This document shows, one piece after another, positions 1 through 64,000 of a DNA stretch of 64,000 nt. The notes under the pieces were generated by a model, which saw only the letters and a list, made by a program, of their open reading frames with translations, did not search any database and was not told the origin of the DNA. Position 1 is the stretch's first letter, and each line of letters opens with the position of its first letter. Both the position numbers and the translations under genes were made by a program. Origin of the DNA: Mycolicibacterium sarraceniae. Its GTDB lineage: Bacteria; Actinomycetota; Actinomycetes; Mycobacteriales; Mycobacteriaceae. The stretch spans positions 1,736,001 through 1,800,000 of the forward strand of contig NZ_AP022595.1 in NCBI RefSeq assembly GCF_010731875.1, written 5' to 3'.

Positions 1-89
1 ACCAGGAGCAGGGCTACCGTCTGCGGGTCCGGATGGCCCCCGAGGGAGGCACGTACAAGATCGCCAAACTCGACCAGGTGAGTAAGTGA
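1..89 (+). CDS. Mce-associated membrane protein, C-terminal end only (Rv0175-like)
   Basis: Only the last 28 codons are inside the window, in the frame that ends at TGA 87-89. The visible tail (..YRLRVRMAPEGGTYKI then AKLDQVSK) matches how Mce-associated (Mas) proteins end, with a short beta-rich segment closing the periplasmic NTF2-like domain. The stop overlaps the GTG start of the next gene (GTGA at 86-89), so the two are translationally coupled within one mce operon. By order it should correspond to M. tuberculosis Rv0175 of the mce1 operon. The identification rests on the downstream genes more than on this fragment. Confidence 0.7.
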   Translation, partial: QEQGYRLRVRMAPEGGTYKIAKLDQVSK

Positions 90-1084
90 CGGTGACGGTC
101 CCCGAAGCGGACGCCGTCGACGTCGAGGCGGACGCCACTGAGGTCACCGACCGGGCGGCCTTCCTCACGCTGGCGAGCTGGCCGGCGCGCGCCGGCGCCT
201 ATGCGGTCGACGTGTTCTTCCCCGCTGGTGTGGTGATCACCTGTCTGCTGGTCGCGCAGTCGGCTTCGATATCGGGCCGCGGCTGGCTGCAGTGGACGGC
301 GATCGCCATAGCCGCGGCGGTATTCCTGGCCCTGGCACTGAACCGGCTATTGCTCCCATCGCTCACCGGGTGGACGCTGGGCCGGTCACTGGTCGGTATC
401 GCCGTCGTCCGACGCGATAAAGCGCCAATTGATCCGTGGCGCCTGCTTATTCGCGATCTGGCACATCTACTCGATACCGCCGCGTTGTTCGTCGGCTGGC
501 TGTGGCCGTTGTGGGACTCACGCAACCGGACCTTCGCCGACCTGATCACCCGCACCGAGGTGCACCGCGAAGAGGGTGAGCCGCCCGATCGGCGGCGGCA
601 GGCAGGTGCGGTGCTGGTGGCTCTCGCGGTGCTCGCTGGCACGGCCACCGCGCTCGGTTACCTCTCGGTGTATCGGCCCGCACTCACCGTCGAACAGACC
701 CGAGAGCATCTTGCGGTCGAAGGCCCCAGGATCGTTCAACAGATGCTGAGCTACAACGTCGCCACGATCGATGCGGATTTCGAGCGGGCCCGGGGCCTGG
801 TCACCGATAGCTATCGGCAACAGCTTGTGGCACAGCAGGATTCGGTGCGCAAAGCCGGACCGGTCGACAACGACTATTGGGTCACCAACAGTGCCGTACT
901 AACCAACACCCGCGATCGCGCGGAGATGCTGCTGCTCATGCAGGGCCAGCGCGGTGAGCCGCCCAAGCAGCGGCTGATCACGGCCACCGTGCAGGTGAGC
1001 TTGGAGCGGTCCGCGAGCGGTCAGTGGCAGGTGTCAAACTTGTCGGTGCTGGCGAAGCCGAACCCGGCGGGAGAGCCGAAGTGA
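86..1084 (+). CDS. RDD-domain Mce-associated membrane protein (Rv0176-like)
   Basis: 332 aa starting at GTG 86, coupled to the upstream gene by GTGA. Residues about 30-155 form an RDD-type membrane domain: an Arg in the first helix region (WPARAGAYAVD), two or three hydrophobic segments and the RNRTFADL motif near its end. A further TM segment at about 170-190 is followed by a periplasmic Mas domain (about 200-325). Rv0176 of the mce1 operon has the same fusion and nearly the same length (322 aa, from memory). Mas proteins are thought to stabilise or assist the Mce1 lipid importer in the envelope; no enzymatic role is expected. The next gene starts within this one's stop codon (GTGA 1081-1084). 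Confidence 0.88.
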   Translation: MTVTVPEADAVDVEADATEVTDRAAFLTLASWPARAGAYAVDVFFPAGVVITCLLVAQSASISGRGWLQWTAIAIAAAVFLALALNRLLLPSLTGWTLGRSLVGIAVVRRDKAPIDPWRLLIRDLAHLLDTAALFVGWLWPLWDSRNRTFADLITRTEVHREEGEPPDRRRQAGAVLVALAVLAGTATALGYLSVYRPALTVEQTREHLAVEGPRIVQQMLSYNVATIDADFERARGLVTDSYRQQLVAQQDSVRKAGPVDNDYWVTNSAVLTNTRDRAEMLLLMQGQRGEPPKQRLITATVQVSLERSASGQWQVSNLSVLAKPNPAGEPK

Positions 1085-1638
1085 GCCCGCGTCGCAAGGT
1101 CGAGGCCGACAGCGTGGAGCTGTTCCGGCTGCCTGACCGGCAACCGCGCCGGTGGGTCTTGCCTTTGGTGGCCACGCTGGCGGCGGTGGCGATCATCGCC
1201 GCGCTCACTGTCAGCACGCTGCTACTGGTGAAACGAGAAACCCAGCGGCAGGACGCGATTCGAGAGGTGGCGGTGCTGAGCTTCGTGCGCGGCTTCGTCA
1301 CCCAGTACACGTCGATCGACCCGTTCCACGCCAATGACTATGCCGATAAGGTGCTGTCGCAGGGCACCGGGCAATTCGCCAAGCTCTATCAGGACAAGAT
1401 GAACGAGGTCGTCATCCAGGTGGCTCGGGCCGAGCCGACGGCGGGCACCGTGCAGGCGTTGGGTATCGAGCGCTGGAACCGCGACGGCAGTGCGGACGTG
1501 GCGGTGGTCGCCACGACCAAGACCAAGATGCCCGACGGCAAGACCATCGAAAGCGGGAGTCGCTGGATGGTCACCGCGACCCAAGAAGGAGGTGCAGGAG
1601 GGCCGTGGAAGATCAGCAACCTACTGCAGGTGATCTAG
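1081..1638 (+). CDS. Mce-associated membrane protein (Rv0177-like)
   Basis: 185 aa from GTG 1081, which overlaps the preceding stop by 4 bp; this start is preferred over an in-frame ATG at 1024 buried in the upstream gene. A short cytoplasmic N-terminus is followed by one TM helix at about residues 22-45 (LPLVATLAAVAIIAALTVS) and a periplasmic NTF2-like Mas domain ending in WKISNLLQVI, the usual Mas C-terminal signature. The length is close to Rv0177 (184 aa, from memory). It belongs to the mce1-type operon and probably acts as an accessory protein of the lipid transporter. Confidence 0.85.
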   Translation: MSPRRKVEADSVELFRLPDRQPRRWVLPLVATLAAVAIIAALTVSTLLLVKRETQRQDAIREVAVLSFVRGFVTQYTSIDPFHANDYADKVLSQGTGQFAKLYQDKMNEVVIQVARAEPTAGTVQALGIERWNRDGSADVAVVATTKTKMPDGKTIESGSRWMVTATQEGGAGGPWKISNLLQVI

Positions 1639-2183
1639 CCGACGCGGCACCGCCGGCGCGAAAGCGGTTGCGCCTCAACAAGACAACGGTGGCGGCTGGC
1701 GTGTCCGCGATCCTGTTCGTGGCCGCGGGCGGTTTCGCCAGCGCGACTGTGCAGCCGTATCTGATGGACCGGGCGGCCGTCGACACCAAGCTCACTATCG
1801 CCCGCACCGCGGCCGAGGCGATCACCACGCTGTGGACCTACACCCCCGACGATATGGACAAGCTGCCGGACCGGTCGGCGAGGTATCTGTCCGGCGACTT
1901 CCAGGACGAGTACCGCAAGTACGTCGACGCCATCGTGCCGACCAACAAACAGGCCAAGGTGACCAACAGCACCGAGGTGGTCGGCGCCGCAGTCGAATCG
2001 CTGAACGGTAAGGACGCCACCGCGATCGTCTACACCAACACCACCTCGAAGAGCCCGCTGAGTAAGGACATTCCCTCGACGAAGTACCTCTCCTACCGCG
2101 TGCAGCTGACCCGGGACGGTGCGCACTGGCTGGTCACCAAGATGACCACGGTGACATCGTTGGACCTCACCCCCAAGCTCTGA
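1605..2183 (+). CDS. Mce-associated membrane protein (Rv0178-like)
   Basis: 192 aa from GTG 1605, overlapping the previous gene by 34 bp. The start is fixed by a strong Shine-Dalgarno (AAGAAGGAGGT, 1583-1593). There is a basic cytoplasmic tail, one TM helix at about residues 29-50 and a Mas-type periplasmic domain ending HWLVTKMTTVTSLDLTPKL. It is shorter than I recall for Rv0178 (244 aa), mainly at the N-terminus. It is the last gene of the mce-type operon: the 156 bp downstream (2184-2339) hold nothing I can identify, and the next gene is convergent. Confidence 0.82.
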   Translation: MEDQQPTAGDLADAAPPARKRLRLNKTTVAAGVSAILFVAAGGFASATVQPYLMDRAAVDTKLTIARTAAEAITTLWTYTPDDMDKLPDRSARYLSGDFQDEYRKYVDAIVPTNKQAKVTNSTEVVGAAVESLNGKDATAIVYTNTTSKSPLSKDIPSTKYLSYRVQLTRDGAHWLVTKMTTVTSLDLTPKL

Positions 2184-2339
2184 GGCGCCCATCGGCGATA
2201 CTTGGCGCTCGGGCACGAGTTCGCCTCCTGGAACATTGCGGTCAGCGTGGCCACCGCGGTGCAGATGACCGTGATGACCAAGCTCCCCTCCCGCGCGCGA
2301 TCCGCTACTGCGCCGGGTGTTCGGCCAGCCCTGAAATCG

Positions 2340-3419
2340 TCAGTTAAACGCGAGCCACGCGGGCAGCGCGCGCTCACGGGAATCGCACAGCACCGCCATG
2401 GTGTCGCACGAACCCTTCGGCACACCCGCGCCGGCCCACATGCCGCCGGTGTCGCGGCGCAACACGATGGCCGACGATCCACCACCGTCGAGCAGAATCG
2501 CGGTGTCGCTGCCCAGCCCGCGGAAGAGATCCTGGATCTGATCCGGCGTGTAACTGCCGCCCTGGAAGATGTACATCTCATCCTTGTCCCTGGCGTAGGC
2601 CAGCGCGGTGCGCGCGGCGCTGGGGCCGGGGTCATTCAACTGGCCGGTGTCGCCCGGTGCCAGCAGCCCGAGGCCACTGACCGCTGCGAACCGGGCGCCC
2701 TTGTCCAGCAGCCCCTGGATCACCGGGGTGGCGGCGTCATAGTCGTTAGGTGACGTGGGCGTAACCAGGAACGGTGCACCCGCGACGGGGATGATCATCG
2801 TCGTCAGTGCGGTCCACACCTCATCACCGCCAGACAGCGCCTGCTTGCCGGCGTAGGCGACCGTCCCCGTCACTGCGGCGTTGGCTCGGCCCTGGCCTTG
2901 GGTGTTGTCGACGTAGGCACCCAACGGAGAGCTGCATCCGGTCGACTTCCACGAACCTGCTTGCTGCCCCCGGACATCGAAGAAGTTGGCGTTGATCACA
3001 ATGGTCGGCTGCCCGAGCGCCTGCCAGGCCTGCAGCGGCGAGTAGGTCTCGGAGGCCTGCACCAGTCCCTCGCGGGTGCGGGTGCCAGGGGTCTGTTCGC
3101 AGCGGGCCTGGTAGCCGCTGTGGGTGTCGACCAGCAGCCGGGGCGTCAGGCGTTTGGAGGCGGCCTTGATCGTCATCAGGTGACCGCCGTTGGTGAGCTC
3201 GTACCAGGTGCCGCCCGCGTTGAGCATTGGTGCGGGATAACCACTTCCGAAGTTGTAGACCAGGTAGCTGCCGCGCGTCGTAGCGATGGCCTGGGCCAGT
3301 TGCTCGCGGCCGTCGGCCGCTGCGATGGGTGCGCCGAGGGTCGCGGCGAGCGTCAGGCAGCCGGCCACGGCCATGCTGCCCGCGATCAGGCGGCGTAGCT
3401 TCACGACGACGGTTGGCAC
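2340..3419 (-). CDS. lprO: LprO-like lipoprotein with phosphodiester glycosidase (NAGPA) domain
   Basis: 359 aa from GTG 3419, chosen because it puts an N-region (VPTVVVKLRR), an h-region and a lipobox VAGC directly at the start, with AAAGGG about 8 nt upstream; GTG 3404 is an alternative. The mature protein has phosphodiester-glycosidase/NAGPA features: INANFFDVRG in the middle and the C-terminal LLDGGGSSAIVLR motif that belongs to the active site in this fold. The family cleaves GlcNAc-phosphodiester or related glycosidic links in secreted glycans. Position between the mce1 end and a pirin gene matches Rv0179c (lprO); the symbol rests on synteny. The lipid anchor and glycosidase activity are predictions. 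Confidence 0.72.
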   Translation of the reverse strand: MPTVVVKLRRLIAGSMAVAGCLTLAATLGAPIAAADGREQLAQAIATTRGSYLVYNFGSGYPAPMLNAGGTWYELTNGGHLMTIKAASKRLTPRLLVDTHSGYQARCEQTPGTRTREGLVQASETYSPLQAWQALGQPTIVINANFFDVRGQQAGSWKSTGCSSPLGAYVDNTQGQGRANAAVTGTVAYAGKQALSGGDEVWTALTTMIIPVAGAPFLVTPTSPNDYDAATPVIQGLLDKGARFAAVSGLGLLAPGDTGQLNDPGPSAARTALAYARDKDEMYIFQGGSYTPDQIQDLFRGLGSDTAILLDGGGSSAIVLRRDTGGMWAGAGVPKGSCDTMAVLCDSRERALPAWLAFN

Positions 3420-3586
3420 AGCTGCCCTTTCATGACGACGAGCCCTCGACGGCACGTACCCCCTATTCTCAGCAACCGCACAGTCAACTTTGGTGACAGT
3501 CCTGCGACAGTTTTGCTCCAGCATCGTCACGACCAGCAACGTCGGTTTGCCGCTTGGATATGCCAACTCCAACGGCGGGTTTGTGA

Positions 3587-4342
3587 TCAGCCCGCCAGCC
3601 CGGCGTGCATCTCCCAGACGAGGATCTCCGCGGGTTCAGTAGCGGTGACCCGCTGACCGCCAGCCGCGCTGAAGCGCACCGCGTCACCCTCGTGTAGCGC
3701 GCCGGCACCCTCCAACCTCACCTCGCCGCGCGGCACGAACAGGTGTAGATACGGGGCTTCGGGCAGCTCGACGGTGTCACCGGGTTGTAGGCGCGCACCG
3801 TGTAGCGCCGCGTATCGGTTGCGGATCGCGATGGCCGCCTGCTCCCTGTGCTCTGGCATGCCGGAGGCGATCGTCACCAGCCCGCCGCGCAGCAGCTCGT
3901 CGTCGATTTCCAGTTGTTGATAGCCCGGATCGAGCCCCGACTCGTCGGGTACCACCCACATCTGAACGAAATGAACTGGCTCGTTATGTGTTTCGTCACC
4001 AGTCAGCGTCCAGGAGTCATTCTTCTCCGAATGCAAGATGCCCCGGCCCGCCGACATTCGTTGAGCCAGGCCGGGATAGATCACCCCGGAGTGACCGGTG
4101 GAGTCCTGGTGCACTAGCGAGCCCTGCAGCACCCACGTGATGATCTCCATATCGCGGTGCGGGTGAGTGTCAAATCCACTGCCCGGCTTGACAATATCGT
4201 CGTTGTTCACCAACAGCAGGCCGTGGTGAGTGTTGGCCGGGTCGTAGTTGTGCCCGAACGAGAACGAGTGCTTGGAGTCCAGCCAATCGATCTTCGTCGC
4301 GGCGCGGTCGGCGGCACGTCTGATGTCGACTGTTGCTGCCAT
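3587..4342 (-). CDS. Pirin family bicupin protein (Rv0181c-like)
   Basis: 251 aa. The start ATG 4342 has a good ribosome site (AAGAGGTG) 6 nt upstream, so the longer upstream frame is not used. The N-terminal cupin carries the metal ligands HPHRDME (two His) and the later GRGILHSEKN (His, Glu); the C-terminal half is a second, degenerate cupin. Pirins of this type (YhhW-like) have quercetinase or redox-sensing roles. The true substrate is unknown. It is divergently transcribed from a MarR regulator with a 92-bp shared promoter region, which suggests that regulator controls it. Confidence 0.88.
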   Translation of the reverse strand: MAATVDIRRAADRAATKIDWLDSKHSFSFGHNYDPANTHHGLLLVNNDDIVKPGSGFDTHPHRDMEIITWVLQGSLVHQDSTGHSGVIYPGLAQRMSAGRGILHSEKNDSWTLTGDETHNEPVHFVQMWVVPDESGLDPGYQQLEIDDELLRGGLVTIASGMPEHREQAAIAIRNRYAALHGARLQPGDTVELPEAPYLHLFVPRGEVRLEGAGALHEGDAVRFSAAGGQRVTATEPAEILVWEMHAGLAG

Positions 4343-4401
4343 GTCAATCACCTCTTGGGTCGATGCCAGCCTAAATGGCCGGTTGCCTAGCCACAACCTA
4401 G

Positions 4402-4413
4402 ATGACACGTCAT
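4402..4413. promoter_or_regulatory. Short inverted repeat in the pirin/MarR divergent promoter
   Basis: ATGACACGTCAT has perfect 5-bp arms (ATGAC/GTCAT) around a 2-bp spacer and sits between the two divergent starts, 22 bp before the MarR start codon. MarR proteins commonly bind such short palindromes between themselves and their target, so this is a plausible autoregulatory operator. The repeat is short enough to be chance. Confidence 0.35.
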
Positions 4414-4434
4414 GTATTCCGCTAAGGTGATCGC

Positions 4435-4881
4435 GTGGCCCTGCGCTGGTTGACCGAGGACCAACAGCTGATCTGGCGCAACTACCTGGAATTGGGCACT
4501 CGGCTTCAGGTCGCGATGAACCGCCAGCTCCAGGCTCGGTGTGGGCTCTCCCTGGCCGACTACGAGGTCCTGGTCGCACTATCCGAGCGGGGGCCGGTGC
4601 GAGTGCTGGGATTAGCCGCGGCGCTGGGCTGGGAACAGAGCCGGGTCTCGCACCAGCTGCGCCGGATGCGGGATCGCGATCTGCTCGAGCGGCGCGACAG
4701 CACCGAGGACCGGCGCGGTGCCACCGTCGAGATCACTGTCGCTGGACGGGAGGCGCTGGCCTCTGCAGCCCCCGATCACGTCGCGCTGGTCCGATCGGTG
4801 CTGTTCGACGAGATGACGCCGGCGCAACTGCGGGGGTTCGACGAGGTGATCGTGGCGGCGCTGGAGCGGCTGGGCGACTGA
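4435..4881 (+). CDS. MarR family transcriptional regulator
   Basis: 148 aa from GTG 4435, with AAGGTGA about 7 nt upstream. It is a typical single-domain MarR: an N-terminal dimer helix, then the winged helix (LSLADYEVLVALSERGP.. LGWEQSRVSHQLRRM), the wing with the conserved DxRxGA-type stretch (STEDRRGATVEITVAG) and a C-terminal dimer helix. It probably represses the divergent pirin gene and perhaps itself in response to a phenolic or oxidative ligand. There is no Cys sensor in the recognition helix; the single Cys near residue 39 might be redox-active but that is speculative. Confidence 0.9.
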   Translation: MALRWLTEDQQLIWRNYLELGTRLQVAMNRQLQARCGLSLADYEVLVALSERGPVRVLGLAAALGWEQSRVSHQLRRMRDRDLLERRDSTEDRRGATVEITVAGREALASAAPDHVALVRSVLFDEMTPAQLRGFDEVIVAALERLGD

Positions 4882-4935
4882 CCCAGTCCGCCGCCACAGC
4901 AGGGCTGCGGCGGTGGATCGACGTGTGGTGTGGGA

Positions 4936-5118
4936 TCAACCCGCCATGAAGGCGTCGTAGGCCGTCTGCAGGTTCGGCGGCAACACCGAGACATTGCACG
5001 ACTGCTGGGTGTCAGCGATCGGTGCGAGGATTCCGCGCAGGTCGTAGCACTCACCGGGGTTGGCGGTGAAGTAGCCGCGCACGTTGGCTTCGGCCTGGGG
5101 GCGCGGCTGGGTGTACAA
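4936..5118 (-). pseudogene. 5'-truncated hemophore-related protein remnant
   Basis: The frame encodes about 60 residues with the C-terminal pattern of small exported mycobacterial hemophore-related proteins (VRGYFTANPGECYDLRG, then a Cys, VLPPNL, AYDAFMAG). No signal peptide or N-terminal Cys is present: the frame begins at a weak TTG and an in-frame TAA lies 24 bp further upstream at 5140-5142. The next gene's start follows immediately on the other strand. The 5' half of the gene seems to be missing. Family assignment is from memory of the motif, not a search. The gene is probably not expressed as a functional exported protein. Confidence 0.55.
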
Positions 5119-5143
5119 CCTGCGTGGCCTTAGTGACCGTTAG

Positions 5144-7038
<1,895 letters not shown>

Positions 7039-7086
7039 CGAGCTCATGGCACGCCGATGTCAGCACGCTCCGCTAGGTTGCCAATC

Positions 7087-7836
7087 GTGACGGACGACAA
7101 GATGCTGGCGCGCATCGCGGCACTCCTGCGCCAGGCCGAAGGCACCGACAACGTCCACGAGGCCGAGGCGTTCATGGCCGCCGCCCAGCGGCTGGCCACC
7201 GCGACATCGATCGACCTGGCGGTCGCGCGCGCCCACTCCGCCACCCGCACCGCCGCACAGGCACCGACCCAGCGGACCATCACCATCGGTGAGCCGGGCT
7301 CCCGGGGCCTGCGTACCTACGTGCAGCTGTTCGCGGGCATCGCCGCGGCCAACGACGTGAAGTGCGATGTCGCCTCGAATTCGACGTATGTGTACGCCTA
7401 CGGTTTCGCCGAGGACATCGACGCCAGCCATGCCCTCTACGCCAGTCTGGTCGTGCAGATGGTGCGCTCGTGTGACGCCTACCTGGCTACCGGTGCCCAC
7501 AAGCCGACGCCGACCATCACCGCGCGGCTCAACTTCCAGTTGGCCTTCGGTGCGCGCGTCGCCCAGCGCCTCTCCGAGGCGCGCGAAGAGGCCACGAAGG
7601 AAGCCACCCGGGACCGCAAGACCGCGCCGGGAACGGCATTGGCCTTGCGCAACAAGGAACTCGAGCTGCGTGACCATTACCGGCAGAACTCCCGAGCGCG
7701 CGGCACCTGGCAGGCTAGCCGGGCGTCGGCGGGATATTCGTCGGCGGCCCGGCGTGCCGGTGACCGGGCCGGCCGGCAGGCCCGGCTGGGTTCCAGTCCT
7801 GAACTGCCCGGGGCGCGGACCCGGCTGCGCAAGTGA
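7087..7836 (+). CDS. DUF2786 domain protein (Rv0184-like)
   Basis: 249 aa from GTG 7087 (VTDDKMLARIAALLRQAEGT), chosen over the in-frame ATG 7057 because the DUF2786 domain begins right here and 249 aa equals the recalled length of Rv0184. DUF2786 covers about residues 1-45 with the conserved KIxxLLxxAEGT-like motif and an EAExFMxxA helix. The C-terminus is very basic and Arg-rich. Function is unknown; the family often occurs near phage or stress genes. It overlaps the next gene by 4 bp (GTGA), and the same pair is adjacent in M. tuberculosis. Confidence 0.85.
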   Translation: MTDDKMLARIAALLRQAEGTDNVHEAEAFMAAAQRLATATSIDLAVARAHSATRTAAQAPTQRTITIGEPGSRGLRTYVQLFAGIAAANDVKCDVASNSTYVYAYGFAEDIDASHALYASLVVQMVRSCDAYLATGAHKPTPTITARLNFQLAFGARVAQRLSEAREEATKEATRDRKTAPGTALALRNKELELRDHYRQNSRARGTWQASRASAGYSSAARRAGDRAGRQARLGSSPELPGARTRLRK

Positions 7837-8330
7837 CGGCGCGCGACAGCCAACGCTCCCGCGTCTACGGGGCCGAGGAGTTCGTCCGAACCCTTTTCGA
7901 TCGCGCCGCCCAACACAGTTCACGCACCATCGACTTCTTCGGGGCGCAGCTCACCCTGCCGCCTGAGGCGCGATTCGCGTCGATGCCGTCAGTGCGGCGC
8001 TATGTCGGCGATGTCCTCGCGCTACCCGCGGTGAGCGCCCGCTGGCCGCAGGCAGGGCCGCTGACCGTGCGGACGCGGCGCGCTGCCAGTGCCGCGCACT
8101 ACGAAAGCTCCGGTGGCACGGGCATCATCGCGGTACCGGACCGTGACTCCGCGGACTGGGCGATGCGGGAGCTGGTCGTGCTGCACGAGATCGCCCATCA
8201 TCTGAGCCCGCAGGGGCCCGCGCACGGCCCGGACTTCATCGCGACTTTCTGCGAGCTCGCCACCGTGGTGATGGGCCCCGAGGTCGGCCACGTGTTGCGC
8301 GTGGTCTACGCCAAAGAAGGCGTGAAGTAA
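7833..8330 (+). CDS. Putative zinc metallohydrolase, TIGR04338 type (Rv0185-like)
   Basis: 165 aa from GTG 7833, overlapping the stop of the DUF2786 gene. A central HEIAHH (about residues 113-118) with the preceding LVVL strand is a zinc-binding HExxH helix. A downstream GPAHGPDF supplies a third His, giving the HExxH...H arrangement of the mycobacterial metallohydrolase family I remember as TIGR04338. Substrate unknown. The conserved pairing with the DUF2786 protein suggests they work together. Confidence 0.85.
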   Translation: MTARDSQRSRVYGAEEFVRTLFDRAAQHSSRTIDFFGAQLTLPPEARFASMPSVRRYVGDVLALPAVSARWPQAGPLTVRTRRAASAAHYESSGGTGIIAVPDRDSADWAMRELVVLHEIAHHLSPQGPAHGPDFIATFCELATVVMGPEVGHVLRVVYAKEGVK

Positions 8331-8370
8331 CTCGCTTGAAGATCGCGTGACGGGCGAGGAGACTCCAGCT

Positions 8371-8985
8371 ATGCGCCGTGAAGTGAAGACCGTTGCCGCG
8401 CTTCGGGAGATCGTGGGCGAACCCGATCCCTATGTCGCGAACAAGGTCAAGGACCGGCTCTCGCCGGTCCAGTGCGACTGGTTGGCACACTCCCCGTTGG
8501 CGTTTGTCGCGACAACGGATCAGCATGGCCGCGTGGATGTTTCCCCGAAGGGTGACCCGCCAGGATTCGTGCATGTGATCGACGAGCAGACCATCGCCAT
8601 CCCGGATCGGACTGGCAATAAGCGTGTCGACGGCTATCTCAACGTAGTGCAACGCCCACAGGTCGGAACCCTGTTTGTCATCCCCGGTCGCGGGGACACT
8701 CTCCGGATCAATGGACGGGCCCGAATCCTGGCCGACGCCGACTACTTCGACACCATGATCGTGCAGGGCAAGCGCCCACTGTTGGTGATGGAGGTCGACA
8801 TCGAGGAAGTGTTCTTCCACTGCTCCAAGGCATTCCTGCGGTCCGATACCTGGAAGCCCGAGACCTGGAATCCGGACGCGCTGCCCAGCGTGGCGAAGAT
8901 GGCCAAGGCACTGCGGACGGACTGGACCGATGCCCAGCTCGAGGAGCGCTACAGCGAGGAGAACATCCGGCGGTCGATGTACTAG
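8371..8985 (+). CDS. Pyridoxamine 5'-phosphate oxidase-fold (PPOX) protein
   Basis: 204 aa. ATG 8371 is preferred over GTG 8347 because GAGGAG lies about 10 nt before it. It has the split-barrel flavin/F420-binding fold: LAFVATTDQHGRVDVSPKGDPPGFV is the typical first hairpin, followed by IAIPDRTGNKR (phosphate-binding) and VGTLFVIPGRGDTLRINGRARI. It resembles the DR_2398-like PPOX subfamily of about 200 aa. The cofactor could be FMN or F420; no substrate is known. Its TAG stop lies inside a 38-bp repeat shared with the end of the molybdopterin oxidoreductase gene, marking the left edge of an inserted island. Confidence 0.85.
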   Translation: MRREVKTVAALREIVGEPDPYVANKVKDRLSPVQCDWLAHSPLAFVATTDQHGRVDVSPKGDPPGFVHVIDEQTIAIPDRTGNKRVDGYLNVVQRPQVGTLFVIPGRGDTLRINGRARILADADYFDTMIVQGKRPLLVMEVDIEEVFFHCSKAFLRSDTWKPETWNPDALPSVAKMAKALRTDWTDAQLEERYSEENIRRSMY

Positions 8986-9017
8986 CCGGCCCGGGCGACC
9001 TCGACCGGTAGCGCATT
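8980..9017. repeat. Left direct repeat (DR-L) of the island
   Basis: Begins TACTAGCCGGCCCGGGCGAC and ends GGTAGCGCATT; it matches 18578-18615 at 37 of 38 positions (the single difference is G at 8997 versus C at 18595). It contains the stop codon of the PPOX gene. Read on the minus strand it is the last 11 codons plus stop of the molybdopterin oxidoreductase (..LPVEVARAG), here without the rest of that gene. Confidence 0.9.
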
Positions 9018-9022
9018 TCGGA

Positions 9023-9593
9023 TCACACCAGCGATGCGGTCAGACCTCCGTCCAGCACATAATGGCTGCCCGTGATCCAGCCGGCCTTGTCTGACGCAAG
9101 GAAGGCGGTGACCTCGGCGATATCCTCTGGGGTTCCCAGACGCCCCTGCTTCATCGCGACGAGGTCTGCGAACGGTATTTGGGTCGCTTCCTCGAAATCA
9201 GGGCGGAGTCGGTCGACCATCGCCGTGTCGACGAAACCTGGGCACACCGCATTCACCCGCACCCCCACTGACCGAAGCTCGACGGCTGCGACCCGTGTGA
9301 GCTGAATCAATGCGGCCTTGGTCGCGCAGTACGAGCCAAGTAGCGGGCTACCGCCGATACCGGCAATCGACGCGATGTTCACAATGTTGCCCCTGGACGG
9401 CACAAGATGCTCTACGGCGGCTTTCATTGTCACGAACGGCCCGCGGACGTTCACGGCAAAGATGGTGTCGAAGTCGGTCGAGATCGCTGACGACGACCCG
9501 TGCGCCGCGATCGATGAAGAGGGTGGCAATCGCCTTGCCGATGCCGTTGGCGGAACCGGGGACGAAGACTCGCTTACCGGTGAGGCCCGACAT
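9023..9593 (-). pseudogene. SDR family oxidoreductase, broken by internal deletion and frameshift
   Basis: Starts ATG 9593 with a good Rossmann N-terminus (MSGLTGKRVFVPGSANGIGK, then ARVVVSDLD), but at about 9475-9485 the homology jumps to another frame at TDFDTIFAVNVRGPF and runs to the normal SDR C-terminus (YCATKAA with active-site Tyr/Lys, VCPGFVDT, VLDGGLTASLV). The NNAG region is missing, around 60-65 residues compared with a usual 250-aa SDR, and the reading frame changes at the junction. The gene sits third in a minus-strand operon after the DUF3556 and FAD oxidoreductase genes and ends 6 bp from the left island repeat. A functional enzyme is not expected. Confidence 0.82.
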
Positions 9594-9632
9594 TGGAAGA
9601 CCTTTCCGGATTGGTGTTCATGGGCGAAGTTG

Positions 9633-11063
9633 TTATATGGCAGTGGTCTTGATGCCCAAGTCCTGTAGGGCCACAGTCGCCGCATTGACACCGCACATGC
9701 CGTGCGCACCAGGGCCGGGCGGGGTGGCTGCCGAGCAGAGATACATTCCACGGACGCCGAGTCGATACGGTGACAGTGTGGTCCTAGGACCGAACACAAG
9801 TTGTCGAACATCCTTCGCACCCGTCATGATGTCGCCGCCCACAAAATTGGCGTTCTCCGAGAAGATTTCGTTAGTGGTGTGGGAGCGTTTGGCGATTATT
9901 CGGTCGCGGAAGCCGGGGGCGAAGCGCTCGATCTGGCCGATGATCGCCTTTGTCGCGTCGCCGGCGAAGCCGTGCGGAACGTGTGCGTATGACCACACTG
10001 GATGGATAGAGCCCACGGAGCGTGGCGGGTCGGCCAGGTACTGCTGACCGACCAATACGAACGGGCGATCTGGCATGCGGCCGGCGTGCACTTCTCGTTC
10101 AGTGGCGGCCAATTCGGCATAGGTTCCCGCCAGATGCACCGTGCCAGCCAGGTGGGCAAGCGGATTCGTCCACGGCACGCCGCCCTCGATTGCGAAGTCG
10201 ATCTTGAAGGCACCTGGCCCCCGGCGGAACTGCCGGAATGCGCGGCTGATCCGCCCAGGCAGCCTGTCGCCCATGATGTCTGCCACAGTCGAGGGAGCCA
10301 GGTCGAACACAGTGATGTCGGCGGGTGGGAGCTGGGTCACCGAACCGATGCGAGTGCCCGTTTCGATCACCCCGCCTAGATCAGAGAGTTTGTGTGCCAG
10401 CGCATTTGAGATCTGCTGAGAGCCTCCCTGCGCGACCGCCCAGCCGTGACGGTGGCCCGCCGTGATGATGCCTAGTCCGATTGCCGACGTCAGCGGATAG
10501 TGCAGCGGCCGAAAGGCATGGGCGGCCACGCCGCCGAAGAGAGCTCGGGCTTGCGCGGAGTTGAAGATCCGCGCAGTCGCCGATGCCGGCAGTAGGGTCG
10601 GGATCCCGAAGCGAGTCAGAGTGATTGGATGCCGAGGTAGGTGCAACAGCGGACGCATGATGTCTCGGGCCAACGCATCGAAGTTGCGCGCCGGCCCTTC
10701 GAAAAGGCTCCGCCATCTCGGCGCATCGGGACCTAGACCGGCAGCCGTCAGCTCGATCGAGCGATACAGCACCCCCGCGGTCCCGTCATCGAGGGGATGC
10801 ACGCAGTCAATCTCGGGAAGCATCCACCGCAGCCCGTATCTGTCGAGGTCCAGTGCGCGGAGGAAGGCCGAGCCGACCGCCATGGGATGGATCGCCGAGC
10901 AGTGGTCGTGCAAGAGGCCGGGTACCAAGCCCTCGCTACTTCGTGCTCCACCACCGATTGTGTCGTTAGCTTCCAGTACGGTCACTTCAACGCCGTTGGC
11001 CGCCAGTGTGATAGCGGCAGCCAGGCCGTTTGGCCCAGCGCCGACGACGGTTGCGGAGGTCAC
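9633..11063 (-). CDS. FAD/NAD(P)-dependent oxidoreductase, phytoene-desaturase (CrtI)-like
   Basis: 476 aa from GTG 11063, whose GTGA overlaps the stop of the DUF3556 gene. Residues about 4-33 are a dinucleotide-binding fold: VVGAGPNGLAAAITLAANG, then the acidic end VTVLEAND and GGGARSSE. The C-terminus has the family's FAD motif (VRGMYLCSAATPPGPGAHGMCG). This COG1233 group includes carotenoid desaturases, ketolases and isomerases, so the substrate is likely a lipid-like polyene, terpenoid or acyl compound; the exact reaction cannot be read from sequence. It is the middle gene of a three-gene operon. The longer open frame continuing upstream to 11891 lies inside the DUF3556 gene and is not real. 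Confidence 0.85.
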   Translation of the reverse strand: MTSATVVGAGPNGLAAAITLAANGVEVTVLEANDTIGGGARSSEGLVPGLLHDHCSAIHPMAVGSAFLRALDLDRYGLRWMLPEIDCVHPLDDGTAGVLYRSIELTAAGLGPDAPRWRSLFEGPARNFDALARDIMRPLLHLPRHPITLTRFGIPTLLPASATARIFNSAQARALFGGVAAHAFRPLHYPLTSAIGLGIITAGHRHGWAVAQGGSQQISNALAHKLSDLGGVIETGTRIGSVTQLPPADITVFDLAPSTVADIMGDRLPGRISRAFRQFRRGPGAFKIDFAIEGGVPWTNPLAHLAGTVHLAGTYAELAATEREVHAGRMPDRPFVLVGQQYLADPPRSVGSIHPVWSYAHVPHGFAGDATKAIIGQIERFAPGFRDRIIAKRSHTTNEIFSENANFVGGDIMTGAKDVRQLVFGPRTTLSPYRLGVRGMYLCSAATPPGPGAHGMCGVNAATVALQDLGIKTTAI

Positions 11064-12838
11064 GTCCGAGCGCCATGCCCTCGTCCAGGCCGCACCCAGT
11101 CGACATGGGTGGCAATCGGCCCATCGGGCAGCCATGGTTGTGCCTCGACCGCATCGGCGACCCTCCAGGTGCCGCGCTCGATGACACCCAGTGCCGCGTC
11201 GATGAGTTTGTAGTGCTGCACGCCGCTGCCGAAGGCCTCCGACTCGACCCACGCGATGACGCACTCGCCAGGCAGGAACTGGGCTTCGTCTTGGACGGCC
11301 GCGATCATGTCTTCGTTGTGGAAGTGGCCCTCGCCGAAGTTGAATCCGATGATCGAGTTGCACAAGAACTCGGCTTCGCGCACGGTGCGGCTCTCGATGT
11401 CGGGCAGATTGCGCAGCAGGACCGAGAACAGTCCACGACCCTGACTGTGCAGACTGCGCCACGCGATGGTCTTCTGGAGCACGATTTCGTTCCAGGGAAT
11501 CTCGTATCCGGCGCCTTCGAACTGGTCTATCTGGTTCGTCGCCGACCGGGTCACGCGGTTGAGCTTCTCTTCGGCACCGGGGGTAAAGGTCCACAGCGCC
11601 GACGCCCAGTTGCCCGCGTACTGCCGCATTGAGGGCAGGAACGAAATCTTGTCGGGCCGAATGTTCCCGAGTACTGGGAAGAACAGAAGTGCGGCGAGTA
11701 TTACCAGAGCGAGCCAGGGTGGTGACATGTTCCAGGGTGCGTAACCGTGCCATGCCGGAAATCCCAGGAAAAGGAAAACCGTTGCGTAACAGAACAAGAT
11801 GTTCCACTCCAACGGAACCGCGAGGGGGAACGTGGACACGATGAACAAGTGGAAGCAAACCATCAGAGCGACCGCGGCGACCGTCAACCATTGTGTGGTG
11901 GACAGCAACAGCACCAGCGGTGCGGCTATCTCGACGAACGTCCCACCAACATGTGCCATGACGGTCGCGACGCGTGACGGCTTCATATCGTGCGGGAAGT
12001 CGCGATAGTGCAAGCGTTTAATCCACGTAAACGGCACCGCAGGGCTGTTGCTGATCATCGGCGGTATCACGTTGGAGAAGTGCTTACCGAACTTGGAGAA
12101 GCCTGCGCCGACCCACACGACCACGATCAGTATTTTGCACGCGATGATCATGTCGACGAAGGGAAGAACGGCGAAGAAGGTCAGCGCAGGAAGGTACTGC
12201 TCGCCGCGCGCGCCGAGAAAGACGATCTTGTCGCGCAAGCCAATGATGATCAGCAGGACGATCGGAGCAGCGAGCAACGCCGGGGCAACCACTCCGGTTG
12301 CATTCCCGGGCACGGCCGCCGACAGTGAATCGCTCTGCGCGCCAGGCATAACCAACGCCACGACGATGCTTGCCAGCAGCGCCAGGTACAACAGGACATC
12401 CACCGCGGTGCGGCGACTACCCGAGGTCAGCGGAACCCACGTCCACGGCCGGAGCCGAATGGTCCCCATCCGAGCCCAGAACCAGATGCCTCCGGTCATC
12501 GGTTTCACCTTGCCCGCCAACGGCCCCCACGATCCACCGATGCCGATAACCTCGACCAGTACCGTCCACAGGATCGCCTTCTGGTAGACGATAGGCTGGT
12601 TCCACCACTGTGCGACGTGCCAGAACGCCGGCAATCCCGACGTCAGAGTGGCGATGGTGATCCCGCCGATCGCATACAACCCGAACACCTTGAGTAAATA
12701 GATGCAGTGCACCATCTTCGGTGAGCCAAAGCCGTTCTCGGCCCAGTCAGCACCGAGGATGCGGACGCGCTCCATGAGTGGCTGTTGCAGAAATGTCGTC
12801 GGATCGACGCTGGGGAGGTCGGGTTTGATGAAACCCAT
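11060..12838 (-). CDS. DUF3556 multi-pass membrane protein
   Basis: 592 aa from ATG 12838 with AAAAGGA about 8 nt upstream. It begins MGFIKPDLPSVDPTTFLQQP, the typical start of the actinobacterial DUF3556 family. About eight to ten hydrophobic segments follow between residues 50 and 420 (for example ALLAAPIVLLIIIGL, LTVAAVALMVCFHLFIV), then a soluble C-terminal domain of about 150 residues with His-rich GEGHFHNEDM. The family layout (an HTTM-like membrane part plus soluble tail) hints at membrane-bound lipid chemistry, but function is not established. It is the first gene of the operon with the CrtI-like oxidoreductase, which suggests they act on the same hydrophobic substrate. Confidence 0.8.
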   Translation of the reverse strand: MGFIKPDLPSVDPTTFLQQPLMERVRILGADWAENGFGSPKMVHCIYLLKVFGLYAIGGITIATLTSGLPAFWHVAQWWNQPIVYQKAILWTVLVEVIGIGGSWGPLAGKVKPMTGGIWFWARMGTIRLRPWTWVPLTSGSRRTAVDVLLYLALLASIVVALVMPGAQSDSLSAAVPGNATGVVAPALLAAPIVLLIIIGLRDKIVFLGARGEQYLPALTFFAVLPFVDMIIACKILIVVVWVGAGFSKFGKHFSNVIPPMISNSPAVPFTWIKRLHYRDFPHDMKPSRVATVMAHVGGTFVEIAAPLVLLLSTTQWLTVAAVALMVCFHLFIVSTFPLAVPLEWNILFCYATVFLFLGFPAWHGYAPWNMSPPWLALVILAALLFFPVLGNIRPDKISFLPSMRQYAGNWASALWTFTPGAEEKLNRVTRSATNQIDQFEGAGYEIPWNEIVLQKTIAWRSLHSQGRGLFSVLLRNLPDIESRTVREAEFLCNSIIGFNFGEGHFHNEDMIAAVQDEAQFLPGECVIAWVESEAFGSGVQHYKLIDAALGVIERGTWRVADAVEAQPWLPDGPIATHVDWVRPGRGHGART

Positions 12839-13005
12839 ATCGGAGTTCCTTTTCGTGCTGTTGAGAGGTGAGGCGGGGTACGCGATATCGCGATATGTCG
12901 CTAACTTAGGGACAAGTGATCTGGAGCACACGGTGTTAGGGAGACGAATCTGCCTGAGCCATTTGTCGATGGCGCACAAGTGATCCGTTGGGGCGCAGTT
13001 GCCGG

Positions 13006-14355
13006 TCAGTCCGCGAGCAGCACGGCCGGCCCGTACCAGCGGCATACCAACAAGGCGACTTCGACATCGAGTCGGTCGTTCCGAATGGGTTTGCCGCGGC
13101 GGTGGAGAGCCCGATCAACGCGATACTTGACCGAGTTGAAATGCATGTTGAGTTCTTCGGCTGCGAGCTTGTAACTCCCTGCGCAAAGAAATACGCGCAG
13201 GGTGTCGCGCAGTCGGGCATCGTTGTCGGTGTTGGCTGCCAAGGGGCCGAGCACCTCACCGACCCAGTCGCGCAACATGGCGCCGTTGGCGGCCAGCAGC
13301 GCAGCGATCGCGACTCCTGGGTCGTCGACCGCCATCGTTATCGGTGTCCTCGACGCGTGGGCACGACCCAACTCCCAGGTCAGCCATGCCCGTCTGTGTG
13401 AGCGCCGGAAGCCCTCGATGCCCGAGCCGGCCGATCCCAGGGACATGTGCGGCGGATCGTCGAAGCCGTTGAGCGCAGCGCGGATTCGCTCCACTGGCGC
13501 GGTGGGTAAGGACCGGTACGGCAACCACACCCATGCGGTAGCCGCGTCGACAGGTGCGAACAGCGGATTCCCGCCCACTTCGATCCTGGCGCCGAGGTCC
13601 CGAACGAACCGATGCAGGCGGGAGAGCTGATCGGGGTGGTCGTCGGTCTCGGGGTATCCGACGATCAGAGCGACGTGGTGCCAGCGCAGCGGATACCGGA
13701 TGTCGACCGATGTTGCCTCCGCATCGACAACGGTGTCCTCGGCAAGAAGCTCGCGGACTTTGAGCGTGCGGATACTGTGTTGGTTTTCGACCCACCGTTC
13801 CCGTTCGTCCTCGTAGACGGCAACCACCTGCTGGGTAACCGAGTCGATGTATTCGAACGTGACTCGGGTGATCTTCTGGATCGTGGCGACGCGCGCCAGG
13901 GGGTCGATGTTGAGTGACTCGAGTTCGACGAAGATGAGCTCTGTCAGCCGGCGCTGTCCCAGCCGATAGCCCCGAACGAGAGCGTTGACCGGAACCCGGT
14001 GTTGAGCCAATCTGCGCGCATATTCCACGGCAGCGGCGGGAGCTGTGATTCGGTCGACAGCGATTCTGTGCTGCAGGGCGTGAAGAATCGTGTCCACATT
14101 GCTCTCGACACTGGCGCTCAGTAGTTCGGCGCTGGCTGCATCACCACGCAACTCGGCGACCTTGTCAGCGATCTCATCACGGACAAGGGAGGTCACCGAA
14201 GCCAGAGCTTCATTGAGTCTGGCCGCGATTGATGCGACGTGACGGTCGACCTCAGCCGTATCACTGAAGTCCGCCGTCGTCACAGCATGACCATAGGTTT
14301 TTCCGTACGCTTCCGAGCCAACTTTGCGTACCGATTCCTGGAAAGTGATTGTCAT
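13006..14355 (-). CDS. PucR family transcriptional regulator (helix-turn-helix at C-terminus)
   Basis: 449 aa from ATG 14355, 5 bp after the stop of the lipase gene, with no clear Shine-Dalgarno, so translation may depend on the upstream gene. The C-terminal 60 residues are the PucR HTH (LRVFLCAGSYKLAAEELNMHFNSVKYRVDRAL). The middle has a GGDEF-like/CdaR-type domain (HHVALIVGYPETDD..) and the N-terminal 170 residues are helical (RsbR-like sensor). PucR/CdaR regulators usually activate catabolic operons when they sense the substrate. Here it lies between the lipase and the DUF3556 operon and is the obvious local regulator of the island. Confidence 0.87.
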   Translation of the reverse strand: MTITFQESVRKVGSEAYGKTYGHAVTTADFSDTAEVDRHVASIAARLNEALASVTSLVRDEIADKVAELRGDAASAELLSASVESNVDTILHALQHRIAVDRITAPAAAVEYARRLAQHRVPVNALVRGYRLGQRRLTELIFVELESLNIDPLARVATIQKITRVTFEYIDSVTQQVVAVYEDERERWVENQHSIRTLKVRELLAEDTVVDAEATSVDIRYPLRWHHVALIVGYPETDDHPDQLSRLHRFVRDLGARIEVGGNPLFAPVDAATAWVWLPYRSLPTAPVERIRAALNGFDDPPHMSLGSAGSGIEGFRRSHRRAWLTWELGRAHASRTPITMAVDDPGVAIAALLAANGAMLRDWVGEVLGPLAANTDNDARLRDTLRVFLCAGSYKLAAEELNMHFNSVKYRVDRALHRRGKPIRNDRLDVEVALLVCRWYGPAVLLAD

Positions 14356-14360
14356 GGCAC

Positions 14361-15749
14361 TCAGAGTTGGCCGCAGTTGGGTGTCGTGGGCACCCCATTG
14401 AATCGATCCGCCAACCACTGGATGCTGCGTTCGCCGTCCACATAGAGCGGAAGCAGGTTGTTGATGTCGAGCTTGTTGAGCAGTGGCGGTTGTTCGTTGG
14501 TCCACAATTGCACATCTGCCCCCCTGGCACACCAGTCGAGCGCGGTTTGTCGTGCCGGTTGGTAGGGCACCAGCGGGTCCCACCGGTTATGAGTGATGTA
14601 CACCGGTCCCGTCGGGGTGAGGTTTCCGACTCTCTGAGCTGCGAGCAGGCTCTTGAACGGGTCATTGCTGACCAAGGCGGTCAAGTCGGTGTTGAACCAG
14701 AACTGTAGGTGGCGGAAGGCGTAGTCGACGCCGCCTTGGAGCAGGCAGGTGCGCCCCGACCAATCGAGCATTTGCAGACCTCGGGGCGTGAGGGTATCGC
14801 GTACCGCCTGTTCGGTCTGCGGATAGGCGGCAATGATGCCCCGTAACAGATAACCCGCAAGAACTGCGAAGAAGTTGCCGTCGATCCCCGGGATCGCCTC
14901 GGCAACATCGGTCACCGGCGCGTCGGCGAAGGTACCGACGACGCGCAGTTCGGGAGCGTAGGTCGCTGCCTGTTCGGCCGCGGACAGCGACGCCTGGCCT
15001 CCGGATGCGTAGCCCCAAAAAGCCACCGGGCCATCGGGTTTCAGTGATGTATCGGGCAACCGCTGTGCGGCTCGTGCTGCGTCGAGCAGCGCAGTGCCGC
15101 TGGCCACCCGATTGAGCCACTGGGGTGACTGGGGGCCGTGCACACCCATACCGACCCCATCGGTGACGACGATCGCGAAGCCCCTGGCCAGCAGCGTCGC
15201 GATGAAGCCCTCTTCCATGTTGAACATCAGGTCGAAGCCTTGTGAGAAGTGGATGCCTTGGTTGAACAGGCGCGACGGAGCGCATTGCTCTCCGACTCCG
15301 TAGGGGCCGGTGGCGTAGGCGAGCAACGGGCGCGGACCATTTCCGGGCCAGGGCACGTCTGGTTCGATATAGGTGCCCGTTACGGCGACGGGGTTGCCCT
15401 GAGCATCGCTGCTGCGGTACATAATTCGGGTCCCCGTGCCGACGTAGGAACCCAGTTGGCCGGATGGCTCCAGGGCGAGCCGTGAGGGCTCGGTGCGGAT
15501 CAGGTCACCGGGAGCGCCGGCCGGCAGTGGTTCGGGTGGTGTGTAGAACGCTTCATACATTCGATCGTCGGCACGGGCATGCGGTACCGACCACACCGGT
15601 GCGACCAGCGTCGCGGTGAGCGCTGCGGCGGTCGCAAGGGCCAGCCGCGCGACGCCGGCCCGACGCCGTCGGTGGCGGCGGTGAAACGGGGTGCCGGCAC
15701 CCGACGAACCATCGAAGGTGGCGATAACGGGCGGCACTTCTGATCGCAT
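14361..15749 (-). CDS. LIP-family secreted lipase homologue, predicted catalytically inactive
   Basis: 462 aa from ATG 15749 (AGGGA upstream; TTG 15776 is possible). A long basic N-terminus (HRRHRRRRAGVARL) precedes a hydrophobic stretch and an ARADD cleavage-like site at about residue 60, so it is exported. The body matches the secretory lipase (LIP) family (LLAYATGPYGVGEQCAPS, IVVTDGVGMG, ITHNRWDPLVPY, SIQWLADRF, C-terminal Cys). The elbow reads GYASGG, where Ala stands at the usual Ser position of GYSxGG. The C-terminal 80 residues contain no His after the Asp motif, so both nucleophile and base seem lost. It may bind a lipid, or use an unusual Ser one residue on. Confidence 0.78.
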   Translation of the reverse strand: MRSEVPPVIATFDGSSGAGTPFHRRHRRRRAGVARLALATAAALTATLVAPVWSVPHARADDRMYEAFYTPPEPLPAGAPGDLIRTEPSRLALEPSGQLGSYVGTGTRIMYRSSDAQGNPVAVTGTYIEPDVPWPGNGPRPLLAYATGPYGVGEQCAPSRLFNQGIHFSQGFDLMFNMEEGFIATLLARGFAIVVTDGVGMGVHGPQSPQWLNRVASGTALLDAARAAQRLPDTSLKPDGPVAFWGYASGGQASLSAAEQAATYAPELRVVGTFADAPVTDVAEAIPGIDGNFFAVLAGYLLRGIIAAYPQTEQAVRDTLTPRGLQMLDWSGRTCLLQGGVDYAFRHLQFWFNTDLTALVSNDPFKSLLAAQRVGNLTPTGPVYITHNRWDPLVPYQPARQTALDWCARGADVQLWTNEQPPLLNKLDINNLLPLYVDGERSIQWLADRFNGVPTTPNCGQL

Positions 15750-16012
15750 TCGGTGTCCCTGACTGGAGGTCGGCAATTTGGCTCACCCAAGCTAGGGAGG
15801 GGTGAGCGGGCTCACACAGTCGCCAGATCACGAAACTGAATCAACGTGTTGTTGATCCGAAACAAAGGTCGAACATGCTGGCGGCACCGGGACCCTTTGT
15901 GGGCGAGGAACAAACGCTCGTCTCATCTCTGTGGGCGGAAGCCATGTGCGCGGCAGCGCACGACTCCTACCGTTGCGGCACACCTGACCCGACGATCCAG
16001 GAGTGGTAGAGC
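15750..16012. other. Divergent promoter region of the island
   Basis: 263 bp between the lipase (minus) and the small plus-strand gene at 16013. It presumably holds the promoters of both arms and the site for the PucR regulator. An inverted CAACGTGTTGTTG-like stretch (15842-15854) lies near its left end, but I see no convincing operator. A 44-codon open frame (ATG 15875 to TAG 16009) is present with AAAGGTCG upstream; its product has no recognisable features. Confidence 0.4.
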
Positions 16013-16297
16013 ATGGCCGTAGATCGGCGGTTTCCTCTTTTTGCCTGGGAGGACACCTCACTGGACTCGGCCTACGCCTCCGGGCCGCTCGGGCGCGCCC
16101 ACTGCCTCATTCACGGTAACTGCAACTACAAACAGAGCGCCCTGCTCAACGCGCACGCGGCAGCGCACCTGCTCAGCGCCCCTCCCCGCGCGGTGGGTTT
16201 CGCATCGAGCTGCCAGGCGTTTGGTTATCGGGAACTGCTGGGCACACTGCGGGCTTTCGGCCTGGTGCTCGACCCGATCGTCACGGTCAATAGGTGA
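16013..16297 (+). CDS. Small protein, possible C-terminal remnant of a DUF5938-type gene
   Basis: 94 aa from ATG 16013, with AGGAG about 11 nt upstream; an in-frame TAG lies 6 bp before the start. The sequence (FPLFAWEDTSLDSAYASGPL, later CNYKQSALLNAHAAAHLL and SSCQAFGYRELLGTLRAFGL) looks like the C-terminal part of the larger saccharopine-dehydrogenase-like DUF5938 proteins, which I recall only loosely. If so, the NADP-binding N-terminal domain has been lost. The stop overlaps the ligase start (GTGA 16294-16297), so its translation may serve to couple ribosomes onto the ligase gene. Real expression is likely, independent function doubtful. Confidence 0.5.
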   Translation: MAVDRRFPLFAWEDTSLDSAYASGPLGRAHCLIHGNCNYKQSALLNAHAAAHLLSAPPRAVGFASSCQAFGYRELLGTLRAFGLVLDPIVTVNR

Positions 16298-17838
16298 GCG
16301 ACGTCATGCGCCTGGTCGACTACCTGGACAAAGGAACCTCCCTGGGTCGCGACGCACCGTGTCTGACGATGTCTGGTGTCACCCAGACCTACGGTGAGGT
16401 CTACGACAAGACCGTCCTCATCGCAGGGGCGCTGCAGCATAGTGGAATTCAACCAGGCGACTCGGTGGCGGTGCTGTCTGCCAACGACCCGCTGGCACTG
16501 ACATGCGTATTCGGAATCTCACGTGCCGGCGCGGTGTGGTGCCCGGTAAACCCTCGTAATGCTGCCGACGAAAACCGCGAACTATTCGCGTTGTTCGGTT
16601 GCCGACTGCTGTTCTTCCAGAAGAAGTTCGCCGACCTCGTCGACCGGATACGCCACCAACTGCCCGCCCTGGAGTGGTTGGTCTGTATCGATGGCGACGT
16701 GCCTGAGGTGGCAACCCTTGATGACTGGCTTGCCGAGAATCCCGTTCTACCAGAAGAGAATCGACGCCCCTCCGACGGGCTTTGCATCCTGGCCGGAACT
16801 GGTGGGACCACCGGCAAACCGAAAGGCGTGCGGCTCACCGAGACCAACATCGTGACCTCGACCGCGCTGGCGCTGATGAGCTACCCATTCGGAGATCGGC
16901 CGCGTTATCTGGCTCTTGCGCCGCTGACGCATTCCGCGGGAGTCTTGAGCTTTCCGATCCTGACTCTTGGCGGCGAAGTCGTGATCATGCCCTCCCCGGA
17001 CATCGGGGAGTTCCTCGCGCTCATCGAACGTCACCGGATCACCCATGCCTTCCTGCCGCCCACCGTCATTTACGGATTGTTGGACCATCCAGACCTCGAC
17101 GGTACGGATCTGTCCTCGCTGCGTTGCTTGTGGTATGGTGCTGCGCCGATGTCGCCGACTCGGTTGCAGGAGGCTCTGAAGCGCATCGGCCCGATCATGG
17201 GGCAACTGTTCGGGCAAACCGAGGCTCCGAACATGATCACCACACTAGGGGTCGCCGATCACTTCCGATCAGACGGTTCTGTTGCCACCGAGCGTCTTTC
17301 GTCTGCCGGCCGGCCGACACCGTTGACGACCGTCGCGATTATGAGCGACGAGGGAACGTTGCTACCGACCGGCCAACGCGGTGAGATCGTCGTACGCGGT
17401 CCCTTGGTCATGGACGGCTACCACCTCAATCCCGAGGCGACCGCCGAGGTGAGTACGTTCGGATGGCATCACACCGGGGACATCGGCTACCTCGATGCGG
17501 ACAATTACCTGTACGTCGTAGACCGCGCCAAAGACATGATCATCACCGGCGGATTTAACGTCTACTCTGCCGAAGTGGAGCAGGCCCTGCTCGCTCACCC
17601 GGCTGTGGGGGAGGCCGCGGTTGTCGGCTTGCCGGATCCCAAATGGGGCGAACGTGTGACGGCCGTGATCGAGTTGCGTGCGGGATGGGACCTGGGACCA
17701 GACGAGCTGATCGCCTTCGTTAAACAGCGGATTGGCAGTGTCAAGGCGCCCAAGGAAATTCAGATCACCGCGAATCTACCCAGGTCGCGGATCGGCAAGG
17801 TGCTCAAGCACGAAGTGCGGGCGAACCTACTCATGTGA
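16294..17838 (+). CDS. Acyl-CoA synthetase / AMP-dependent ligase (ANL superfamily)
   Basis: 514 aa from GTG 16294, coupled to the small upstream gene. It has all ANL motifs: the phosphate loop AGTGGTTGKPKG (about residues 167-178), GQTEAPN in A5 position, YHLNPEATAE, the A7/A8 hinge TGDIGYLDADNYLYVVDRAKD then GGFNVYSAEVE, and the catalytic Lys in PRSRIGKVLKHE near the C-terminus. It should adenylate a carboxylic acid and load CoA. The variant of the A5 Thr-Glu motif and a full-length C-domain suggest an active enzyme of the medium/long-chain or aromatic-acid type. It is probably the committed activation step of the island pathway. Confidence 0.9.
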   Translation: MSDVMRLVDYLDKGTSLGRDAPCLTMSGVTQTYGEVYDKTVLIAGALQHSGIQPGDSVAVLSANDPLALTCVFGISRAGAVWCPVNPRNAADENRELFALFGCRLLFFQKKFADLVDRIRHQLPALEWLVCIDGDVPEVATLDDWLAENPVLPEENRRPSDGLCILAGTGGTTGKPKGVRLTETNIVTSTALALMSYPFGDRPRYLALAPLTHSAGVLSFPILTLGGEVVIMPSPDIGEFLALIERHRITHAFLPPTVIYGLLDHPDLDGTDLSSLRCLWYGAAPMSPTRLQEALKRIGPIMGQLFGQTEAPNMITTLGVADHFRSDGSVATERLSSAGRPTPLTTVAIMSDEGTLLPTGQRGEIVVRGPLVMDGYHLNPEATAEVSTFGWHHTGDIGYLDADNYLYVVDRAKDMIITGGFNVYSAEVEQALLAHPAVGEAAVVGLPDPKWGERVTAVIELRAGWDLGPDELIAFVKQRIGSVKAPKEIQITANLPRSRIGKVLKHEVRANLLM

Positions 17839-17884
17839 GCCCTGTGCCGCCCACCACCACCTCGATCAGTACAAGGGAGTTCAC

Positions 17885-18563
17885 ATGGCGGGTCTGCTTG
17901 CCGACAAAGTGGCGGTCGTCACCGGAGCCGGCGCCGGAATAGGAGCGGCGATCGCACGGGCTTACGCTGCCGAAGGCGCCCGCGTGTTGGTCTCGGATAT
18001 CGACCCCGGCAGGGCCGACGCCCTATCTGCTGAGATACCGAATTCGATCGCTGTGGTGGCCGATGTCCGCGACGAGCACCAGGTCAAGAACATGGTGGCG
18101 ACTACTGTCGAGAGTTTCGGCGGCATCGACATCGTCGTGCCCAATGCCGGGATCGCGACCACGGTTCCGTTGGCGCAGACAAGCTATCGGCAGTGGCGCG
18201 ATCTCCTCGATTTCCTCGACCACGGGTTCCGCGTTGATCGGTAGCTATGCCGCGGCCAAGGCGGCAGTGCGGAATCTGACCGAAACCCTCTCCGCAGAGC
18301 TCAGATTCCACAACATTCGGGCCAACGCCCTGCTTCCCGGATTCATCGACACCGAACTGGTGACGTCACACCAGCACGATTTCGAGGCAGCTTTGGGATT
18401 GTCCGACGGTGGTTTCGACGACCTCATTGCAGCCAAACAAACCCGGTACGGCCGGACCGAAGAGGTCGCCGCGGCAGCGGTGTTCTTCGCAAGTGAGCAG
18501 TCATCCTGGTGTAACGGCAGCAGCCTGATCCTGGACGGTGGGTTCCGCGCGTCGTTGCTGTAA
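17885..18563 (+). pseudogene. SDR family oxidoreductase, broken by internal deletion and frameshift
   Basis: ATG 17885 follows AAGGGAG. The first 110 codons are a normal SDR (VAVVTGAGAGIGAAIARAY, VSDID, VADVRDE, VPNAGIA in place of NNAG). After QWRDLLD the frame runs into FLDHGFRVDR and stops at 18244. Another frame picks up at about 18227 with GSALIGSYAAAKAAV (active-site Tyr/Lys) and continues to a normal C-terminus, SSLILDGGFRASLL, stop 18563. Roughly 35-40 residues including the catalytic Ser strand are missing at about 18210-18228. It ends 14 bp before the right island repeat. It is a distant paralogue of the SDR at the other end and likewise faces outward. Confidence 0.85.
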
Positions 18564-18577
18564 ACGGCGCACGGCTC

Positions 18578-18615
18578 TACTAGCCGGCCCGGGCCACCTC
18601 GACCGGTAGCGCATT
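18578..18615. repeat. Right direct repeat (DR-R) of the island
   Basis: Copy of 8980-9017 with one mismatch. On the minus strand it encodes the last 11 residues and stop (TAG, 18582-18580) of the molybdopterin oxidoreductase, so this copy is the ancestral one. Outside the repeat the sequences diverge at once on both sides (GATGT versus GCTCT to the left, TCGG versus GAGC to the right). Confidence 0.9.
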
Positions 18616-20802
18616 GAGCACGGCGGTGCCCGACAACGGATCCAGGAGCGTGCCATCGTTGAGACTGTTGACGTTGACGCCGGGGTTCCGTGCCGCCACC
18701 CGCATCCGGGTGCCCGGCTCGGTGTGCCCCCAACCGTGCGGCAGCGACACCACGCCCGGCCGGATCGCGTCGGTGATCTCCACGGGCACTTCGAGTTTCC
18801 CGCCAGGCCCGGTCACCACAGCCAGCTCGTCCAGGCCCAGTCGCGCGGCGTCATCGGGATGGATCTGCAGTGTGCAGCGATTGGAGCCGCCGGACAATGC
18901 GGGCAGGTTGTGCATCCAGCTGTTGTTCGACCGCAAATGACGCCGGCCGATCAGCAGAAATCCCGGCTCGGACGTCAACGCTGCGAGCAACCGGGGGATA
19001 TCGGCCAGGATCGGTTCTGGATCCAATTCCACTGTCCCCGAGGGTGTTCGGAGCACCTCAGGAATACGGGGGACCAGTGGGCCCAGGTCCACTCCGTGCG
19101 GAGCATCCTTGAGTCGCTGCAGGGTCAGGCCGTCGGGCTTGGTGCCGAACCCGTCACCAAACGGGCCCAGCCGCAGCATCATGTCCAGGCGCCGTTCGTA
19201 ACCACGGCCGTCGGGCAGCATCGCCGTCAACTCCTCGACCGACCGGCCGGCGACCGGGGAGTACTCGTCGGCGACTTCCTTGCCCAGTGTGGATCCGATC
19301 ACCTGGTCATCGACGAGGTTCGAGTCGGCGTCGGGCCCCAAGCCCAACACGATCAGCGCCAGCCGGGCCAGGATCTCGCACTCGTCGGGCCGACCGGCCG
19401 CCAGCGGCAGTACCGGCGGGGAGAACCGGGCGTTGTTGCGCACCATCGCACCGGACAGGGCGAGGTCGAAATGTGCTGCGCGAGAAGGTGGCGGCGGTGG
19501 CAGGATGACGTCGGCGTGCCGGGTCGTCTCGTTGCGGTAGGGATCAACCGACACCATGAACTCGACGCCGGCCAGGGCGTCGGCCAGGCGGGCGCCAGCC
19601 GGCGCGGACAACACCGGGTTACCCGCGATGGTGATCATCGCGCGGATCTGCCCCTCGCCGGGAGTCTCGATCTCCTCGGCCAGGGCGACCGCGGGCATCT
19701 CGGACAACACCTCGCGGTGGCCGGAGACCCGGCTGTGCCAGCGGCCGGTCTTGAAACCGCGGCCGGGGCGAGCGGGCCGCGGGGCGCCCGCAATCGGTGA
19801 GCTGGCGAACATCACCCCACCGGGCCGGTCCAGATTGCCGGTCAGGATGTTCACCACGTCGACCAGCCAGCTGGTCAGAGTGCCGAACTCGACGGTCGAG
19901 GTGCCGATGCGGCCGTAGACCGCCGCACTTGGCGCCGCGGCGATTTCACGTGCGAGAGTGCGGATTTCATCTGCGTCCACCCCACAGTGGTCGGCGACGG
20001 CAGCCGGCGGGAAATCGGCTGCCGCGGCCCGAACCCGTTCCAGGCCCGTCACATGCTCGGCGAGCCGGCCCAGCTCCACGAGATCTTCGTCGAACAGGAC
20101 GTGCACGATCGCGAACAGCAGTGCGGCATCGGAGCCGGGGCGTACCGCGAGGTGGCGATCGGCCAGTTCGGCGGTGCGGGTGCGGCTGGGATCGATCACC
20201 ACGAGCGTGCCGCCGCGCCGCCGCAACGCCTTGATTTTGCCGGGGAAGTCGGCCGCTGTTGCCAGAGAACCGTTCGACACCAACGGGTTTGCGCCGAGGA
20301 TCACGAGGTAGTCGGTGCGGTCGAGGTCGGGCACGGTGAACGCCACCGGGTTGCCATAGAGGTAGCCGCACGCGACGTGCTTAGGCATCTGATCGAGCGT
20401 GCTCGCCGAGTACACCTGCTTGGTACCCAGTGATTTGATCACGACGGGGCCGTAGAGCGAGCCGGCGATGGTGTGCGCGTTGGGGTTGCCCAGATAGACC
20501 GCCACCGACGCGCCGCCGGTGCCGGCGATGACGCGCTGCAGTCCCTCGGTGGCCGCGGCGAAGGCCTGCGCCCACGTGGTCTCGACCAGCTCACCGTCGC
20601 GGCGCACCAGTGGGTTCTGTAACCGGTCGGGATCGTTGTCCAATTCGCCGAAGCTGGCGCCCTTCGGGCAGATGAAGCCGTGGCTGAAGACATCGTCACG
20701 ATCGCCCCGGGCGGCACTGACCCGATCGTTGTCATCAATGGTGAGGACCATCCCGCAGGTGGCCTCGCACAACGGGCAGATACGCAAAGCGGTGCGGGTC
20801 AT
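18580..20802 (-). CDS. Molybdopterin-dependent oxidoreductase, formate-dehydrogenase-like (Rv0197-like)
   Basis: 740 aa from ATG 20802; GTG 20811 three codons earlier has GGAG 5 nt upstream and may be the true start. The N-terminus has a [4Fe-4S] motif CPLCEATC then CPKG about 30 residues on, as in bis-MGD enzymes of the DMSO-reductase family. Then come the MGD-binding regions (LVILGANPLVSNGS, VVIDPSRTRTAELAD, TSTVEFGTLTSWLVDVVNILTGNLDRPGG) and the C-terminal beta-barrel (LQIHPDDAARLGLDELAVVTG). There is no Tat signal, so it is cytoplasmic. The electron donor and substrate are unknown. Its order relative to ilvD and zmp1 suggests the Rv0197 orthologue. Its 3' end is duplicated at the far edge of the island. 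Confidence 0.87.
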   Translation of the reverse strand: MTRTALRICPLCEATCGMVLTIDDNDRVSAARGDRDDVFSHGFICPKGASFGELDNDPDRLQNPLVRRDGELVETTWAQAFAAATEGLQRVIAGTGGASVAVYLGNPNAHTIAGSLYGPVVIKSLGTKQVYSASTLDQMPKHVACGYLYGNPVAFTVPDLDRTDYLVILGANPLVSNGSLATAADFPGKIKALRRRGGTLVVIDPSRTRTAELADRHLAVRPGSDAALLFAIVHVLFDEDLVELGRLAEHVTGLERVRAAAADFPPAAVADHCGVDADEIRTLAREIAAAPSAAVYGRIGTSTVEFGTLTSWLVDVVNILTGNLDRPGGVMFASSPIAGAPRPARPGRGFKTGRWHSRVSGHREVLSEMPAVALAEEIETPGEGQIRAMITIAGNPVLSAPAGARLADALAGVEFMVSVDPYRNETTRHADVILPPPPPSRAAHFDLALSGAMVRNNARFSPPVLPLAAGRPDECEILARLALIVLGLGPDADSNLVDDQVIGSTLGKEVADEYSPVAGRSVEELTAMLPDGRGYERRLDMMLRLGPFGDGFGTKPDGLTLQRLKDAPHGVDLGPLVPRIPEVLRTPSGTVELDPEPILADIPRLLAALTSEPGFLLIGRRHLRSNNSWMHNLPALSGGSNRCTLQIHPDDAARLGLDELAVVTGPGGKLEVPVEITDAIRPGVVSLPHGWGHTEPGTRMRVAARNPGVNVNSLNDGTLLDPLSGTAVLNALPVEVARAG

Positions 20803-20903
20803 GCAAGCCACTGTGCTCCGCGGGCAGACCCGCTGGCAAGCCCAACCAACCGGATGGTCAGATTTGGCCAGTTGGACCAGAGATCCCGCACGACGATCAG
20901 GCG

Positions 20904-21213
20904 ATGTTCGGATTCGATTCTGCGGCAGGCATTCTCGATGAGGGATACCTGCAGACCGAGAAAGGATACGGTACCCTTCGGGGCGGCGGATTCCGCGTCG
21001 CGATCCGCACCGGCATGCCCGGTGTCACGCCGGCGATGTGGGACTGGCGGTTCGGCTGGCATGGCAGGTGAATCCACCCGCGACACGCTGTGGCATCCGC
21101 GTGCCCACGCGTCAGCTGCCGGAGGTGCGCGACCTGCTAGAACCCTGCGCACGGGAGACGAACCACCCGGCGAGCTTCTTGCCGGCGCTTTACGCGCGGT
21201 TCGAAGGTCCGTA
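20904..21213 (+). pseudogene. Decayed DAPG-hydrolase (PhlG)-like gene
   Basis: Three pieces of one protein family appear in three frames. From ATG 20904: an N-terminal piece containing RTGMPGVTPAMWDW then FGWHG, stopped by TGA at about 21071. Overlapping it in the next frame is LWHPRAHASA (about 21088-21117). A third frame from about 21115 ends NHPASFLPALYARFEGP with TAG at 21211-21213. VTPxMWDWxFGWHG and xWHPRAH are features I associate with the 2,4-diacetylphloroglucinol hydrolase family. The gene has lost over half of its usual length through deletion and frameshifts and cannot make an active enzyme. The rest of the 20803-21316 gap shows nothing else. Confidence 0.6.
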
Positions 21214-21316
21214 GTCCCCGGTTTCGTCCAGCATTGCGAAAGGAAGCTGACTCCGAGGCTGTTTTGGGCTAAATTCCTGAGCGCAGGCTGAGAAATCCGA
21301 TGTAGGGGGAGCGGCA

Positions 21317-22954
21317 ATGGCAGAGACACGAATCGCCCGGAAAGGCGCACGGATCTCGAGCGCCACCAGGAAAGCCGGGCTGTTCGGTGCGGCGGCCGCG
21401 ATCGCGACTGCGATGACGCTCGGAATGACCGCGCCGGCCCTGTTGCCCTCAGCCAGAGCAGCAGATGTCACCCTCAACGGCGTGACCACTGGACCGGTGT
21501 TCCGGCTCTTGCAGGCCGCTGGGGTGAACTCGGTGGATTTTTCCAATGTGGCACCGCCGTTGATCGACACCCTCACGATCGACTTCGCCTACACCGACTC
21601 CAATCCGGTGAACCTGGCTGATCAGATCAATGCCTTCCCGTTCGGCGGATGGAACATCCTGACCAACAGTTTCAGACGCCAGCCCGGCGGGATCTTGGGG
21701 TCGGCGCTTCTCGCGGGTTCGGGGTTTGCCACCTTGGACACGAACGACGCCTATCAAGCGTTGCTGTCGAGCGCTGGCGGTAATACGTTGCCGGGATACA
21801 CCCCGCTCGTGGGTCCAGGGTTGATCAACACTCTGACCGGGGCGCAGTGCTCGTCCCAGGGCACCTTCTGCAGGCCGGGCGAGAACGTGACGAACCTGGC
21901 GCTTCTCCTGCTGAACAGCCCACTGACGCCCAATGGTGGGCTCTACACGCGCTTCGCCCCGATTGCGAACCTGTTCGGCATCAACCTCGTTAATCCGGTC
22001 GGCACAAGCGCCTCGAGTTCAACGCCGGCCACCCGGGGCAGCGGCGGCATCGTCACTCTGAACTCCGCGGTGGTGAATGTCGGGCTGGAGTACAACGCGT
22101 TGTCCGACTTGCCGGCGACCCTGAACCCGTTCTCGCTCGCCAACACCCTGCTGGCCACTGTCTTGCCGACCAACTTGCTCGGCGGTGTGAATCTCGGGGG
22201 TGCGTCGCTGAGCGACGTCTCGACTGCCCTCGGCCTGCTGGCGACGCTGGGTTCAACGAGTACCACCTACAGCACCTTGGCGCCCAACGATCTGCCGCTG
22301 CTGGAGCCCCTTCGTCTGCCGGTGCGCCTGATCAACGCCGTCTCAAACGCGCTCGGTCATCCACTGAACCTGGGGACCCCGCTCGCCGACGCGTTGCAGC
22401 CGGCGCTGACGATTCTGGTCAACACCGGCTACACCGATGTCAAGACCCCGACCGACGGGGGCACCTACAACCGGACATTCGACCAATCCGGCGACTCCGT
22501 CACCTTCCTGTCGCAGGCGACGCTGACCCCGGCGGAGTGGGCGCGGGTGCCGGGCGATGTCGTTCGGGCACTGATCGTCGGATTCCAGGATTCGTTCCCG
22601 CTGCTCCGGTTCGGGAAAACGGCGCCGGTGCTCACGGTGGATAGCGACCATCTGAAGATCACCTACCCGTCGGCGCCATCCGGTAGCACGAGCACGCGGA
22701 CAGCCACTTCCGGCGTTTCGATATCGACTCCCGCCGCATCGACTCCCGCCGCATCGACTCCCGACGCCGAAACGGTCAGCACCCCGTCGACCGGCATCAC
22801 GTCGACCACCAGATCCTCGGCCGGCGGTGCGAAGTCGGCCGCGGCAACCGGTCAGACGGGCTCACGCTCAGCTGGCCCGTCGGCGCGCACCGGATCCACC
22901 CATAACGGCGGCGTCGGCGTGTCCAAGCGATCCGCCACCAGGGCAGCGGACTAG
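21317..22954 (+). CDS. Exported PE-PPE-domain-like protein with low-complexity tail
   Basis: 545 aa from ATG 21317 with GGGGGAG about 6 nt upstream. A signal peptide covers residues 1-49 (hydrophobic [19 protein letters not shown], cleavage near ARAAD). The body up to about residue 450 resembles mycobacterial exported PE-PPE (serine-hydrolase-related) proteins, including the conserved [19 protein letters not shown] and [16 protein letters not shown] then FQDSFP. No GxSxG nucleophile elbow is evident, so hydrolase activity is doubtful. The last 90 residues are Ser/Thr/Ala/Gly-rich with three STPxA repeats, a likely disordered cell-wall linker. It ends head-on with ilvD, the two stops sharing CTAG (22951-22954). 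Confidence 0.6.
22724..22768 (+). repeat. 15-bp tandem repeat, three copies, coding STPAA
   Basis: TCGACTCCCGCCGCA occurs twice exactly (22724-22738, 22739-22753) and a third time with two changes (22754-22768), encoding [15 protein letters not shown] in the tail of the exported protein. The in-frame unit can expand or contract without a frameshift, so copy number may vary between strains. Confidence 0.9.
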
Positions 22955-24648
22955 CCGCAGACGGCCCCGTGCGCGGCCGAGCCGACCAGCTTTCGGTACT
23001 TGGCCAGCACACCGGTGGTGTATTTGGGTGCGGGCGGGTTGAAACCCGGCTTGCGGGACTCGAATTCGGCGTCGTCAATCAGCAGATCGAGCGTGCCCTT
23101 GCCGACGTCGAGGCGGATCCGGTCACCGTCGCGCACAAACGCGATGGGCCCGGCGTCGACGGCCTCGGGGGCGATGTGCCCGACGCACAACCCTGTAGTC
23201 CCCCCAGAGAACCGGCCGTCGGTCATCAGTAGAACGTCCTTGCCCAGCCCGGCGCCCTTGATCGCACCGGTGATCGCCAGCATCTCGCGCATCCCGGGAC
23301 CGCCCTTGGGTCCCTCATAGCGGATGACGACGACGTCGCCGTGCGTGATCGTCCCGTCCTCGAGAGCGTCGAGTGCTGCCCGCTCGCCCTCGAAAACCCT
23401 TGCGGTGCCTTCGAACACGTCGGAGTCGAAACCTGCCGACTTGACTACCGCACCCTCCGGCGCCAACGAGCCGTGCAGGATCGTGATGCCACCGGTCGGG
23501 TGGATCGGATTGTTCATCGCGCGCAACACCTTCCCGTCGGGATCCGGCGGCTCGATGTGGGCTAGGTTCTCGGCCATCGTCTGGCCCGTCACGGTGAGGC
23601 AATCACCGTGCAGCAGACCGGCATCCAGCAGCGCCTTCATCACGACGGGTACCCCGCCGATCTCGTCGACGTGCTTCATCACGTGGCGACCGAACGGCTT
23701 GACGTCAGCCAGGTGCGGCACCTTCTCGCCGATGCGGGTGAAGTCCGCCAGCGACAGCTCGACGTTGGCTTCCGATGCGATGGCCAGCAGATGCAGCACC
23801 GCGTTGGTGGATCCGCCGAACGCCATCACGACCGCGATCGCGTTCTCGAAGGCTTCCTTGGTGAGGATGTCGCTGGTGGTGATGCCCCGGCGCAGCATCC
23901 CGACGACGGCCTCACCGCAACGACGCGCGTACTCGTCGCGGCGGTGGTCGATGGCCACCGGCGAGGCGCTGCCCGGCAACGACATGCCCAGCGCCTCGGC
24001 CGCCGAGGCCATCGTGTTGGCGGTGTACATACCGCCGCACGCACCCTCGCCCGGACAGATCGCGCGCTCGATGATGTCGACGTCCGCACGCGACATCAGC
24101 CCGCGCGCGCACGCGCCGACGGCCTCGAAGGCGTCGATGATCGTGACTTCCTTCTCGGTGCCGTCGGTCAGCTTCGCAACGCCCGGCATGATCGAGCCGT
24201 TGTAGAGAAAGACGCTCGCGAGATTCAGGCGCGCGGCAGCCATGAGCATGCCCGGGATCGACTTGTCGCAGCCAGCCAGCAGCACCGAACCGTCCAGACG
24301 CTCGGCCTGCATGACGGTTTCTACGCTATCGGCGATCACCTCGCGCGACACCAGCGAGAAGTGCATGCCTTCATGGCCCATCGAGATACCGTCGGAGACC
24401 GATATCGTGCCGAATTCGAGCGGGTAACCCCCGGCCTCGTGCACACCGCTTTTGACCGCCTGCGCGAGCCGCTGCAGCGACATGTTGCACGGGGTGATCT
24501 CGTTCCACGACGAGCCGACGCCGATCTGCGGCTTGACCCAGTCGTCGTCACCCATACCTACCGCGCGGAGCATGCCGCGGGCGGCAGCCTTCTCCAGACC
24601 GTCGGTGACGTCACGACTGCGGGGCTTGAGATCGGGCGTTTGAGTCAC
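22951..24648 (-). CDS. ilvD: Dihydroxy-acid dehydratase
   Basis: 565 aa from GTG 24648. It catalyses dehydration of 2,3-dihydroxy-isovalerate and -methylvalerate in valine and isoleucine synthesis, and feeds pantothenate. IlvD/Edd family signatures are clear: [10 protein letters not shown] near residue 55, [18 protein letters not shown] (Fe-S Cys, about 125), [15 protein letters not shown] (second Cys, about 198), and the C-terminal [22 protein letters not shown]. The three cluster cysteines are present. Full length, cytoplasmic. It is divergent from the RicR operon across 78 bp that contain the RicR-type operator. Equivalent to Rv0189c by position. Confidence 0.96.
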
Positions 24649-24692
24649 TGGACAAGTATGCAGTGGTCGGGGAAGGTGACCAAATCTTTTTC

Positions 24693-24709
24693 ATACCCCC
24701 GAGGGGTAT
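24693..24709. promoter_or_regulatory. RicR/CsoR-type copper operator
   Basis: ATACCCCCGAGGGGTAT is a perfect inverted repeat (7-bp arms, 3-bp centre) and fits the TACCC-N5-GGGTA core I recall for the mycobacterial copper repressor RicR. It lies 18 bp upstream of the DUF305 lipoprotein start, in the position expected to block the promoter of the DUF305-ricR operon, and 45 bp from the ilvD start on the other strand. Cu(I)-loaded RicR would release it. Confidence 0.82.
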
Positions 24710-24726
24710 TCCGGTACGGTGGGGCC

Positions 24727-25320
24727 ATGATGTCCACCAGCGGCCGCATCGTAGCGGCCACCGCAGCTCTGGCCACCGCCGTCGTCGCGTCCTCGTGTAC
24801 CACGCCCCGCGACCACAGCGAGCGCGCGCACGACACCTCCACCAGCGCCAGCTCCACGGTGGCCGCGCACAACTCGGACGATGTGATGTTCGCGCAGATG
24901 ATGATCCCGCACCATCAGCAGGCCGTTGAGCTGGCGGCACTCGCGGCGCAGCACACCACCAACCAGGCACTGCTCACGCTGGCCTCGACCATCTCCGCCG
25001 AGCAGCAGCCGGAGATCCAGGCCATGAAGGCGATGCTGCTGCAGTGGGATGTCGACCCCAACGCGATGGGGGACCACGGCGGCATGGCGATGCAGGGCAT
25101 GGTCGATGACGCGACGATGACTCGACTCGCCTCGCTCAACGGCCCCGAGTTCGACACACTGTGGCTGCAGGCGATGATCGGCCATCACCAGGGCGCCATC
25201 GAGATGGCCAACACCGAGCTCGCAAAGGGGCAGAGCCCCGACATGATCGCGATGGCGAAGAACATGGTCACCGCCCAGCAAGCTGAGATCAACCAGATGA
25301 AACAGATGCTGGGAGGGTAA
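24727..25320 (+). CDS. DUF305 family lipoprotein, copper-associated
   Basis: 197 aa from ATG 24727 (a second ATG follows at once). The N-terminus is an export signal ending VVASSC, an acceptable lipobox. The mature part is a DUF305 domain: two copies of a Met/His helix motif (MMIPHHQQAVELAALA near residue 60 and MIGHHQGAIEMANTE near 145), with the Met-rich stretch MGDHGGMAMQGM between them. DUF305 proteins are helical, often metal-associated and bind copper or silver ions. Here it sits behind a RicR operator and directly before ricR, so it is probably a Cu-induced extracytoplasmic metal-binding or buffering protein. The long open frame extending upstream to 23608 is antisense to ilvD. Confidence 0.85.
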   Translation: MMSTSGRIVAATAALATAVVASSCTTPRDHSERAHDTSTSASSTVAAHNSDDVMFAQMMIPHHQQAVELAALAAQHTTNQALLTLASTISAEQQPEIQAMKAMLLQWDVDPNAMGDHGGMAMQGMVDDATMTRLASLNGPEFDTLWLQAMIGHHQGAIEMANTELAKGQSPDMIAMAKNMVTAQQAEINQMKQMLGG

Positions 25321-25611
25321 ATGACGGGTGCGCATGGCTATTCGGCCCGCAAGGACGACTACACCAAGCGGCTGCGCCGGATCGAGGGACAGGTCCGCGG
25401 TATCTCCAAGATGATCGACGAGGACAAGTACTGCATCGACGTGCTCACCCAGATCAGCGCCGTCAACAGTGCGCTGCAGTCGGTGGCGCTCGGACTGCTC
25501 GAAGAACATCTCGGCCATTGCGTCAGTCACGCGGTCGCCGAGGGCGGTGAGGAAGCCGACAAGAAGCTGGCCGAAGCCTCGGCCGCGATCGCCCGGCTGG
25601 TTCGGTCCTGA
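25321..25611 (+). CDS. ricR: Copper-sensing CsoR-family repressor, RicR-like
   Basis: 96 aa from ATG 25321, starting directly after the DUF305 stop (TAAATG). An all-helical CsoR/FrmR-type protein with the Cu(I) ligand set Cys-His-Cys: Cys in KYCIDVL (about residue 38), His in LEEHLGHC (about 63) and the following Cys (about 67). The N-terminal RLRRIEGQVRGI is the DNA-facing helix. It should repress the operon through the palindrome at 24693-24709 and release it on Cu(I) binding. Position before an MFS gene matches Rv0190 (RicR) before Rv0191. CsoR itself is a close paralogue; the symbol rests on synteny and the operator. Confidence 0.88.
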   Translation: MTGAHGYSARKDDYTKRLRRIEGQVRGISKMIDEDKYCIDVLTQISAVNSALQSVALGLLEEHLGHCVSHAVAEGGEEADKKLAEASAAIARLVRS

Positions 25612-25659
25612 CGTAGAAATGTCCGCCGGTTTGGCCTAGCCAGCCGATACCGTGAACGC

Positions 25660-26889
25660 GTGACCACAGCGCCGCGCGCCGGCCCGTGGACACCGAGGGT
25701 CGCGCTGGCGCTGGCGGTGCTCGCCGCCGCGGCGTTCATCTATGTCACCGCCGAGATCATGCCGGTCGGTGCACTGTCGGCGATCGCGCGCGACCTGCAG
25801 GTCAGCGAGGCCATGGTCGGCGCCCTGCTGGCCAGCTACGCCTTGGTCGCGGCGGTGGCGACAATGCCGCTGGTGCGCTGGACGGCGACCTGGCCGCGGC
25901 GGCGCACTCTGCTCTGGACGCTGGCGTGCCTATCGGTATCGCAACTGATCTCAGCGCTGGCGCCGACCTTCGAGGTCCTGGCCGTCGGCCGGGTGCTGTG
26001 CGCGGTCACCCACGGGCTGATGTGGTCGGTGATCGCCCCGATCGGCGCGCGCCTGGTGCCACCCAGCCATGCGGGCCGCGCCACCATGGCCATCTACGTC
26101 GGCACCGGGCTGGCCCTGGTGGTGGGCAGTCCAGTGACCGCGGCCATGAGCGAGATGTGGGGCTGGCGGCTTGCGGTCGGGGCCATCACTGTCGCCTCGG
26201 TAGCGGTGCTGCTGGCCGCGCGGTTCGCGCTGCCGGCGATGGCGATGACCGGTGTGGTTGCCGGTGGCCGGCCGCGCCGCGGCGGCCACTATCGCAACCG
26301 GGCGTTGCTGACGCTGTGCGCGCTGACCCTGGTGGGTGTCACCGCGCATTTCATCTCCTACACCTTCATCGTGGTGATCCTCCGCGATGTGGTCGGGGTG
26401 CGCGGCGCGCAACAGGCGTGGCTGCTCGCGGCCTACGGGGTGGCCGGGCTGACCGGTATGGCGTTGTTCGCCCGGCCGGGGGATCGGCGGCCCAAGGCCG
26501 CGGTCGCGGGCTGTCTGGCGGGCTCAGCGCTGGCGTTCGCGGTGCTGGCCACCCTGGGCTTCGCGGACTGGCCGCATGTCCTCGCCGCGTCGCTGGTCGC
26601 AGTGGCGGCGATCGTGTTGTGGGGCGCGACAGCGATCGCCATGCCACCGATGCTGCAGGCCGCGGCAATGCGACACTCGCCGGACGATCCCGACGGTGCG
26701 TCGGGGCTGTATGTGGCGATGTTCCAGGTCGGCATCATGGCCGGATCACTGACCGGCGGCGTCGTCTATGAGCACGCCGGGGTCGCGGCCATGCTCACCG
26801 CATCGGCGGCGTTGATGCTCGGCGCACTGGTGTGCGTATTGCTCACCCGGGGGCTGTTCGCGATGCACCCGGCTACCAGCGAAAAGTAA
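25660..26889 (+). CDS. MFS transporter, drug:proton antiporter type (Rv0191-like)
   Basis: 409 aa from GTG 25660, 48 bp after ricR. About 12 TM helices. It belongs to the DHA12/arabinose-efflux-like MFS group: [26 protein letters not shown] at the first loop, the motif-A region [14 protein letters not shown] and the motif-C-like [12 protein letters not shown] in helix 5. These are exporters of drugs, sugars or small metabolites. Rv0191 occupies the same place. It could be co-transcribed with ricR but the spacing allows its own promoter. Confidence 0.88.
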
Positions 26890-27031
26890 CGCTTGTCACC
26901 CCCGCCGCGACTATCTGCACAGTTCAGGGCGTTGCCAATGCCCGAGGTCAGGTTCGCTGGCGAATCAGGTCCGGGAGCGGTCCCAGGGTGCTGTGCCACA
27001 CTGGGTCGCAGGAGAAATCGAGGGAGTTTTG

Positions 27032-28042
27032 GTGACGAAGCTGCGGGTGAGGGGGGCGATCGCCGCCACGTTATGCGTGCTCGGAGTGGCCGCCGGAATC
27101 AGTCTCGGCAGCGGATCAGCGCTGGCCGATCCAGACCAAGCGCCCGCCGATCCCGGCATCGCGGACGTGCCGCCGGTCCAGGTGCCACCACCGCCGGACC
27201 CATTTGCGCCGCCGCCCGCCGATCCGCCGGCACCGCCGCCGGCTGATCCGCTGGCCGCTCAACAGGCCGCCGCCGCGGCCGCCGGCCCGGTCAAGGGCCA
27301 GAACCCGACGCCCTACACCGGTGCGCCGGTGTTCGCCCCGCCGACGTTCAACCCTGTCAACGGGGCGATGGTCGGAGTGGCCAAGCCGATCATCATCAAC
27401 TTCGCCCGCCCGATCGCCAACCGGCCGATGGCCGAGTCGGCGATCCACATCTCGTCGGTTCCGCCTGTTCCCGGTGCGTTCTATTGGACCACCGACACCC
27501 AGGTGCGCTGGCGGCCCTACGCCTTCTGGCCCACCGGCACCGTCGTCAACATCGACGCCAGCGGCACCAAGTCCAGCTTCCGCGTCGGCGACACCCTGGT
27601 GGCCACCGTCGACGACAAGACCCACCAGATGACCGTCACCAAAAACGGCGCGGTGGTGAAGACCATGCCGGTCTCGATGGGCAAGCCGGACGGCAAGCAC
27701 GAGACCAAGAACGGCACCTACTACGTCCTCGAGAAGTTCCCGGACATCATCATGGACTCGGCCACCTATGGCGTCCCGAACACCTCGCCGGAGGGCTACA
27801 AGCTCAAGGTCCAATGGGCGGTACGCATCGACAACAGCGGTGCCTTCGTGCACAGCGCGCCGTGGTCGGTGGCCGATCAGGGCAAGCGCAACGTCAGCCA
27901 CGGCTGCATCAACCTGTCGCCGGACAACGCCAAGTGGTTCTACGACAACTTCGGCAGTGGTGACCCGATTGTCGTCAAGAACTCGGTGGGGACGTACAAC
28001 AACCCCGACGGTGCCGATGACTGGCAGTGGCAGCTCGCCTAG
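27032..28042 (+). CDS. L,D-transpeptidase (LdtMt4/Rv0192-like)
   Basis: 336 aa from GTG 27032 with GGGAG about 7 nt upstream; the in-frame frame start at 26993 lacks a site. A signal peptide ends near SALADP (residue about 30). A Pro/Ala-rich linker follows (residues 30-80), then an Ig-like domain (about 90-185) and the YkuD catalytic domain (about 190-325) with the active-site motif SHGCINLSP (Cys nucleophile, preceding His). It forms 3-3 crosslinks or anchors proteins to peptidoglycan. In M. tuberculosis the equivalent, Rv0192 (LdtMt4), is one of five paralogues. Carbapenem-type inhibitors target this Cys. Confidence 0.93.
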
Positions 28043-28094
28043 CCGGATCTAGCGGGTTGCGGCTCAAAGGTTAAGCACAGCAACGGCCCCCACA

Positions 28095-29558
28095 ATGGGA
28101 TATGTGCCGCCATCTCCGTCGCCGGCTCCGCCGCCGGCCGAACCGACACCCCTACCCCAGCTGCCCGCTCCCAACCTCCACCAATACGCGCACGGAATCT
28201 CGCTGCTCGGCGGCTGGCTGCCGCTGACCATCGAGATCGTCGCGGTCATCACGCTGATCGTCGCGATCGGATGGCGCCGGACCCGGCGCTGGTGGATGGT
28301 GTGGCTACCGGTCTGTGTCGTGATCGGCGTTCTCGGCGCCCTGGCGGCGCGCACCTACGTCACCTCCGAAGGCCTGGCGTCGGACCCGGCACCGTTCTAT
28401 CTGTGGGTCTGGACCGGGGTTTTCGGCACCGGCGTCGCGATCGCGATACTGGGCTGGCGCGGGAATTCTTGGTGGCGGCGAGGTGTCGCTGTGTTGGCGA
28501 TTCCGTTGACTCTGGTGACCGCGCTTCTCGCACTGAATAAGTGGGTCGGCTACTACCCGAGCCTGCAGGCCGCCTGGGGCGCGATCACGGCCGGTCCACT
28601 GCCGAACCAGATCGACGCCGACGAGCTGCCCGGGCTGCGGAACACCGTGCAGACCAACGGAAAGCTCGTGGAAGTCGATATCCCCAGTGACGCAAGTGGA
28701 TTCAACCACCGCAGTGAATACGTCTATCTGCCGCCGGCCTGGTTCGCCGGACCCACCCCGCCGCGGCTGCCCGTTGTCATGATGGTCGCCGGCGAATTCA
28801 ACACGCCCGCGGACTGGATGCGCAGCGGTAACGCGATGCCGATCATCGACGGCTACGCGCAGAGCCACGGCGGCCAGGCGCCGATCTTCGTCTTCGTAGA
28901 CTCCGGTGGCAGTTTCAACAACGACACCGAATGCGTCAACGGTCCGCGCGGCGACTCCGCCGACCACCTCACCAAGGACGTCCGGCCCTACGTGGTCGAC
29001 AAGTACGGTGCATCCGAGCTGGCCGCCAACTGGGCGGTGGTCGGCTGGTCGATGGGCGGCACCTGCGCGATAGACCTGGTCGTGATGCACCCGGATCTGT
29101 TCAGCACGTTTCTCGATATCGCCGGTGACCACGGGCCGACGGCCGGAACCAAGGAGCAGACGATCGACCGGCTCTACGGCGGCAACGCCGCGGCCTGGGA
29201 CCAGTTCGACCCACGCACGGTGATGCTCACACACGGGCCGTATCAGGGCGTCGCCGGCTGGTTCGAGGACACCGTCACACCCACCAACGCCATATCGCCG
29301 TACGGCAACGGCGGCGGGAAACGGCCGCAGTCGGATGCGCCGTCAGGGTTCGGCGGGCATGACGAGTTCAAGGATTCCGATGAGGCCGGTGCGGCCGACG
29401 ATCTCTGCGCGACGGCGCAGACCGTGGGCATTTCATGCTCGGTGCACCGCATCATCAGCTTCCACACCTGGCAGTTCGCCGAGCGCGCGCTATCCGACGC
29501 GCTGCCGTGGCTGGCCGCTCAGATCAAGACGCCTGGCGCGCCGGATTCGCCCGCTTAA
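28095..29558 (+). CDS. Membrane-anchored esterase with N-terminal four-helix domain
   Basis: 487 aa from ATG 28095, with no clear Shine-Dalgarno, perhaps leaderless. A Pro-rich cytoplasmic start is followed by about four TM segments (residues 35-160) and an extracytoplasmic esterase-D/antigen-85-like alpha/beta-hydrolase domain (about 185-480). The nucleophile elbow is GWSMGG (Ser at about residue 319); likely Asp and His are in GGHDEFKDSD and ISFHTWQFAE. Several cysteines may form disulfides. The architecture recalls membrane-tethered mycolyl-esterase-like proteins of mycobacteria. The substrate is probably an envelope lipid. It stands alone between the Ldt gene and convergent zmp1. Confidence 0.82.
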   Translation: MGYVPPSPSPAPPPAEPTPLPQLPAPNLHQYAHGISLLGGWLPLTIEIVAVITLIVAIGWRRTRRWWMVWLPVCVVIGVLGALAARTYVTSEGLASDPAPFYLWVWTGVFGTGVAIAILGWRGNSWWRRGVAVLAIPLTLVTALLALNKWVGYYPSLQAAWGAITAGPLPNQIDADELPGLRNTVQTNGKLVEVDIPSDASGFNHRSEYVYLPPAWFAGPTPPRLPVVMMVAGEFNTPADWMRSGNAMPIIDGYAQSHGGQAPIFVFVDSGGSFNNDTECVNGPRGDSADHLTKDVRPYVVDKYGASELAANWAVVGWSMGGTCAIDLVVMHPDLFSTFLDIAGDHGPTAGTKEQTIDRLYGGNAAAWDQFDPRTVMLTHGPYQGVAGWFEDTVTPTNAISPYGNGGGKRPQSDAPSGFGGHDEFKDSDEAGAADDLCATAQTVGISCSVHRIISFHTWQFAERALSDALPWLAAQIKTPGAPDSPA

Positions 29559-29667
29559 CACCCACCGCGGCGGCCATTCCGATATCGCCGATCACCGCCG
29601 TGGATGGTGCGGACGTGTGGCCGCCGGCGTTGCGCCGCGCCCCGATGGCGTCCCAGGCGTCCGCGGG

Positions 29668-31644
29668 TCAGCTCCAGATCCGGACGCGACGGTCGGGGTC
29701 GAGGTACAGCTCGTCGTCGGTGCTGACCTCGAACGCGTGGTAGAACGCGTCCATATTGCGGATCACACCGTTGCAGCGGAACTCCGGAGGCGAATGCGGA
29801 TCGGTGGCCAGCCGCCGAATAGCCTCAGCCTCGCGGGATTTCGTGCGCCACACCTGGGCCCAGCCGAAGAACACCCGTTGCTGGCCGGTCAGCCCGTCGA
29901 TCACCGGGGCTTCTTGGCCCTTCAGTGACAACTCGTAGGCGAGCAACGCGATGGACAGCCCGCCCAGGTCGCCGATGTTCTCACCGACGGTGAATGCCCC
30001 GTTGACGTGGTGGGACGGCTCGAGTCCGCGCGGCACGTACGTCTGGTACTGCTCGATGAGCGCCTTGGTACGCACGCCGAACTCGGCGCGGTCCTCATCG
30101 GTCCACCAGTCGACGAGATTGCCGTCACCGTCGTATTTGGCACCCTGATCGTCGAATCCGTGACCGATCTCGTGACCGATCACCGCGCCGATCCCGCCGT
30201 AGTTCGCCGCGTCGTCGGCCTCGGCGTCGAAGAACGGCGGCTGCAGGATTGCGGCCGGGAAGACGATCTCGTTCATGCCCGGGTTGTAATAGGCGTTGAC
30301 CGTCTGCGGTGTCATGAACCACTCGTCGCGGTCGACCGGGCCGCCCAGCTTGGCCAGCTCCCGGTCATGGGCCACTTCGGCACCGCGAATGATGTTGCCG
30401 TACAGATCATTGCGGTCGATCACCAAGGTGGAGTAGTCGCGCCACGTGGCCGGATAGCCGATCTTGGCGGTGAACTTGTCCAGCTTGGCCAGTGCGCGCT
30501 GGCGGGTGGCCGGCGTCATCCACTCCAGATCGCTGATGCTGACCCGGTAGGCCTCGCGAAGGTTGTCGACGAGAACATCCATGCGGGCCTTGGCATCCGG
30601 CGGGAAATGCAACTCGACGTACAGCCGCCCGACCGCGTCGCCCATCAGGCTTTCCACGAGCGACACCGCGCGCTTCCAGCGGTCGCGGATCTGCTCGGTG
30701 CCCGACAGGGTGCGGCCGTAGAAGTCGAAATTCGCCTCGACCACCGCATCGGTCAGGTAGGCGGCGCGCGCGTTGATCAGCCGCCACCGTGCCCAGTCCT
30801 GCCAGTCCGCGAAGTCGCGGTTCGACCACAGTTCGGCGAAGGCCGTCAGGTAATCAGGCTGGCGGACAACCAGTTCGGCGACGACATCGGGGGTGGTGCC
30901 CTGCGCCGTGATCCACCCGACCCAGTCGAAACCGGGCGCCTCGGTGAGAAGATCGGTGAACGCGCGCAGGTTGTAGGTCAGGTCGGCGTCGCGACGCTTG
31001 ACGACATCCCAGTGCGCGGCAGCCAGTTTGGTCTCCAGTGCCACGATTCGTGCGGCACGCTCGGCGTGGTCGTCGGCGCGCCCGCCCAGCACGAGGGCGA
31101 ACATCGCGGCGATATGTGCCGGGTAGGCGGCCAGGATCGCGGCATGCTGCTCGTCGCGGTAGTACGACTCGTCGGGCAGGCCCAGCCCCGACTGGCTGGC
31201 GTGCAGGAGGTAGCGCGACGAGTTCTTCGAATCAGTGTCGACATACAGCCCCACACCACCGCCAACACCGGTGCGCTGCAGCGCACCGATCACCGCCGCC
31301 AGCGCGGCCGGATCGGCGGCGCTGTCGATCAAGGCCAGCTCGTCGAGCAACGGCTGAACACCGCGGCGCTCGACGGCCTCGGAGTCCAGGAAGCTGGCGT
31401 ATAGGTCGCCGATGCGCTGGGCATCAGTCCCGGGCTCACCCGACGCTGCGGTGATCAGCTCCCTGACCTGCTCCTCGGCCCGGTCGTACAGTGTGCGGAA
31501 CGCGCCGTCGGTGGCCCGGTCGCCCGGGATCGCGTATTCGGTCAGCCAGCGTCCGTTGACGTGGCCGAACAGGTCGTCTTGCGGGCGAACCTTGGCCTCG
31601 ACGTGGGACAGGTCGATACCCGAGCGCAGTGCTTCTACCGTCAC
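29668..31644 (-). CDS. zmp1: M13-family zinc metallopeptidase Zmp1 (neprilysin-like)
   Basis: 658 aa from GTG 31644, with AAGGATGG upstream. It has the M13 signatures: NAYYNPGMNEIVFPAAIL, the zinc site VIGHEIGHGFDDQG (HExxH, about residues 490-495), ENIGDLGG (third ligand Glu) and the C-terminal DAFYHAFEVSTDDELYL. There is no signal peptide, as for M. tuberculosis Zmp1 (Rv0198c, 663 aa from memory), which still reaches the outside and affects inflammasome activation and phagosome maturation. It is divergent from omamA, with 67 bp between starts. Full length with all catalytic residues. Confidence 0.94.
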   Translation of the reverse strand: MTVEALRSGIDLSHVEAKVRPQDDLFGHVNGRWLTEYAIPGDRATDGAFRTLYDRAEEQVRELITAASGEPGTDAQRIGDLYASFLDSEAVERRGVQPLLDELALIDSAADPAALAAVIGALQRTGVGGGVGLYVDTDSKNSSRYLLHASQSGLGLPDESYYRDEQHAAILAAYPAHIAAMFALVLGGRADDHAERAARIVALETKLAAAHWDVVKRRDADLTYNLRAFTDLLTEAPGFDWVGWITAQGTTPDVVAELVVRQPDYLTAFAELWSNRDFADWQDWARWRLINARAAYLTDAVVEANFDFYGRTLSGTEQIRDRWKRAVSLVESLMGDAVGRLYVELHFPPDAKARMDVLVDNLREAYRVSISDLEWMTPATRQRALAKLDKFTAKIGYPATWRDYSTLVIDRNDLYGNIIRGAEVAHDRELAKLGGPVDRDEWFMTPQTVNAYYNPGMNEIVFPAAILQPPFFDAEADDAANYGGIGAVIGHEIGHGFDDQGAKYDGDGNLVDWWTDEDRAEFGVRTKALIEQYQTYVPRGLEPSHHVNGAFTVGENIGDLGGLSIALLAYELSLKGQEAPVIDGLTGQQRVFFGWAQVWRTKSREAEAIRRLATDPHSPPEFRCNGVIRNMDAFYHAFEVSTDDELYLDPDRRVRIWS

Positions 31645-31711
31645 CCAACCATCCTTACCAGAGGTTAGACCGCGGCGTCTGGCCCCAGGACCGCCCGGTA
31701 GCCTCCCCTTC

Positions 31712-32302
31712 ATGCCCGAGGCCGACGACGACCAGGACGAGGCGCCCGGCCGGGTGTTCTCCGGCTACGGTGTCGCCTCGGCCGTGCTCGGCCTGGTGAT
31801 GGTCGCGGCGATCGTGCTCGGCACGCTGATCTGGTCGGGCCACCGTCATGCCGCCGACGAACGCGCCTATCAGACCCGGGTGATGGCCGCGGCCGCGGAC
31901 TGGACCGGAGTGCTGATCAACATGAACGTCGACAACGTCGACGCCAGCCTGCAGAAGCTGCACGACGGCACTGTCGGGCAGCTGAACTCCGACTTCGAGG
32001 CCGCGATCACGCCCTACCGCCAGGTGGTCCGGACCCTGAAAGCCCGCACCACCGGACAGATCGACTCGGTGTCCTTCGAATTGGTGCATCACGATCTCGA
32101 CGTCCAGGCGGGCCAGCGCCCGCCGTCGCCGGCCACCTTGCCGCCGGAATTGGCCCAGCGCACCGACACCGTGCTGGTCGTCGCGACCTCGGTCAGCGAG
32201 AACTCCGGCGATAAGCCGGCCACCGTGCGATGGAACCTGCGCCTCGGGATCTCCGATGTGGACGGCAAGCTGATGGTCTCGCGGCTCGAGTCGCTGCGAT
32301 GA
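31712..32302 (+). CDS. omamA: Orphaned Mce-associated membrane protein OmamA (Rv0199-like)
   Basis: 196 aa from ATG 31712. An acidic N-terminus, one TM helix at about residues 23-43 (ASAVLGLVMVAAIVLGTLIW) and a periplasmic Mas/NTF2-like domain. In M. tuberculosis OmamA is needed for Mce1- and Mce4-dependent lipid import and stabilises the MceG ATPase, although it lies outside mce operons. Same position here, between zmp1 and omamB. The next gene overlaps by ATGA (32299-32302). The symbol is by synteny and architecture. Confidence 0.85.
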   Translation: MPEADDDQDEAPGRVFSGYGVASAVLGLVMVAAIVLGTLIWSGHRHAADERAYQTRVMAAAADWTGVLINMNVDNVDASLQKLHDGTVGQLNSDFEAAITPYRQVVRTLKARTTGQIDSVSFELVHHDLDVQAGQRPPSPATLPPELAQRTDTVLVVATSVSENSGDKPATVRWNLRLGISDVDGKLMVSRLESLR

Positions 32303-32988
32303 GGAACCTGGCCCGGGTACTGGGCTTCGACGTCGCCGCCCCGATTGCCGCCATCGCGGCGCTGCTGGCCATCGGTGTGGTGCTCGGCTGGCCGCTGTGG
32401 TGGGTGTCGGTGTGTTCGATGCTGTGCCTGCTGATCGTGCAGGGCATCATCGTCAATTTCGTTCTGTACCGCCGTGATTCGGTGACCGTCGGCACCGATG
32501 ACGAAGGCCCCGGCCTGCGGCTGGCGATCGTCGCGCTGGCCACCGTGGCGGTGGTGGCCGCGATCGTGGTCGGCTACACCCGGTGGACGCTGCCGGACGA
32601 GGCCTTCACCCGCGACTCCGCCGAGGTGGTGCGCATCGCCACCGCGGTCTCGGAGGCCACCGCGACCTTCACCCCGGCCAACCCGACCTCATCGATCGAC
32701 ACGGCCGCGTCGTTCATGGTGCCCGAGCGCGCTGACGCGTTCAAAGGTCAATTCGGAAAAGCCGCTTCAGATTTGGCCAAGAAGAACATCTCCGCCACGG
32801 CTCAGACGATCTCCGCTGGCCTGGAGGCGTTAGGCCCCGAGGCGGCCAGCGTCGCGGTGGTGATGCGGGGAACCCAGAACCAGCCCGGCCAGCAGCCGAG
32901 CAGCGCGGTGCTGGCATTGCGGGTCGGGCTGGCCAAACAGGACGATCGGTGGGTCGTCCTCGACATCAGGCCAATCAACGCCCGATGA
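32299..32988 (+). CDS. omamB: Orphaned Mce-associated membrane protein OmamB (Rv0200-like)
   Basis: 229 aa from ATG 32299, coupled to omamA. Three hydrophobic segments: two close together at about residues 12-55 (APIAAIAALLAIGVVLGWPL and VSVCSMLCLLIVQGIIVNF), then one at about 72-92 leading into a periplasmic Mas domain. Length equals Rv0200 (229 aa, from memory). Probably a partner of OmamA in assembling or stabilising Mce transporters. Confidence 0.85.
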   Translation: MRNLARVLGFDVAAPIAAIAALLAIGVVLGWPLWWVSVCSMLCLLIVQGIIVNFVLYRRDSVTVGTDDEGPGLRLAIVALATVAVVAAIVVGYTRWTLPDEAFTRDSAEVVRIATAVSEATATFTPANPTSSIDTAASFMVPERADAFKGQFGKAASDLAKKNISATAQTISAGLEALGPEAASVAVVMRGTQNQPGQQPSSAVLALRVGLAKQDDRWVVLDIRPINAR

Positions 32989-33070
32989 GCCGGGCGTGGT
33001 CGACTGTCAGAGACCGATCCATCACGACGCGCCGAATCCTGGCCCATCGCGAAGGACACCGCTATGGGCG

Positions 33071-33565
33071 CTATCGGTCACCGGATGCACGCTGGGCGCG
33101 CATCTTGGCGAACCGGTCGGAGAGCCTGCGCATCCGGATCATCAGCGACGCCGGCGGGCTGATCGTCCCGTCGAGGTAGGTGCTCAGATCCGCGTGGGCC
33201 ACCCCAATGCGGGAGGCGAATTCCTGCACGGCCAGACCGGAGCGGTCGAGCAGCAGCCGCACGTGGCGGGCAGCCTCGGCGCGCTCGTTGGCTTCCAGAT
33301 GGCTGCGGGCCCGGATCAACACCTCGGAAAGCGCTTTGGAGATTCCGTAGGGCTGCGAGTGTTCCAGCACTTCCTCGACCTGCCGGGCGGTACGACCGAA
33401 GGGATCGCGTTTGATGGCGACGACGATGCGCTGCCAGACGGTGATATCGCCGGACTCCAGCGCGTCCCGGATCAACGCCGTCGGCCAGAACTCGACCGGG
33501 CGGCCGTCGGCGAAGGGCTGGGCGGCCGGTGCGGGTATGGCCTCGCGATCCGCTGCCACCGTCAC
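33071..33565 (-). CDS. HTH-domain protein downstream of mmpL11 (Rv0201c-like)
   Basis: 164 aa from GTG 33565 with an excellent Shine-Dalgarno (GGAGGAG), overlapping the mmpL11 stop by 4 bp (GTGA). The C-terminal part (SGLAVQEFASRIGVAHADLSTYLDGTISPPASLMIRMRRLSD) is a Cro/XRE-like helix-turn-helix; the N-terminal 70 residues are helical with no known domain. Same place and size as Rv0201c (166 aa, from memory), of unknown function. Coupling suggests it is made together with MmpL11, possibly as a regulator of that operon. Confidence 0.78.
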   Translation of the reverse strand: MTVAADREAIPAPAAQPFADGRPVEFWPTALIRDALESGDITVWQRIVVAIKRDPFGRTARQVEEVLEHSQPYGISKALSEVLIRARSHLEANERAEAARHVRLLLDRSGLAVQEFASRIGVAHADLSTYLDGTISPPASLMIRMRRLSDRFAKMRAQRASGDR

Positions 33566-36498
33566 CTCGCCTCCTCCAGGATCGCCACCGCCACCGCAAG
33601 GCAACGCTGCCTGATCCGTTCCCATTCACCCGCACCTTCCGATCCCGCCCATCGGTCATCGTTGACCACTGTGGACGGCTTGGGATCGGCGAGCTGACGC
33701 ACCAACTGGGTTGTCACCCATTGTCGCTTAGATTGTCCAGAACAGTAATACCGGTCCATGCTGCCGAGTACCACCGCAGCGGCCTCGGTATCCATCACGC
33801 CGACAAGGTCGGCGAACTCGGCGAAGTCCGACCGGGTGTTACGGCACATGATCAGGTAGGCCTGCATGCGCAGCGTCTCGGCGCACGTCGGGATCTGCAA
33901 CCGGTCGCCGGTGGGCAACTGGACGTTGGTGGTCTCGACGGGGCTCAGCCGCTCGACACCGCCGTCCGCGGTATCGGCGCCGGTCTCCAGGGCGTCCAGT
34001 GCGATCGCGAGGCGGCCACGCCACATCGTCACCGGGTGCACCGGCCGCGGTGTTGACAGCCGGGCGCTGCGGTAGCCCCTGATGAATTTGACCGTCGCGG
34101 TGCTGCCCGCGCCGACCCGCATCGGTTGCGCCCGGGCGTCATCGCTGCCTTTGACTCGACCGGCTAGCTCGTCGCACCCGCTGAACGCCAGCGGGTCGGC
34201 CACGCTGACCGCGTCCGGTGCCAGGTTCTTCAGCCGGGCCGCGCCCTTGACCACCATCTTCAGATCCGCGCTCGGCGGCGCCAGCGCGGAGATGTCGTCC
34301 GGGATCACGACGAGATCGCCGAGATCAACCTTGGGCAGCGGTTTCTCGAAGTCCACCGACGGCAGGATGCGGGCCAGCCACGACGGCAGCCACCAGTTCC
34401 ACTGGTCGAACATCGCCATCAGCGCGGGCACCAGCACCAGTCGAACGATGGTGGCGTCCACGGCGATCGCCACCGCACATGCCACGCCCAGCTCAGCGAC
34501 CAGCGGCATACCCGCGAATGCGAACCCGGTGAACACCGCGATCATGATCAGCGCCGCGCTGGTGATCGTGCGGGCACTGGTCGACACCCCGTAGGCCACG
34601 GCGTCTCGGGTGTCGCCGCCCTGCAGGTAGCGTTCCCTCATCCGGGTCAGCAGGAAGATCTCGTAGTCCATCGACAAGCCGAATGTCATCGCCAGCACCA
34701 GCGGCGGGATCGTGCTGTCGATCGAGGTGATCTTCTCGAAGCCCAGGCCTTCCAGCCAGCCCCACTGGAACACCATCACCAAGCTGCCGTAGGCGGCGGC
34801 GACGGACAGCACCGTCATCAACACACCCTTGAACGCCAGGAACACCGATCGCACCGAGATCAGCAGCATCACGAACGCGATCAGCGAGACGAACACGAAC
34901 ACCAGCGGCTGGGTCTGCGACACCCGATCGTCGAAGTCCTTGATCAACGCGGTGGGGCCACCGACATCGACTCGCGTGCCCGCCGCGGCGGGCAGCGCAC
35001 TCAGATGGGCGCGCATCCAGTCGATGGCGTTGCGCGCGCCGATGTCCTCGGGGTCCACCGACAGCACCGCCGACAGCAGTGCGCTGCCGTTGTTATCGGC
35101 GAAGGCCGGTTGGGAGACCGAGACGACGTCGGGCGCCTTCGCCATCTCGGTGCTGATCGCTTCGAGCGCGGGGGCGTTCTTGGCGTCGGACGCGCCACCC
35201 TGCGGGAAGGTGACGAGCACCCGCACCGGGCCCAGTGCGCCGGGGCCGAGTGCCTCGGCGGCCGCCGCCACCCCGCCGCGGATTTCGTGGGAGGACGTGA
35301 ACTGGCGTTGCATGCTGTTGCCCAGCACCATGGCGAACGCCGGTGCGGCCATCAGCAACAAGACCAGCGTCGCGGCCATCGCCGACAGCCACGGTCGGCG
35401 CATGACCTCGCTGACCCAGCGGGTCCAGAACCGCGATTGCGTCGCCTCCGCGCGCCGGGACCATTGCAACAGCGATGACCGTTTGGCCACCGACCGCCCG
35501 AAGGTGGCCAGCACAGCGGGTGTCAGTGTGGTCGACGTCAGCACCGCGATGGCCACCGCGAGGATCGCGCCCGTCGCCATCGACCGCAGCACGGGGGTGT
35601 TGATCAGGTAGATGCCGGTCAGCGACGCGATCACGGTCAGGCCCGACAGCAGCACCGCCAGGCCCGAGGTCGCCATCGCCGCGTCGGCCGCCTGTTGCGG
35701 ATCGCGCCCGGCGCGCAGCTCTTCTCGGAAACGCATCAGGATGAACAGCGAATAGTCCACGGCCAGCGCGATCCCGAACATCGACACCGTCGACGTCACG
35801 AACACCGACATCTGGGTGACGGTGGACAACAGATAGACCACGCCCATCGTCACCACGACCGTGCATAACGCCAGCGCCAGCGGGACCGCGGCGGCGGCCA
35901 GAGAGCCGAACACCGCGAGCAGAACAATCAGGACGATCGGAAGGTTCCAGCGCTCAGCCTCGGCGATGTCATGCTTGGTGCTGGTCTGGGCGGCGGCCCC
36001 CAGTGCGCCCTGGCCGATGACGTACAGCTTCACCCGACCGTCGCGGATCTGCCCGGGCTGATCGCCGGTGACGCCGATCTTCTGGCGCAACTGGCGCGCG
36101 ACGTCGACGGCACCGGTGTTGTGGAAGTCCAGCCGCAGGGACACCACGTACGGCTTGTCCGGAGCGGGCGCGGGCTGGGCGGGGTTGGGGACGACGATAA
36201 CGCTCGGGGTCTGCTTTGCCACCTGCTCCAATTGCGCGACGGCGGCATTCATATCGTCGTAGCTGGCGTCGGCGCGCGGAGCTGCGACGAGGGCGAGCGG
36301 GGAGGCGCCCTGCCCGGGGAAGTGGTCCTCCAGTTGGTACTGCACGTGCAGTGACTGGGAGCCGGCGACGTCGAAGCCGCCACCGGTCAGGTTATTGGAC
36401 TCGGTGAGGGCCAGATAGACGGCCGGAACGAGGGCCAGCAACCAGCACGAGAACACCAGCCAGCGGAATCTGCGCAGGTTGCTGCTGAGGCGCATCAT
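33562..36498 (-). CDS. mmpL11: RND-family lipid transporter MmpL11
   Basis: 978 aa from ATG 36498 (MMRLSSNLRRFRWLVF), a start conserved in my memory of MmpL11; the GGGGAG about 20 nt upstream is far from it. Two MMPL repeats with about 12 TM helices. Proton-relay Asp-Tyr pairs occur in VDYSLFILMRF (residues 248-249) and MDYEIFLLTRM in the second half. A cytoplasmic C-terminal tail of about 260 residues follows. MmpL11 exports monomeromycolyl diacylglycerol and mycolate wax esters for biofilm and permeability, and has been linked to heme import with the Rv0203 hemophore, which lies divergently upstream here. Confidence 0.94.
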   Translation of the reverse strand: MMRLSSNLRRFRWLVFSCWLLALVPAVYLALTESNNLTGGGFDVAGSQSLHVQYQLEDHFPGQGASPLALVAAPRADASYDDMNAAVAQLEQVAKQTPSVIVVPNPAQPAPAPDKPYVVSLRLDFHNTGAVDVARQLRQKIGVTGDQPGQIRDGRVKLYVIGQGALGAAAQTSTKHDIAEAERWNLPIVLIVLLAVFGSLAAAAVPLALALCTVVVTMGVVYLLSTVTQMSVFVTSTVSMFGIALAVDYSLFILMRFREELRAGRDPQQAADAAMATSGLAVLLSGLTVIASLTGIYLINTPVLRSMATGAILAVAIAVLTSTTLTPAVLATFGRSVAKRSSLLQWSRRAEATQSRFWTRWVSEVMRRPWLSAMAATLVLLLMAAPAFAMVLGNSMQRQFTSSHEIRGGVAAAAEALGPGALGPVRVLVTFPQGGASDAKNAPALEAISTEMAKAPDVVSVSQPAFADNNGSALLSAVLSVDPEDIGARNAIDWMRAHLSALPAAAGTRVDVGGPTALIKDFDDRVSQTQPLVFVFVSLIAFVMLLISVRSVFLAFKGVLMTVLSVAAAYGSLVMVFQWGWLEGLGFEKITSIDSTIPPLVLAMTFGLSMDYEIFLLTRMRERYLQGGDTRDAVAYGVSTSARTITSAALIMIAVFTGFAFAGMPLVAELGVACAVAIAVDATIVRLVLVPALMAMFDQWNWWLPSWLARILPSVDFEKPLPKVDLGDLVVIPDDISALAPPSADLKMVVKGAARLKNLAPDAVSVADPLAFSGCDELAGRVKGSDDARAQPMRVGAGSTATVKFIRGYRSARLSTPRPVHPVTMWRGRLAIALDALETGADTADGGVERLSPVETTNVQLPTGDRLQIPTCAETLRMQAYLIMCRNTRSDFAEFADLVGVMDTEAAAVVLGSMDRYYCSGQSKRQWVTTQLVRQLADPKPSTVVNDDRWAGSEGAGEWERIRQRCLAVAVAILEEAR

Positions 36499-36874
36499 GA
36501 ACTGCTGGATGTTTATCTCCCCGCATTCTCCCCGGATTGCGTGGCTGCGAGCGTACCTCAGATAGCTGCGGGGTGACCTGTCGTGAGCGGCGGTCTTAGC
36601 TGGATCGAGACCTGCTGATGGGGTGCTCGTTACCGACGCTGCAGTGGCAGCGATCCCGAGGAGTCTCGATGTCTGCGTCCCCCAGTCCACGATCGGCACG
36701 CGCTGAACGACGCGCCTCCCAGGCCCGGGCAGAAGGGGCGCTGACCAGCCGCATGGGAACATTCTCACGATTGGTTAGGCTCAAGGCGCGAAAGTCTGCA
36801 GCAAGTCTGCTTAGCTTTCGTATGTCAGTAGCTGTTACTGGCATGACCTCTCCCTAACGCTAAGGAGTCCGAGC
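36499..36874. promoter_or_regulatory. mmpL11/hemophore divergent intergenic region with inverted repeat
   Basis: 376 bp without a gene. The clearest element is an imperfect palindrome at 36822-36844 (ATGTCAGTA / TACTGGCAT, 9-bp arms with one mismatch, 5-bp loop), 30 bp before the hemophore start, a likely operator. GGTTAGGCT at 36773-36781 equals the left half of the iron repressor IdeR box, but the right half does not match, so iron control is only a possibility. No small gene is evident. Confidence 0.5.
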
Positions 36875-37243
36875 ATGTTGGTTAATGCCCGTGTGGCCCG
36901 TCGCGCGGTCGCCGGAGTGATCGGGACGGGCGCTGTCGCCGGCGCGATCCTGGTTGGCGCCCCGTCCGCGCTGGCCGACCCGCCGCCGAACTGCACCGCA
37001 GCCGACCTTGCCGGTGTCTCCGCGGGTGTGTCCGCCGCCACGTCGGCGTACCTGTTCACCCACCCGGACGTCAACGCGTTCTTCACCGGTCTGGAGGGTG
37101 CGCCGCGCGACACCATCCGGTCCGAGGTGAAGCAGTACCTGGACTACAACCCCTCGGTGAAGGCCGACCTGCAGGGTATTCGCCAGCCCCTGGTCGATCT
37201 CAAGAACCGCTGCGGCAATAGCCCCGACGTTCCTGTCTCCTAG
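36875..37243 (+). CDS. Secreted hemophore / heme-binding protein (Rv0203-like)
   Basis: 122 aa from ATG 36875 with AAGGAG 8 nt upstream. Signal peptide residues 1-35 (VIGTGAVAGAILVGAPSALADP). The mature part is a small all-helical hemophore: NCTAADLAGV, then SAYLFTHPDVNAFF with the Tyr and His that bind heme in Rv0203, and a C-terminal QPLVDLKNRC whose Cys pairs with the first Cys. It carries heme to the MmpL11/MmpL3 system. Located between mmpL11 and mmpL3 as in M. tuberculosis, but followed here by a two-component pair only 6 bp away, so it may be in the same transcript. Confidence 0.9.
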   Translation: MLVNARVARRAVAGVIGTGAVAGAILVGAPSALADPPPNCTAADLAGVSAGVSAATSAYLFTHPDVNAFFTGLEGAPRDTIRSEVKQYLDYNPSVKADLQGIRQPLVDLKNRCGNSPDVPVS

Positions 37244-37249
37244 TTCGCT

Positions 37250-37969
37250 GTGCGGGTAGGACAGCAGCCCGCGCAGGAAGGCGCCGGTCGCACCGTCCTG
37301 ATGGTCGACGACGACCCGGATGTCCGGACTTCGGTCGCACGCGGTCTGCGGCATTCGGGGTTCGACGTCCGGGTCGCGGCGAACGGCAAGGAAGCCTTGC
37401 GGCTCTTGGCGAGTGAGAAGCACGACGCGCTGGTGCTCGACGTTCAGATGCCCGAGCTCGACGGTGTGGCGGTGGTGACCGCTCTGCGGGCTCTGGGCAA
37501 TGACATTCCGATCTGCGTGCTTTCGGCGCGCGATACGGTCAACGACCGGATCGCCGGTCTCGAGGCCGGTGCCGACGATTATCTGACCAAGCCCTTCGAC
37601 CTGGGGGAGTTGGTGGCGCGGCTGCATGCGCTCTTGCGGCGGGCAGCCAGCTCCCACGAAGGCTCCGACGCCGTCACCATCGGACCGCTCACCATCGATA
37701 CCGCGCGGCGGTTGGTGTTCGTCAACGGTGACCGGGTGGAGCTGACCAAGCGTGAGTTCGACCTGCTGGCGGTGCTGGCCGAGAACTCCGGTGTGGTGCT
37801 GTCCCGGCAGCGGCTCCTGGAACTGGTGTGGGGCTACGACTTCGAGGTCGACACCAACGTCGCCGACGTGTTCATCAGTTACCTTCGCCGCAAGCTGGAA
37901 CGCGAAGGGGTGCCGCGGGTGATCCACACCGTGCGCGGAATCGGGTACGTGCTCCGGTCGGAGCCGTGA
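37250..37969 (+). CDS. OmpR-family response regulator, PrrA-like
   Basis: 239 aa from GTG 37250. The receiver domain (about residues 15-125) has the acidic pocket VDDD, phosphorylated Asp in [12 protein letters not shown] (about 64), Ser in VLSARD and Lys in [10 protein letters not shown] winged-helix output domain ends the protein ([28 protein letters not shown].. [11 protein letters not shown].. RGIGYVLR). Closest remembered relative is PrrA. M. smegmatis is reported to have a second PrrAB pair at this locus. The kinase start overlaps its stop (GTGA). Regulation of the neighbouring heme and envelope-transport genes is an inference from position. Confidence 0.92.
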
Positions 37970-39306
37970 CCCAGCCTGCGACATTGCCGGGCCGTAGCCT
38001 TTCCCTGCGCGTCCGGGTTGCGCTCGCCGCGGCCGTGGCCGCCGCGCTTGTCGTTGCCCTGCTGGCGGCGCTGACGTCAATCGTTCTGGCCAACAACGAC
38101 AATGCGCAATTAGACCGGCGGCTGGACTCGATCGTCAACGCCAGCATGTTTCCCGAGCAGCTTCGTGACCCCAGCCGGGTGCTGACCACCGGACGATCGC
38201 GGTCCACCGGTCAGGTCGTCTTCCAGCGTGGCTTCCAGCTGCCGCCACTGCCGCCGGGAACCGCGACCGTCACCGTCAACAGTGTCGACTACCGGGTGCG
38301 GACGGTGACTGTCGAACAGTCCGGCGGCGTCCTGGTCTCGATCGGGATCCGCGCCGACAGCATTCTGTTGAGCCGCGCCCGGATTCCGCTGTACGTCTTC
38401 ATCGTGTGCCTTGCCGTGCTGATCGCGGCCGCCCTCGGCTGGATACTGGCCGGCCCGGCGATCCGCCCGCTGTTGCGGCTCACCGAACAGACCAGGCGCC
38501 TGGGCAAGGGCAGTGACCAGTTGGAGCCGGTGCGCGGCGCCGCCGAAGCCGAGGACCTGTCTGATGCGATGGCGGCGATGCTGCACAGGCTGGCCGAAGC
38601 CCAAGTGGCGACCACGAATTCGCTTCAGGCCGCCCAGGATTTCGCGGCCAACGCCGCCCACGAACTGCGCACCCCACTGACCGCGATGCGGGCCGATCTG
38701 GACACCCTGCGCATCCACGACCTGCCACCGGAAGAGCGCGAAGAAGTCGTCGGCGACCTGTCGCGGGCACAACGCCGGGTCGAGGCGATCATCACCGCGC
38801 TCGGCCAGCTGGCCTCCGGACAGCTGGCCCGCGCCGAGGATCGTGAGTCGATCGACGTCGCCGAGATGCTCGACCGGGTGGCACGGGAGAACGTCCGCTC
38901 GGGTGCGGTCGAGATCATCGTGGAAGCCGACGAGGCAGGCACGGTATGGGGCTGGCCGGCCGGTCTGCGGCTGGCGGTGGACAACCTGGTGCGCAACGCG
39001 ATCACCCACGGTGAGGCCACCCGCATCGTGCTGCGCGCGCGTCGCTACGAGTGGCTGCTGGCGATCACCGTCGACGACAACGGCCGGGGCTTGCCCGTCG
39101 AGGAGCATCAAAAAGTGTTGGGGCGCTTCGCCCGTGGCAGTACCGCGATGGTGGGCGGATCGGGTCTGGGGCTGGCACTGGTGGCGCAGCAGGCGGTGCT
39201 GCACGGTGGCGACATCCAGCTCTCCGACGGTCCGCTCGGTGGGTTGCGCGCGGTCCTGACGGTGTCGACCTACCCCGAACCGGTCCTGCCGACCGGGCAG
39301 GCCTAA
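37966..39306 (+). CDS. Sensor histidine kinase, PrrB-like
   Basis: 446 aa from GTG 37966. TM helix 1 at about residues 20-45, a short extracytoplasmic sensor region of about 110 residues, TM2 at about 150-172, HAMP ([18 protein letters not shown]), DHp helix with phospho-His in [13 protein letters not shown] (about 226), then the ATPase domain with N-box [13 protein letters not shown]1 DDNGRGLP and G2 GGSGLGLAL. Complete kinase, same length as M. tuberculosis PrrB (446, from memory). It ends tail-to-tail with the DUF3054 gene, overlapping by 4 bp. Confidence 0.92.
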
Positions 39307-39680
39307 CCGCCGCGCTTGCCTACCAGCGCGGCAACCCCTCGCCAACCCAGTAGCAGTACCGCGGTCACCACCGATGCGACGATGATGAAGCTGGTCGCGA
39401 CTCCCTGAGAACTGGCTTTGCGCAACAACATTCCGACGACAACGGTTGCCAGCCACACCGTGACACCGGTGGGGACAACGGCGGTCGGGGCACGCCAGCC
39501 GCGCGAGATCACCCAGCCGAGCGCGGTGCCGGACAGGAACGGCCATGCGGTTGCGGCGATTCCGGTGAGTGTCAGCCCCTCGGCGTGGCTGCGGCGACCG
39601 AGCGCACAGAACACCAGGACGCAGACGATGTCGCCGGCGAGCGCCACAACGGCCGGCCGGGTGTCGGTACGAACTGCCAT
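39303..39680 (-). CDS. DUF3054 family membrane protein
   Basis: 125 aa from ATG 39680 (a TTG at 39692 is possible). Four TM helices; the N-terminal DTRPAVVALAGDIVCVLVFCALGRRSH with its Asp and the RRSHAEG motif, and TAWPFLSGTALGWVISRGW, are typical of DUF3054. Small actinobacterial integral membrane family of unknown function. It may be co-transcribed with the upstream LPG-synthase-like gene (23 bp gap). Confidence 0.85.
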   Translation of the reverse strand: MAVRTDTRPAVVALAGDIVCVLVFCALGRRSHAEGLTLTGIAATAWPFLSGTALGWVISRGWRAPTAVVPTGVTVWLATVVVGMLLRKASSQGVATSFIIVASVVTAVLLLGWRGVAALVGKRGG

Positions 39681-39703
39681 GGTGGGATCCAAGCACAGGT
39701 CGC

Positions 39704-40879
39704 TCAGTGCCGGACGTCGTCCTCCGGGCCGGAGCTGGGCGGCGGCACCGGACCCTGCAATGCGGTCTCGGCCGGATCTTCGGACGCGTCGCCGTCACCG
39801 GCTTGGGCCGCGGCTATCTCGTCGGCGACGGCGTCGGGGTCGAGCGCGCCCTCGGTGCGGAACATGAAGAAGAACACCACCCAGCCGATGGACGAGATGA
39901 AGATCCAGCTCGCCAGTCGGTAGATCAGCATTGCCGAGATGGCGGCCGGCAGCGCCATCCCGCTGGACACCAGACCGGGAACCAGCACGGCCTCCACCAC
40001 CAGCAGCCCACCGGGCATCAGCGGGATCGACCCGACCGCGCGGGCGGCCGCATAGGCGACGGTCAGGCCGGCCAGCGAGGGGTTGCCGCCGGCGGCGTAG
40101 GCGGCAAAGGCCAGGCATGCGACATCGGCGATCCAGTTGAAGAACGACCAGCTGAACGCCATCCCGAGGGTCCGGCGGCTCAGGCTGACCGATTCGAGTT
40201 GGGCCAACGTTTCCCGCCACTTGTGCAGGCCGGTGTTGGCGGGCTTGCCGCGCACGGAGTTGACCCAGCCCAGCACCCTGACGCCGATACCGTCGATGAG
40301 CTCGGGGCGGGTGGCCACCGCCTGAGCGAGCAGCAGCAGCGCGATAAACCCGCCCAGGGTGAACAGCAGCGAGAACGGATTGTTCTTGGCGCCCAACAGG
40401 AATGCGCCACCGAGGCCGAGCAGGGCCAGGCCGACCACCTGCAGCGCCCCCGACATCACCAGCTGCCAGGACGCGACCACCGGGGAGGCGCCCCAGAGAC
40501 GCTGCTGCCGGTAGACGAAAGTGGCCGAGAGCACCGGACCGCCGGGCATGGTGGTGCTGAGCGCATTACCGGCGTAGAACGCGGCTTCGGAGCGCCACTG
40601 GTGGACGATGACCCCGGCCGAACGCAGCAGCGTGCGCTGGATCTGGGCGAAGCTGTGCATCGACAGTATGGCCGCGGCGATCGCGGCCAGCACCCACCAC
40701 GCGTTCGCGGTGATCAGGCTCTTCCAGGCTTTGGCCAGCTGATCCCCCACCAGGCTGGCCTCGACGGCCAGCACGATCAAGGCGACGCCCAGCACCGCCC
40801 AACGGACCCACCAGTACTTCCCGCGTGTCGGGGGGTCGTGTTCCTCGCGGGCGGCGTGGACCGACGCGTCGTAGGACAC
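39704..40879 (-). CDS. Lysylphosphatidylglycerol-synthase-type membrane protein (Rv0204c-like)
   Basis: 391 aa from GTG 40879; GTG 40915 would add 12 residues and neither start has a clear ribosome site. About eight to ten TM helices (LPG_synthase_TM/UPF0104 fold): the motif HSFAQIQRTLLRSAGV, NALSTTMPGGPVLSATFVYR, and RAVGSIPLMPGGLLVVEAVL are the conserved polar loops of the family. The MprF catalytic synthase domain is absent, so it is more likely a lipid flippase-like or unknown membrane function. The C-terminal 45 residues are acidic and disordered. Divergent from the AI-2E gene as in M. tuberculosis Rv0204c/Rv0205. Confidence 0.85.
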   Translation of the reverse strand: MSYDASVHAAREEHDPPTRGKYWWVRWAVLGVALIVLAVEASLVGDQLAKAWKSLITANAWWVLAAIAAAILSMHSFAQIQRTLLRSAGVIVHQWRSEAAFYAGNALSTTMPGGPVLSATFVYRQQRLWGASPVVASWQLVMSGALQVVGLALLGLGGAFLLGAKNNPFSLLFTLGGFIALLLLAQAVATRPELIDGIGVRVLGWVNSVRGKPANTGLHKWRETLAQLESVSLSRRTLGMAFSWSFFNWIADVACLAFAAYAAGGNPSLAGLTVAYAAARAVGSIPLMPGGLLVVEAVLVPGLVSSGMALPAAISAMLIYRLASWIFISSIGWVVFFFMFRTEGALDPDAVADEIAAAQAGDGDASEDPAETALQGPVPPPSSGPEDDVRH

Positions 40880-40959
40880 GCAGTTCAGGGTAACGGTGCG
40901 GGGTCGTATCGCCACCGTTCGGCACGAGATGTACGCCGGTGGCGGTTAGGCTTGGCCGC

Positions 40960-42120
40960 ATGCCGGCGACCCGAGCTTCGGACGACGAATCAGTTGATCC
41001 CCTGGTCCGTAAAGCCGCCGCGTGGTCCTGGCGTCTGCTGGTGATCGGGACGGCGATTGTCGCGCTGTTGGTGATCGTGCAGCGACTTGAGGTCATCGTC
41101 GTTCCGGTGGCACTGGCGACCATGCTGGCGGCGCTGCTATTGCCCGCGGTCGACTGGCTTGACCGTCGCGGGGCCCCGCGTGGTGGCGCGGTGGCGTTGG
41201 TCATCCTGGCCGGCATCGCGCTATTCGGCGGGATCATGACTTTCGTTGTCAGCCAATTCGTTTCGGGCCTGCCCGGGCTGGTCGAACAAGTCACGCACAG
41301 TATCGACACGCTACGGCGCTGGCTGATCGAGGGGCCTGCGCACCTGAGTCGCGAACAGATCGACAACGCCGGCAACACCGCGATCACGGCACTGCGCGAC
41401 AACCAGGAGAAACTGACCACCGGAGCACTGTCGACGGCAGCCACGCTCACCGAGATCATCACCGGCGCCCTGCTGGTGTTCTTCACGCTGATCTTCTTGT
41501 TGCACGGCGGCCGCAACATCTACGCGTTCGTCACCAAGCTCGTTCCCTCGTCGACCCGGGAACGGGTGCGTGACGCCGGGCGCGCCGGGTTCGGATCGCT
41601 GATCGGCTACGTGCGGGCCACCTTCCTGGTGGCGCTGGTAGACGCGGTCGGGATCGGCACCGGCCTGGCGATCATGGGCATCCCGCTGGCGCTGCCGCTG
41701 GCGTCGCTGGTCTTCCTCGGTGCCTTCATCCCGCTGGTGGGTGCGGTGATCACCGGATTCCTCGCCGTGGTGGTGGCGCTGTTGGCCAAGGGCCTCGTCT
41801 ACGCCCTGATCACGCTCGGGCTGATCATCGCCGTTCAGCAGCTGGAGGCCCACATCCTGCAACCGCTGGTGATGGGCCGCGCGGTGTCGATCCATCCGCT
41901 GGCGATCGTGCTGGCGATCGCCGGCGGCGGCGTGCTGGCCGGCATTGTGGGCGCCCTGTTGGCGGTGCCGTTGCTGGCCTTCCTCAACAGCGCCATCCGG
42001 GTTCTGGTGGCCGACGATCCTGCCGGAGAGGCCGCCGAAATCGAGGCGCAGGACGGCGTCGTCATCGGCGCCGAACCGGACCTGGTGTCACCGAAACGCA
42101 CCGACGAGCCGAGGCGTTGA
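40960..42120 (+). CDS. AI-2E family (PerM-like) membrane transporter (Rv0205-like)
   Basis: 386 aa from ATG 40960; the in-frame GTG 40939 has no better context. Seven or eight TM helices in the AI-2E/TerF arrangement: two N-terminal hairpins, a soluble region of about 70 residues ([19 protein letters not shown]..), then the conserved block with [35 protein letters not shown] and [22 protein letters not shown]. PerM-like proteins in mycobacteria have been tied to envelope and magnesium homeostasis. The exact substrate is not known. It faces mmpL3, with 54 bp between their stops. Confidence 0.88.
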
Positions 42121-42174
42121 TCCAGGCCTGAGAGCGAAATTCGGGCCGAACCTTCGCTCTCTGACCTGACTGGA

Positions 42175-45100
42175 TTACAGACGGCCCTCGCGGCGCAGCA
42201 GATCTGCCGCGCTGAGCCCGCCGCCGGTGCCGCGGCGTCGCTGTTCGTCGGGTTCTTTGTCCTCTACCTTGCCGCGTGAGTTCAGCTTTTCGGTGGCCAC
42301 TTCGCAGTCCCCCTGCTCGGGGCGGCTGACCGGGATGGCGCGGGTCTCCTCGGCGCTGATCGCGGGCGAGACGTCATGGCTCTTCGGTTCCTGGGCCGGG
42401 ATGGCCGTGGTGGCGTCCGTCGGGCCGGTGATCGTCTGGGTGGGTTCGGACGACGACGCCGGGGGAGTCGGCTGCGTACCGGGCGTACCTGGTTTGCCAC
42501 GCAGCTCGCCCAGCCAGGATTCGATCTCCCGGTCCGGCGCCGGCGGGGCAGGCGGACGGGTGGACCGGGCCGCCGATGTCGCGGTGTTGACCGCGTTCTT
42601 GACGGCGTTCTTGGCCACCGAAAACCGCGTCGTCGGCGCGTCGGTCAAGCTTGGGCCGTTGCGCTCGGCCTCGCCGGACGGGGCGGGGACGGCCTCGGTC
42701 GTCGGCTCGGGAATCCGTGCGGTACCAGCCTCCGACGGCGGGTCCTGCGCCGGCGGATTGCGGTACTCGGCGCGACCGACCACCCGCGGCATCGCCCGGC
42801 CCTCGACGGGATGTGTTGGGTCGTGCGCGGGTCGGCGTGCCGCCGAGACGGGTGCGCCGGCGCCGACGAGCGAATCGGCCGGATCGCGCACGATCGGGCG
42901 TTTGCGCTCGTCGGTCAGGTGGGTCTCACCGAGGCCGATCCGCACCTGCACGCGCTTCATCCAGCGCGGTGCCCACCAACAGTCGTCGCCCAGCAGCTTC
43001 ATGATGGCCGGGACCAGGAACATGCGGATGACGGTGGCGTCCAGCAGCAGAGCGATCAGCAGACCGAAGGCCAGATACTTCATCACCACCAGGTCGGAGA
43101 ACGCGAACGCGGCAACCACCACGGCGAGTACTAGCGCGGCCCCGGTGATGAGTCGGCCGGTGGTGGCCGTGCCGATCCGGATGGCCTCCGCGGTGGACAG
43201 GCCGCGCTCACGGGCCTCCACCATCCGGGAGACCAGGAACACCTCGTAGTCGGTGGACAGACCCCAGATCACCGCGATGATCAGACCGATCATCGGGGCG
43301 AACAAGGGCTGTGGCGTGTAATTCAATAGCCCTGAACCGTGTCCGCCCTCGACGAACATCCAGGTCAGAATGCCCATCGTGGAGCCCAGCGTCAATGCGC
43401 TCATCAATGCGGCCTTGATGGGAAGCACCACGGAGCCGAACGCCAGGAACATCAAGAGGGTGGTGGTGAGCACCAGGATCAGCACCATCAGCGGCAGCTT
43501 GTCGAACAGCGTCAAAATGCTGTCCTGTGCCAGGGCCTGGGTACCGCCGACCAGGACCGTAGTACCCCTCGGTGGGGTCAGCGCGCGCAACTGCTGGATC
43601 TTCTGGGGTGCGGTACTGCTGTCTATCAGGCCGTTCTGAAGCACCCGTACGGACGGATCCTTCGATCCGCTGTCCTGGGCCGAGCGTTCCTCCCACATCT
43701 TCGACGGGTCGTCGCTGCCGGCGAAGCCGGACACCGTCTGTGCTTCGGCGCGAAGAGAGTCGAGTTGCTGGTCGGTGACCGGCGAGCCGTTGTCGGTTTT
43801 GATGACCAGGGTCAGCGGTTCGGTCCGGAAACTGGAGAACTCCTTGTCGAACTGCTCCTGTGCGCTGCGCACCGGGTTGTCCGGCGGCAGATACTTCTCG
43901 CTGAGCCCGCCCAACGCGAGCTGCCCCATCGGGATGATGAGCAACGTCATGACGATCACGATGGGAGCGGCAAAAGCGATGGGTCGCTTCATCACCACAT
44001 TGACCAAGCGGCCCCAGAAACCCTTCTCGACCTCCTCGCGGGTCTTGGTCTTCTGGGTTTTTTCGATGAACCAGTCGATGATCTTGCGCGAGAACGACCA
44101 GTTGGCCAAGAACGGGACTCGCAGCAGAGTCCGCACGCCCAGGGCGTCGACGTTGGCGCCCAGTATTGCCAGGGTCGCGGGCAGCACCGTGATCGACAGG
44201 AACGCCGCCAGCAGCACCGAAGCGATGATCGCGTAGGTGATCGACCGGAGGAAGCCCAGCGGGATCAGCAGAAGCGGTAGCGAGGACGCCACGATGATGA
44301 CCGCGGAGAATGCAACGGTGCGGCCCGACGTCATCACCGACCGCCGTACGGCAGCTTCGACGTCGTAGCCTTCGGCAAGTTCCTCTCGGAACCTGCTGAC
44401 CACGAATAATCCGTAGTCGATGGCGATGCCGAAGCCCATCATCGTCACGACGGGTTGGGCGAAGAAGTGCACCGGTCCGAACTCGGCGGTCAGCCGGAGG
44501 ATACCGAGCGCCCCGCCGATGGTGAGGCCACCGATGATGGCGGGCAACGCGGCCGCGACGGCGCCGCCGAAGACGAAGAACAGGACCACGGCCACCAGCG
44601 GGACAATCGCGAGCTCGGCGCGTTGCTGGTCGGTGCCGATAGTCCCGGTGAGCTCGCTGGCCAGCGGATTGAGGCCGGCGAGTTGAATAGCGCCGCCGTT
44701 GACCTGCTTGAGAGCCGGCTCGATGATCTGATAGTTCTTCAGGATGGTGTCGTCGTCGTCTCCCTTGAGGGGGATGCTGACGAAGGTTTGACGTAGATCG
44801 GCCGTCTTCATCTGATTGACGGTCGGGTCGGTGGTGTCGGGGGCTTTCAGCCAGCCGACCCAGCCCACGATCTGATCGGGATGGTCCTTGACCACCTGGT
44901 CGAGCTCATCGGTGACTGTCTTCTGCCAGCTCTTATCAGTCACCTTCTCGTTTCCCGGCGGCGTCAGGATGGCGACCACGTGACTGGTGCGGTCGCGGCC
45001 GTATACCTGGTCGGCGAGGGTCGAGGCCCGCACCGACTCGCTGCTGTTATCGTAAAAACCGCTCTGGGTCACATGCTTGCCCAGGGAGGCCCCGTATACG

Positions 45101-45183
45101 GCACCACCGAGGCACAGCGCGACCATGACCGCGATCACGATGTATCGATGTCGATACACAGTTCTACCCCACCAGGCGAACAC
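42175..45183 (-). CDS. mmpL3: Trehalose monomycolate exporter MmpL3
   Basis: 1002 aa from GTG 45183 with GGAG 7 nt upstream. An RND-type transporter with 12 TM helices and two periplasmic porter loops. The proton-relay pair Asp256-Tyr257 lies in MMGFGIAIDYGLFVVSRF, exactly the residue numbering of M. smegmatis MmpL3, and the second pair in IWGLSTDYEVFLVSRM. A long, Pro/Thr-rich cytoplasmic tail of about 240 residues follows TM12. MmpL3 flips or exports TMM for mycomembrane synthesis, is essential, and is the target of SQ109 and AU1235. It starts 45 bp after the NYN-domain gene and probably shares a transcript with trmB and that gene. Confidence 0.97.
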   Translation of the reverse strand: MFAWWGRTVYRHRYIVIAVMVALCLGGAVYGASLGKHVTQSGFYDNSSESVRASTLADQVYGRDRTSHVVAILTPPGNEKVTDKSWQKTVTDELDQVVKDHPDQIVGWVGWLKAPDTTDPTVNQMKTADLRQTFVSIPLKGDDDDTILKNYQIIEPALKQVNGGAIQLAGLNPLASELTGTIGTDQQRAELAIVPLVAVVLFFVFGGAVAAALPAIIGGLTIGGALGILRLTAEFGPVHFFAQPVVTMMGFGIAIDYGLFVVSRFREELAEGYDVEAAVRRSVMTSGRTVAFSAVIIVASSLPLLLIPLGFLRSITYAIIASVLLAAFLSITVLPATLAILGANVDALGVRTLLRVPFLANWSFSRKIIDWFIEKTQKTKTREEVEKGFWGRLVNVVMKRPIAFAAPIVIVMTLLIIPMGQLALGGLSEKYLPPDNPVRSAQEQFDKEFSSFRTEPLTLVIKTDNGSPVTDQQLDSLRAEAQTVSGFAGSDDPSKMWEERSAQDSGSKDPSVRVLQNGLIDSSTAPQKIQQLRALTPPRGTTVLVGGTQALAQDSILTLFDKLPLMVLILVLTTTLLMFLAFGSVVLPIKAALMSALTLGSTMGILTWMFVEGGHGSGLLNYTPQPLFAPMIGLIIAVIWGLSTDYEVFLVSRMVEARERGLSTAEAIRIGTATTGRLITGAALVLAVVVAAFAFSDLVVMKYLAFGLLIALLLDATVIRMFLVPAIMKLLGDDCWWAPRWMKRVQVRIGLGETHLTDERKRPIVRDPADSLVGAGAPVSAARRPAHDPTHPVEGRAMPRVVGRAEYRNPPAQDPPSEAGTARIPEPTTEAVPAPSGEAERNGPSLTDAPTTRFSVAKNAVKNAVNTATSAARSTRPPAPPAPDREIESWLGELRGKPGTPGTQPTPPASSSEPTQTITGPTDATTAIPAQEPKSHDVSPAISAEETRAIPVSRPEQGDCEVATEKLNSRGKVEDKEPDEQRRRGTGGGLSAADLLRREGRL

Positions 45184-45228
45184 GTAATCTCCTCACTAAA
45201 TCTGCGGCGTCCTGCGCATTGGGCTTCT

Positions 45229-45921
45229 CTACACGCGCGATGTCAATAGCGACGACAGCGGCCGGAACGGTTGCAGCCACGCCCCTTGCTCTGGGAGCGA
45301 ATCTAGGCCGATTCGCGGCAGCGGCTCGCGGAAAACACCAGGAATGTCCTCGAGGTCGACGAACTCCAAGGTATCCGACGCTAACGCCCAGCTTGCATGT
45401 TCGCGAAATCCAAGCACGTAGGCGGGGGTGCCGGACCGGGCGATGTCCTCCAGCGGTGCGCGGAACGCCTGCCCGTCGGCCGACGCGACGAGCACAGCGG
45501 CCAGACCTTCGGTCCGGCGCTGTTCGAGATGGGCCAGCATGTCGCTGTCGACGTCGCTGTCCTCGTCCACCTTCGGTTTGGCGAAGACCGCGAAGCCGAC
45601 GTTGCGCAGGGCCTCCACCCACGGGCGGACGACGTCAGCGCTGCCGGGCGCGATGTTGGTGAACACGGTCGCCTCCGGTTCCACCGAGATATCCGGGTGG
45701 CCGGCCGACAGATCGGCGGTGCGGGTCAAGAGCCAGCGTCCCAGCGCGTCGAACCGCGGCCGGTGAGCGGCCGTGGGCCGGCCGCCCAGGATGGAACCCA
45801 GTCCCATGTCCAGATTGGGTGCGTCCCAGACGAGGAGTACCCGCTGAACCGTTGGGGCCACCACGAGTTCTTCGCCGTCGGGCAGCGCCGGGGATGCGGC
45901 GGCGTCTTCCATCACACTCAT
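45229..45921 (-). CDS. NYN-domain (PIN-like) putative RNase (Rv0207c-like)
   Basis: 230 aa from ATG 45921, overlapping the trmB stop (ATGA). The NYN fold shows the acidic residues of PIN-like nucleases: LLVWDAPNLDMGLG near residue 30, DEDSDVDSDMLAHL near 120 and LVASADGQAFRAPLE near 142. It would be a Mg-dependent ribonuclease. In M. tuberculosis Rv0207c also sits between mmpL3 and trmB. Pairing with a tRNA methyltransferase suggests an RNA-related job, though its fixed link to mmpL3 has led others to consider envelope roles. Confidence 0.85.
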   Translation of the reverse strand: MSVMEDAAASPALPDGEELVVAPTVQRVLLVWDAPNLDMGLGSILGGRPTAAHRPRFDALGRWLLTRTADLSAGHPDISVEPEATVFTNIAPGSADVVRPWVEALRNVGFAVFAKPKVDEDSDVDSDMLAHLEQRRTEGLAAVLVASADGQAFRAPLEDIARSGTPAYVLGFREHASWALASDTLEFVDLEDIPGVFREPLPRIGLDSLPEQGAWLQPFRPLSSLLTSRV

Positions 45922-46676
45922 CGTCGTCTCATCCAGAGAAGCTCGGTCACCGCGCTACCGGCGTGCCGGGCCTTCGTCTCGTATTTGGTCGTCGGGCGCT
46001 GCACCGATATCGGTAGCTCGTCAGCGGGCTGCACGCGCACCAGCAGCGGTTCGGCGTCGCCGGCCTCGGCGATCTGCTCGGCGTAACCCGCATGGTCGGT
46101 GGCGGCATGCAGCACCCCGCCCGGGCGCAACCGGTCGGCGATGAGGGCGATGGTGTTTGGCTGCAGCAGCCGACGCTTGTGGTGGCGTGATTTGGGCCAC
46201 GGGTCCGGGAAGAACACCCGCGTGCCGGTCAGCTCGCCGGTGGCGAACATGTGCTCGAGCACGTCGACGGCATCGCCGCGGATCAGCCGGATATTGGTCA
46301 GGGCCTCGCGGTCGACGGCGGCGAGCAGCTGTGCCAGTCCGCGCCGGTAGACCTCGACGGCGACCACGTCGATAGCGGGCTCGGTCAGGGCCATCCCGAG
46401 GGTTGAGGTGCCGGTGCCGCAGCCGATCTCCAACACGACGGGTGCCTGCCGGCCGAACCAGGCCGTCGTGTCCAGGTGTGCGACGGGTTTGCCTTCGTAG
46501 CGCGCCTGGGTTCCCAGCTCCGGCCATAGCCGGTCCCACACCTCCTGCTGTGCCTCGGTCAGCGCCGAGCGGCGTGACCGGAAGCTGGTGATCCGCGGAT
46601 ACGGGTGCGCGGCCACGGCATCGGGCGTGGCTGAGCCACTGTCGCGCTGCGCATGCATCCGTCCATGGTCGCTCAT
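45918..46676 (-). CDS. trmB: tRNA (guanine-46-N7)-methyltransferase
   Basis: 252 aa from ATG 46676, with CCAGGAG close upstream; ATG 46658 is an alternative. It uses SAM to methylate G46 in the tRNA variable loop. TrmB signatures: VVLEIGCGTGTSTLGMA (SAM motif I), VVAVEVYRRGLAQLL, FFPDPWPKSRHHKRRLL, and the C-terminal PTTKYETKARHAG. Complete. It heads the operon trmB - NYN gene - mmpL3. The start region overlaps the divergent gene beginning at 46653, so one of the two starts may be placed too early. Confidence 0.93.
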   Translation of the reverse strand: MSDHGRMHAQRDSGSATPDAVAAHPYPRITSFRSRRSALTEAQQEVWDRLWPELGTQARYEGKPVAHLDTTAWFGRQAPVVLEIGCGTGTSTLGMALTEPAIDVVAVEVYRRGLAQLLAAVDREALTNIRLIRGDAVDVLEHMFATGELTGTRVFFPDPWPKSRHHKRRLLQPNTIALIADRLRPGGVLHAATDHAGYAEQIAEAGDAEPLLVRVQPADELPISVQRPTTKYETKARHAGSAVTELLWMRRR

Positions 46677-47657
46677 GAACTCCTGGGTACCCGCACCGTG
46701 GTGCAGATTGATACCCAACAGTTGCCTACTCCTGGTAGTGGCTACCGCTACAGGCTCGCCGATGCCAGCATGTGCAGTGTGGTGGGGCTGCCTGTGCGGG
46801 TCAAAGTAGCTGGTCGCGGTGGGTGCGGCCGGCGCACAGTGACCCGAGTGTTGCATGGGGCGGGTGTGGTGATTGCGCGCGCGTCGGAGGCGGTCGACGT
46901 TGATATCCACGTGTTCGCCGAGGCGCTGAAACCCGAGGACCGGCGCGTGCTGGCCGAATCGTCGCGGCCGGTCGTCGCCGTGTTCAACAAGGCGGACCTG
47001 GCCGGATTCGGCGGCGAGGGGCCGGTAGCTGCTGCCACCGCGCGCTGCCGCCAGCTGCGCGATCTCACCGGGGTTGCGGTCTACCCGCTGGCCGGGCTGG
47101 CCGCGCTCGCCGCGGTCGACGACACCGTGGTCGACGAGGAGCTGCTCGATGCGCTTCGGGTGCTGACCACCGACCCGGCCGATCTGGGCTCCACCGATCG
47201 GTTCGCCGCCACTGATCACCGGCTGCCCCGCGCCGTGCGGCAACGGCTGCTGACTCGGCTGGACCTGTTCGGCATCGCCCACGGCGTGCTGGCGCTGCGA
47301 GGCGGTGCCGACCGGGCCGGGCTGATGGTCGCGCTGCGCCGGGCCAGCGCGGTAGACGGGCTGCTCGCAGGTATCGGCGTGGCGGCCGCCCCGGCGCGCT
47401 ACCGACGGCTCGCCGACGGCGCCTCTGACGAGCAGGTCGCGGCCAGAATGGCCGCGGCCATCGCGGTGGTGCGCGCCGCCGGGATGACGGTGGACGACGG
47501 CATTACCGCCTCCGCCCACCTGCAACGCGCGATCACCTGGCAGCGGTACTCCCGCGGGCCGGTGTCCCGGCTGCATCGCAGCTGCGGAGCCGATATCGCC
47601 CGCGGCTCGCTGCGGTTGTGGGAGCGGGCGGGCGGGGTCGCGGAGCGGCTGCCGTGA
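46653..47657 (+). CDS. Degenerate dynamin-like GTPase-family protein (Rv0209-like)
   Basis: 334 aa if ATG 46653 is used; ATG 46665 is equally possible and no ribosome site decides. A GTPase-like N-domain shows AGRGGCGRRT where a P-loop GxxGxGKS/T would be (the Lys is replaced by Arg) and VVAVFNKADLAGF as a good G4 motif. The rest is helical. The following gene overlaps by GTGA, and the pair matches Rv0209/Rv0210 in place and size. Resembles the paired bacterial dynamin-like membrane-remodelling proteins (such as IniA/IniC), but loss of the P-loop Lys suggests weak or no nucleotide hydrolysis. Confidence 0.7.
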   Translation: MHPSMVAHELLGTRTVVQIDTQQLPTPGSGYRYRLADASMCSVVGLPVRVKVAGRGGCGRRTVTRVLHGAGVVIARASEAVDVDIHVFAEALKPEDRRVLAESSRPVVAVFNKADLAGFGGEGPVAAATARCRQLRDLTGVAVYPLAGLAALAAVDDTVVDEELLDALRVLTTDPADLGSTDRFAATDHRLPRAVRQRLLTRLDLFGIAHGVLALRGGADRAGLMVALRRASAVDGLLAGIGVAAAPARYRRLADGASDEQVAARMAAAIAVVRAAGMTVDDGITASAHLQRAITWQRYSRGPVSRLHRSCGADIARGSLRLWERAGGVAERLP

Positions 47658-49039
47658 CGATCGACAGCGTGCTCGCGCGGATCGAGGCGGGCTTGGAGCC
47701 GCCGTCGATCACCCGCCGCGAGGTCGTGCTGGTAGCCGGTCCGTGGCTGGCCGGGGCCACCGGTGTGGTTGCCGCCCTTCGTCATCGTCTTCCCGAGTTC
47801 ACCGTCCTCGAGGTCGGTGAACTCGCCGCGGGTGAGGCGCCCACCGCCGTGGTGTTCGTGGCCTCGGCCACCGCACCGCTGACCGAGTCGGACTGCGCCC
47901 TCGTGGATGTGGTGTCCGCCGACACGGACGCGGTGCTGGGGGTGGTGACCAAGATCGACGTGCACCGCACCTGGCGGGAGGTGCTCGACGCCGACCGGGC
48001 GCTGCTCGCTTCGCGGGCGGCCCGTTACGGCCAGGTGGTCTGGGTGGGCGCCGCGGCCGCACCGGATCTGGGTGCGCCCGTCATCGACGACCTCGTCACG
48101 TCGCTGAGCGCCATGCTCGCCGATGACACGCTGGGCCGTCGAAATCGGTTGCGGGCGTGGGAAAACCGATTGATGGCTGCCGATGACGCCGATGGGGTCG
48201 CGGGTGTGGCCGCGCTGCGCGATCAGCGTGCCGCGCTGCTGCGCCGGTTCCGGCTGGATAAGTCCGAGCGGAACATCGCGATGCGCAGCCAGGTTCAGCA
48301 GGCCCGGGTCCAGCTGTCCTACCTCGCGCGCGCTCGCTGTGCGTCGGTGCGGGCCGAGCTACAGCACTCTGTGGCGACGATGACCCGACGGGAATTCGGC
48401 GATTTCACCCAGGAGGTTCACCGCCGGGCCGTCGAGGTGAGCGGTGGCTTGCAGCAGGAGACCGCACGACACCTGGCCGAGGTCGGCCAGCAGCTCGGTC
48501 TCGCGGTCGAGCCCGCACTCGATTCGGGCCCCGTGGTGCAGGTGGGTGCCGCGCCGCTGCGCTCACGCAGCGCGGAGACCCGGTTGATGATGCTGCTGGG
48601 AGCGGGCTTCGGGCTCGGTGTCGCGCTGACGCTGAGCCGGCTGTTCGCTGATCTGGCTCCCCGCTGGGCGGTCGGCGGGGCCCTCGGTGGTGCCGCCGTG
48701 GGGCTGGCCGCGGCCCTGTGGGTGGTCGGCATCCGCGGCCTGCTGCACGAGCGCGCCGTGCTGGACCGCTGGGTCGTCGAGGTCACTGGCGGACTGCGTA
48801 TCGCGGTCGAGGAGTGGGTGGCCACCCGGGTGCTGGCCGCGGAGGCGTCATGGGGCCGGGCGGCCGCAGAACGCGACGCCGTCGACGGCGTCGATATGGA
48901 GGAGACGGTGGCGCGAATCGACGCCGGCATTCGGGCGCAGACGGTGCGGCTGGCCCGCGCTGCCGCCGCGCGTGAGCGCGCTGTGGCCGCTGTCCGGGAC
49001 GAATTCGATCGGGGAAAACCCCCGATTGTGGCCTTCTGA
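47654..49039 (+). CDS. Dynamin-like membrane protein partner (Rv0210-like)
   Basis: 461 aa from GTG 47654, coupled to the upstream gene. The N-terminal 150 residues keep a Ras-like layout (VVLVAGPWLAGATGV at the P-loop position without GK, VFVASATAPLTESD, VVTKIDVHRTW as G4). A long helical stretch follows (about 165-310), then two close TM helices (MLLGAGFGLGVALTL and WAVGGALGGAAVGLAAALWV, about 315-365) that form a hairpin like a dynamin paddle, then a coiled C-terminus. It probably forms a hetero-oligomer with the upstream protein at the inner membrane. Function is unproven. Confidence 0.7.
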   Translation: MTIDSVLARIEAGLEPPSITRREVVLVAGPWLAGATGVVAALRHRLPEFTVLEVGELAAGEAPTAVVFVASATAPLTESDCALVDVVSADTDAVLGVVTKIDVHRTWREVLDADRALLASRAARYGQVVWVGAAAAPDLGAPVIDDLVTSLSAMLADDTLGRRNRLRAWENRLMAADDADGVAGVAALRDQRAALLRRFRLDKSERNIAMRSQVQQARVQLSYLARARCASVRAELQHSVATMTRREFGDFTQEVHRRAVEVSGGLQQETARHLAEVGQQLGLAVEPALDSGPVVQVGAAPLRSRSAETRLMMLLGAGFGLGVALTLSRLFADLAPRWAVGGALGGAAVGLAAALWVVGIRGLLHERAVLDRWVVEVTGGLRIAVEEWVATRVLAAEASWGRAAAERDAVDGVDMEETVARIDAGIRAQTVRLARAAAARERAVAAVRDEFDRGKPPIVAF

Positions 49040-49072
49040 ATCGTTCCTGTGAGTGATCGGACATAATCCTGA

Positions 49073-49100
49073 TTAACGGCGGGTATCTCACCCGCGTTAA
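49073..49100. promoter_or_regulatory. Inverted repeat in the pckG leader
   Basis: TTAACGGCGGGT and ACCCGCGTTAA face each other around ATCTC; the arms pair over 11 bp with one bulged G. CTACTTTTC follows, so it may be a factor-independent terminator for the two upstream genes. A CATAAT (49062-49067) just before it could be a pckG -10 box, in which case the repeat would be an operator or leader hairpin. The sequence alone does not separate these. Confidence 0.5.
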
Positions 49101-49181
49101 CCTACTTTTCAGGGAGGACCGTGCTCCGGTGCGGAATCCGGCCTGTGTCCTGGCCAGAATAAGTGAGCAGGAGATTGAGCG

Positions 49182-51008
49182 ATGACTTCAGCGACCATCC
49201 CAGGTTTGGATACGCCACCGACACAGCATCACGGCCTCCTCGCTTGGGTCCACGAGGTCGCCGAATTGACGCAGCCTGACCGCGTCGTCTTCGCCGATGG
49301 CTCCGATGAGGAGTACCAGCGACTGTGCGACCAGCTGGTGGCCGCGGGCACCTTCACCAAGCTGAGCGACTCCGAAGAGCCCAGTTCGTATCTGGCGCGT
49401 TCGGCACCCTCGGACGTCGCGCGGGTGGAGTCCCGGACCTACATCTGCTCGGAGCGGGCTATCGACGCCGGCCCCACGAACAACTGGATGGACCCCGCCG
49501 AGATGCGCGGCCTCATGACCGAGCTGTACCGCGGCAGCATGCGCGGCCGCACGATGTACGTGGTGCCGTTCTGCATGGGCCCGTTGGGTGCCGACGATCC
49601 GAAGCTCGGCGTCGAGATCACCGACTCCGAATACGTTGTCGTCTCGATGCGGACGATGACCCGCATGGGCAAGGCCGCGCTGGACAAGATCGGCGAGGAC
49701 GGTTTCTTCGTCAAGGCGCTGCACTCGATCGGTGCGCCCTTGGAGCCGGGCCAGGAAGACGTCCCGTGGCCGTGCAACGACACGAAGTACATCACCCACT
49801 TCCCCGAGACCCGCGAGATTTGGAGCTTCGGCTCGGGCTATGGCGGCAACGCTCTGCTGGGCAAGAAGTGCTACTCGCTGCGTATCGCTTCGGCGATGGC
49901 GCATGACGAGGGCTGGCTGGCCGAGCACATGCTGATCCTCAAGCTGATCTCGCCGGAGAACAAGGCGTATTTCGTGGCCGCCGCGTTTCCCTCGGCCTGC
50001 GGTAAGACGAACCTCGCCATGCTGCAGCCGACCATCCCCGGCTGGCGCGCCGAGACCGTCGGCGACGACATCGCGTGGATGCGCTTCGGCAAGGACGGCC
50101 GGCTGTATGCCACCAACCCTGAGTTCGGTTTCTTCGGTGTGGCACCGGGAACCAACTGGAGTTCCAATCCCAACGCGATGAAGACCGTCGCCGCGGGCAA
50201 CACCGTCTTCACCAATGTCGCGCTGACCGACGATGGCGGGGTCTGGTGGGAGGGCCTCGAGGGCGACCCGCAGCACCTCATTGACTGGAAGGGCAACGAC
50301 TGGGAACCGGGTTCGCCCGAGAAGGCGGCGCACCCGAACTCGCGCTACTGCACCCCGATGTCGCAGTGCCCGACGCTGGCCCCGGAATGGGATGACCCCC
50401 AGGGCGTGCCGATCTCGGCCATCCTGTTCGGCGGACGCCGCAAGACGACGGTGCCGCTGGTGACGCAGGCCCGCGACTGGCAGCACGGCGTGTTCATCGG
50501 GGCCACCCTGGGGTCCGAGCAGACCGCCGCGGCCGAGGGAAAGGTCGGCACCGTCCGCCGCGACCCGATGGCCATGATCCCGTTCATCGGCTACAACGTC
50601 GGTGACTACATGGGGCACTGGATCAACCTCGGCAAGAACGCCGATGAGTCGAAGCTGCCGAAGATCTTCTTCGTCAACTGGTTCCGCCGCGGCGACGACG
50701 GCCGCTTCCTGTGGCCGGGCTTCGGCGAGAACAGCCGCGTGATGAAGTGGATCATCGAGCGGGTCGAGGGTAGGGCCAACGGAGCCACGACGCCGATCGG
50801 CATCGTGCCGGGCGCGGCTGACCTGGATCTCGACGGCCTGGACGCCGACGCTGATGACGTCAACGAGGCGCTCGCGGTCAACATCCAGGAATGGCGCGAC
50901 GAACTGCCCTTGATCGAGGAGTGGTTCGAGTTCGTCGGCGAGAAGTTGCCGACCGGTGTGAAGGACGAGTTCGAGGCGCTCAAGCAGCGCCTTGCCGAGA
51001 GTTCCTAA
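49182..51008 (+). CDS. pckG: Phosphoenolpyruvate carboxykinase (GTP)
   Basis: 608 aa from ATG 49182 with AGGAG 9 nt upstream. It converts oxaloacetate and GTP to PEP in gluconeogenesis, essential for growth on fatty acids. GTP-PEPCK signatures: [19 protein letters not shown], substrate loop [15 protein letters not shown], kinase-1 P-loop [12 protein letters not shown] (about residues 265-276), kinase-2 VGDDIAWM, and the guanine site [25 protein letters not shown]. Complete. In M. tuberculosis this gene (Rv0211) is named pckA. Single gene with a hairpin on each side. Confidence 0.97.
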
Positions 51009-51023
51009 CCGCTTCAGTACGTA

Positions 51024-51059
51024 GACAGGGCCAGTTGACACCCGTCAACTGGCCCTGTC
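51024..51059. terminator. Perfect 16-bp inverted repeat between pckG and fadD4
   Basis: Arms GACAGGGCCAGTTGAC (51024-51039) and GTCAACTGGCCCTGTC (51044-51059) are perfectly complementary around ACCC. It begins 15 bp after the pckG stop and ends 14 bp before the fadD4 start. The strong stem suits a terminator, but no T-run follows; mycobacterial terminators often lack one. Because it also contains TTGAC-N4-GTCAA immediately before fadD4, it might instead be a regulator's operator. Confidence 0.6.
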
Positions 51060-51073
51060 GTACAGTGCTCCCC

Positions 51074-52606
51074 ATGCAGATCCGCGAGCATGCGCAGGGC
51101 ACTCCCGACAAGCCGGCCGTCATCCTGTATCCGTCCGGAAAAACCGTCACGTTCGGCGAGATGGAAGCCCGGGCCAACCAGCTGGCCCACCTGTTCCGGC
51201 AGGCCGGGTTGCGCGAGGGGGACTCCGTCGCGATCCTCATCGAGAACAACACGCACTTCCACACCGTGTTGTGGGCGGCGCGGCGTTCCGGGCTCTATTA
51301 CGTGCCGATCAATACGCACCTGACGGCAGCCGAAGCCGCCTACATCATCGACAACAGTGCGGCCAAGGCCGTCGTCGGCTCGGCGGGGCTGAAGGACACC
51401 CTCGCCGGACTCGCCGCGGAGTTGCCGACGATGCCTCCGCTGCTGATCATCACCGACGGGGAACTCGACGGCTGGCGCAGATACCCGGAATGCGTTGCGG
51501 ACCAGCCAGTTACGCCGATCGACGACGAGATCGAGGGCGACCTGCTGCAGTATTCGTCGGGAACCACGGGGCAGCCCAAGGGAATCAAGCGCGAGCTTCC
51601 GCACCTGCCGCCCACCGAGGTGCCCGGCATGATGGCCGCACTCATCGGATTCTGGATGACCCCCGATGCGGTGTACATCAGCCCCGCCCCGCTGTATCAC
51701 ACCGCCCCGTCGGTGTGGTCGATGCAGACGCTCGCGGCGGGCATCACCACCGTGGTGCTAGAGAAGTTCGACGCGCGGGGCTGCCTGGACGCGATTGCGC
51801 GGCACAAGGTCACCCACGGCCAGTTCGTCCCGGTGATGTTCACCCGGATGCTGAAACTGCCTGAGGATGTTCGCAATTCGTATGACATCTCGAGTCTGCG
51901 GCGGGTCATGCACGCGGCCGCGCCCTGCCCCGTCGAGATCAAGAAGCAGATGATCGATTGGTGGGGTCCGATCGTCGACGAGTACTACGCCTCGTCGGAG
52001 GCGATCGGGTCGACGTTGATCTTCGCCGAGGACTGGCTCACCCACCCGGGCTCGGTCGGCAAGCCGATGATGGGCGCCCTGCACATCCTCGACGAGGACG
52101 GCAACGAGATGCCGCCCGGTCAGGCGGGGGAGATCTACTTCGAGGGAGGCATGGACTTCGAATACCTCAATGACGCCGAGAAGACCGCCAAATCGCGCGA
52201 CAGCCACGGCTGGAAGACGGTCGGCGACATCGGTTATCTGGACGAGGAGGGCTACCTCTACCTCACCGACCGCCGGCACCACATGATCATCTCGGGCGGG
52301 GTGAACATCTACCCGCAGGAAGCCGAGAACATGCTCGTCACGCACCCGAAGGTGATGGATGCCGCAGTGTTCGGCGTGCCGGACCACGAGATGGGCCAAA
52401 GCGTCAAGGGTGTGGTGCAGCTGGTCGACGCCTCCGATGCGACGGAGGAATTCGCCGCCGAACTACTGGTGTGGTTGCGTGATCGGCTCTCGCACTACAA
52501 GTGTCCGCGATCGATCTCGTTCGAGTCCGAGCTGCCGCGCACCGACACCGGCAAGCTGTACAAGCAGGAACTGATCGTCAAGTACTCGCCCGCGCCGACC
52601 GGCTAA
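51074..52606 (+). CDS. fadD4: Fatty-acyl-CoA synthetase FadD4
   Basis: 510 aa from ATG 51074. ANL enzyme that activates a fatty acid with ATP and CoA. Motifs: phosphate loop QYSSGTTGQPKGIKR (about residues 160-174), EYYASSEAIG in A5, TVGDIGYLDEEGYLYLTDRRHHMIISGG in A7/A8, and the catalytic Lys in LPRTDTGKLYKQEL. Position after the PEPCK gene is that of Rv0214 (fadD4). The natural substrate is not defined. It overlaps nothing but has a large palindrome 14 bp upstream, and the crotonase gene starts one base after its stop, so they form an operon. Confidence 0.9.
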   Translation: MQIREHAQGTPDKPAVILYPSGKTVTFGEMEARANQLAHLFRQAGLREGDSVAILIENNTHFHTVLWAARRSGLYYVPINTHLTAAEAAYIIDNSAAKAVVGSAGLKDTLAGLAAELPTMPPLLIITDGELDGWRRYPECVADQPVTPIDDEIEGDLLQYSSGTTGQPKGIKRELPHLPPTEVPGMMAALIGFWMTPDAVYISPAPLYHTAPSVWSMQTLAAGITTVVLEKFDARGCLDAIARHKVTHGQFVPVMFTRMLKLPEDVRNSYDISSLRRVMHAAAPCPVEIKKQMIDWWGPIVDEYYASSEAIGSTLIFAEDWLTHPGSVGKPMMGALHILDEDGNEMPPGQAGEIYFEGGMDFEYLNDAEKTAKSRDSHGWKTVGDIGYLDEEGYLYLTDRRHHMIISGGVNIYPQEAENMLVTHPKVMDAAVFGVPDHEMGQSVKGVVQLVDASDATEEFAAELLVWLRDRLSHYKCPRSISFESELPRTDTGKLYKQELIVKYSPAPTG

Positions 52607-53560
52607 ATGCACCTCGTCGACCTGTCCGACCCACCTCCGATCGGGGTAACCGATTCGCTGGGCGTCGTCGTGGCGGTGGGGGAATCGTCCACACCTGACG
52701 GTGAATTCTGGCTGGATACTGCGACATTCGCGCTCACTACGGATGAGCACGAAGACCGCCGGTTCGTCGCGGTGGACTCGATCAGCGACACGCTGGCCGA
52801 CCTGAGTGAGCGCTGCGCACGCTGGCCGCATGCCAGCGCGATCTGCGATGACGTGCTTCGGTCGGTGGACGTGATCGGTCCGGCTCTGCCGGGGATTGTC
52901 ATCGAATCGCTGGCGTATTCGACGCTGCAGGCCGGCCCGGAGTTCGCCCGCTGGCTGGCCGAGCGCGGACCGGCCGCGTCACCCGACATCCCTGACCCGG
53001 TGGTGACCGAGCGGGACGGTGGAACGCTGCGGATCCGGTTCAATCGGCCGACGCGGCACAACGCGTTCAGCACCGACGCACGGGCGCTGTTGCTGGAGGC
53101 GCTGACAGTTGCGCTACTTGATGACAGCGTCACCGAGGTGGTGCTGGGTGGCAACGGCCCATCCTTTTGCAGCGGTGGGGATCTCGGCGAGTTCGGTACG
53201 TTCGCCGACCCCGCTTCCGCGCACCTGGCCCGAACCCGGCACAGCCCCGCGCTCGCGCTCGATGACTTGACCCGCCGGTTGGGCCGGCAGTGCCGGGCCG
53301 AGGTTCACGGCCGCGTGCTGGGTAGTGGGCTGGAGATGGCGGCGTTCTGCGGCTGGGTCAGCTGCCACAGCGACGCGGTGCTCGGGTTGCCCGAACTGAC
53401 ACTGGGCCTGATTCCGGGAGCAGGCGGCACCCTGAGCATCCCCCGGCGTATCGGCCGTTGGCGCACAGCCTATTTGGTGCTATCGGGGCAGATGATTGAC
53501 GCGGCCACCGCGTTGGCCTGGGGTCTGGTGGACGAGGTCAGCTCGAGCGGCGCAGCGTGA
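52607..53560 (+). CDS. Enoyl-CoA hydratase/isomerase (crotonase) family protein
   Basis: 317 aa from ATG 52607, which follows the fadD4 TAA directly. The first 125 residues are an extra domain with no clear family. The crotonase core (about 130-310) has RPTRHNAFS, the oxyanion-hole region GNGPSFCSGGDLGEFG and LPELTLGLIPGAGGTLSIPR. The usual catalytic Glu before GLIPGAGG is present (PELTLG). Likely acts on an enoyl-CoA made downstream of FadD4. Its last 23 bp overlap the convergent GntR gene. Confidence 0.85.
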   Translation: MHLVDLSDPPPIGVTDSLGVVVAVGESSTPDGEFWLDTATFALTTDEHEDRRFVAVDSISDTLADLSERCARWPHASAICDDVLRSVDVIGPALPGIVIESLAYSTLQAGPEFARWLAERGPAASPDIPDPVVTERDGGTLRIRFNRPTRHNAFSTDARALLLEALTVALLDDSVTEVVLGGNGPSFCSGGDLGEFGTFADPASAHLARTRHSPALALDDLTRRLGRQCRAEVHGRVLGSGLEMAAFCGWVSCHSDAVLGLPELTLGLIPGAGGTLSIPRRIGRWRTAYLVLSGQMIDAATALAWGLVDEVSSSGAA

Positions 53561-54293
53561 CGCGGTAGGTGTACTGCTCGGGCAGGAAGTGGCTGACCGA
53601 CAGCTCGACCGGGGTGCCGGTGGTATCGGAGTACAGCCGGTCCACCCGCAACAGGGGATGTCCGAGCTGGCAGCCCAGTGCGCCGGCCGCCAGCTCGTCG
53701 GCGGGGGCGACGGTGATCGACTGGGCCGCTTCGGCAATCGGCTGATCCAGGTGCGGTTCGAGGACACCGATCACGGTGTTGGTGCCGACCGCGCCGCCGG
53801 CCAGCTCCGGCGAGTCGAACACCAGCCGCGCGATGACCTCGGGCAGGTGCACGGTGGTCACCACGAACGGAACGCCGTCGTGCAACCGCCGGAACACCAC
53901 GGTGTACACCACGTCGCGCTCCAGGCGCAGCCGGCCGGCCGCTGTCACGTCGACCCGTCGCGAAAGGCCCTGTAGTACTTCCATGCTGGTGTCCTCGGAC
54001 AGGCTCATCAGGTCCTCGATCGAACCGAGCTGCCGTAAATATCCGCGGGTCGCTGCGCTCCTGCCCGCCGGACGATATCCCCGATTCGCGTACGTGCCGC
54101 GGCCGGGCACCCGGTACACCACACCTTCGGCCACCAGATCCTGGAACGCGCGGCGGACCGTCTGCCGGGACAGCTTGTGCTCGGCGACCAGCTCGGACTC
54201 GGTCGGCAACCGCACGCCATCAGGGTAGGCCCCGGCCGCGATCTCGTCGCGAAGCCGTTGCCGCAGAACCTGATACGCGGGCCCGGGTTTCAT
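53538..54293 (-). CDS. GntR-family regulator, HutC type with UTRA domain
   Basis: 251 aa from ATG 54293, 6 bp after the FadE3 stop, so co-transcribed with it. N-terminal winged helix (AGAYPDGVRLPTESELVAEHKLSRQTVRRAFQDL) and C-terminal UTRA effector domain (about 95-245) with the HLPEVIARL and LLRVDRLYSD motifs. UTRA regulators respond to small metabolites. The 15-bp repeats around the divergent fadE3/hotdog promoter (55482-55553) are candidate sites for it, which would make a fatty-acid-responsive autoregulated operon. Confidence 0.9.
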   Translation of the reverse strand: MKPGPAYQVLRQRLRDEIAAGAYPDGVRLPTESELVAEHKLSRQTVRRAFQDLVAEGVVYRVPGRGTYANRGYRPAGRSAATRGYLRQLGSIEDLMSLSEDTSMEVLQGLSRRVDVTAAGRLRLERDVVYTVVFRRLHDGVPFVVTTVHLPEVIARLVFDSPELAGGAVGTNTVIGVLEPHLDQPIAEAAQSITVAPADELAAGALGCQLGHPLLRVDRLYSDTTGTPVELSVSHFLPEQYTYRVTLRRSS

Positions 54294-54299
54294 GGCCGG

Positions 54300-55457
54300 C
54301 TAGATTCCTCCGCGCGCGACGAGCTGACCGGCGATCACATTGCGCTGGATCTCATTGGTGCCCTCACCGACGATCATCAGCGGCGCGTCCCGGAAGTAGC
54401 GTTCGACGTCGTATTCGGTGGAGTAGCCGTAGCCGCCGTGGATGCGCACCGCGTTCAGCGCGATCTCCATCGCCACCTCGGAGGCGAACAGTTTCGCCAT
54501 CCCGGCCTCCATGTCGCAACGCTCCCCGCTGTCATGGCGCTGCGCGGCGTAGCGGGTGAGCTGGCGGGCGGCGGTCAGCTTGGTGGCCATATCGGCCAGA
54601 TAGTTGCCTATCACCTGGTGCTTCCAGATCGGCCGGCCGAAGCTCTTCCGGTCCTGGGCATAGGCCAGCGCGTCCTCCAGGGCCGCGGTCGCCACGCCGA
54701 GCGCACGCGAGGCGACCTGAATGCGGCCCGTCTCGAGGCCTTTCATCATCTGGCTGAAACCGCGCCCGGGCGCACCACCCAGGATCGCGGAGGCCGGCAC
54801 CCGGCAGTCGTCGAAGGCCAGCTCGCAGGACTCCACCCCCTTGTAGCCGAGTTTGGGCAGGTCTCGCGAGATCGTCAGCCCGGCGGTAGGCGACTCGACG
54901 AGCACCACCGAGATGCCCCTGTGGCGGGGCGTTGCCTGCGGATCGGTCTTGCACAACAGTGCGATCAGGCCCGACCTGCGGGCGTTGGAGATCCACGTCT
55001 TGGCTCCCGTGATCACCAGTTCGTCGCCGTCGGCGCGGGCGATGCACGTCATGTTCTGCAAATCGGAGCCGCCGCCGGGTTCGGTCAGCGCCATCGTCGC
55101 GCGCACATCGCCGGTGGCCATCGCCGGCAGGTAGGTCTGCTTCTGTTGGTCAGTGCCGAAGATCTCGAGCAGCTTGGCCACCACGGTGTGGCCGCCCATC
55201 GCACCGGCCAGGCTCATCCAGCCGCGGGCCAGTTCCTGAGTGACCTCGACGTAGCAGGGCATCGACACCGGAGAGCCGCCGTACTGTTCGCTGATCGCCA
55301 ACCCGTAGATGCCGATCCGCTTCATCTGCTCGATCCACGCTTCAGGGTAGGTGTTGGCGTGCTCGACCTCGCGCACCGAGGGTTTGACGTCACGGTCGAC
55401 GAAGGCCCGCACCGTCTCCACCAGCAGCGTTTCTTCGTCGTTGAGTGCGGTGCTCAC
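54300..55457 (-). CDS. fadE3: Acyl-CoA dehydrogenase FadE3
   Basis: 385 aa from GTG 55457, with TTGGAGC upstream. It oxidises acyl-CoA to trans-2-enoyl-CoA with FAD and electron-transfer flavoprotein. Motifs: ATMALTEPGGGSDLQNM and GAKTWISNARRSGL (FAD and substrate binding), DRKSFGRPIWKHQVIGNYLADMATK, and the C-terminal RDAPLMIVGEGTNEIQRNVI, where the Glu is the catalytic base. Complete. Divergent from the Rv0216-type gene as in M. tuberculosis Rv0215c/Rv0216, from which the symbol is taken. Confidence 0.9.
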   Translation of the reverse strand: MSTALNDEETLLVETVRAFVDRDVKPSVREVEHANTYPEAWIEQMKRIGIYGLAISEQYGGSPVSMPCYVEVTQELARGWMSLAGAMGGHTVVAKLLEIFGTDQQKQTYLPAMATGDVRATMALTEPGGGSDLQNMTCIARADGDELVITGAKTWISNARRSGLIALLCKTDPQATPRHRGISVVLVESPTAGLTISRDLPKLGYKGVESCELAFDDCRVPASAILGGAPGRGFSQMMKGLETGRIQVASRALGVATAALEDALAYAQDRKSFGRPIWKHQVIGNYLADMATKLTAARQLTRYAAQRHDSGERCDMEAGMAKLFASEVAMEIALNAVRIHGGYGYSTEYDVERYFRDAPLMIVGEGTNEIQRNVIAGQLVARGGI

Positions 55458-55481
55458 CAGTGTCGCTCCAAGATCGGGAAA

Positions 55482-55553
55482 TGTACGGCCATATTGACAC
55501 GGAACCGGAAGAACCGCCAGTATGAGCGACTGTGACTTTGTACGGCCATATTG
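55482..55553. promoter_or_regulatory. Pair of 15-bp direct repeats, candidate GntR operators
   Basis: TGTACGGCCATATTG occurs at 55482-55496 and again at 55539-55553, 57 bp apart. The first lies 25 bp upstream of the fadE3 start; the second covers codons 3-8 of the divergent hotdog gene. Exact duplication of 15 bp in a divergent promoter next to a GntR gene points to operator sites allowing looping or dual control. The inner GTACGGCCATAT is only weakly palindromic. Confidence 0.65.
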
Positions 55554-56545
55554 GTGGGGGTGAGGCAGGCGGGCCCTACTTCGATGATCTGGTGGTCGGG
55601 CAGGTTTTCGACTGGGTGCCGTCGATGACACTGACATCCGGTGTGGCAGCCACCCACCAGGCGATCCTCGGCGATCGAATGCGACTGTCGCTGGACGCCC
55701 ACCTGACCCATGCCGTCGTCGGTGGCGATGCCCCGCTGGCGCACCCGGCGCTGGTGTGCGATGTCGCGATCGGCCAGAGCACGCTGGTGACCCAGCGAGT
55801 CAAGGCCAACCTGTTCTACCGCGGCCTGACGTTCTACCGCTATCCCGTCGTGGGCGACAGCCTGTTCACCCGCACGGAAGTGGTCGGGCTGCGCCAGAAC
55901 ACCGCCAAGCCCGGTCGTGCGGCGACGGGGCTGGCAGCGTTGCGGATGACCACCATCGACCAGGTGGGCCGGCTGGTGCTGGACTTCTACCGCTGCGCGA
56001 TGCTGCCGCTGAGTCCGGACGCCGCCGATACCGGCCATGCCGACGATCTGTCGCAGATCGGCGCCGATCTGGCTGCCGCCCCGGACCCGACCGCCGACTG
56101 GAATGCGGTGGCCTTCCGGGAACGGGTTCCCGGTCCGCACTTCTCTGACGATATGGCCGGTTCGGTCCTGCGCAGCACCGGCGACGTCGTCAGCTCGGCT
56201 CCGGAGCTGGCCCGACTTAGCCTGAATATTGCTGCCACCCATCATGATTCGCGGGTCGGGGGCCAGCGTCTGGTGTATGGCGGGCACACCATCGGGCTGG
56301 CGTTGGCCCAGGCCAGCCGGCTGCTGCCGAACGTGGCGACGGTGTTGGGCTGGCAGTCCTGCGATCACACCGGACCCGTGCGCGAGGGCGACACGTTGTA
56401 CAGCGAGCTGCATGTCGAGGCGGCTGATGCGCTGCCCGACGACCGCGGTGGGGTGCTCACATTGCGCTCGCTGGTGTACGCGGCGGCCGACGAGAGCGGC
56501 GACCGGCAGGTGCTGGACTGGCGGTTCACCGCGCTGCACTTCTAG
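55532..56545 (+). CDS. Double-hotdog (MaoC-like) protein, Rv0216 type
   Basis: 337 aa from GTG 55532 (TTG 55538 possible), the same length I recall for Rv0216. Two hotdog domains: residues 15-165 (GPYFDDLVVGQVFDWVPSMTL..) and 185-337. The hydratase-like helix in the second domain reads ARLSLNIAATHHDSRVGGQRLVYGG, a variant of the MaoC N-x(n)-H-x-D arrangement. Rv0216 has a solved double-hotdog structure with no confirmed substrate. It may hydrate the enoyl-CoA product of FadE3. The start region is overlapped by one of the putative GntR operators. Confidence 0.88.
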   Translation: MTLYGHIGGGEAGGPYFDDLVVGQVFDWVPSMTLTSGVAATHQAILGDRMRLSLDAHLTHAVVGGDAPLAHPALVCDVAIGQSTLVTQRVKANLFYRGLTFYRYPVVGDSLFTRTEVVGLRQNTAKPGRAATGLAALRMTTIDQVGRLVLDFYRCAMLPLSPDAADTGHADDLSQIGADLAAAPDPTADWNAVAFRERVPGPHFSDDMAGSVLRSTGDVVSSAPELARLSLNIAATHHDSRVGGQRLVYGGHTIGLALAQASRLLPNVATVLGWQSCDHTGPVREGDTLYSELHVEAADALPDDRGGVLTLRSLVYAAADESGDRQVLDWRFTALHF

Positions 56546-57720
56546 TGCTGCGCCGTGGCCGACAGGTCTCGCGCGACAATGGTGGGGTGGACGGCGGCGG
56601 CGCGGACTGGGTGGGCAGCGGCGTGCTGGCCCGCGCCTATGCGGTAGCCGCTGAACTGGCCGAATACCTGGCCGTGCGGGTCGACGCCGCCGCCACCTTG
56701 ACGGGCCGGGCCGCGCTGCTCGGACTGCACCGGCGCGGCCGGATTTCGGCCGGCGGCGCCACCCGCCTGATGCCGACGCGTGACGGCTGGTGGGCGCTGA
56801 CCCTCTCCCGCCCCGATGACATCGACGCCATCCCGGCTCTCGTCGAGGCTGACACAGTGCCGGATGACCCCTGGTCGACGATCGCGCAATGGGCCGCCCC
56901 GCGCGACGCCGACGAGGCGGTCCAGCGGGCTGGCCTGCTGGGTCTGCCTGCCGCGCGACTCGGTGAGGCGACGGCCGAGTCACCTCGGGTGACTCAGCAC
57001 GGAAACCGGGTTGCACCCCGATCGGCCGCGGGCCTGCTGGTGGCCGATTTGTCCTCGATGTGGGCCGGCCCGTTGTGCGGGCAGGTTCTGGCCGACGCCG
57101 GCGCGACCGTCGTCAAGGTGGAAAGCCCGGCCCGCCCGGACGGAACCCGCACCGGCGACCAGGTGTTTTACGACTGGATCAATCACGGAAAGCTCTCCTA
57201 CGCTGTAGATTTCGATCGTGACAGCGAACGCCTGCAAGCGTTGTTGGCGACAGCCGACGTAGTGATCGAGGGGTCCCGGCCTGGCGCACTGGCCCGGCGG
57301 GGCTTGAGCCCGGAGACCCTGCCGGGCCCGGATGGCAGGGTGTGGTTGCGAGTCAGCGGACACGGGCCGGACTCCCAGCGCGCCGCCTTCGGCGATGACG
57401 CCGCCGTGGCAGGCGGACTGGTAGACACCAGCGCGAGCGGCCCGGTGTTCTGCGGCGACGCGATCGCCGATCCGCTCACGGGGCTGGAATCCGCACTGGT
57501 GGTGGCGCATTCCTTGTTCCGCGGTGGGGGGGAGACCATCGAGGTGTCGATGTCGGCCGTGGCGGCGGGCTACGCGGCGCTGCCCAGCGCGTCATCACAA
57601 TCCTCAGCATCAGCCCAGCCGCCACAGCCGCCACCGCACGTCACACGCGCATCGCAACTCGGTGCCGACAACGTCGCGGTCGATGCCCTTGTCAGTCAAC
57701 GAAACTCAGTCACATGCTGA
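56545..57720 (+). CDS. Family III (CaiB/BaiF) CoA-transferase
   Basis: 391 aa from GTG 56545, touching the previous stop (TAGTG); GTG 56587 is an alternative that removes a low-quality N-terminus. The class III core starts late: LLVADLSSMWAGPLCGQVLADAGATVVKVESPARPDGTR (about residues 168-205) is the canonical CoA-binding start, so the first 165 residues are an unusual N-terminal extension, possibly a degenerate half. The expected catalytic Asp lies after DWINHGKLSYAVDFDRD. The C-terminal 45 residues are low-complexity (Ser/Pro/Gln). Transfers CoA between acids; probably linked to the neighbouring acyl-CoA enzymes. Confidence 0.78.
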   Translation: MLRRGRQVSRDNGGVDGGGADWVGSGVLARAYAVAAELAEYLAVRVDAAATLTGRAALLGLHRRGRISAGGATRLMPTRDGWWALTLSRPDDIDAIPALVEADTVPDDPWSTIAQWAAPRDADEAVQRAGLLGLPAARLGEATAESPRVTQHGNRVAPRSAAGLLVADLSSMWAGPLCGQVLADAGATVVKVESPARPDGTRTGDQVFYDWINHGKLSYAVDFDRDSERLQALLATADVVIEGSRPGALARRGLSPETLPGPDGRVWLRVSGHGPDSQRAAFGDDAAVAGGLVDTSASGPVFCGDAIADPLTGLESALVVAHSLFRGGGETIEVSMSAVAAGYAALPSASSQSSASAQPPQPPPHVTRASQLGADNVAVDALVSQRNSVTC

Positions 57721-59057
57721 TCCAGCGAGCCCGCCTGCTGGACGGGCGCGCCGCCGATATCCGAGTGACCGTGCGCATCGAGGAGGTCACCGAGGGGCTG
57801 ACTCCGCACCGGGGTGAAACGGTCCTCGATGCCGCGGGTGGCACTGTGATAGCGGGTCTGCACGACCATCACGTTCACCTGCGCGCCGCCGCGGCGGCAC
57901 TGGATTCCGTCCAGGTTGGGCCCGCACGAGTCCACGACCGCGCCGCACTCGCTCGCGTGCTGGCCGCGGCGCCCGTCGGCATCGACGGCTGGGTCCGCGC
58001 GGTCGGCTACCACGAATCCGCTGCGGGTCCGCTCGACCGGTCGGTCCTGGACGAGCTCTATGGAGCTGTGCCGCTGCGTATTCAGCACCGCAGTGGCGTG
58101 CTGTGGTTCCTGAACTCAGCGGGCCTCGCCGCCGTCGGCCTGCCCGACCACCCCGACGGTACGTTGCGCAGTCACGACAGCTGGTCGGATGCGGTGGCAC
58201 GCCGCGACACCAACCTGGCCGAGATCAGCCGTCGGCTCCTGGGCTACGGGGTCACGGGCGTCACCGATGCCACCCCGGCTTTGGGCACCGACGATATCGT
58301 CACGCTGACCGAGGAGCATCGGCACGGGGGATTACACCAGACGGTGCACTGGCTGGCTCCGGGAAAGCGGATCTTGCACGATGATTCGCTGGATCTCGAC
58401 GAGCTGACCAGTTGGATTGCCGCGCAACACAGGACTAGCGGCGCCGTCGCCCTGCACTGTGTGACCGCCAGTCAACTGGTCGTCAGCCTGGCCGCACTGC
58501 GAGCGGCAGGCACTCAGCCCGGTGACCGAATCGAGCATGCGGCCGTGGTGCCTGCCGACACCATCGCCGAACTCGCGGATATCGGTGTGCTGGTGGTGAC
58601 CCAGCCCAACTTTGTCGCCGAACGCGGTGAGCAGTACCTCGCGGATGTGGAGGCCGCCGACCAGCCCGCGCTGTGGCGGCTGGCCTCGCTACTCGATGCC
58701 GGTGTGCGGGTCGCGCTGTCGACGGACCTACCGTTCGGCGGCGCCGATCCCTGGGCGGCGATGCGCGCCGCGGTCTACCGCACAGCCGCCACCGGAGCTG
58801 TGTTGAATGCCGGTGAATGTGTTTCGGCCACAGCGGCTTTGACGATGTTCGCCGGCCATCCGGACCGCCCCGACGTGCCGCGGCTCATCGAACCCGGACA
58901 GCCGGGAGATCTGTGTGTGTTGGGTGCGCCGCCGGCCGACGTGCTGGACACTCTCGACGCTGACCTGGTGGCCGCCACCGTCATCGCCGGGCACCCGCAC
59001 GTGATCGATCAATCCCTTTCGTCATCTTCGAGTAGTAATCGTTCGGGGTGGTGGTAG
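57714..59057 (+). CDS. Amidohydrolase family protein (amidohydro_3 type) with altered C-terminus
   Basis: 447 aa from ATG 57714, overlapping the CoA-transferase end by 7 bp. Metal-dependent hydrolase: AGLHDHHVHL (HxH, about residues 45-54), VALHCVTASQ (third His), RIEHAAVV, and the Asp in ALSTDLPFGGADPWAAM. N-terminal beta-sandwich half and the usual closing GDLCVLG are present. The family acts on cyclic amides or related bonds. The last 16 residues (a Ser-rich tail ending NRSGWW) are antisense to the 3' end of the DUF222 pseudogene, so the native C-terminus seems to have been replaced or extended when that element arrived. Confidence 0.83.
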   Translation: MLIQRARLLDGRAADIRVTVRIEEVTEGLTPHRGETVLDAAGGTVIAGLHDHHVHLRAAAAALDSVQVGPARVHDRAALARVLAAAPVGIDGWVRAVGYHESAAGPLDRSVLDELYGAVPLRIQHRSGVLWFLNSAGLAAVGLPDHPDGTLRSHDSWSDAVARRDTNLAEISRRLLGYGVTGVTDATPALGTDDIVTLTEEHRHGGLHQTVHWLAPGKRILHDDSLDLDELTSWIAAQHRTSGAVALHCVTASQLVVSLAALRAAGTQPGDRIEHAAVVPADTIAELADIGVLVVTQPNFVAERGEQYLADVEAADQPALWRLASLLDAGVRVALSTDLPFGGADPWAAMRAAVYRTAATGAVLNAGECVSATAALTMFAGHPDRPDVPRLIEPGQPGDLCVLGAPPADVLDTLDADLVAATVIAGHPHVIDQSLSSSSSSNRSGWW

Positions 59058-60246
59058 TCGTTGACGCCGCCGGTGAGCATGGGTAGTCCGGGTGGTGGGA
59101 TCCATTGGGTGTGGCCGTTGGCGAGTGTGCGGGTGTTCCAGCTGCCGGTTTCGACGAGGTTGTTGTCGGGTGGGCAGGCCAGCCGCGGTCCCTGGCGTGC
59201 AGGATGATTCGCTGATCGGCGCAGGCGTTCCGTTTGGTGCGGCCCAGCCATAACGCTCGCCCCTTCACCCCGTCGAACAACGTGAGGTAGAGGTAGGCGT
59301 GGCTGGCCATCCGGATCAGATCGGGGATCGGCAGCAAGGTGCCTCCGGCGGTGACGGCATGCCCGGCCTTGTTCTGCAGGTCGTGGACGGTGGCGGTGGC
59401 GATGACCGTGACGGGTAGCCCGTTGTGCTGGCCGAACTTCGGATCGCCGAGCTGTCCACGCACCAATGCTGTCAGCGCATCATGCTGACGCTGCCCACAG
59501 CTGCGCCGGTCTCGCTCCTGGACCTCATCCGAGGGTGCGACGGTCGGGTTATCGTCGGCGGGGTTGCCCACGCCGGGGGCGGCGAACTTGGCGAACCAGG
59601 CGTCGAGTTCCGAGCGTAGTTCGGGGTCGGCGATCAACCGGCCGACGCTCATCCCGTCGACCTGTTGACCCCCACACCACACAAACCCGCGTTTGCGGGC
59701 GCGGTCCTCATCGGAAAACGTGCCATCGGGATTGAGATGCAGTGCGAGCCGGTGGGCGAGTTTCTCCAGCTGATCCGGGCGCAGATTCACCGCATGCTGG
59801 GCTAAGGACTGCTCGGCCTTCTCGATCTCGACTGGTGCTATGTGGTCGGGGAGGTCGCCGAAGAACTTCTGAATGACCCGCAGGTGCTCGCCATCAAGTA
59901 GTCCGTCGTGCCACGCGGTCGAGGTTTCTGGCAATTGGGGTGGCAGGGGTTCTCCGGTCAGCGTGGTCCGCGGCGCGAGTTGTTCGGCGTTGCGGATCCG
60001 CCGGTTGGCCTCCTTGCGGCTGATCCGCAACACATCCGCCAACGCAATCCCCACCGGCGGGCACCCCTCAAACCGCTCCAACCCGGCCACCCCGGCATGA
60101 GAGACCGCCGTCAGCCGACGCTGAGCCGTTTCCACCCACTCCAACACCGCGAACCGCTCCGGAGCGGCCAACTCCTCGATGTCAGCGGCACTCACAAGTT
60201 CGACTGCGGCGTCGAGCGCATCCAGCGCCGCCAGAACCGAACTCAT
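59009..60246 (-). pseudogene. DUF222/HNH-endonuclease (13E12-type) gene with the HNH region deleted
   Basis: From ATG 60246 the DUF222 domain (about residues 1-300) reads normally up to ALWLGRTKRNACADQRIILHARDRG. At about 59175-59190 the homology then jumps frame to ACPPDNNLVETGSWNTRTLA and ends WIPPPGLPMLTG then HHPERLLLEDDERD, stop 59009. The segment that should hold CxxPGC and the HNH histidines is gone (about 30-35 residues), with a frameshift that lets the original frame read on to 58981. The 13E12 family is a repeated, possibly mobile element in mycobacteria; this copy cannot cut DNA. Confidence 0.82.
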
Positions 60247-60338
60247 ACCTCCGAACACTAGTGCGAACCACCGACAAAAACCGCACCCACCAGGGCCCAA
60301 TCTGGGGATGAACCCGAGACTGGGGACAACTCCTTCGG

Positions 60339-61520
60339 TCAGCTCGACGTCGGCAGCTCCCTGAACGCTGTATTCCGATAGGGATCCGGCTCTTTCGGTA
60401 AACCGAGAACGCGCTCGCCGACGATATTGCGTTGGATCTGGTCGGTGCCGCCGCCGATCGAGGTGAAGTACGCATTCAGCGTCCGGAATGTCACCGCATC
60501 ACCGACCGGATTGTCCGGACCGCTCAACATCGCCTCCGGGCCGGCGATCTCGGTCTGCACCTTCGCCGTCTCGTGCAGGATCCGTGACATCGCGATCTTG
60601 CCCAGCGCCAACAACGTTGCAGCCTCCGCACGATCACTGGTTGCCTTGGCCCGCTGGGTGTTCCATCGGTTCACGGCCGCGTAGGCCTCTACCCGAGCGA
60701 TCTCCTGCCGGATGAACCCATCGCCCAATCGTCCTGCGCAGCGGGCCATTTCGATCAGGCTGTCGGCATCGGCCTGTGGTTTGCGGGCCGAACGCGTCGT
60801 GCGGGCCAGATCGCCCATCAGCCGCCGCTCGTAGGACAACGCCACCTGCAGCACCGACCAGCCGCCGCCGGGTTCGCCGACCACGTTGGCGTCGGGCACC
60901 CTTGCGCCGGAGATGAACACCTCGTTGAACTCGGACTCGCCGGTGATCTGGTGGATCGGGCGAACCTCGACGCCGGGCTGGCGCATCGGGAACATGAAGA
61001 AGCTGATCCCCTTGTGCTTGGGCACATCCCAGTCGGTGCGGGCCACCAGTAGGCCGTAGTCGGCTGTCTTGGCGAAGGACGTCCACACCTTCTGGCCGTC
61101 GATCACCCAGTCGTCGCCGTCCCGCTCGGCGCGAGTACGCAACCCGGCCAGATCTGATCCCGCGCCGGGCTCGGAATACAGTAGGCACCACTTGCTCTCA
61201 CCGCGGATCGATGGCGGGATCAGCCGGTGCTTCTGCTCGTCGGTCCCCAGATCGTGCAGTGTGCAGGCGAACAAGTTCGCCCGGTCATGCCCTGTCCCCG
61301 GCGCGCCCACTGCCGCGAATTCAGCTGCCACAATGCGTGATTGGGCATCCGAAAGTCCTCGGCCCCACCATTGCGGCTCCCAGCCGGGTACCGCCCAGCC
61401 GGCGTCGAACACCAACTGTGCCCACTGCCTGCGGTCCAAGGAAGAATCCCAGTTGCCCGCCAGCCACTGGCGGACCTCGTCGCGCACCTGGTCGTCGGTC
61501 GTCGTGCTTTCGTGGTTCAC
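60339..61520 (-). CDS. Acyl-CoA dehydrogenase
   Basis: 393 aa from GTG 61520 with GGGAGG 5 nt upstream, overlapping the next acyl-CoA dehydrogenase's stop (GTGA). Motifs: LLYSEPGAGSDLAGL and DGQKVWTSFAKTADYGL for FAD and acyl binding, and the C-terminal NAYFTSIGGGTDQIQRNIVGERVLGLP. The C-terminal motif lacks the catalytic Glu of the VGEGTNE type (GGTDQ), as in the subunits of alpha2beta2 FadE heteromers seen for steroid side-chain dehydrogenases. With its upstream partner it probably forms such a two-subunit enzyme. Confidence 0.88.
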   Translation of the reverse strand: MNHESTTTDDQVRDEVRQWLAGNWDSSLDRRQWAQLVFDAGWAVPGWEPQWWGRGLSDAQSRIVAAEFAAVGAPGTGHDRANLFACTLHDLGTDEQKHRLIPPSIRGESKWCLLYSEPGAGSDLAGLRTRAERDGDDWVIDGQKVWTSFAKTADYGLLVARTDWDVPKHKGISFFMFPMRQPGVEVRPIHQITGESEFNEVFISGARVPDANVVGEPGGGWSVLQVALSYERRLMGDLARTTRSARKPQADADSLIEMARCAGRLGDGFIRQEIARVEAYAAVNRWNTQRAKATSDRAEAATLLALGKIAMSRILHETAKVQTEIAGPEAMLSGPDNPVGDAVTFRTLNAYFTSIGGGTDQIQRNIVGERVLGLPKEPDPYRNTAFRELPTSS

Positions 61521-62614
61521 AGTGCCTCCCGCAGCCGGATATAGCGTTCCCGGTGCCACGCCGGGTCGCCGAACAATTCGGCATCGGTCCTGGCCCGCCG
61601 CAGGTACAGGTGGGCCGGATGCTCCCAGGTGAAGCCGATCCCGCCATGAACCTGGATGCTGTCGGCCGCTATCGTCACGAACGCCTCCGAGCAATATGCC
61701 TGTGCAGCAGCCAGATCCACCAGCCGCCCGGGTTCATCGGCGTCGAACGCGGCGGCGACGTGGCGAGCCGCGGACAACGCCGACTCGGCGTCGAGCAGCA
61801 TGTTGGCGCACATGTGCTTGATCGCCTGGAAACTCCCGATCGCGCGCCCGAACTGGAACCGGGTCTTGGCGTACTCGGCGGCCATCCGCGTCGCCTGCAT
61901 CGCACCGCCCGCCTGCTCGCCCAGCAGCGCCACCGATGCGAGATCCAGCGCCCGGTCGAGCGCGGCGGCTGCGCCGTCCAACGCACCCACCAGTCGGCCT
62001 GGCGTGTCACTCAACACCAACCGGCCCAGCTTGCGGGTCGCATCGACCGTCGACAGTGCGCTGATCTCCACACCAGGGGCATCGGGCTCGACGGCGAACA
62101 CCGCGTCCCCGGCCAGGACATAGATTCGCCCAGCGATCGTCGCATCGAGTACGTAGGTCTTCTCGCCCCACAACCTCCACTCGAATCCGGCTGGGCGCGC
62201 CACGGTCTGCGGTGTCAGCGGCGCACGGGCCGACCCGGACTCGGCGAACGCCACCGTCGCGAGAAGTTCACCCGCGGCGATGCGGGGCAAGGAATCGGCC
62301 TGCTCCTTGGTGTCGCCAAGCGCCAGAACGAGATGAGTGCTCAGCAAAGTCGACAGGTACGGCGCGCACAGCAGCGCCCGGCCCATCGCTTCGGCGACCA
62401 GCCCCACCTCGACCGCGCCGGCGCCGGAGCCTCCGAACGTCGCGGGTATCGCCAGGCCCAGCAGCCCCATCGCGGCAAGCTCGGACCAGACCGCGGGGTC
62501 ATAACCGGTGTCGGTGGCCATCAACCGGCGGACCTCGGCCTCGGGTGACCGTTTGTCCATCAGGTCGGCCACGGCGTCGGCCAGGTCCCGCTGTTCAGTC
62601 GTCAGCGTGGACAA
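61517..62614 (-). CDS. Acyl-CoA dehydrogenase, partner subunit
   Basis: 365 aa from TTG 62614, one base after the stop of the LipW-like gene; the upstream frame has no better start. It aligns to acyl-CoA dehydrogenases with weak FAD motifs (ATVAFAESGSARAPL where EPxAGSD is usual) but a clear C-terminus: KTRFQFGRAIGSFQAIKHMCANM and AADSIQVHGGIGFTWEHPAHLYLRRA. This split of motifs between two adjacent FadE proteins fits an obligate heterotetramer with the downstream gene. Order in the operon: LipW-like, this gene, then the other FadE. Confidence 0.85.
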   Translation of the reverse strand: MSTLTTEQRDLADAVADLMDKRSPEAEVRRLMATDTGYDPAVWSELAAMGLLGLAIPATFGGSGAGAVEVGLVAEAMGRALLCAPYLSTLLSTHLVLALGDTKEQADSLPRIAAGELLATVAFAESGSARAPLTPQTVARPAGFEWRLWGEKTYVLDATIAGRIYVLAGDAVFAVEPDAPGVEISALSTVDATRKLGRLVLSDTPGRLVGALDGAAAALDRALDLASVALLGEQAGGAMQATRMAAEYAKTRFQFGRAIGSFQAIKHMCANMLLDAESALSAARHVAAAFDADEPGRLVDLAAAQAYCSEAFVTIAADSIQVHGGIGFTWEHPAHLYLRRARTDAELFGDPAWHRERYIRLREAL

Positions 62615-62615
62615 C

Positions 62616-63503
62616 TCAGCCCTCGAAACGTGCGCGCAGGCTGTCACACTGGCTGTAGAAGAAGGCGTTCGAGATGTCGGCCTTGGCCGCGATCCCGTCG
62701 AAACCGTGGAACGCGCCGGGCACCACGTGGACCTGGCACGGCACTCCCGCGGCCCGCAATCGCTCGGCGTAGGCGAGGTCTTCGTCGTGGAACAGGTCGA
62801 GTGTTCCGACGCCGAGCCACGCCGGCGGCAGGCCGGCCAGGTCGGTGCGGCGCGCAGGCGCGGCGACCTGCGGGTCGGCACCGCCCAGATAGGCCGTCCA
62901 GCCGAACTTGTTACTGGTGGCGTCCCACAGCCGGTGGCCCGGGTTGTAGAGGTGAGCGCCGACGCTGCGGTCGTCGATCATCGGGTATACCAGCACCTGA
63001 AAGACGGGCTTCACCCCGTCGCGATCGCGGGCCAGCAGTGCCAGTGCCGCGCACAGTCCGCCGCCGGCGCTGGCCCCGCCTATCGCGATCCGGTCGGCGT
63101 CGACGCCGGGCAGCTCGGCCAGCCATTGCAGTGCGGTGTAGCAGTCCTCCAGTGGCGCCGGGTACGGATGCTCGGGTGCCAGCCGGTAGTCGACCGCGGC
63201 CACCGTGATGCCGAGCTCCTTGACGAATTTGCGGCACAGCAGGTCGTCCTGGGCGGCGCTGCCGATCACGTAGCCGCCGCCATGGATCCAGAGCAGCGCC
63301 GGGGTCGTCGTCAACGTTGCGGCCGGCCGGTACAGGCGGATGCCGATACCCGACTCCAACGTCAGCACGTCGACATCGTCGGTCCGGGCGCGCTGGAACG
63401 CGGTCAGCCGGCGGATGACCGGCAGCGTCCGCGGGGTGATCAGCTTGCGGGGGATGAACCGCGCGGCTTTGCGCAGTTCGGGATGGATTTCGGTGGTGGC
63501 CAC
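62616..63503 (-). CDS. lipW: Esterase/lipase, HSL family (LipW-like)
   Basis: 295 aa from GTG 63503. Hormone-sensitive-lipase-type alpha/beta hydrolase: oxyanion motif WIHGGGYVIGS (about residues 83-93), DYRLAPEHPYPAP, nucleophile GGASAGGGL (Ser about 156), Asp in GTLDLFHDED and His in VVPGAFHGFD. All catalytic residues are present. Cytoplasmic. It leads an operon with two acyl-CoA dehydrogenases, so it may release acyl chains for them. Rv0217c (lipW) follows Rv0216 in M. tuberculosis; the symbol is by synteny. Confidence 0.88.
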   Translation of the reverse strand: MATTEIHPELRKAARFIPRKLITPRTLPVIRRLTAFQRARTDDVDVLTLESGIGIRLYRPAATLTTTPALLWIHGGGYVIGSAAQDDLLCRKFVKELGITVAAVDYRLAPEHPYPAPLEDCYTALQWLAELPGVDADRIAIGGASAGGGLCAALALLARDRDGVKPVFQVLVYPMIDDRSVGAHLYNPGHRLWDATSNKFGWTAYLGGADPQVAAPARRTDLAGLPPAWLGVGTLDLFHDEDLAYAERLRAAGVPCQVHVVPGAFHGFDGIAAKADISNAFFYSQCDSLRARFEG

Positions 63504-63654
63504 GCTGCCAGTATGGCAACCGACGCTACGGCGCGATATGGCGGCGATACGGCTAGGACGGGACCTTGATCCGTGACGGCCCCGACAGTATCGTGGTGGC
63601 GGCAATTACGGAACTGCGCGTAGCGTAATTGTCGATCTGCGAGAGGACACGTCA

Positions 63655-64000
63655 ATGTCGACCAATCCGTATGCGGGGCAACCCTTCACGTCCTCGGACG
63701 GCGAGATCGCAGCCGCATTGGAACAAGTCAGCATCCCCACGCTGCTCCTGTCCCTGGTGCACATCACCGGCGATCCGCGCTTCATCCGCGAGTTCAAGCA
63801 GGCCGGCGTCTTCCTCAACGAGGTCCAGGGCTTCATGTCCGAGGAGGACAAGGCCAAGGCCCGCGCGCTGGCATTACCGGTGATCGCCGACTATCGCGAC
63901 CGGGGCTGCCCGGGGCCGGTGCCGCTGAGTCCCGAGTTGATCGGGGAGATGCTGGATTGGGCTGCCTGCGAGCACGTCGACGACGAATACCGGCCGATGG
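63655..64000 (+). CDS. Flavin-containing Baeyer-Villiger-type monooxygenase, N-terminal part
   Basis: 115 codons from ATG 63655 (GAGAGGA 9 nt upstream), running off the window end. The visible part (IAAALEQVSIPTLLLSLVHITGDPRFIR, FMSEEDKAKARALALPVIADYRD) is the helical N-terminal extension found before the first Rossmann fold in 4-hydroxyacetophenone-monooxygenase-like proteins of mycobacteria. The FAD motif itself lies beyond the window. Assignment is by this extension only. It is divergent from lipW. Confidence 0.65.
   Translation, partial: MSTNPYAGQPFTSSDGEIAAALEQVSIPTLLLSLVHITGDPRFIREFKQAGVFLNEVQGFMSEEDKAKARALALPVIADYRDRGCPGPVPLSPELIGEMLDWAACEHVDDEYRPM

Follow-up and report, generated by a model that had tools for sequence, protein, structure and literature searches.

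The window, as we call the whole 64,000-nucleotide stretch analysed here, contains an island of 9,560 bp (9018..18577) lying between two convergent genes. On its left is a forward-strand gene for a PPOX-type flavoprotein of the MSMEG_1061 family (8347..8985; TIGR04025 above cut-off), preceded by a gene for a metallohydrolase with a HEXXH motif (7833..8330, forward strand; NCBIfam TIGR04338 above cut-off), which is the left neighbour of the hotspot described below and is conserved in relatives. On its right is a molybdopterin oxidoreductase gene of the reverse strand (moco, 18580..20811), which is matched by molybdopterin oxidoreductase models, all of the best 25 of 26 scoring below their own cut-offs, so that its description as a housekeeping gene in the original prediction stays unconfirmed. 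The stop codons of the convergent PPOX and moco genes overlap (CTAG). No tRNA or known RNA that could have served as a target was found across the 64-kb window or in a search of 8000-21500.

The repeat pair

Each end of the island adjoins a 38-bp direct repeat. The left one (8980..9017) starts within the last codons of the PPOX gene (TAC TAG), whose terminal TACTAG falls inside it, and continues with a duplicate of moco's final 36 bp; the right one (18578..18615) is made of TA and the true last 36 bp of moco. The two agree at 37 of 38 positions, and the 4.83-Mb genome contains no others. The right repeat is indeed the coding end of moco and the left one its duplicate, as had been proposed. The single mismatch (G on the left, C on the right) is synonymous, the valine codon of the moco frame reading GTC or GTG. 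When the whole genome was searched with the 36-base pattern, allowing up to three mismatches, exactly these two sites and no third copy of the core were returned (none for the reversed-pattern control). A candidate second copy in the relative G098 (83% over 41 query bases) was dismissed as chance, lying inside long open frames and away from the relevant genes.

How often such pairs occur was estimated on 1.16 Mb of the genome (24%, three blocks, 58 stretches of 20 kb), counting direct repeats of at least 28 bp and at least 93% identity, with a spacing of 0.3-60 kb. Forty-eight pairs were obtained, among which 43 fall in GC-rich repeat blocks (158.5-174 kb and 1651-1655 kb) and three are of insertion-sequence size (1.3-1.7 kb). 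Only two are short and unique: the 38-bp pair of the island and a perfect 64-bp pair which begins within a tRNA-Ala gene and encloses an integrase.

Gene content of the island

Five genes are read on the reverse strand and three on the forward strand. The leftmost is a broken short-chain dehydrogenase gene (SDR1, 9023..9593), recognised by PF00106/PF13561 in two frames, its N-terminal piece scoring below the curated cut-off; in comparison with an intact relative, it has lost about 61 residues and changed frame, and its stop codon is 5 bp from the left repeat. It is followed by a CrtO/CrtI-like FAD oxidoreductase (9633..11891 as ORF bounds; best Pfam domain at residues 282-335, NCBIfam CrtO model below cut-off), relatives of which sit in a conserved cluster, by a DUF3556 membrane protein (11060..13045 as ORF bounds; PF12077, E 2.1e-261, residues 70-648), by a PucR-type regulator with the Pfam domains GGDEF_2 and HTH_30 (13006..14583; NF050824 below cut-off) and by a secretory lipase of the LIP family (14361..15776; PF03583), which shows 82-86% identity in three loci. 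The forward-strand genes are a C-terminal fragment of a DUF5938 gene (16013..16297; PF19362, profile positions 154-233 of 234), an AMP-binding acyl-CoA ligase (16294..17838) and a second broken dehydrogenase gene (SDR2, 17885..18563), identified by Pfam and by comparison with an intact relative, which lacks about 29 residues, has changed frame and reaches its stop codon 14 bp ahead of the right repeat. Decay is apparent in the island, with DUF5938 truncated and the SDR genes at both ends broken. Otherwise it is an unremarkable metabolic cluster of genes resembling those of lipid metabolism.

The island looks acquired, and we take it as such. Its GC content is 62.4% against 67.2% for the rest of the window, which is moderate evidence only, because 2.9% of 9.56-kb stretches drawn at random, the island being part of the sample, are equally GC-poor. 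The nearest relatives of the acyl-CoA ligase are in other genera of the family, and no close copy of the island was found in relatives: among the 371 of 396 genomes scored, the DNA matches listed do not exceed 77% identity and cover it only in part. An origin as plasmid or phage DNA was rejected, megablast having given zero matches.

Empty and occupied sites in the genus

The original prediction proposed to look in related genomes for an empty site, with the PPOX and moco genes joined through a single copy of the repeat. Such an empty site exists in 12 of the 396 genomes of the genus (our own counted among the 396). Stop codons overlap in ten of the 12, as TACTAG in nine and TACTAA in G093, and the two others, G183 and G156, have gaps of 10-11 bp. 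In the moco tree, species with empty and occupied sites are interleaved, and the presence of PPOX differs within the sister pairs G043/G288, G240/G294 and G098/G283.

The search for other cargo at the same place was positive too, five relatives (G321, G053, G175, G314 and G004) having junctions occupied like that of the source genome. The cargo of the six sites, read in the other species as ORF translations, falls into four types by DNA similarity, to which PPOX-less variants are added. Since the junction is empty in some relatives and filled otherwise in others, the locus has the look of a hotspot where genes are captured recurrently, and not of a proven new mobile element.

A copy of the moco tail directly after PPOX is clear in five of the six occupied sites, with 33 of 34 matching positions in the source genome, 55/60 in G321, 16/16 in G314, 12/13 in G175 and 9/9 in G004. 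In 5000 random island stretches, none of these five scores was reached. The copy in G053 is weak (6/7 matches, P 0.017). The lengths at the junction differ among the relatives, being 9, 13, at least 16 and about 490 bp, with the weak 7 bp in G053, and some copies are possibly decayed; the longest, in G321, aligns over 491 bp at 90% to the adjoining full gene. Partial decay of the left copies is conceivable in these other insertions, which may be of greater age, and the original lengths were then perhaps alike, a point that weighs against the capture proposed below. We also looked for a remnant of the PPOX tail on the right of the island, in the 20 bp before TACTAG, and dropped the idea because 18% of trials with random island 20-mers score equally well and P was 0.03-0.19 for ungapped matches over 3-18 bases.

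Recombinases and attachment sites

The absence of a recombinase from the island, already remarked in the original prediction, holds: none of the ten ORFs scanned with Pfam is a recombinase or transposase, and the 11 PF00589 (tyrosine-recombinase family) and two PF07508 (serine-recombinase family) matches of the genome all lie outside the repeats. In a search for an att-like copy in phages and plasmids, no match covered 80% of the 50-base query; there were short matches only, the best listed covering 54% and 62%. Viral contigs contained zero exact matches to three core patterns. With no third core copy and no such copy in phages, plasmids or viral contigs, the proposal of a new attachment site or of trans-mobilisation gains no support. 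The duplicated moco tail, in its present state, varies in length between insertions, which may speak against a new attachment site too, and there is little room for the arm sites of an integrase because the repeats abut the SDR stop codons. What stands of the proposed site-specific integration at a gene 3' end is insertion into a formerly empty PPOX-moco junction (TACTAG in 9/12 of the empty sites), with the moco 3' end rebuilt; the notion of a dedicated site is not supported.

Origin of the island

The explanation that we favour, to which we give a little under an even chance, is that foreign DNA was captured at an integrase-free hotspot where the stop codons of PPOX and moco overlap. A foreign cluster, composed of SDR1, the CrtO-like, DUF3556, PucR-regulator and lipase genes on one side and of the DUF5938, acyl-CoA ligase and SDR2 genes on the other, would have come from a presumed donor and been captured at the CTAG junction, with duplication of at least 38 bp of the latter, so that the left copy would complete PPOX and the right copy moco. 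We think that recombination produced the duplication incidentally, with no dedicated integrase involved. In one version, a staggered break would have been filled in and the incoming DNA attached to it (Ku is present in the genome); in the other, homology would have anchored one end while the second was joined illegitimately. Selection would then have retained the duplicating event, because an insertion that does not duplicate would damage one gene end; with overlapping stop codons, mainly insertions that duplicate the junction leave both genes intact. The PPOX-moco interval would be a hotspot whose gene content changes repeatedly. In favour of capture count the empty sites with their mostly overlapping stop codons, the moco-tail copies behind PPOX and their different lengths, the interleaving of empty and occupied species, the failure to find a recombinase among the ORFs scanned or a core copy elsewhere in the searches made, the presence of Ku and, moderately, the lower GC content. 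Some observations sit uneasily with it: each island end has a stop codon no more than 14 bp away, a closeness not expected of random ends, and the sole pair comparable to this one in 1.16 Mb is that of a tRNA/integrase element.

Tyrosine integrases, too, leave a cleanly duplicated 3' end of about 40 bp as their textbook signature. The main rival of capture is accordingly a former integrase island, in which a tyrosine recombinase crossed an attP carrying the moco 3' end with its chromosomal counterpart and the integrase and other mobility genes were later deleted; we regard it as possible, though rather unlikely. The empty site, the duplicated gene 3' end and the rebuilt host gene are what it predicts, the tRNA-Ala element with its 64-bp pair and integrase offers a candidate example in the same genome, and the visible decay of the island fits with a loss of genes. 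It has to contend with an island in which no recombinase was found, with a core found in no third place in the genome nor in the phages, plasmids and viral contigs searched, and with tail copies of unequal length at the same junction. Moreover, since the SDR stop codons are 5 and 14 bp from the repeats, the integrase would have been deleted almost without trace and the arm sites would lie inside the SDR genes. When ORFs at the recombinase places of the genome were compared by tblastn with 80 named loci of moco relatives, one locus was hit (L151, 6 kb past the gene end), a count to be read knowing that several loci extend little beyond that gene and that some query ORFs are maybe off-frame.

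The order of events could also be reversed, with the island beside moco first and PPOX arriving later, together with a 36-bp moco tail, from a donor with an empty site, through recombination that had its anchor in the left flank and an illegitimate right end; we consider this improbable. G301, G285 and G312, which stand nearest in the moco tree, indeed lack PPOX at the locus, the tail copy of G321 departs by about 10% from the full gene next to it, a difference to be expected if the DNA came from another species, and homology-facilitated illegitimate recombination is described in bacteria (PMC3240628). The left copy differs from the right one at 1 of 36 positions and from G043 at 2 of 36, which does not point to either as its source. 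Against this order, the right copy retains the PPOX-type TACTAG, which is missing at all of the six PPOX-less junctions read, out of nine (G301, G285, G312, G288, G009 and G294), and moco was thus probably once joined to PPOX here. Besides, PPOX resembles its G043 counterpart (86.7% identity) about as closely as the flanks do (85-86%), which is what vertical descent would yield. Ordinary transposition with a long target-site duplication would explain why a direct repeat flanks the insert, and we hold it to be very improbable: a 38-bp duplication is unusually long for transposons, the ten ORFs scanned include no transposase, and the longest exact inverted match between the 100-bp ends is 8 bp.

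Tentatively, and with appreciable doubt, we suggest that convergent gene pairs with overlapping stops are integrase-free capture sites, which foreign DNA enters through break repair and where only junction-duplicating events survive. If true, the resulting islands would mimic att-flanked elements, but with repeats of variable length.

Comparison with known systems

A direct repeat of a gene 3' end is normally taken as the signature of an integrase element. With relatives that are partly empty and partly filled by other cargo, the present locus offers a natural test of whether such repeats can result from capture without an integrase and then persist through selection on gene ends that overlap; if they can, the calling of genomic islands would be affected. 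Our literature search found no account of the PPOX-moco locus, which is not proof that none exists.

Compared with the integrase islands mapped by tools such as TIGER/Islander (PMC12424338), the locus has in common an occupied versus an empty site, a repeat of the host-gene 3' end and a rebuilt host gene, and differs in that no integrase was found, arm sites have little room and the moco-tail copies are unequal. With homology-facilitated illegitimate recombination (PMC3240628) it may share one homologous and one illegitimate junction and possibly a partial copy of a flanking gene (cf. G321); that process was demonstrated in the laboratory, whereas here we infer it from the junctions alone. Finally, integrase-free hotspots of horizontal transfer have been described, whose exchanges are ascribed to double homologous recombination in the flanking genes (Oliveira et al. 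2017, PMC5635113). Unlike these, the capture proposed here left a 38-bp duplication of a gene end, where the double-recombination model itself would be expected to yield none; as in those hotspots, the neighbours are conserved and the cargo varies among relatives, and no mobility genes were recognised among the island ORFs scanned.

The empty and the occupied junction

In M. sarraceniae, an island of 9,560 bp (window 9018-18577) separates the convergent genes of the PPOX flavoprotein and the molybdopterin oxidoreductase (moco), and the original prediction held that its excision would restore a clean CTAG junction, to be sought as an empty site in related genomes. A query joining both flanks through a single repeat was used to search 396 genomes of the genus, M. 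sarraceniae included. Among the matches listed, at least 13 genomes aligned without interruption to 593 or more of its 603 letters, and in at least 12 of these PPOX directly adjoins a moco gene that is whole or almost whole in the alignments, or up to the edge of the fetched stretch. In the thirteenth, the relative G321, the piece joined to PPOX is a truncated moco copy. The predicted junction recurs in nine of the 12 empty sites, where PPOX ends in TACTAG; the ending is TACTAA in G093, and the genes lie 10-11 bp apart in G183 and G156.

Other cargo at the same place had also been named as something to look for, and at least five further genomes among the matches listed have it, with PPOX and moco close together and separated by 4.7 kb (G321), 5.3 kb (G053), 4.6 kb (G175), 0.6 kb (G314) or 0.08 kb (G004). 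Cargo is partly common to G053 and G175 (77-79%), 136 bp are common to G314 and G004 (79%), and none of the five matched the M. sarraceniae island at the DNA level. Directly behind PPOX, a copy of the moco tail is found in five of the six occupied sites (M. sarraceniae included), with scores reached by none of 5000 random island stretches; in G053 the match is limited to 6 of 7 bases (P 0.017). The G321 copy aligns with the intact moco of that genome over 491 bp at 90%, and the latter with the moco of G024 over about 500 bp at 95.8%. The G321 locus (L175, about 2960-8260) presents, in order, the truncated moco 3' end (about 490 bp) joined to PPOX, the 4.7 kb cargo and the intact moco.

We consider it very probable that the block was acquired and inserted where PPOX and moco had previously been joined without cargo. 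The main exception is the reverse order, in which PPOX and a moco tail came in beside an island already present, and which we judge improbable. Species with an empty site do not group apart from those with an occupied one in a moco tree built from 26 genomes; the two kinds are interleaved, and PPOX may be present in one species and missing from its sister. Several species have no PPOX between the HEXXH gene (TIGR04338 metallohydrolase) and moco (loci L177-L183 and L186-L187), some of them with PPOX-bearing sisters; some PPOX-less loci carry another small gene, O-methyltransferase-like by eye.

Composition of the island

The GC content of the island is 62.4%, versus 67.2% across the remainder of the window, and equally low values occur in 2.9% of random island-sized stretches of the sampled genome, the sample including the island. 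Its left half resembles a mycobacterial cluster in which a PucR regulator lies beside DUF3556 and CrtO-like genes; in two genomes (G049 and G039) it is also accompanied by SDR genes akin to the two of the island. The island SDR genes themselves show internal losses and a frame change (about 61 and 29 residues versus intact relatives). The lipase is 82-86% identical in three fetched loci. Of the 198 genus genomes searched with the acyl-CoA ligase, the 197 others gave no match at E 1e-150; relatives 61-71% identical occur in nine genomes of other genera (61 family genomes searched), seven of which have a DUF5938 gene next to the ligase. The island pair occupies window 16013-17838, with DUF5938 reduced to a C-terminal piece. 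Megablast found no island-like DNA in plasmids or phages, and none of three repeat patterns had a match in viral contigs.

The repeat pair and the possible mode of insertion

The 38-bp copies at 8980-9017 and 18578-18615 differ, as had been claimed, by one base, and a 36-base pattern with up to three mismatches occurs in the whole genome (4,828,255 bp) at these two places only. As a control, 1.16 Mb of the genome (24%) was compared with itself, giving 48 direct-repeat pairs (at least 28 bp, at least 93%, spacing 0.3-60 kb): 43 inside GC-rich repeat blocks (158.5-174 kb and 1651-1655 kb), three IS-sized, and two short and unique, the moco pair and a tRNA-Ala pair. The IS-sized pairs (1.3-1.7 kb, 99% identity) lie outside the window, at G000:C1 306114/312979, 1578810/1597227 and 1594976/1638057. 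The tRNA-Ala pair, a perfect 64-bp repeat at genome positions 1533094 and 1537909, begins within the tRNA gene and encloses an integrase; this 4.8-kb element (G000:C1:1533094-1537972, L283), also outside the window, was used for comparison. The 38-bp pair is thus far from chance, and of the type that accompanies an integrase element elsewhere in the same genome. This weighs for an integrase origin as much as for the observation itself.

Of the site-specific integration originally proposed, the duplicated host-gene 3' end and the empty site stand; a standard integrase element is disfavoured by three features. No recombinase was found in the island (as the prediction had stated). The SDR stop codons are separated from the repeats by just 5 and 14 bp, a spacing at which arm sites or a lost integrase would have vanished nearly completely. 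In relatives, the moco-tail copies at this junction differ in length. That an island of the integrase type has since lost its integrase appears rather unlikely on these grounds, even though the M. sarraceniae repeats, taken alone, resemble an att pair and the unequal copies may be partly decayed. Capture without an integrase has, in our estimate, close to an even chance. By an argument from selection, insertion without duplication at the overlapping stop codons would damage one of the two genes. With Ku present in the genome, end joining may have taken part in such a capture.

Relation to known systems

The PPOX-moco locus shows two defining features of integrase islands but no recombinase, and is therefore not filed among them. 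In its gene turnover it fits the integrase-free hotspots of horizontal transfer of Oliveira et al. (PMC5635113).
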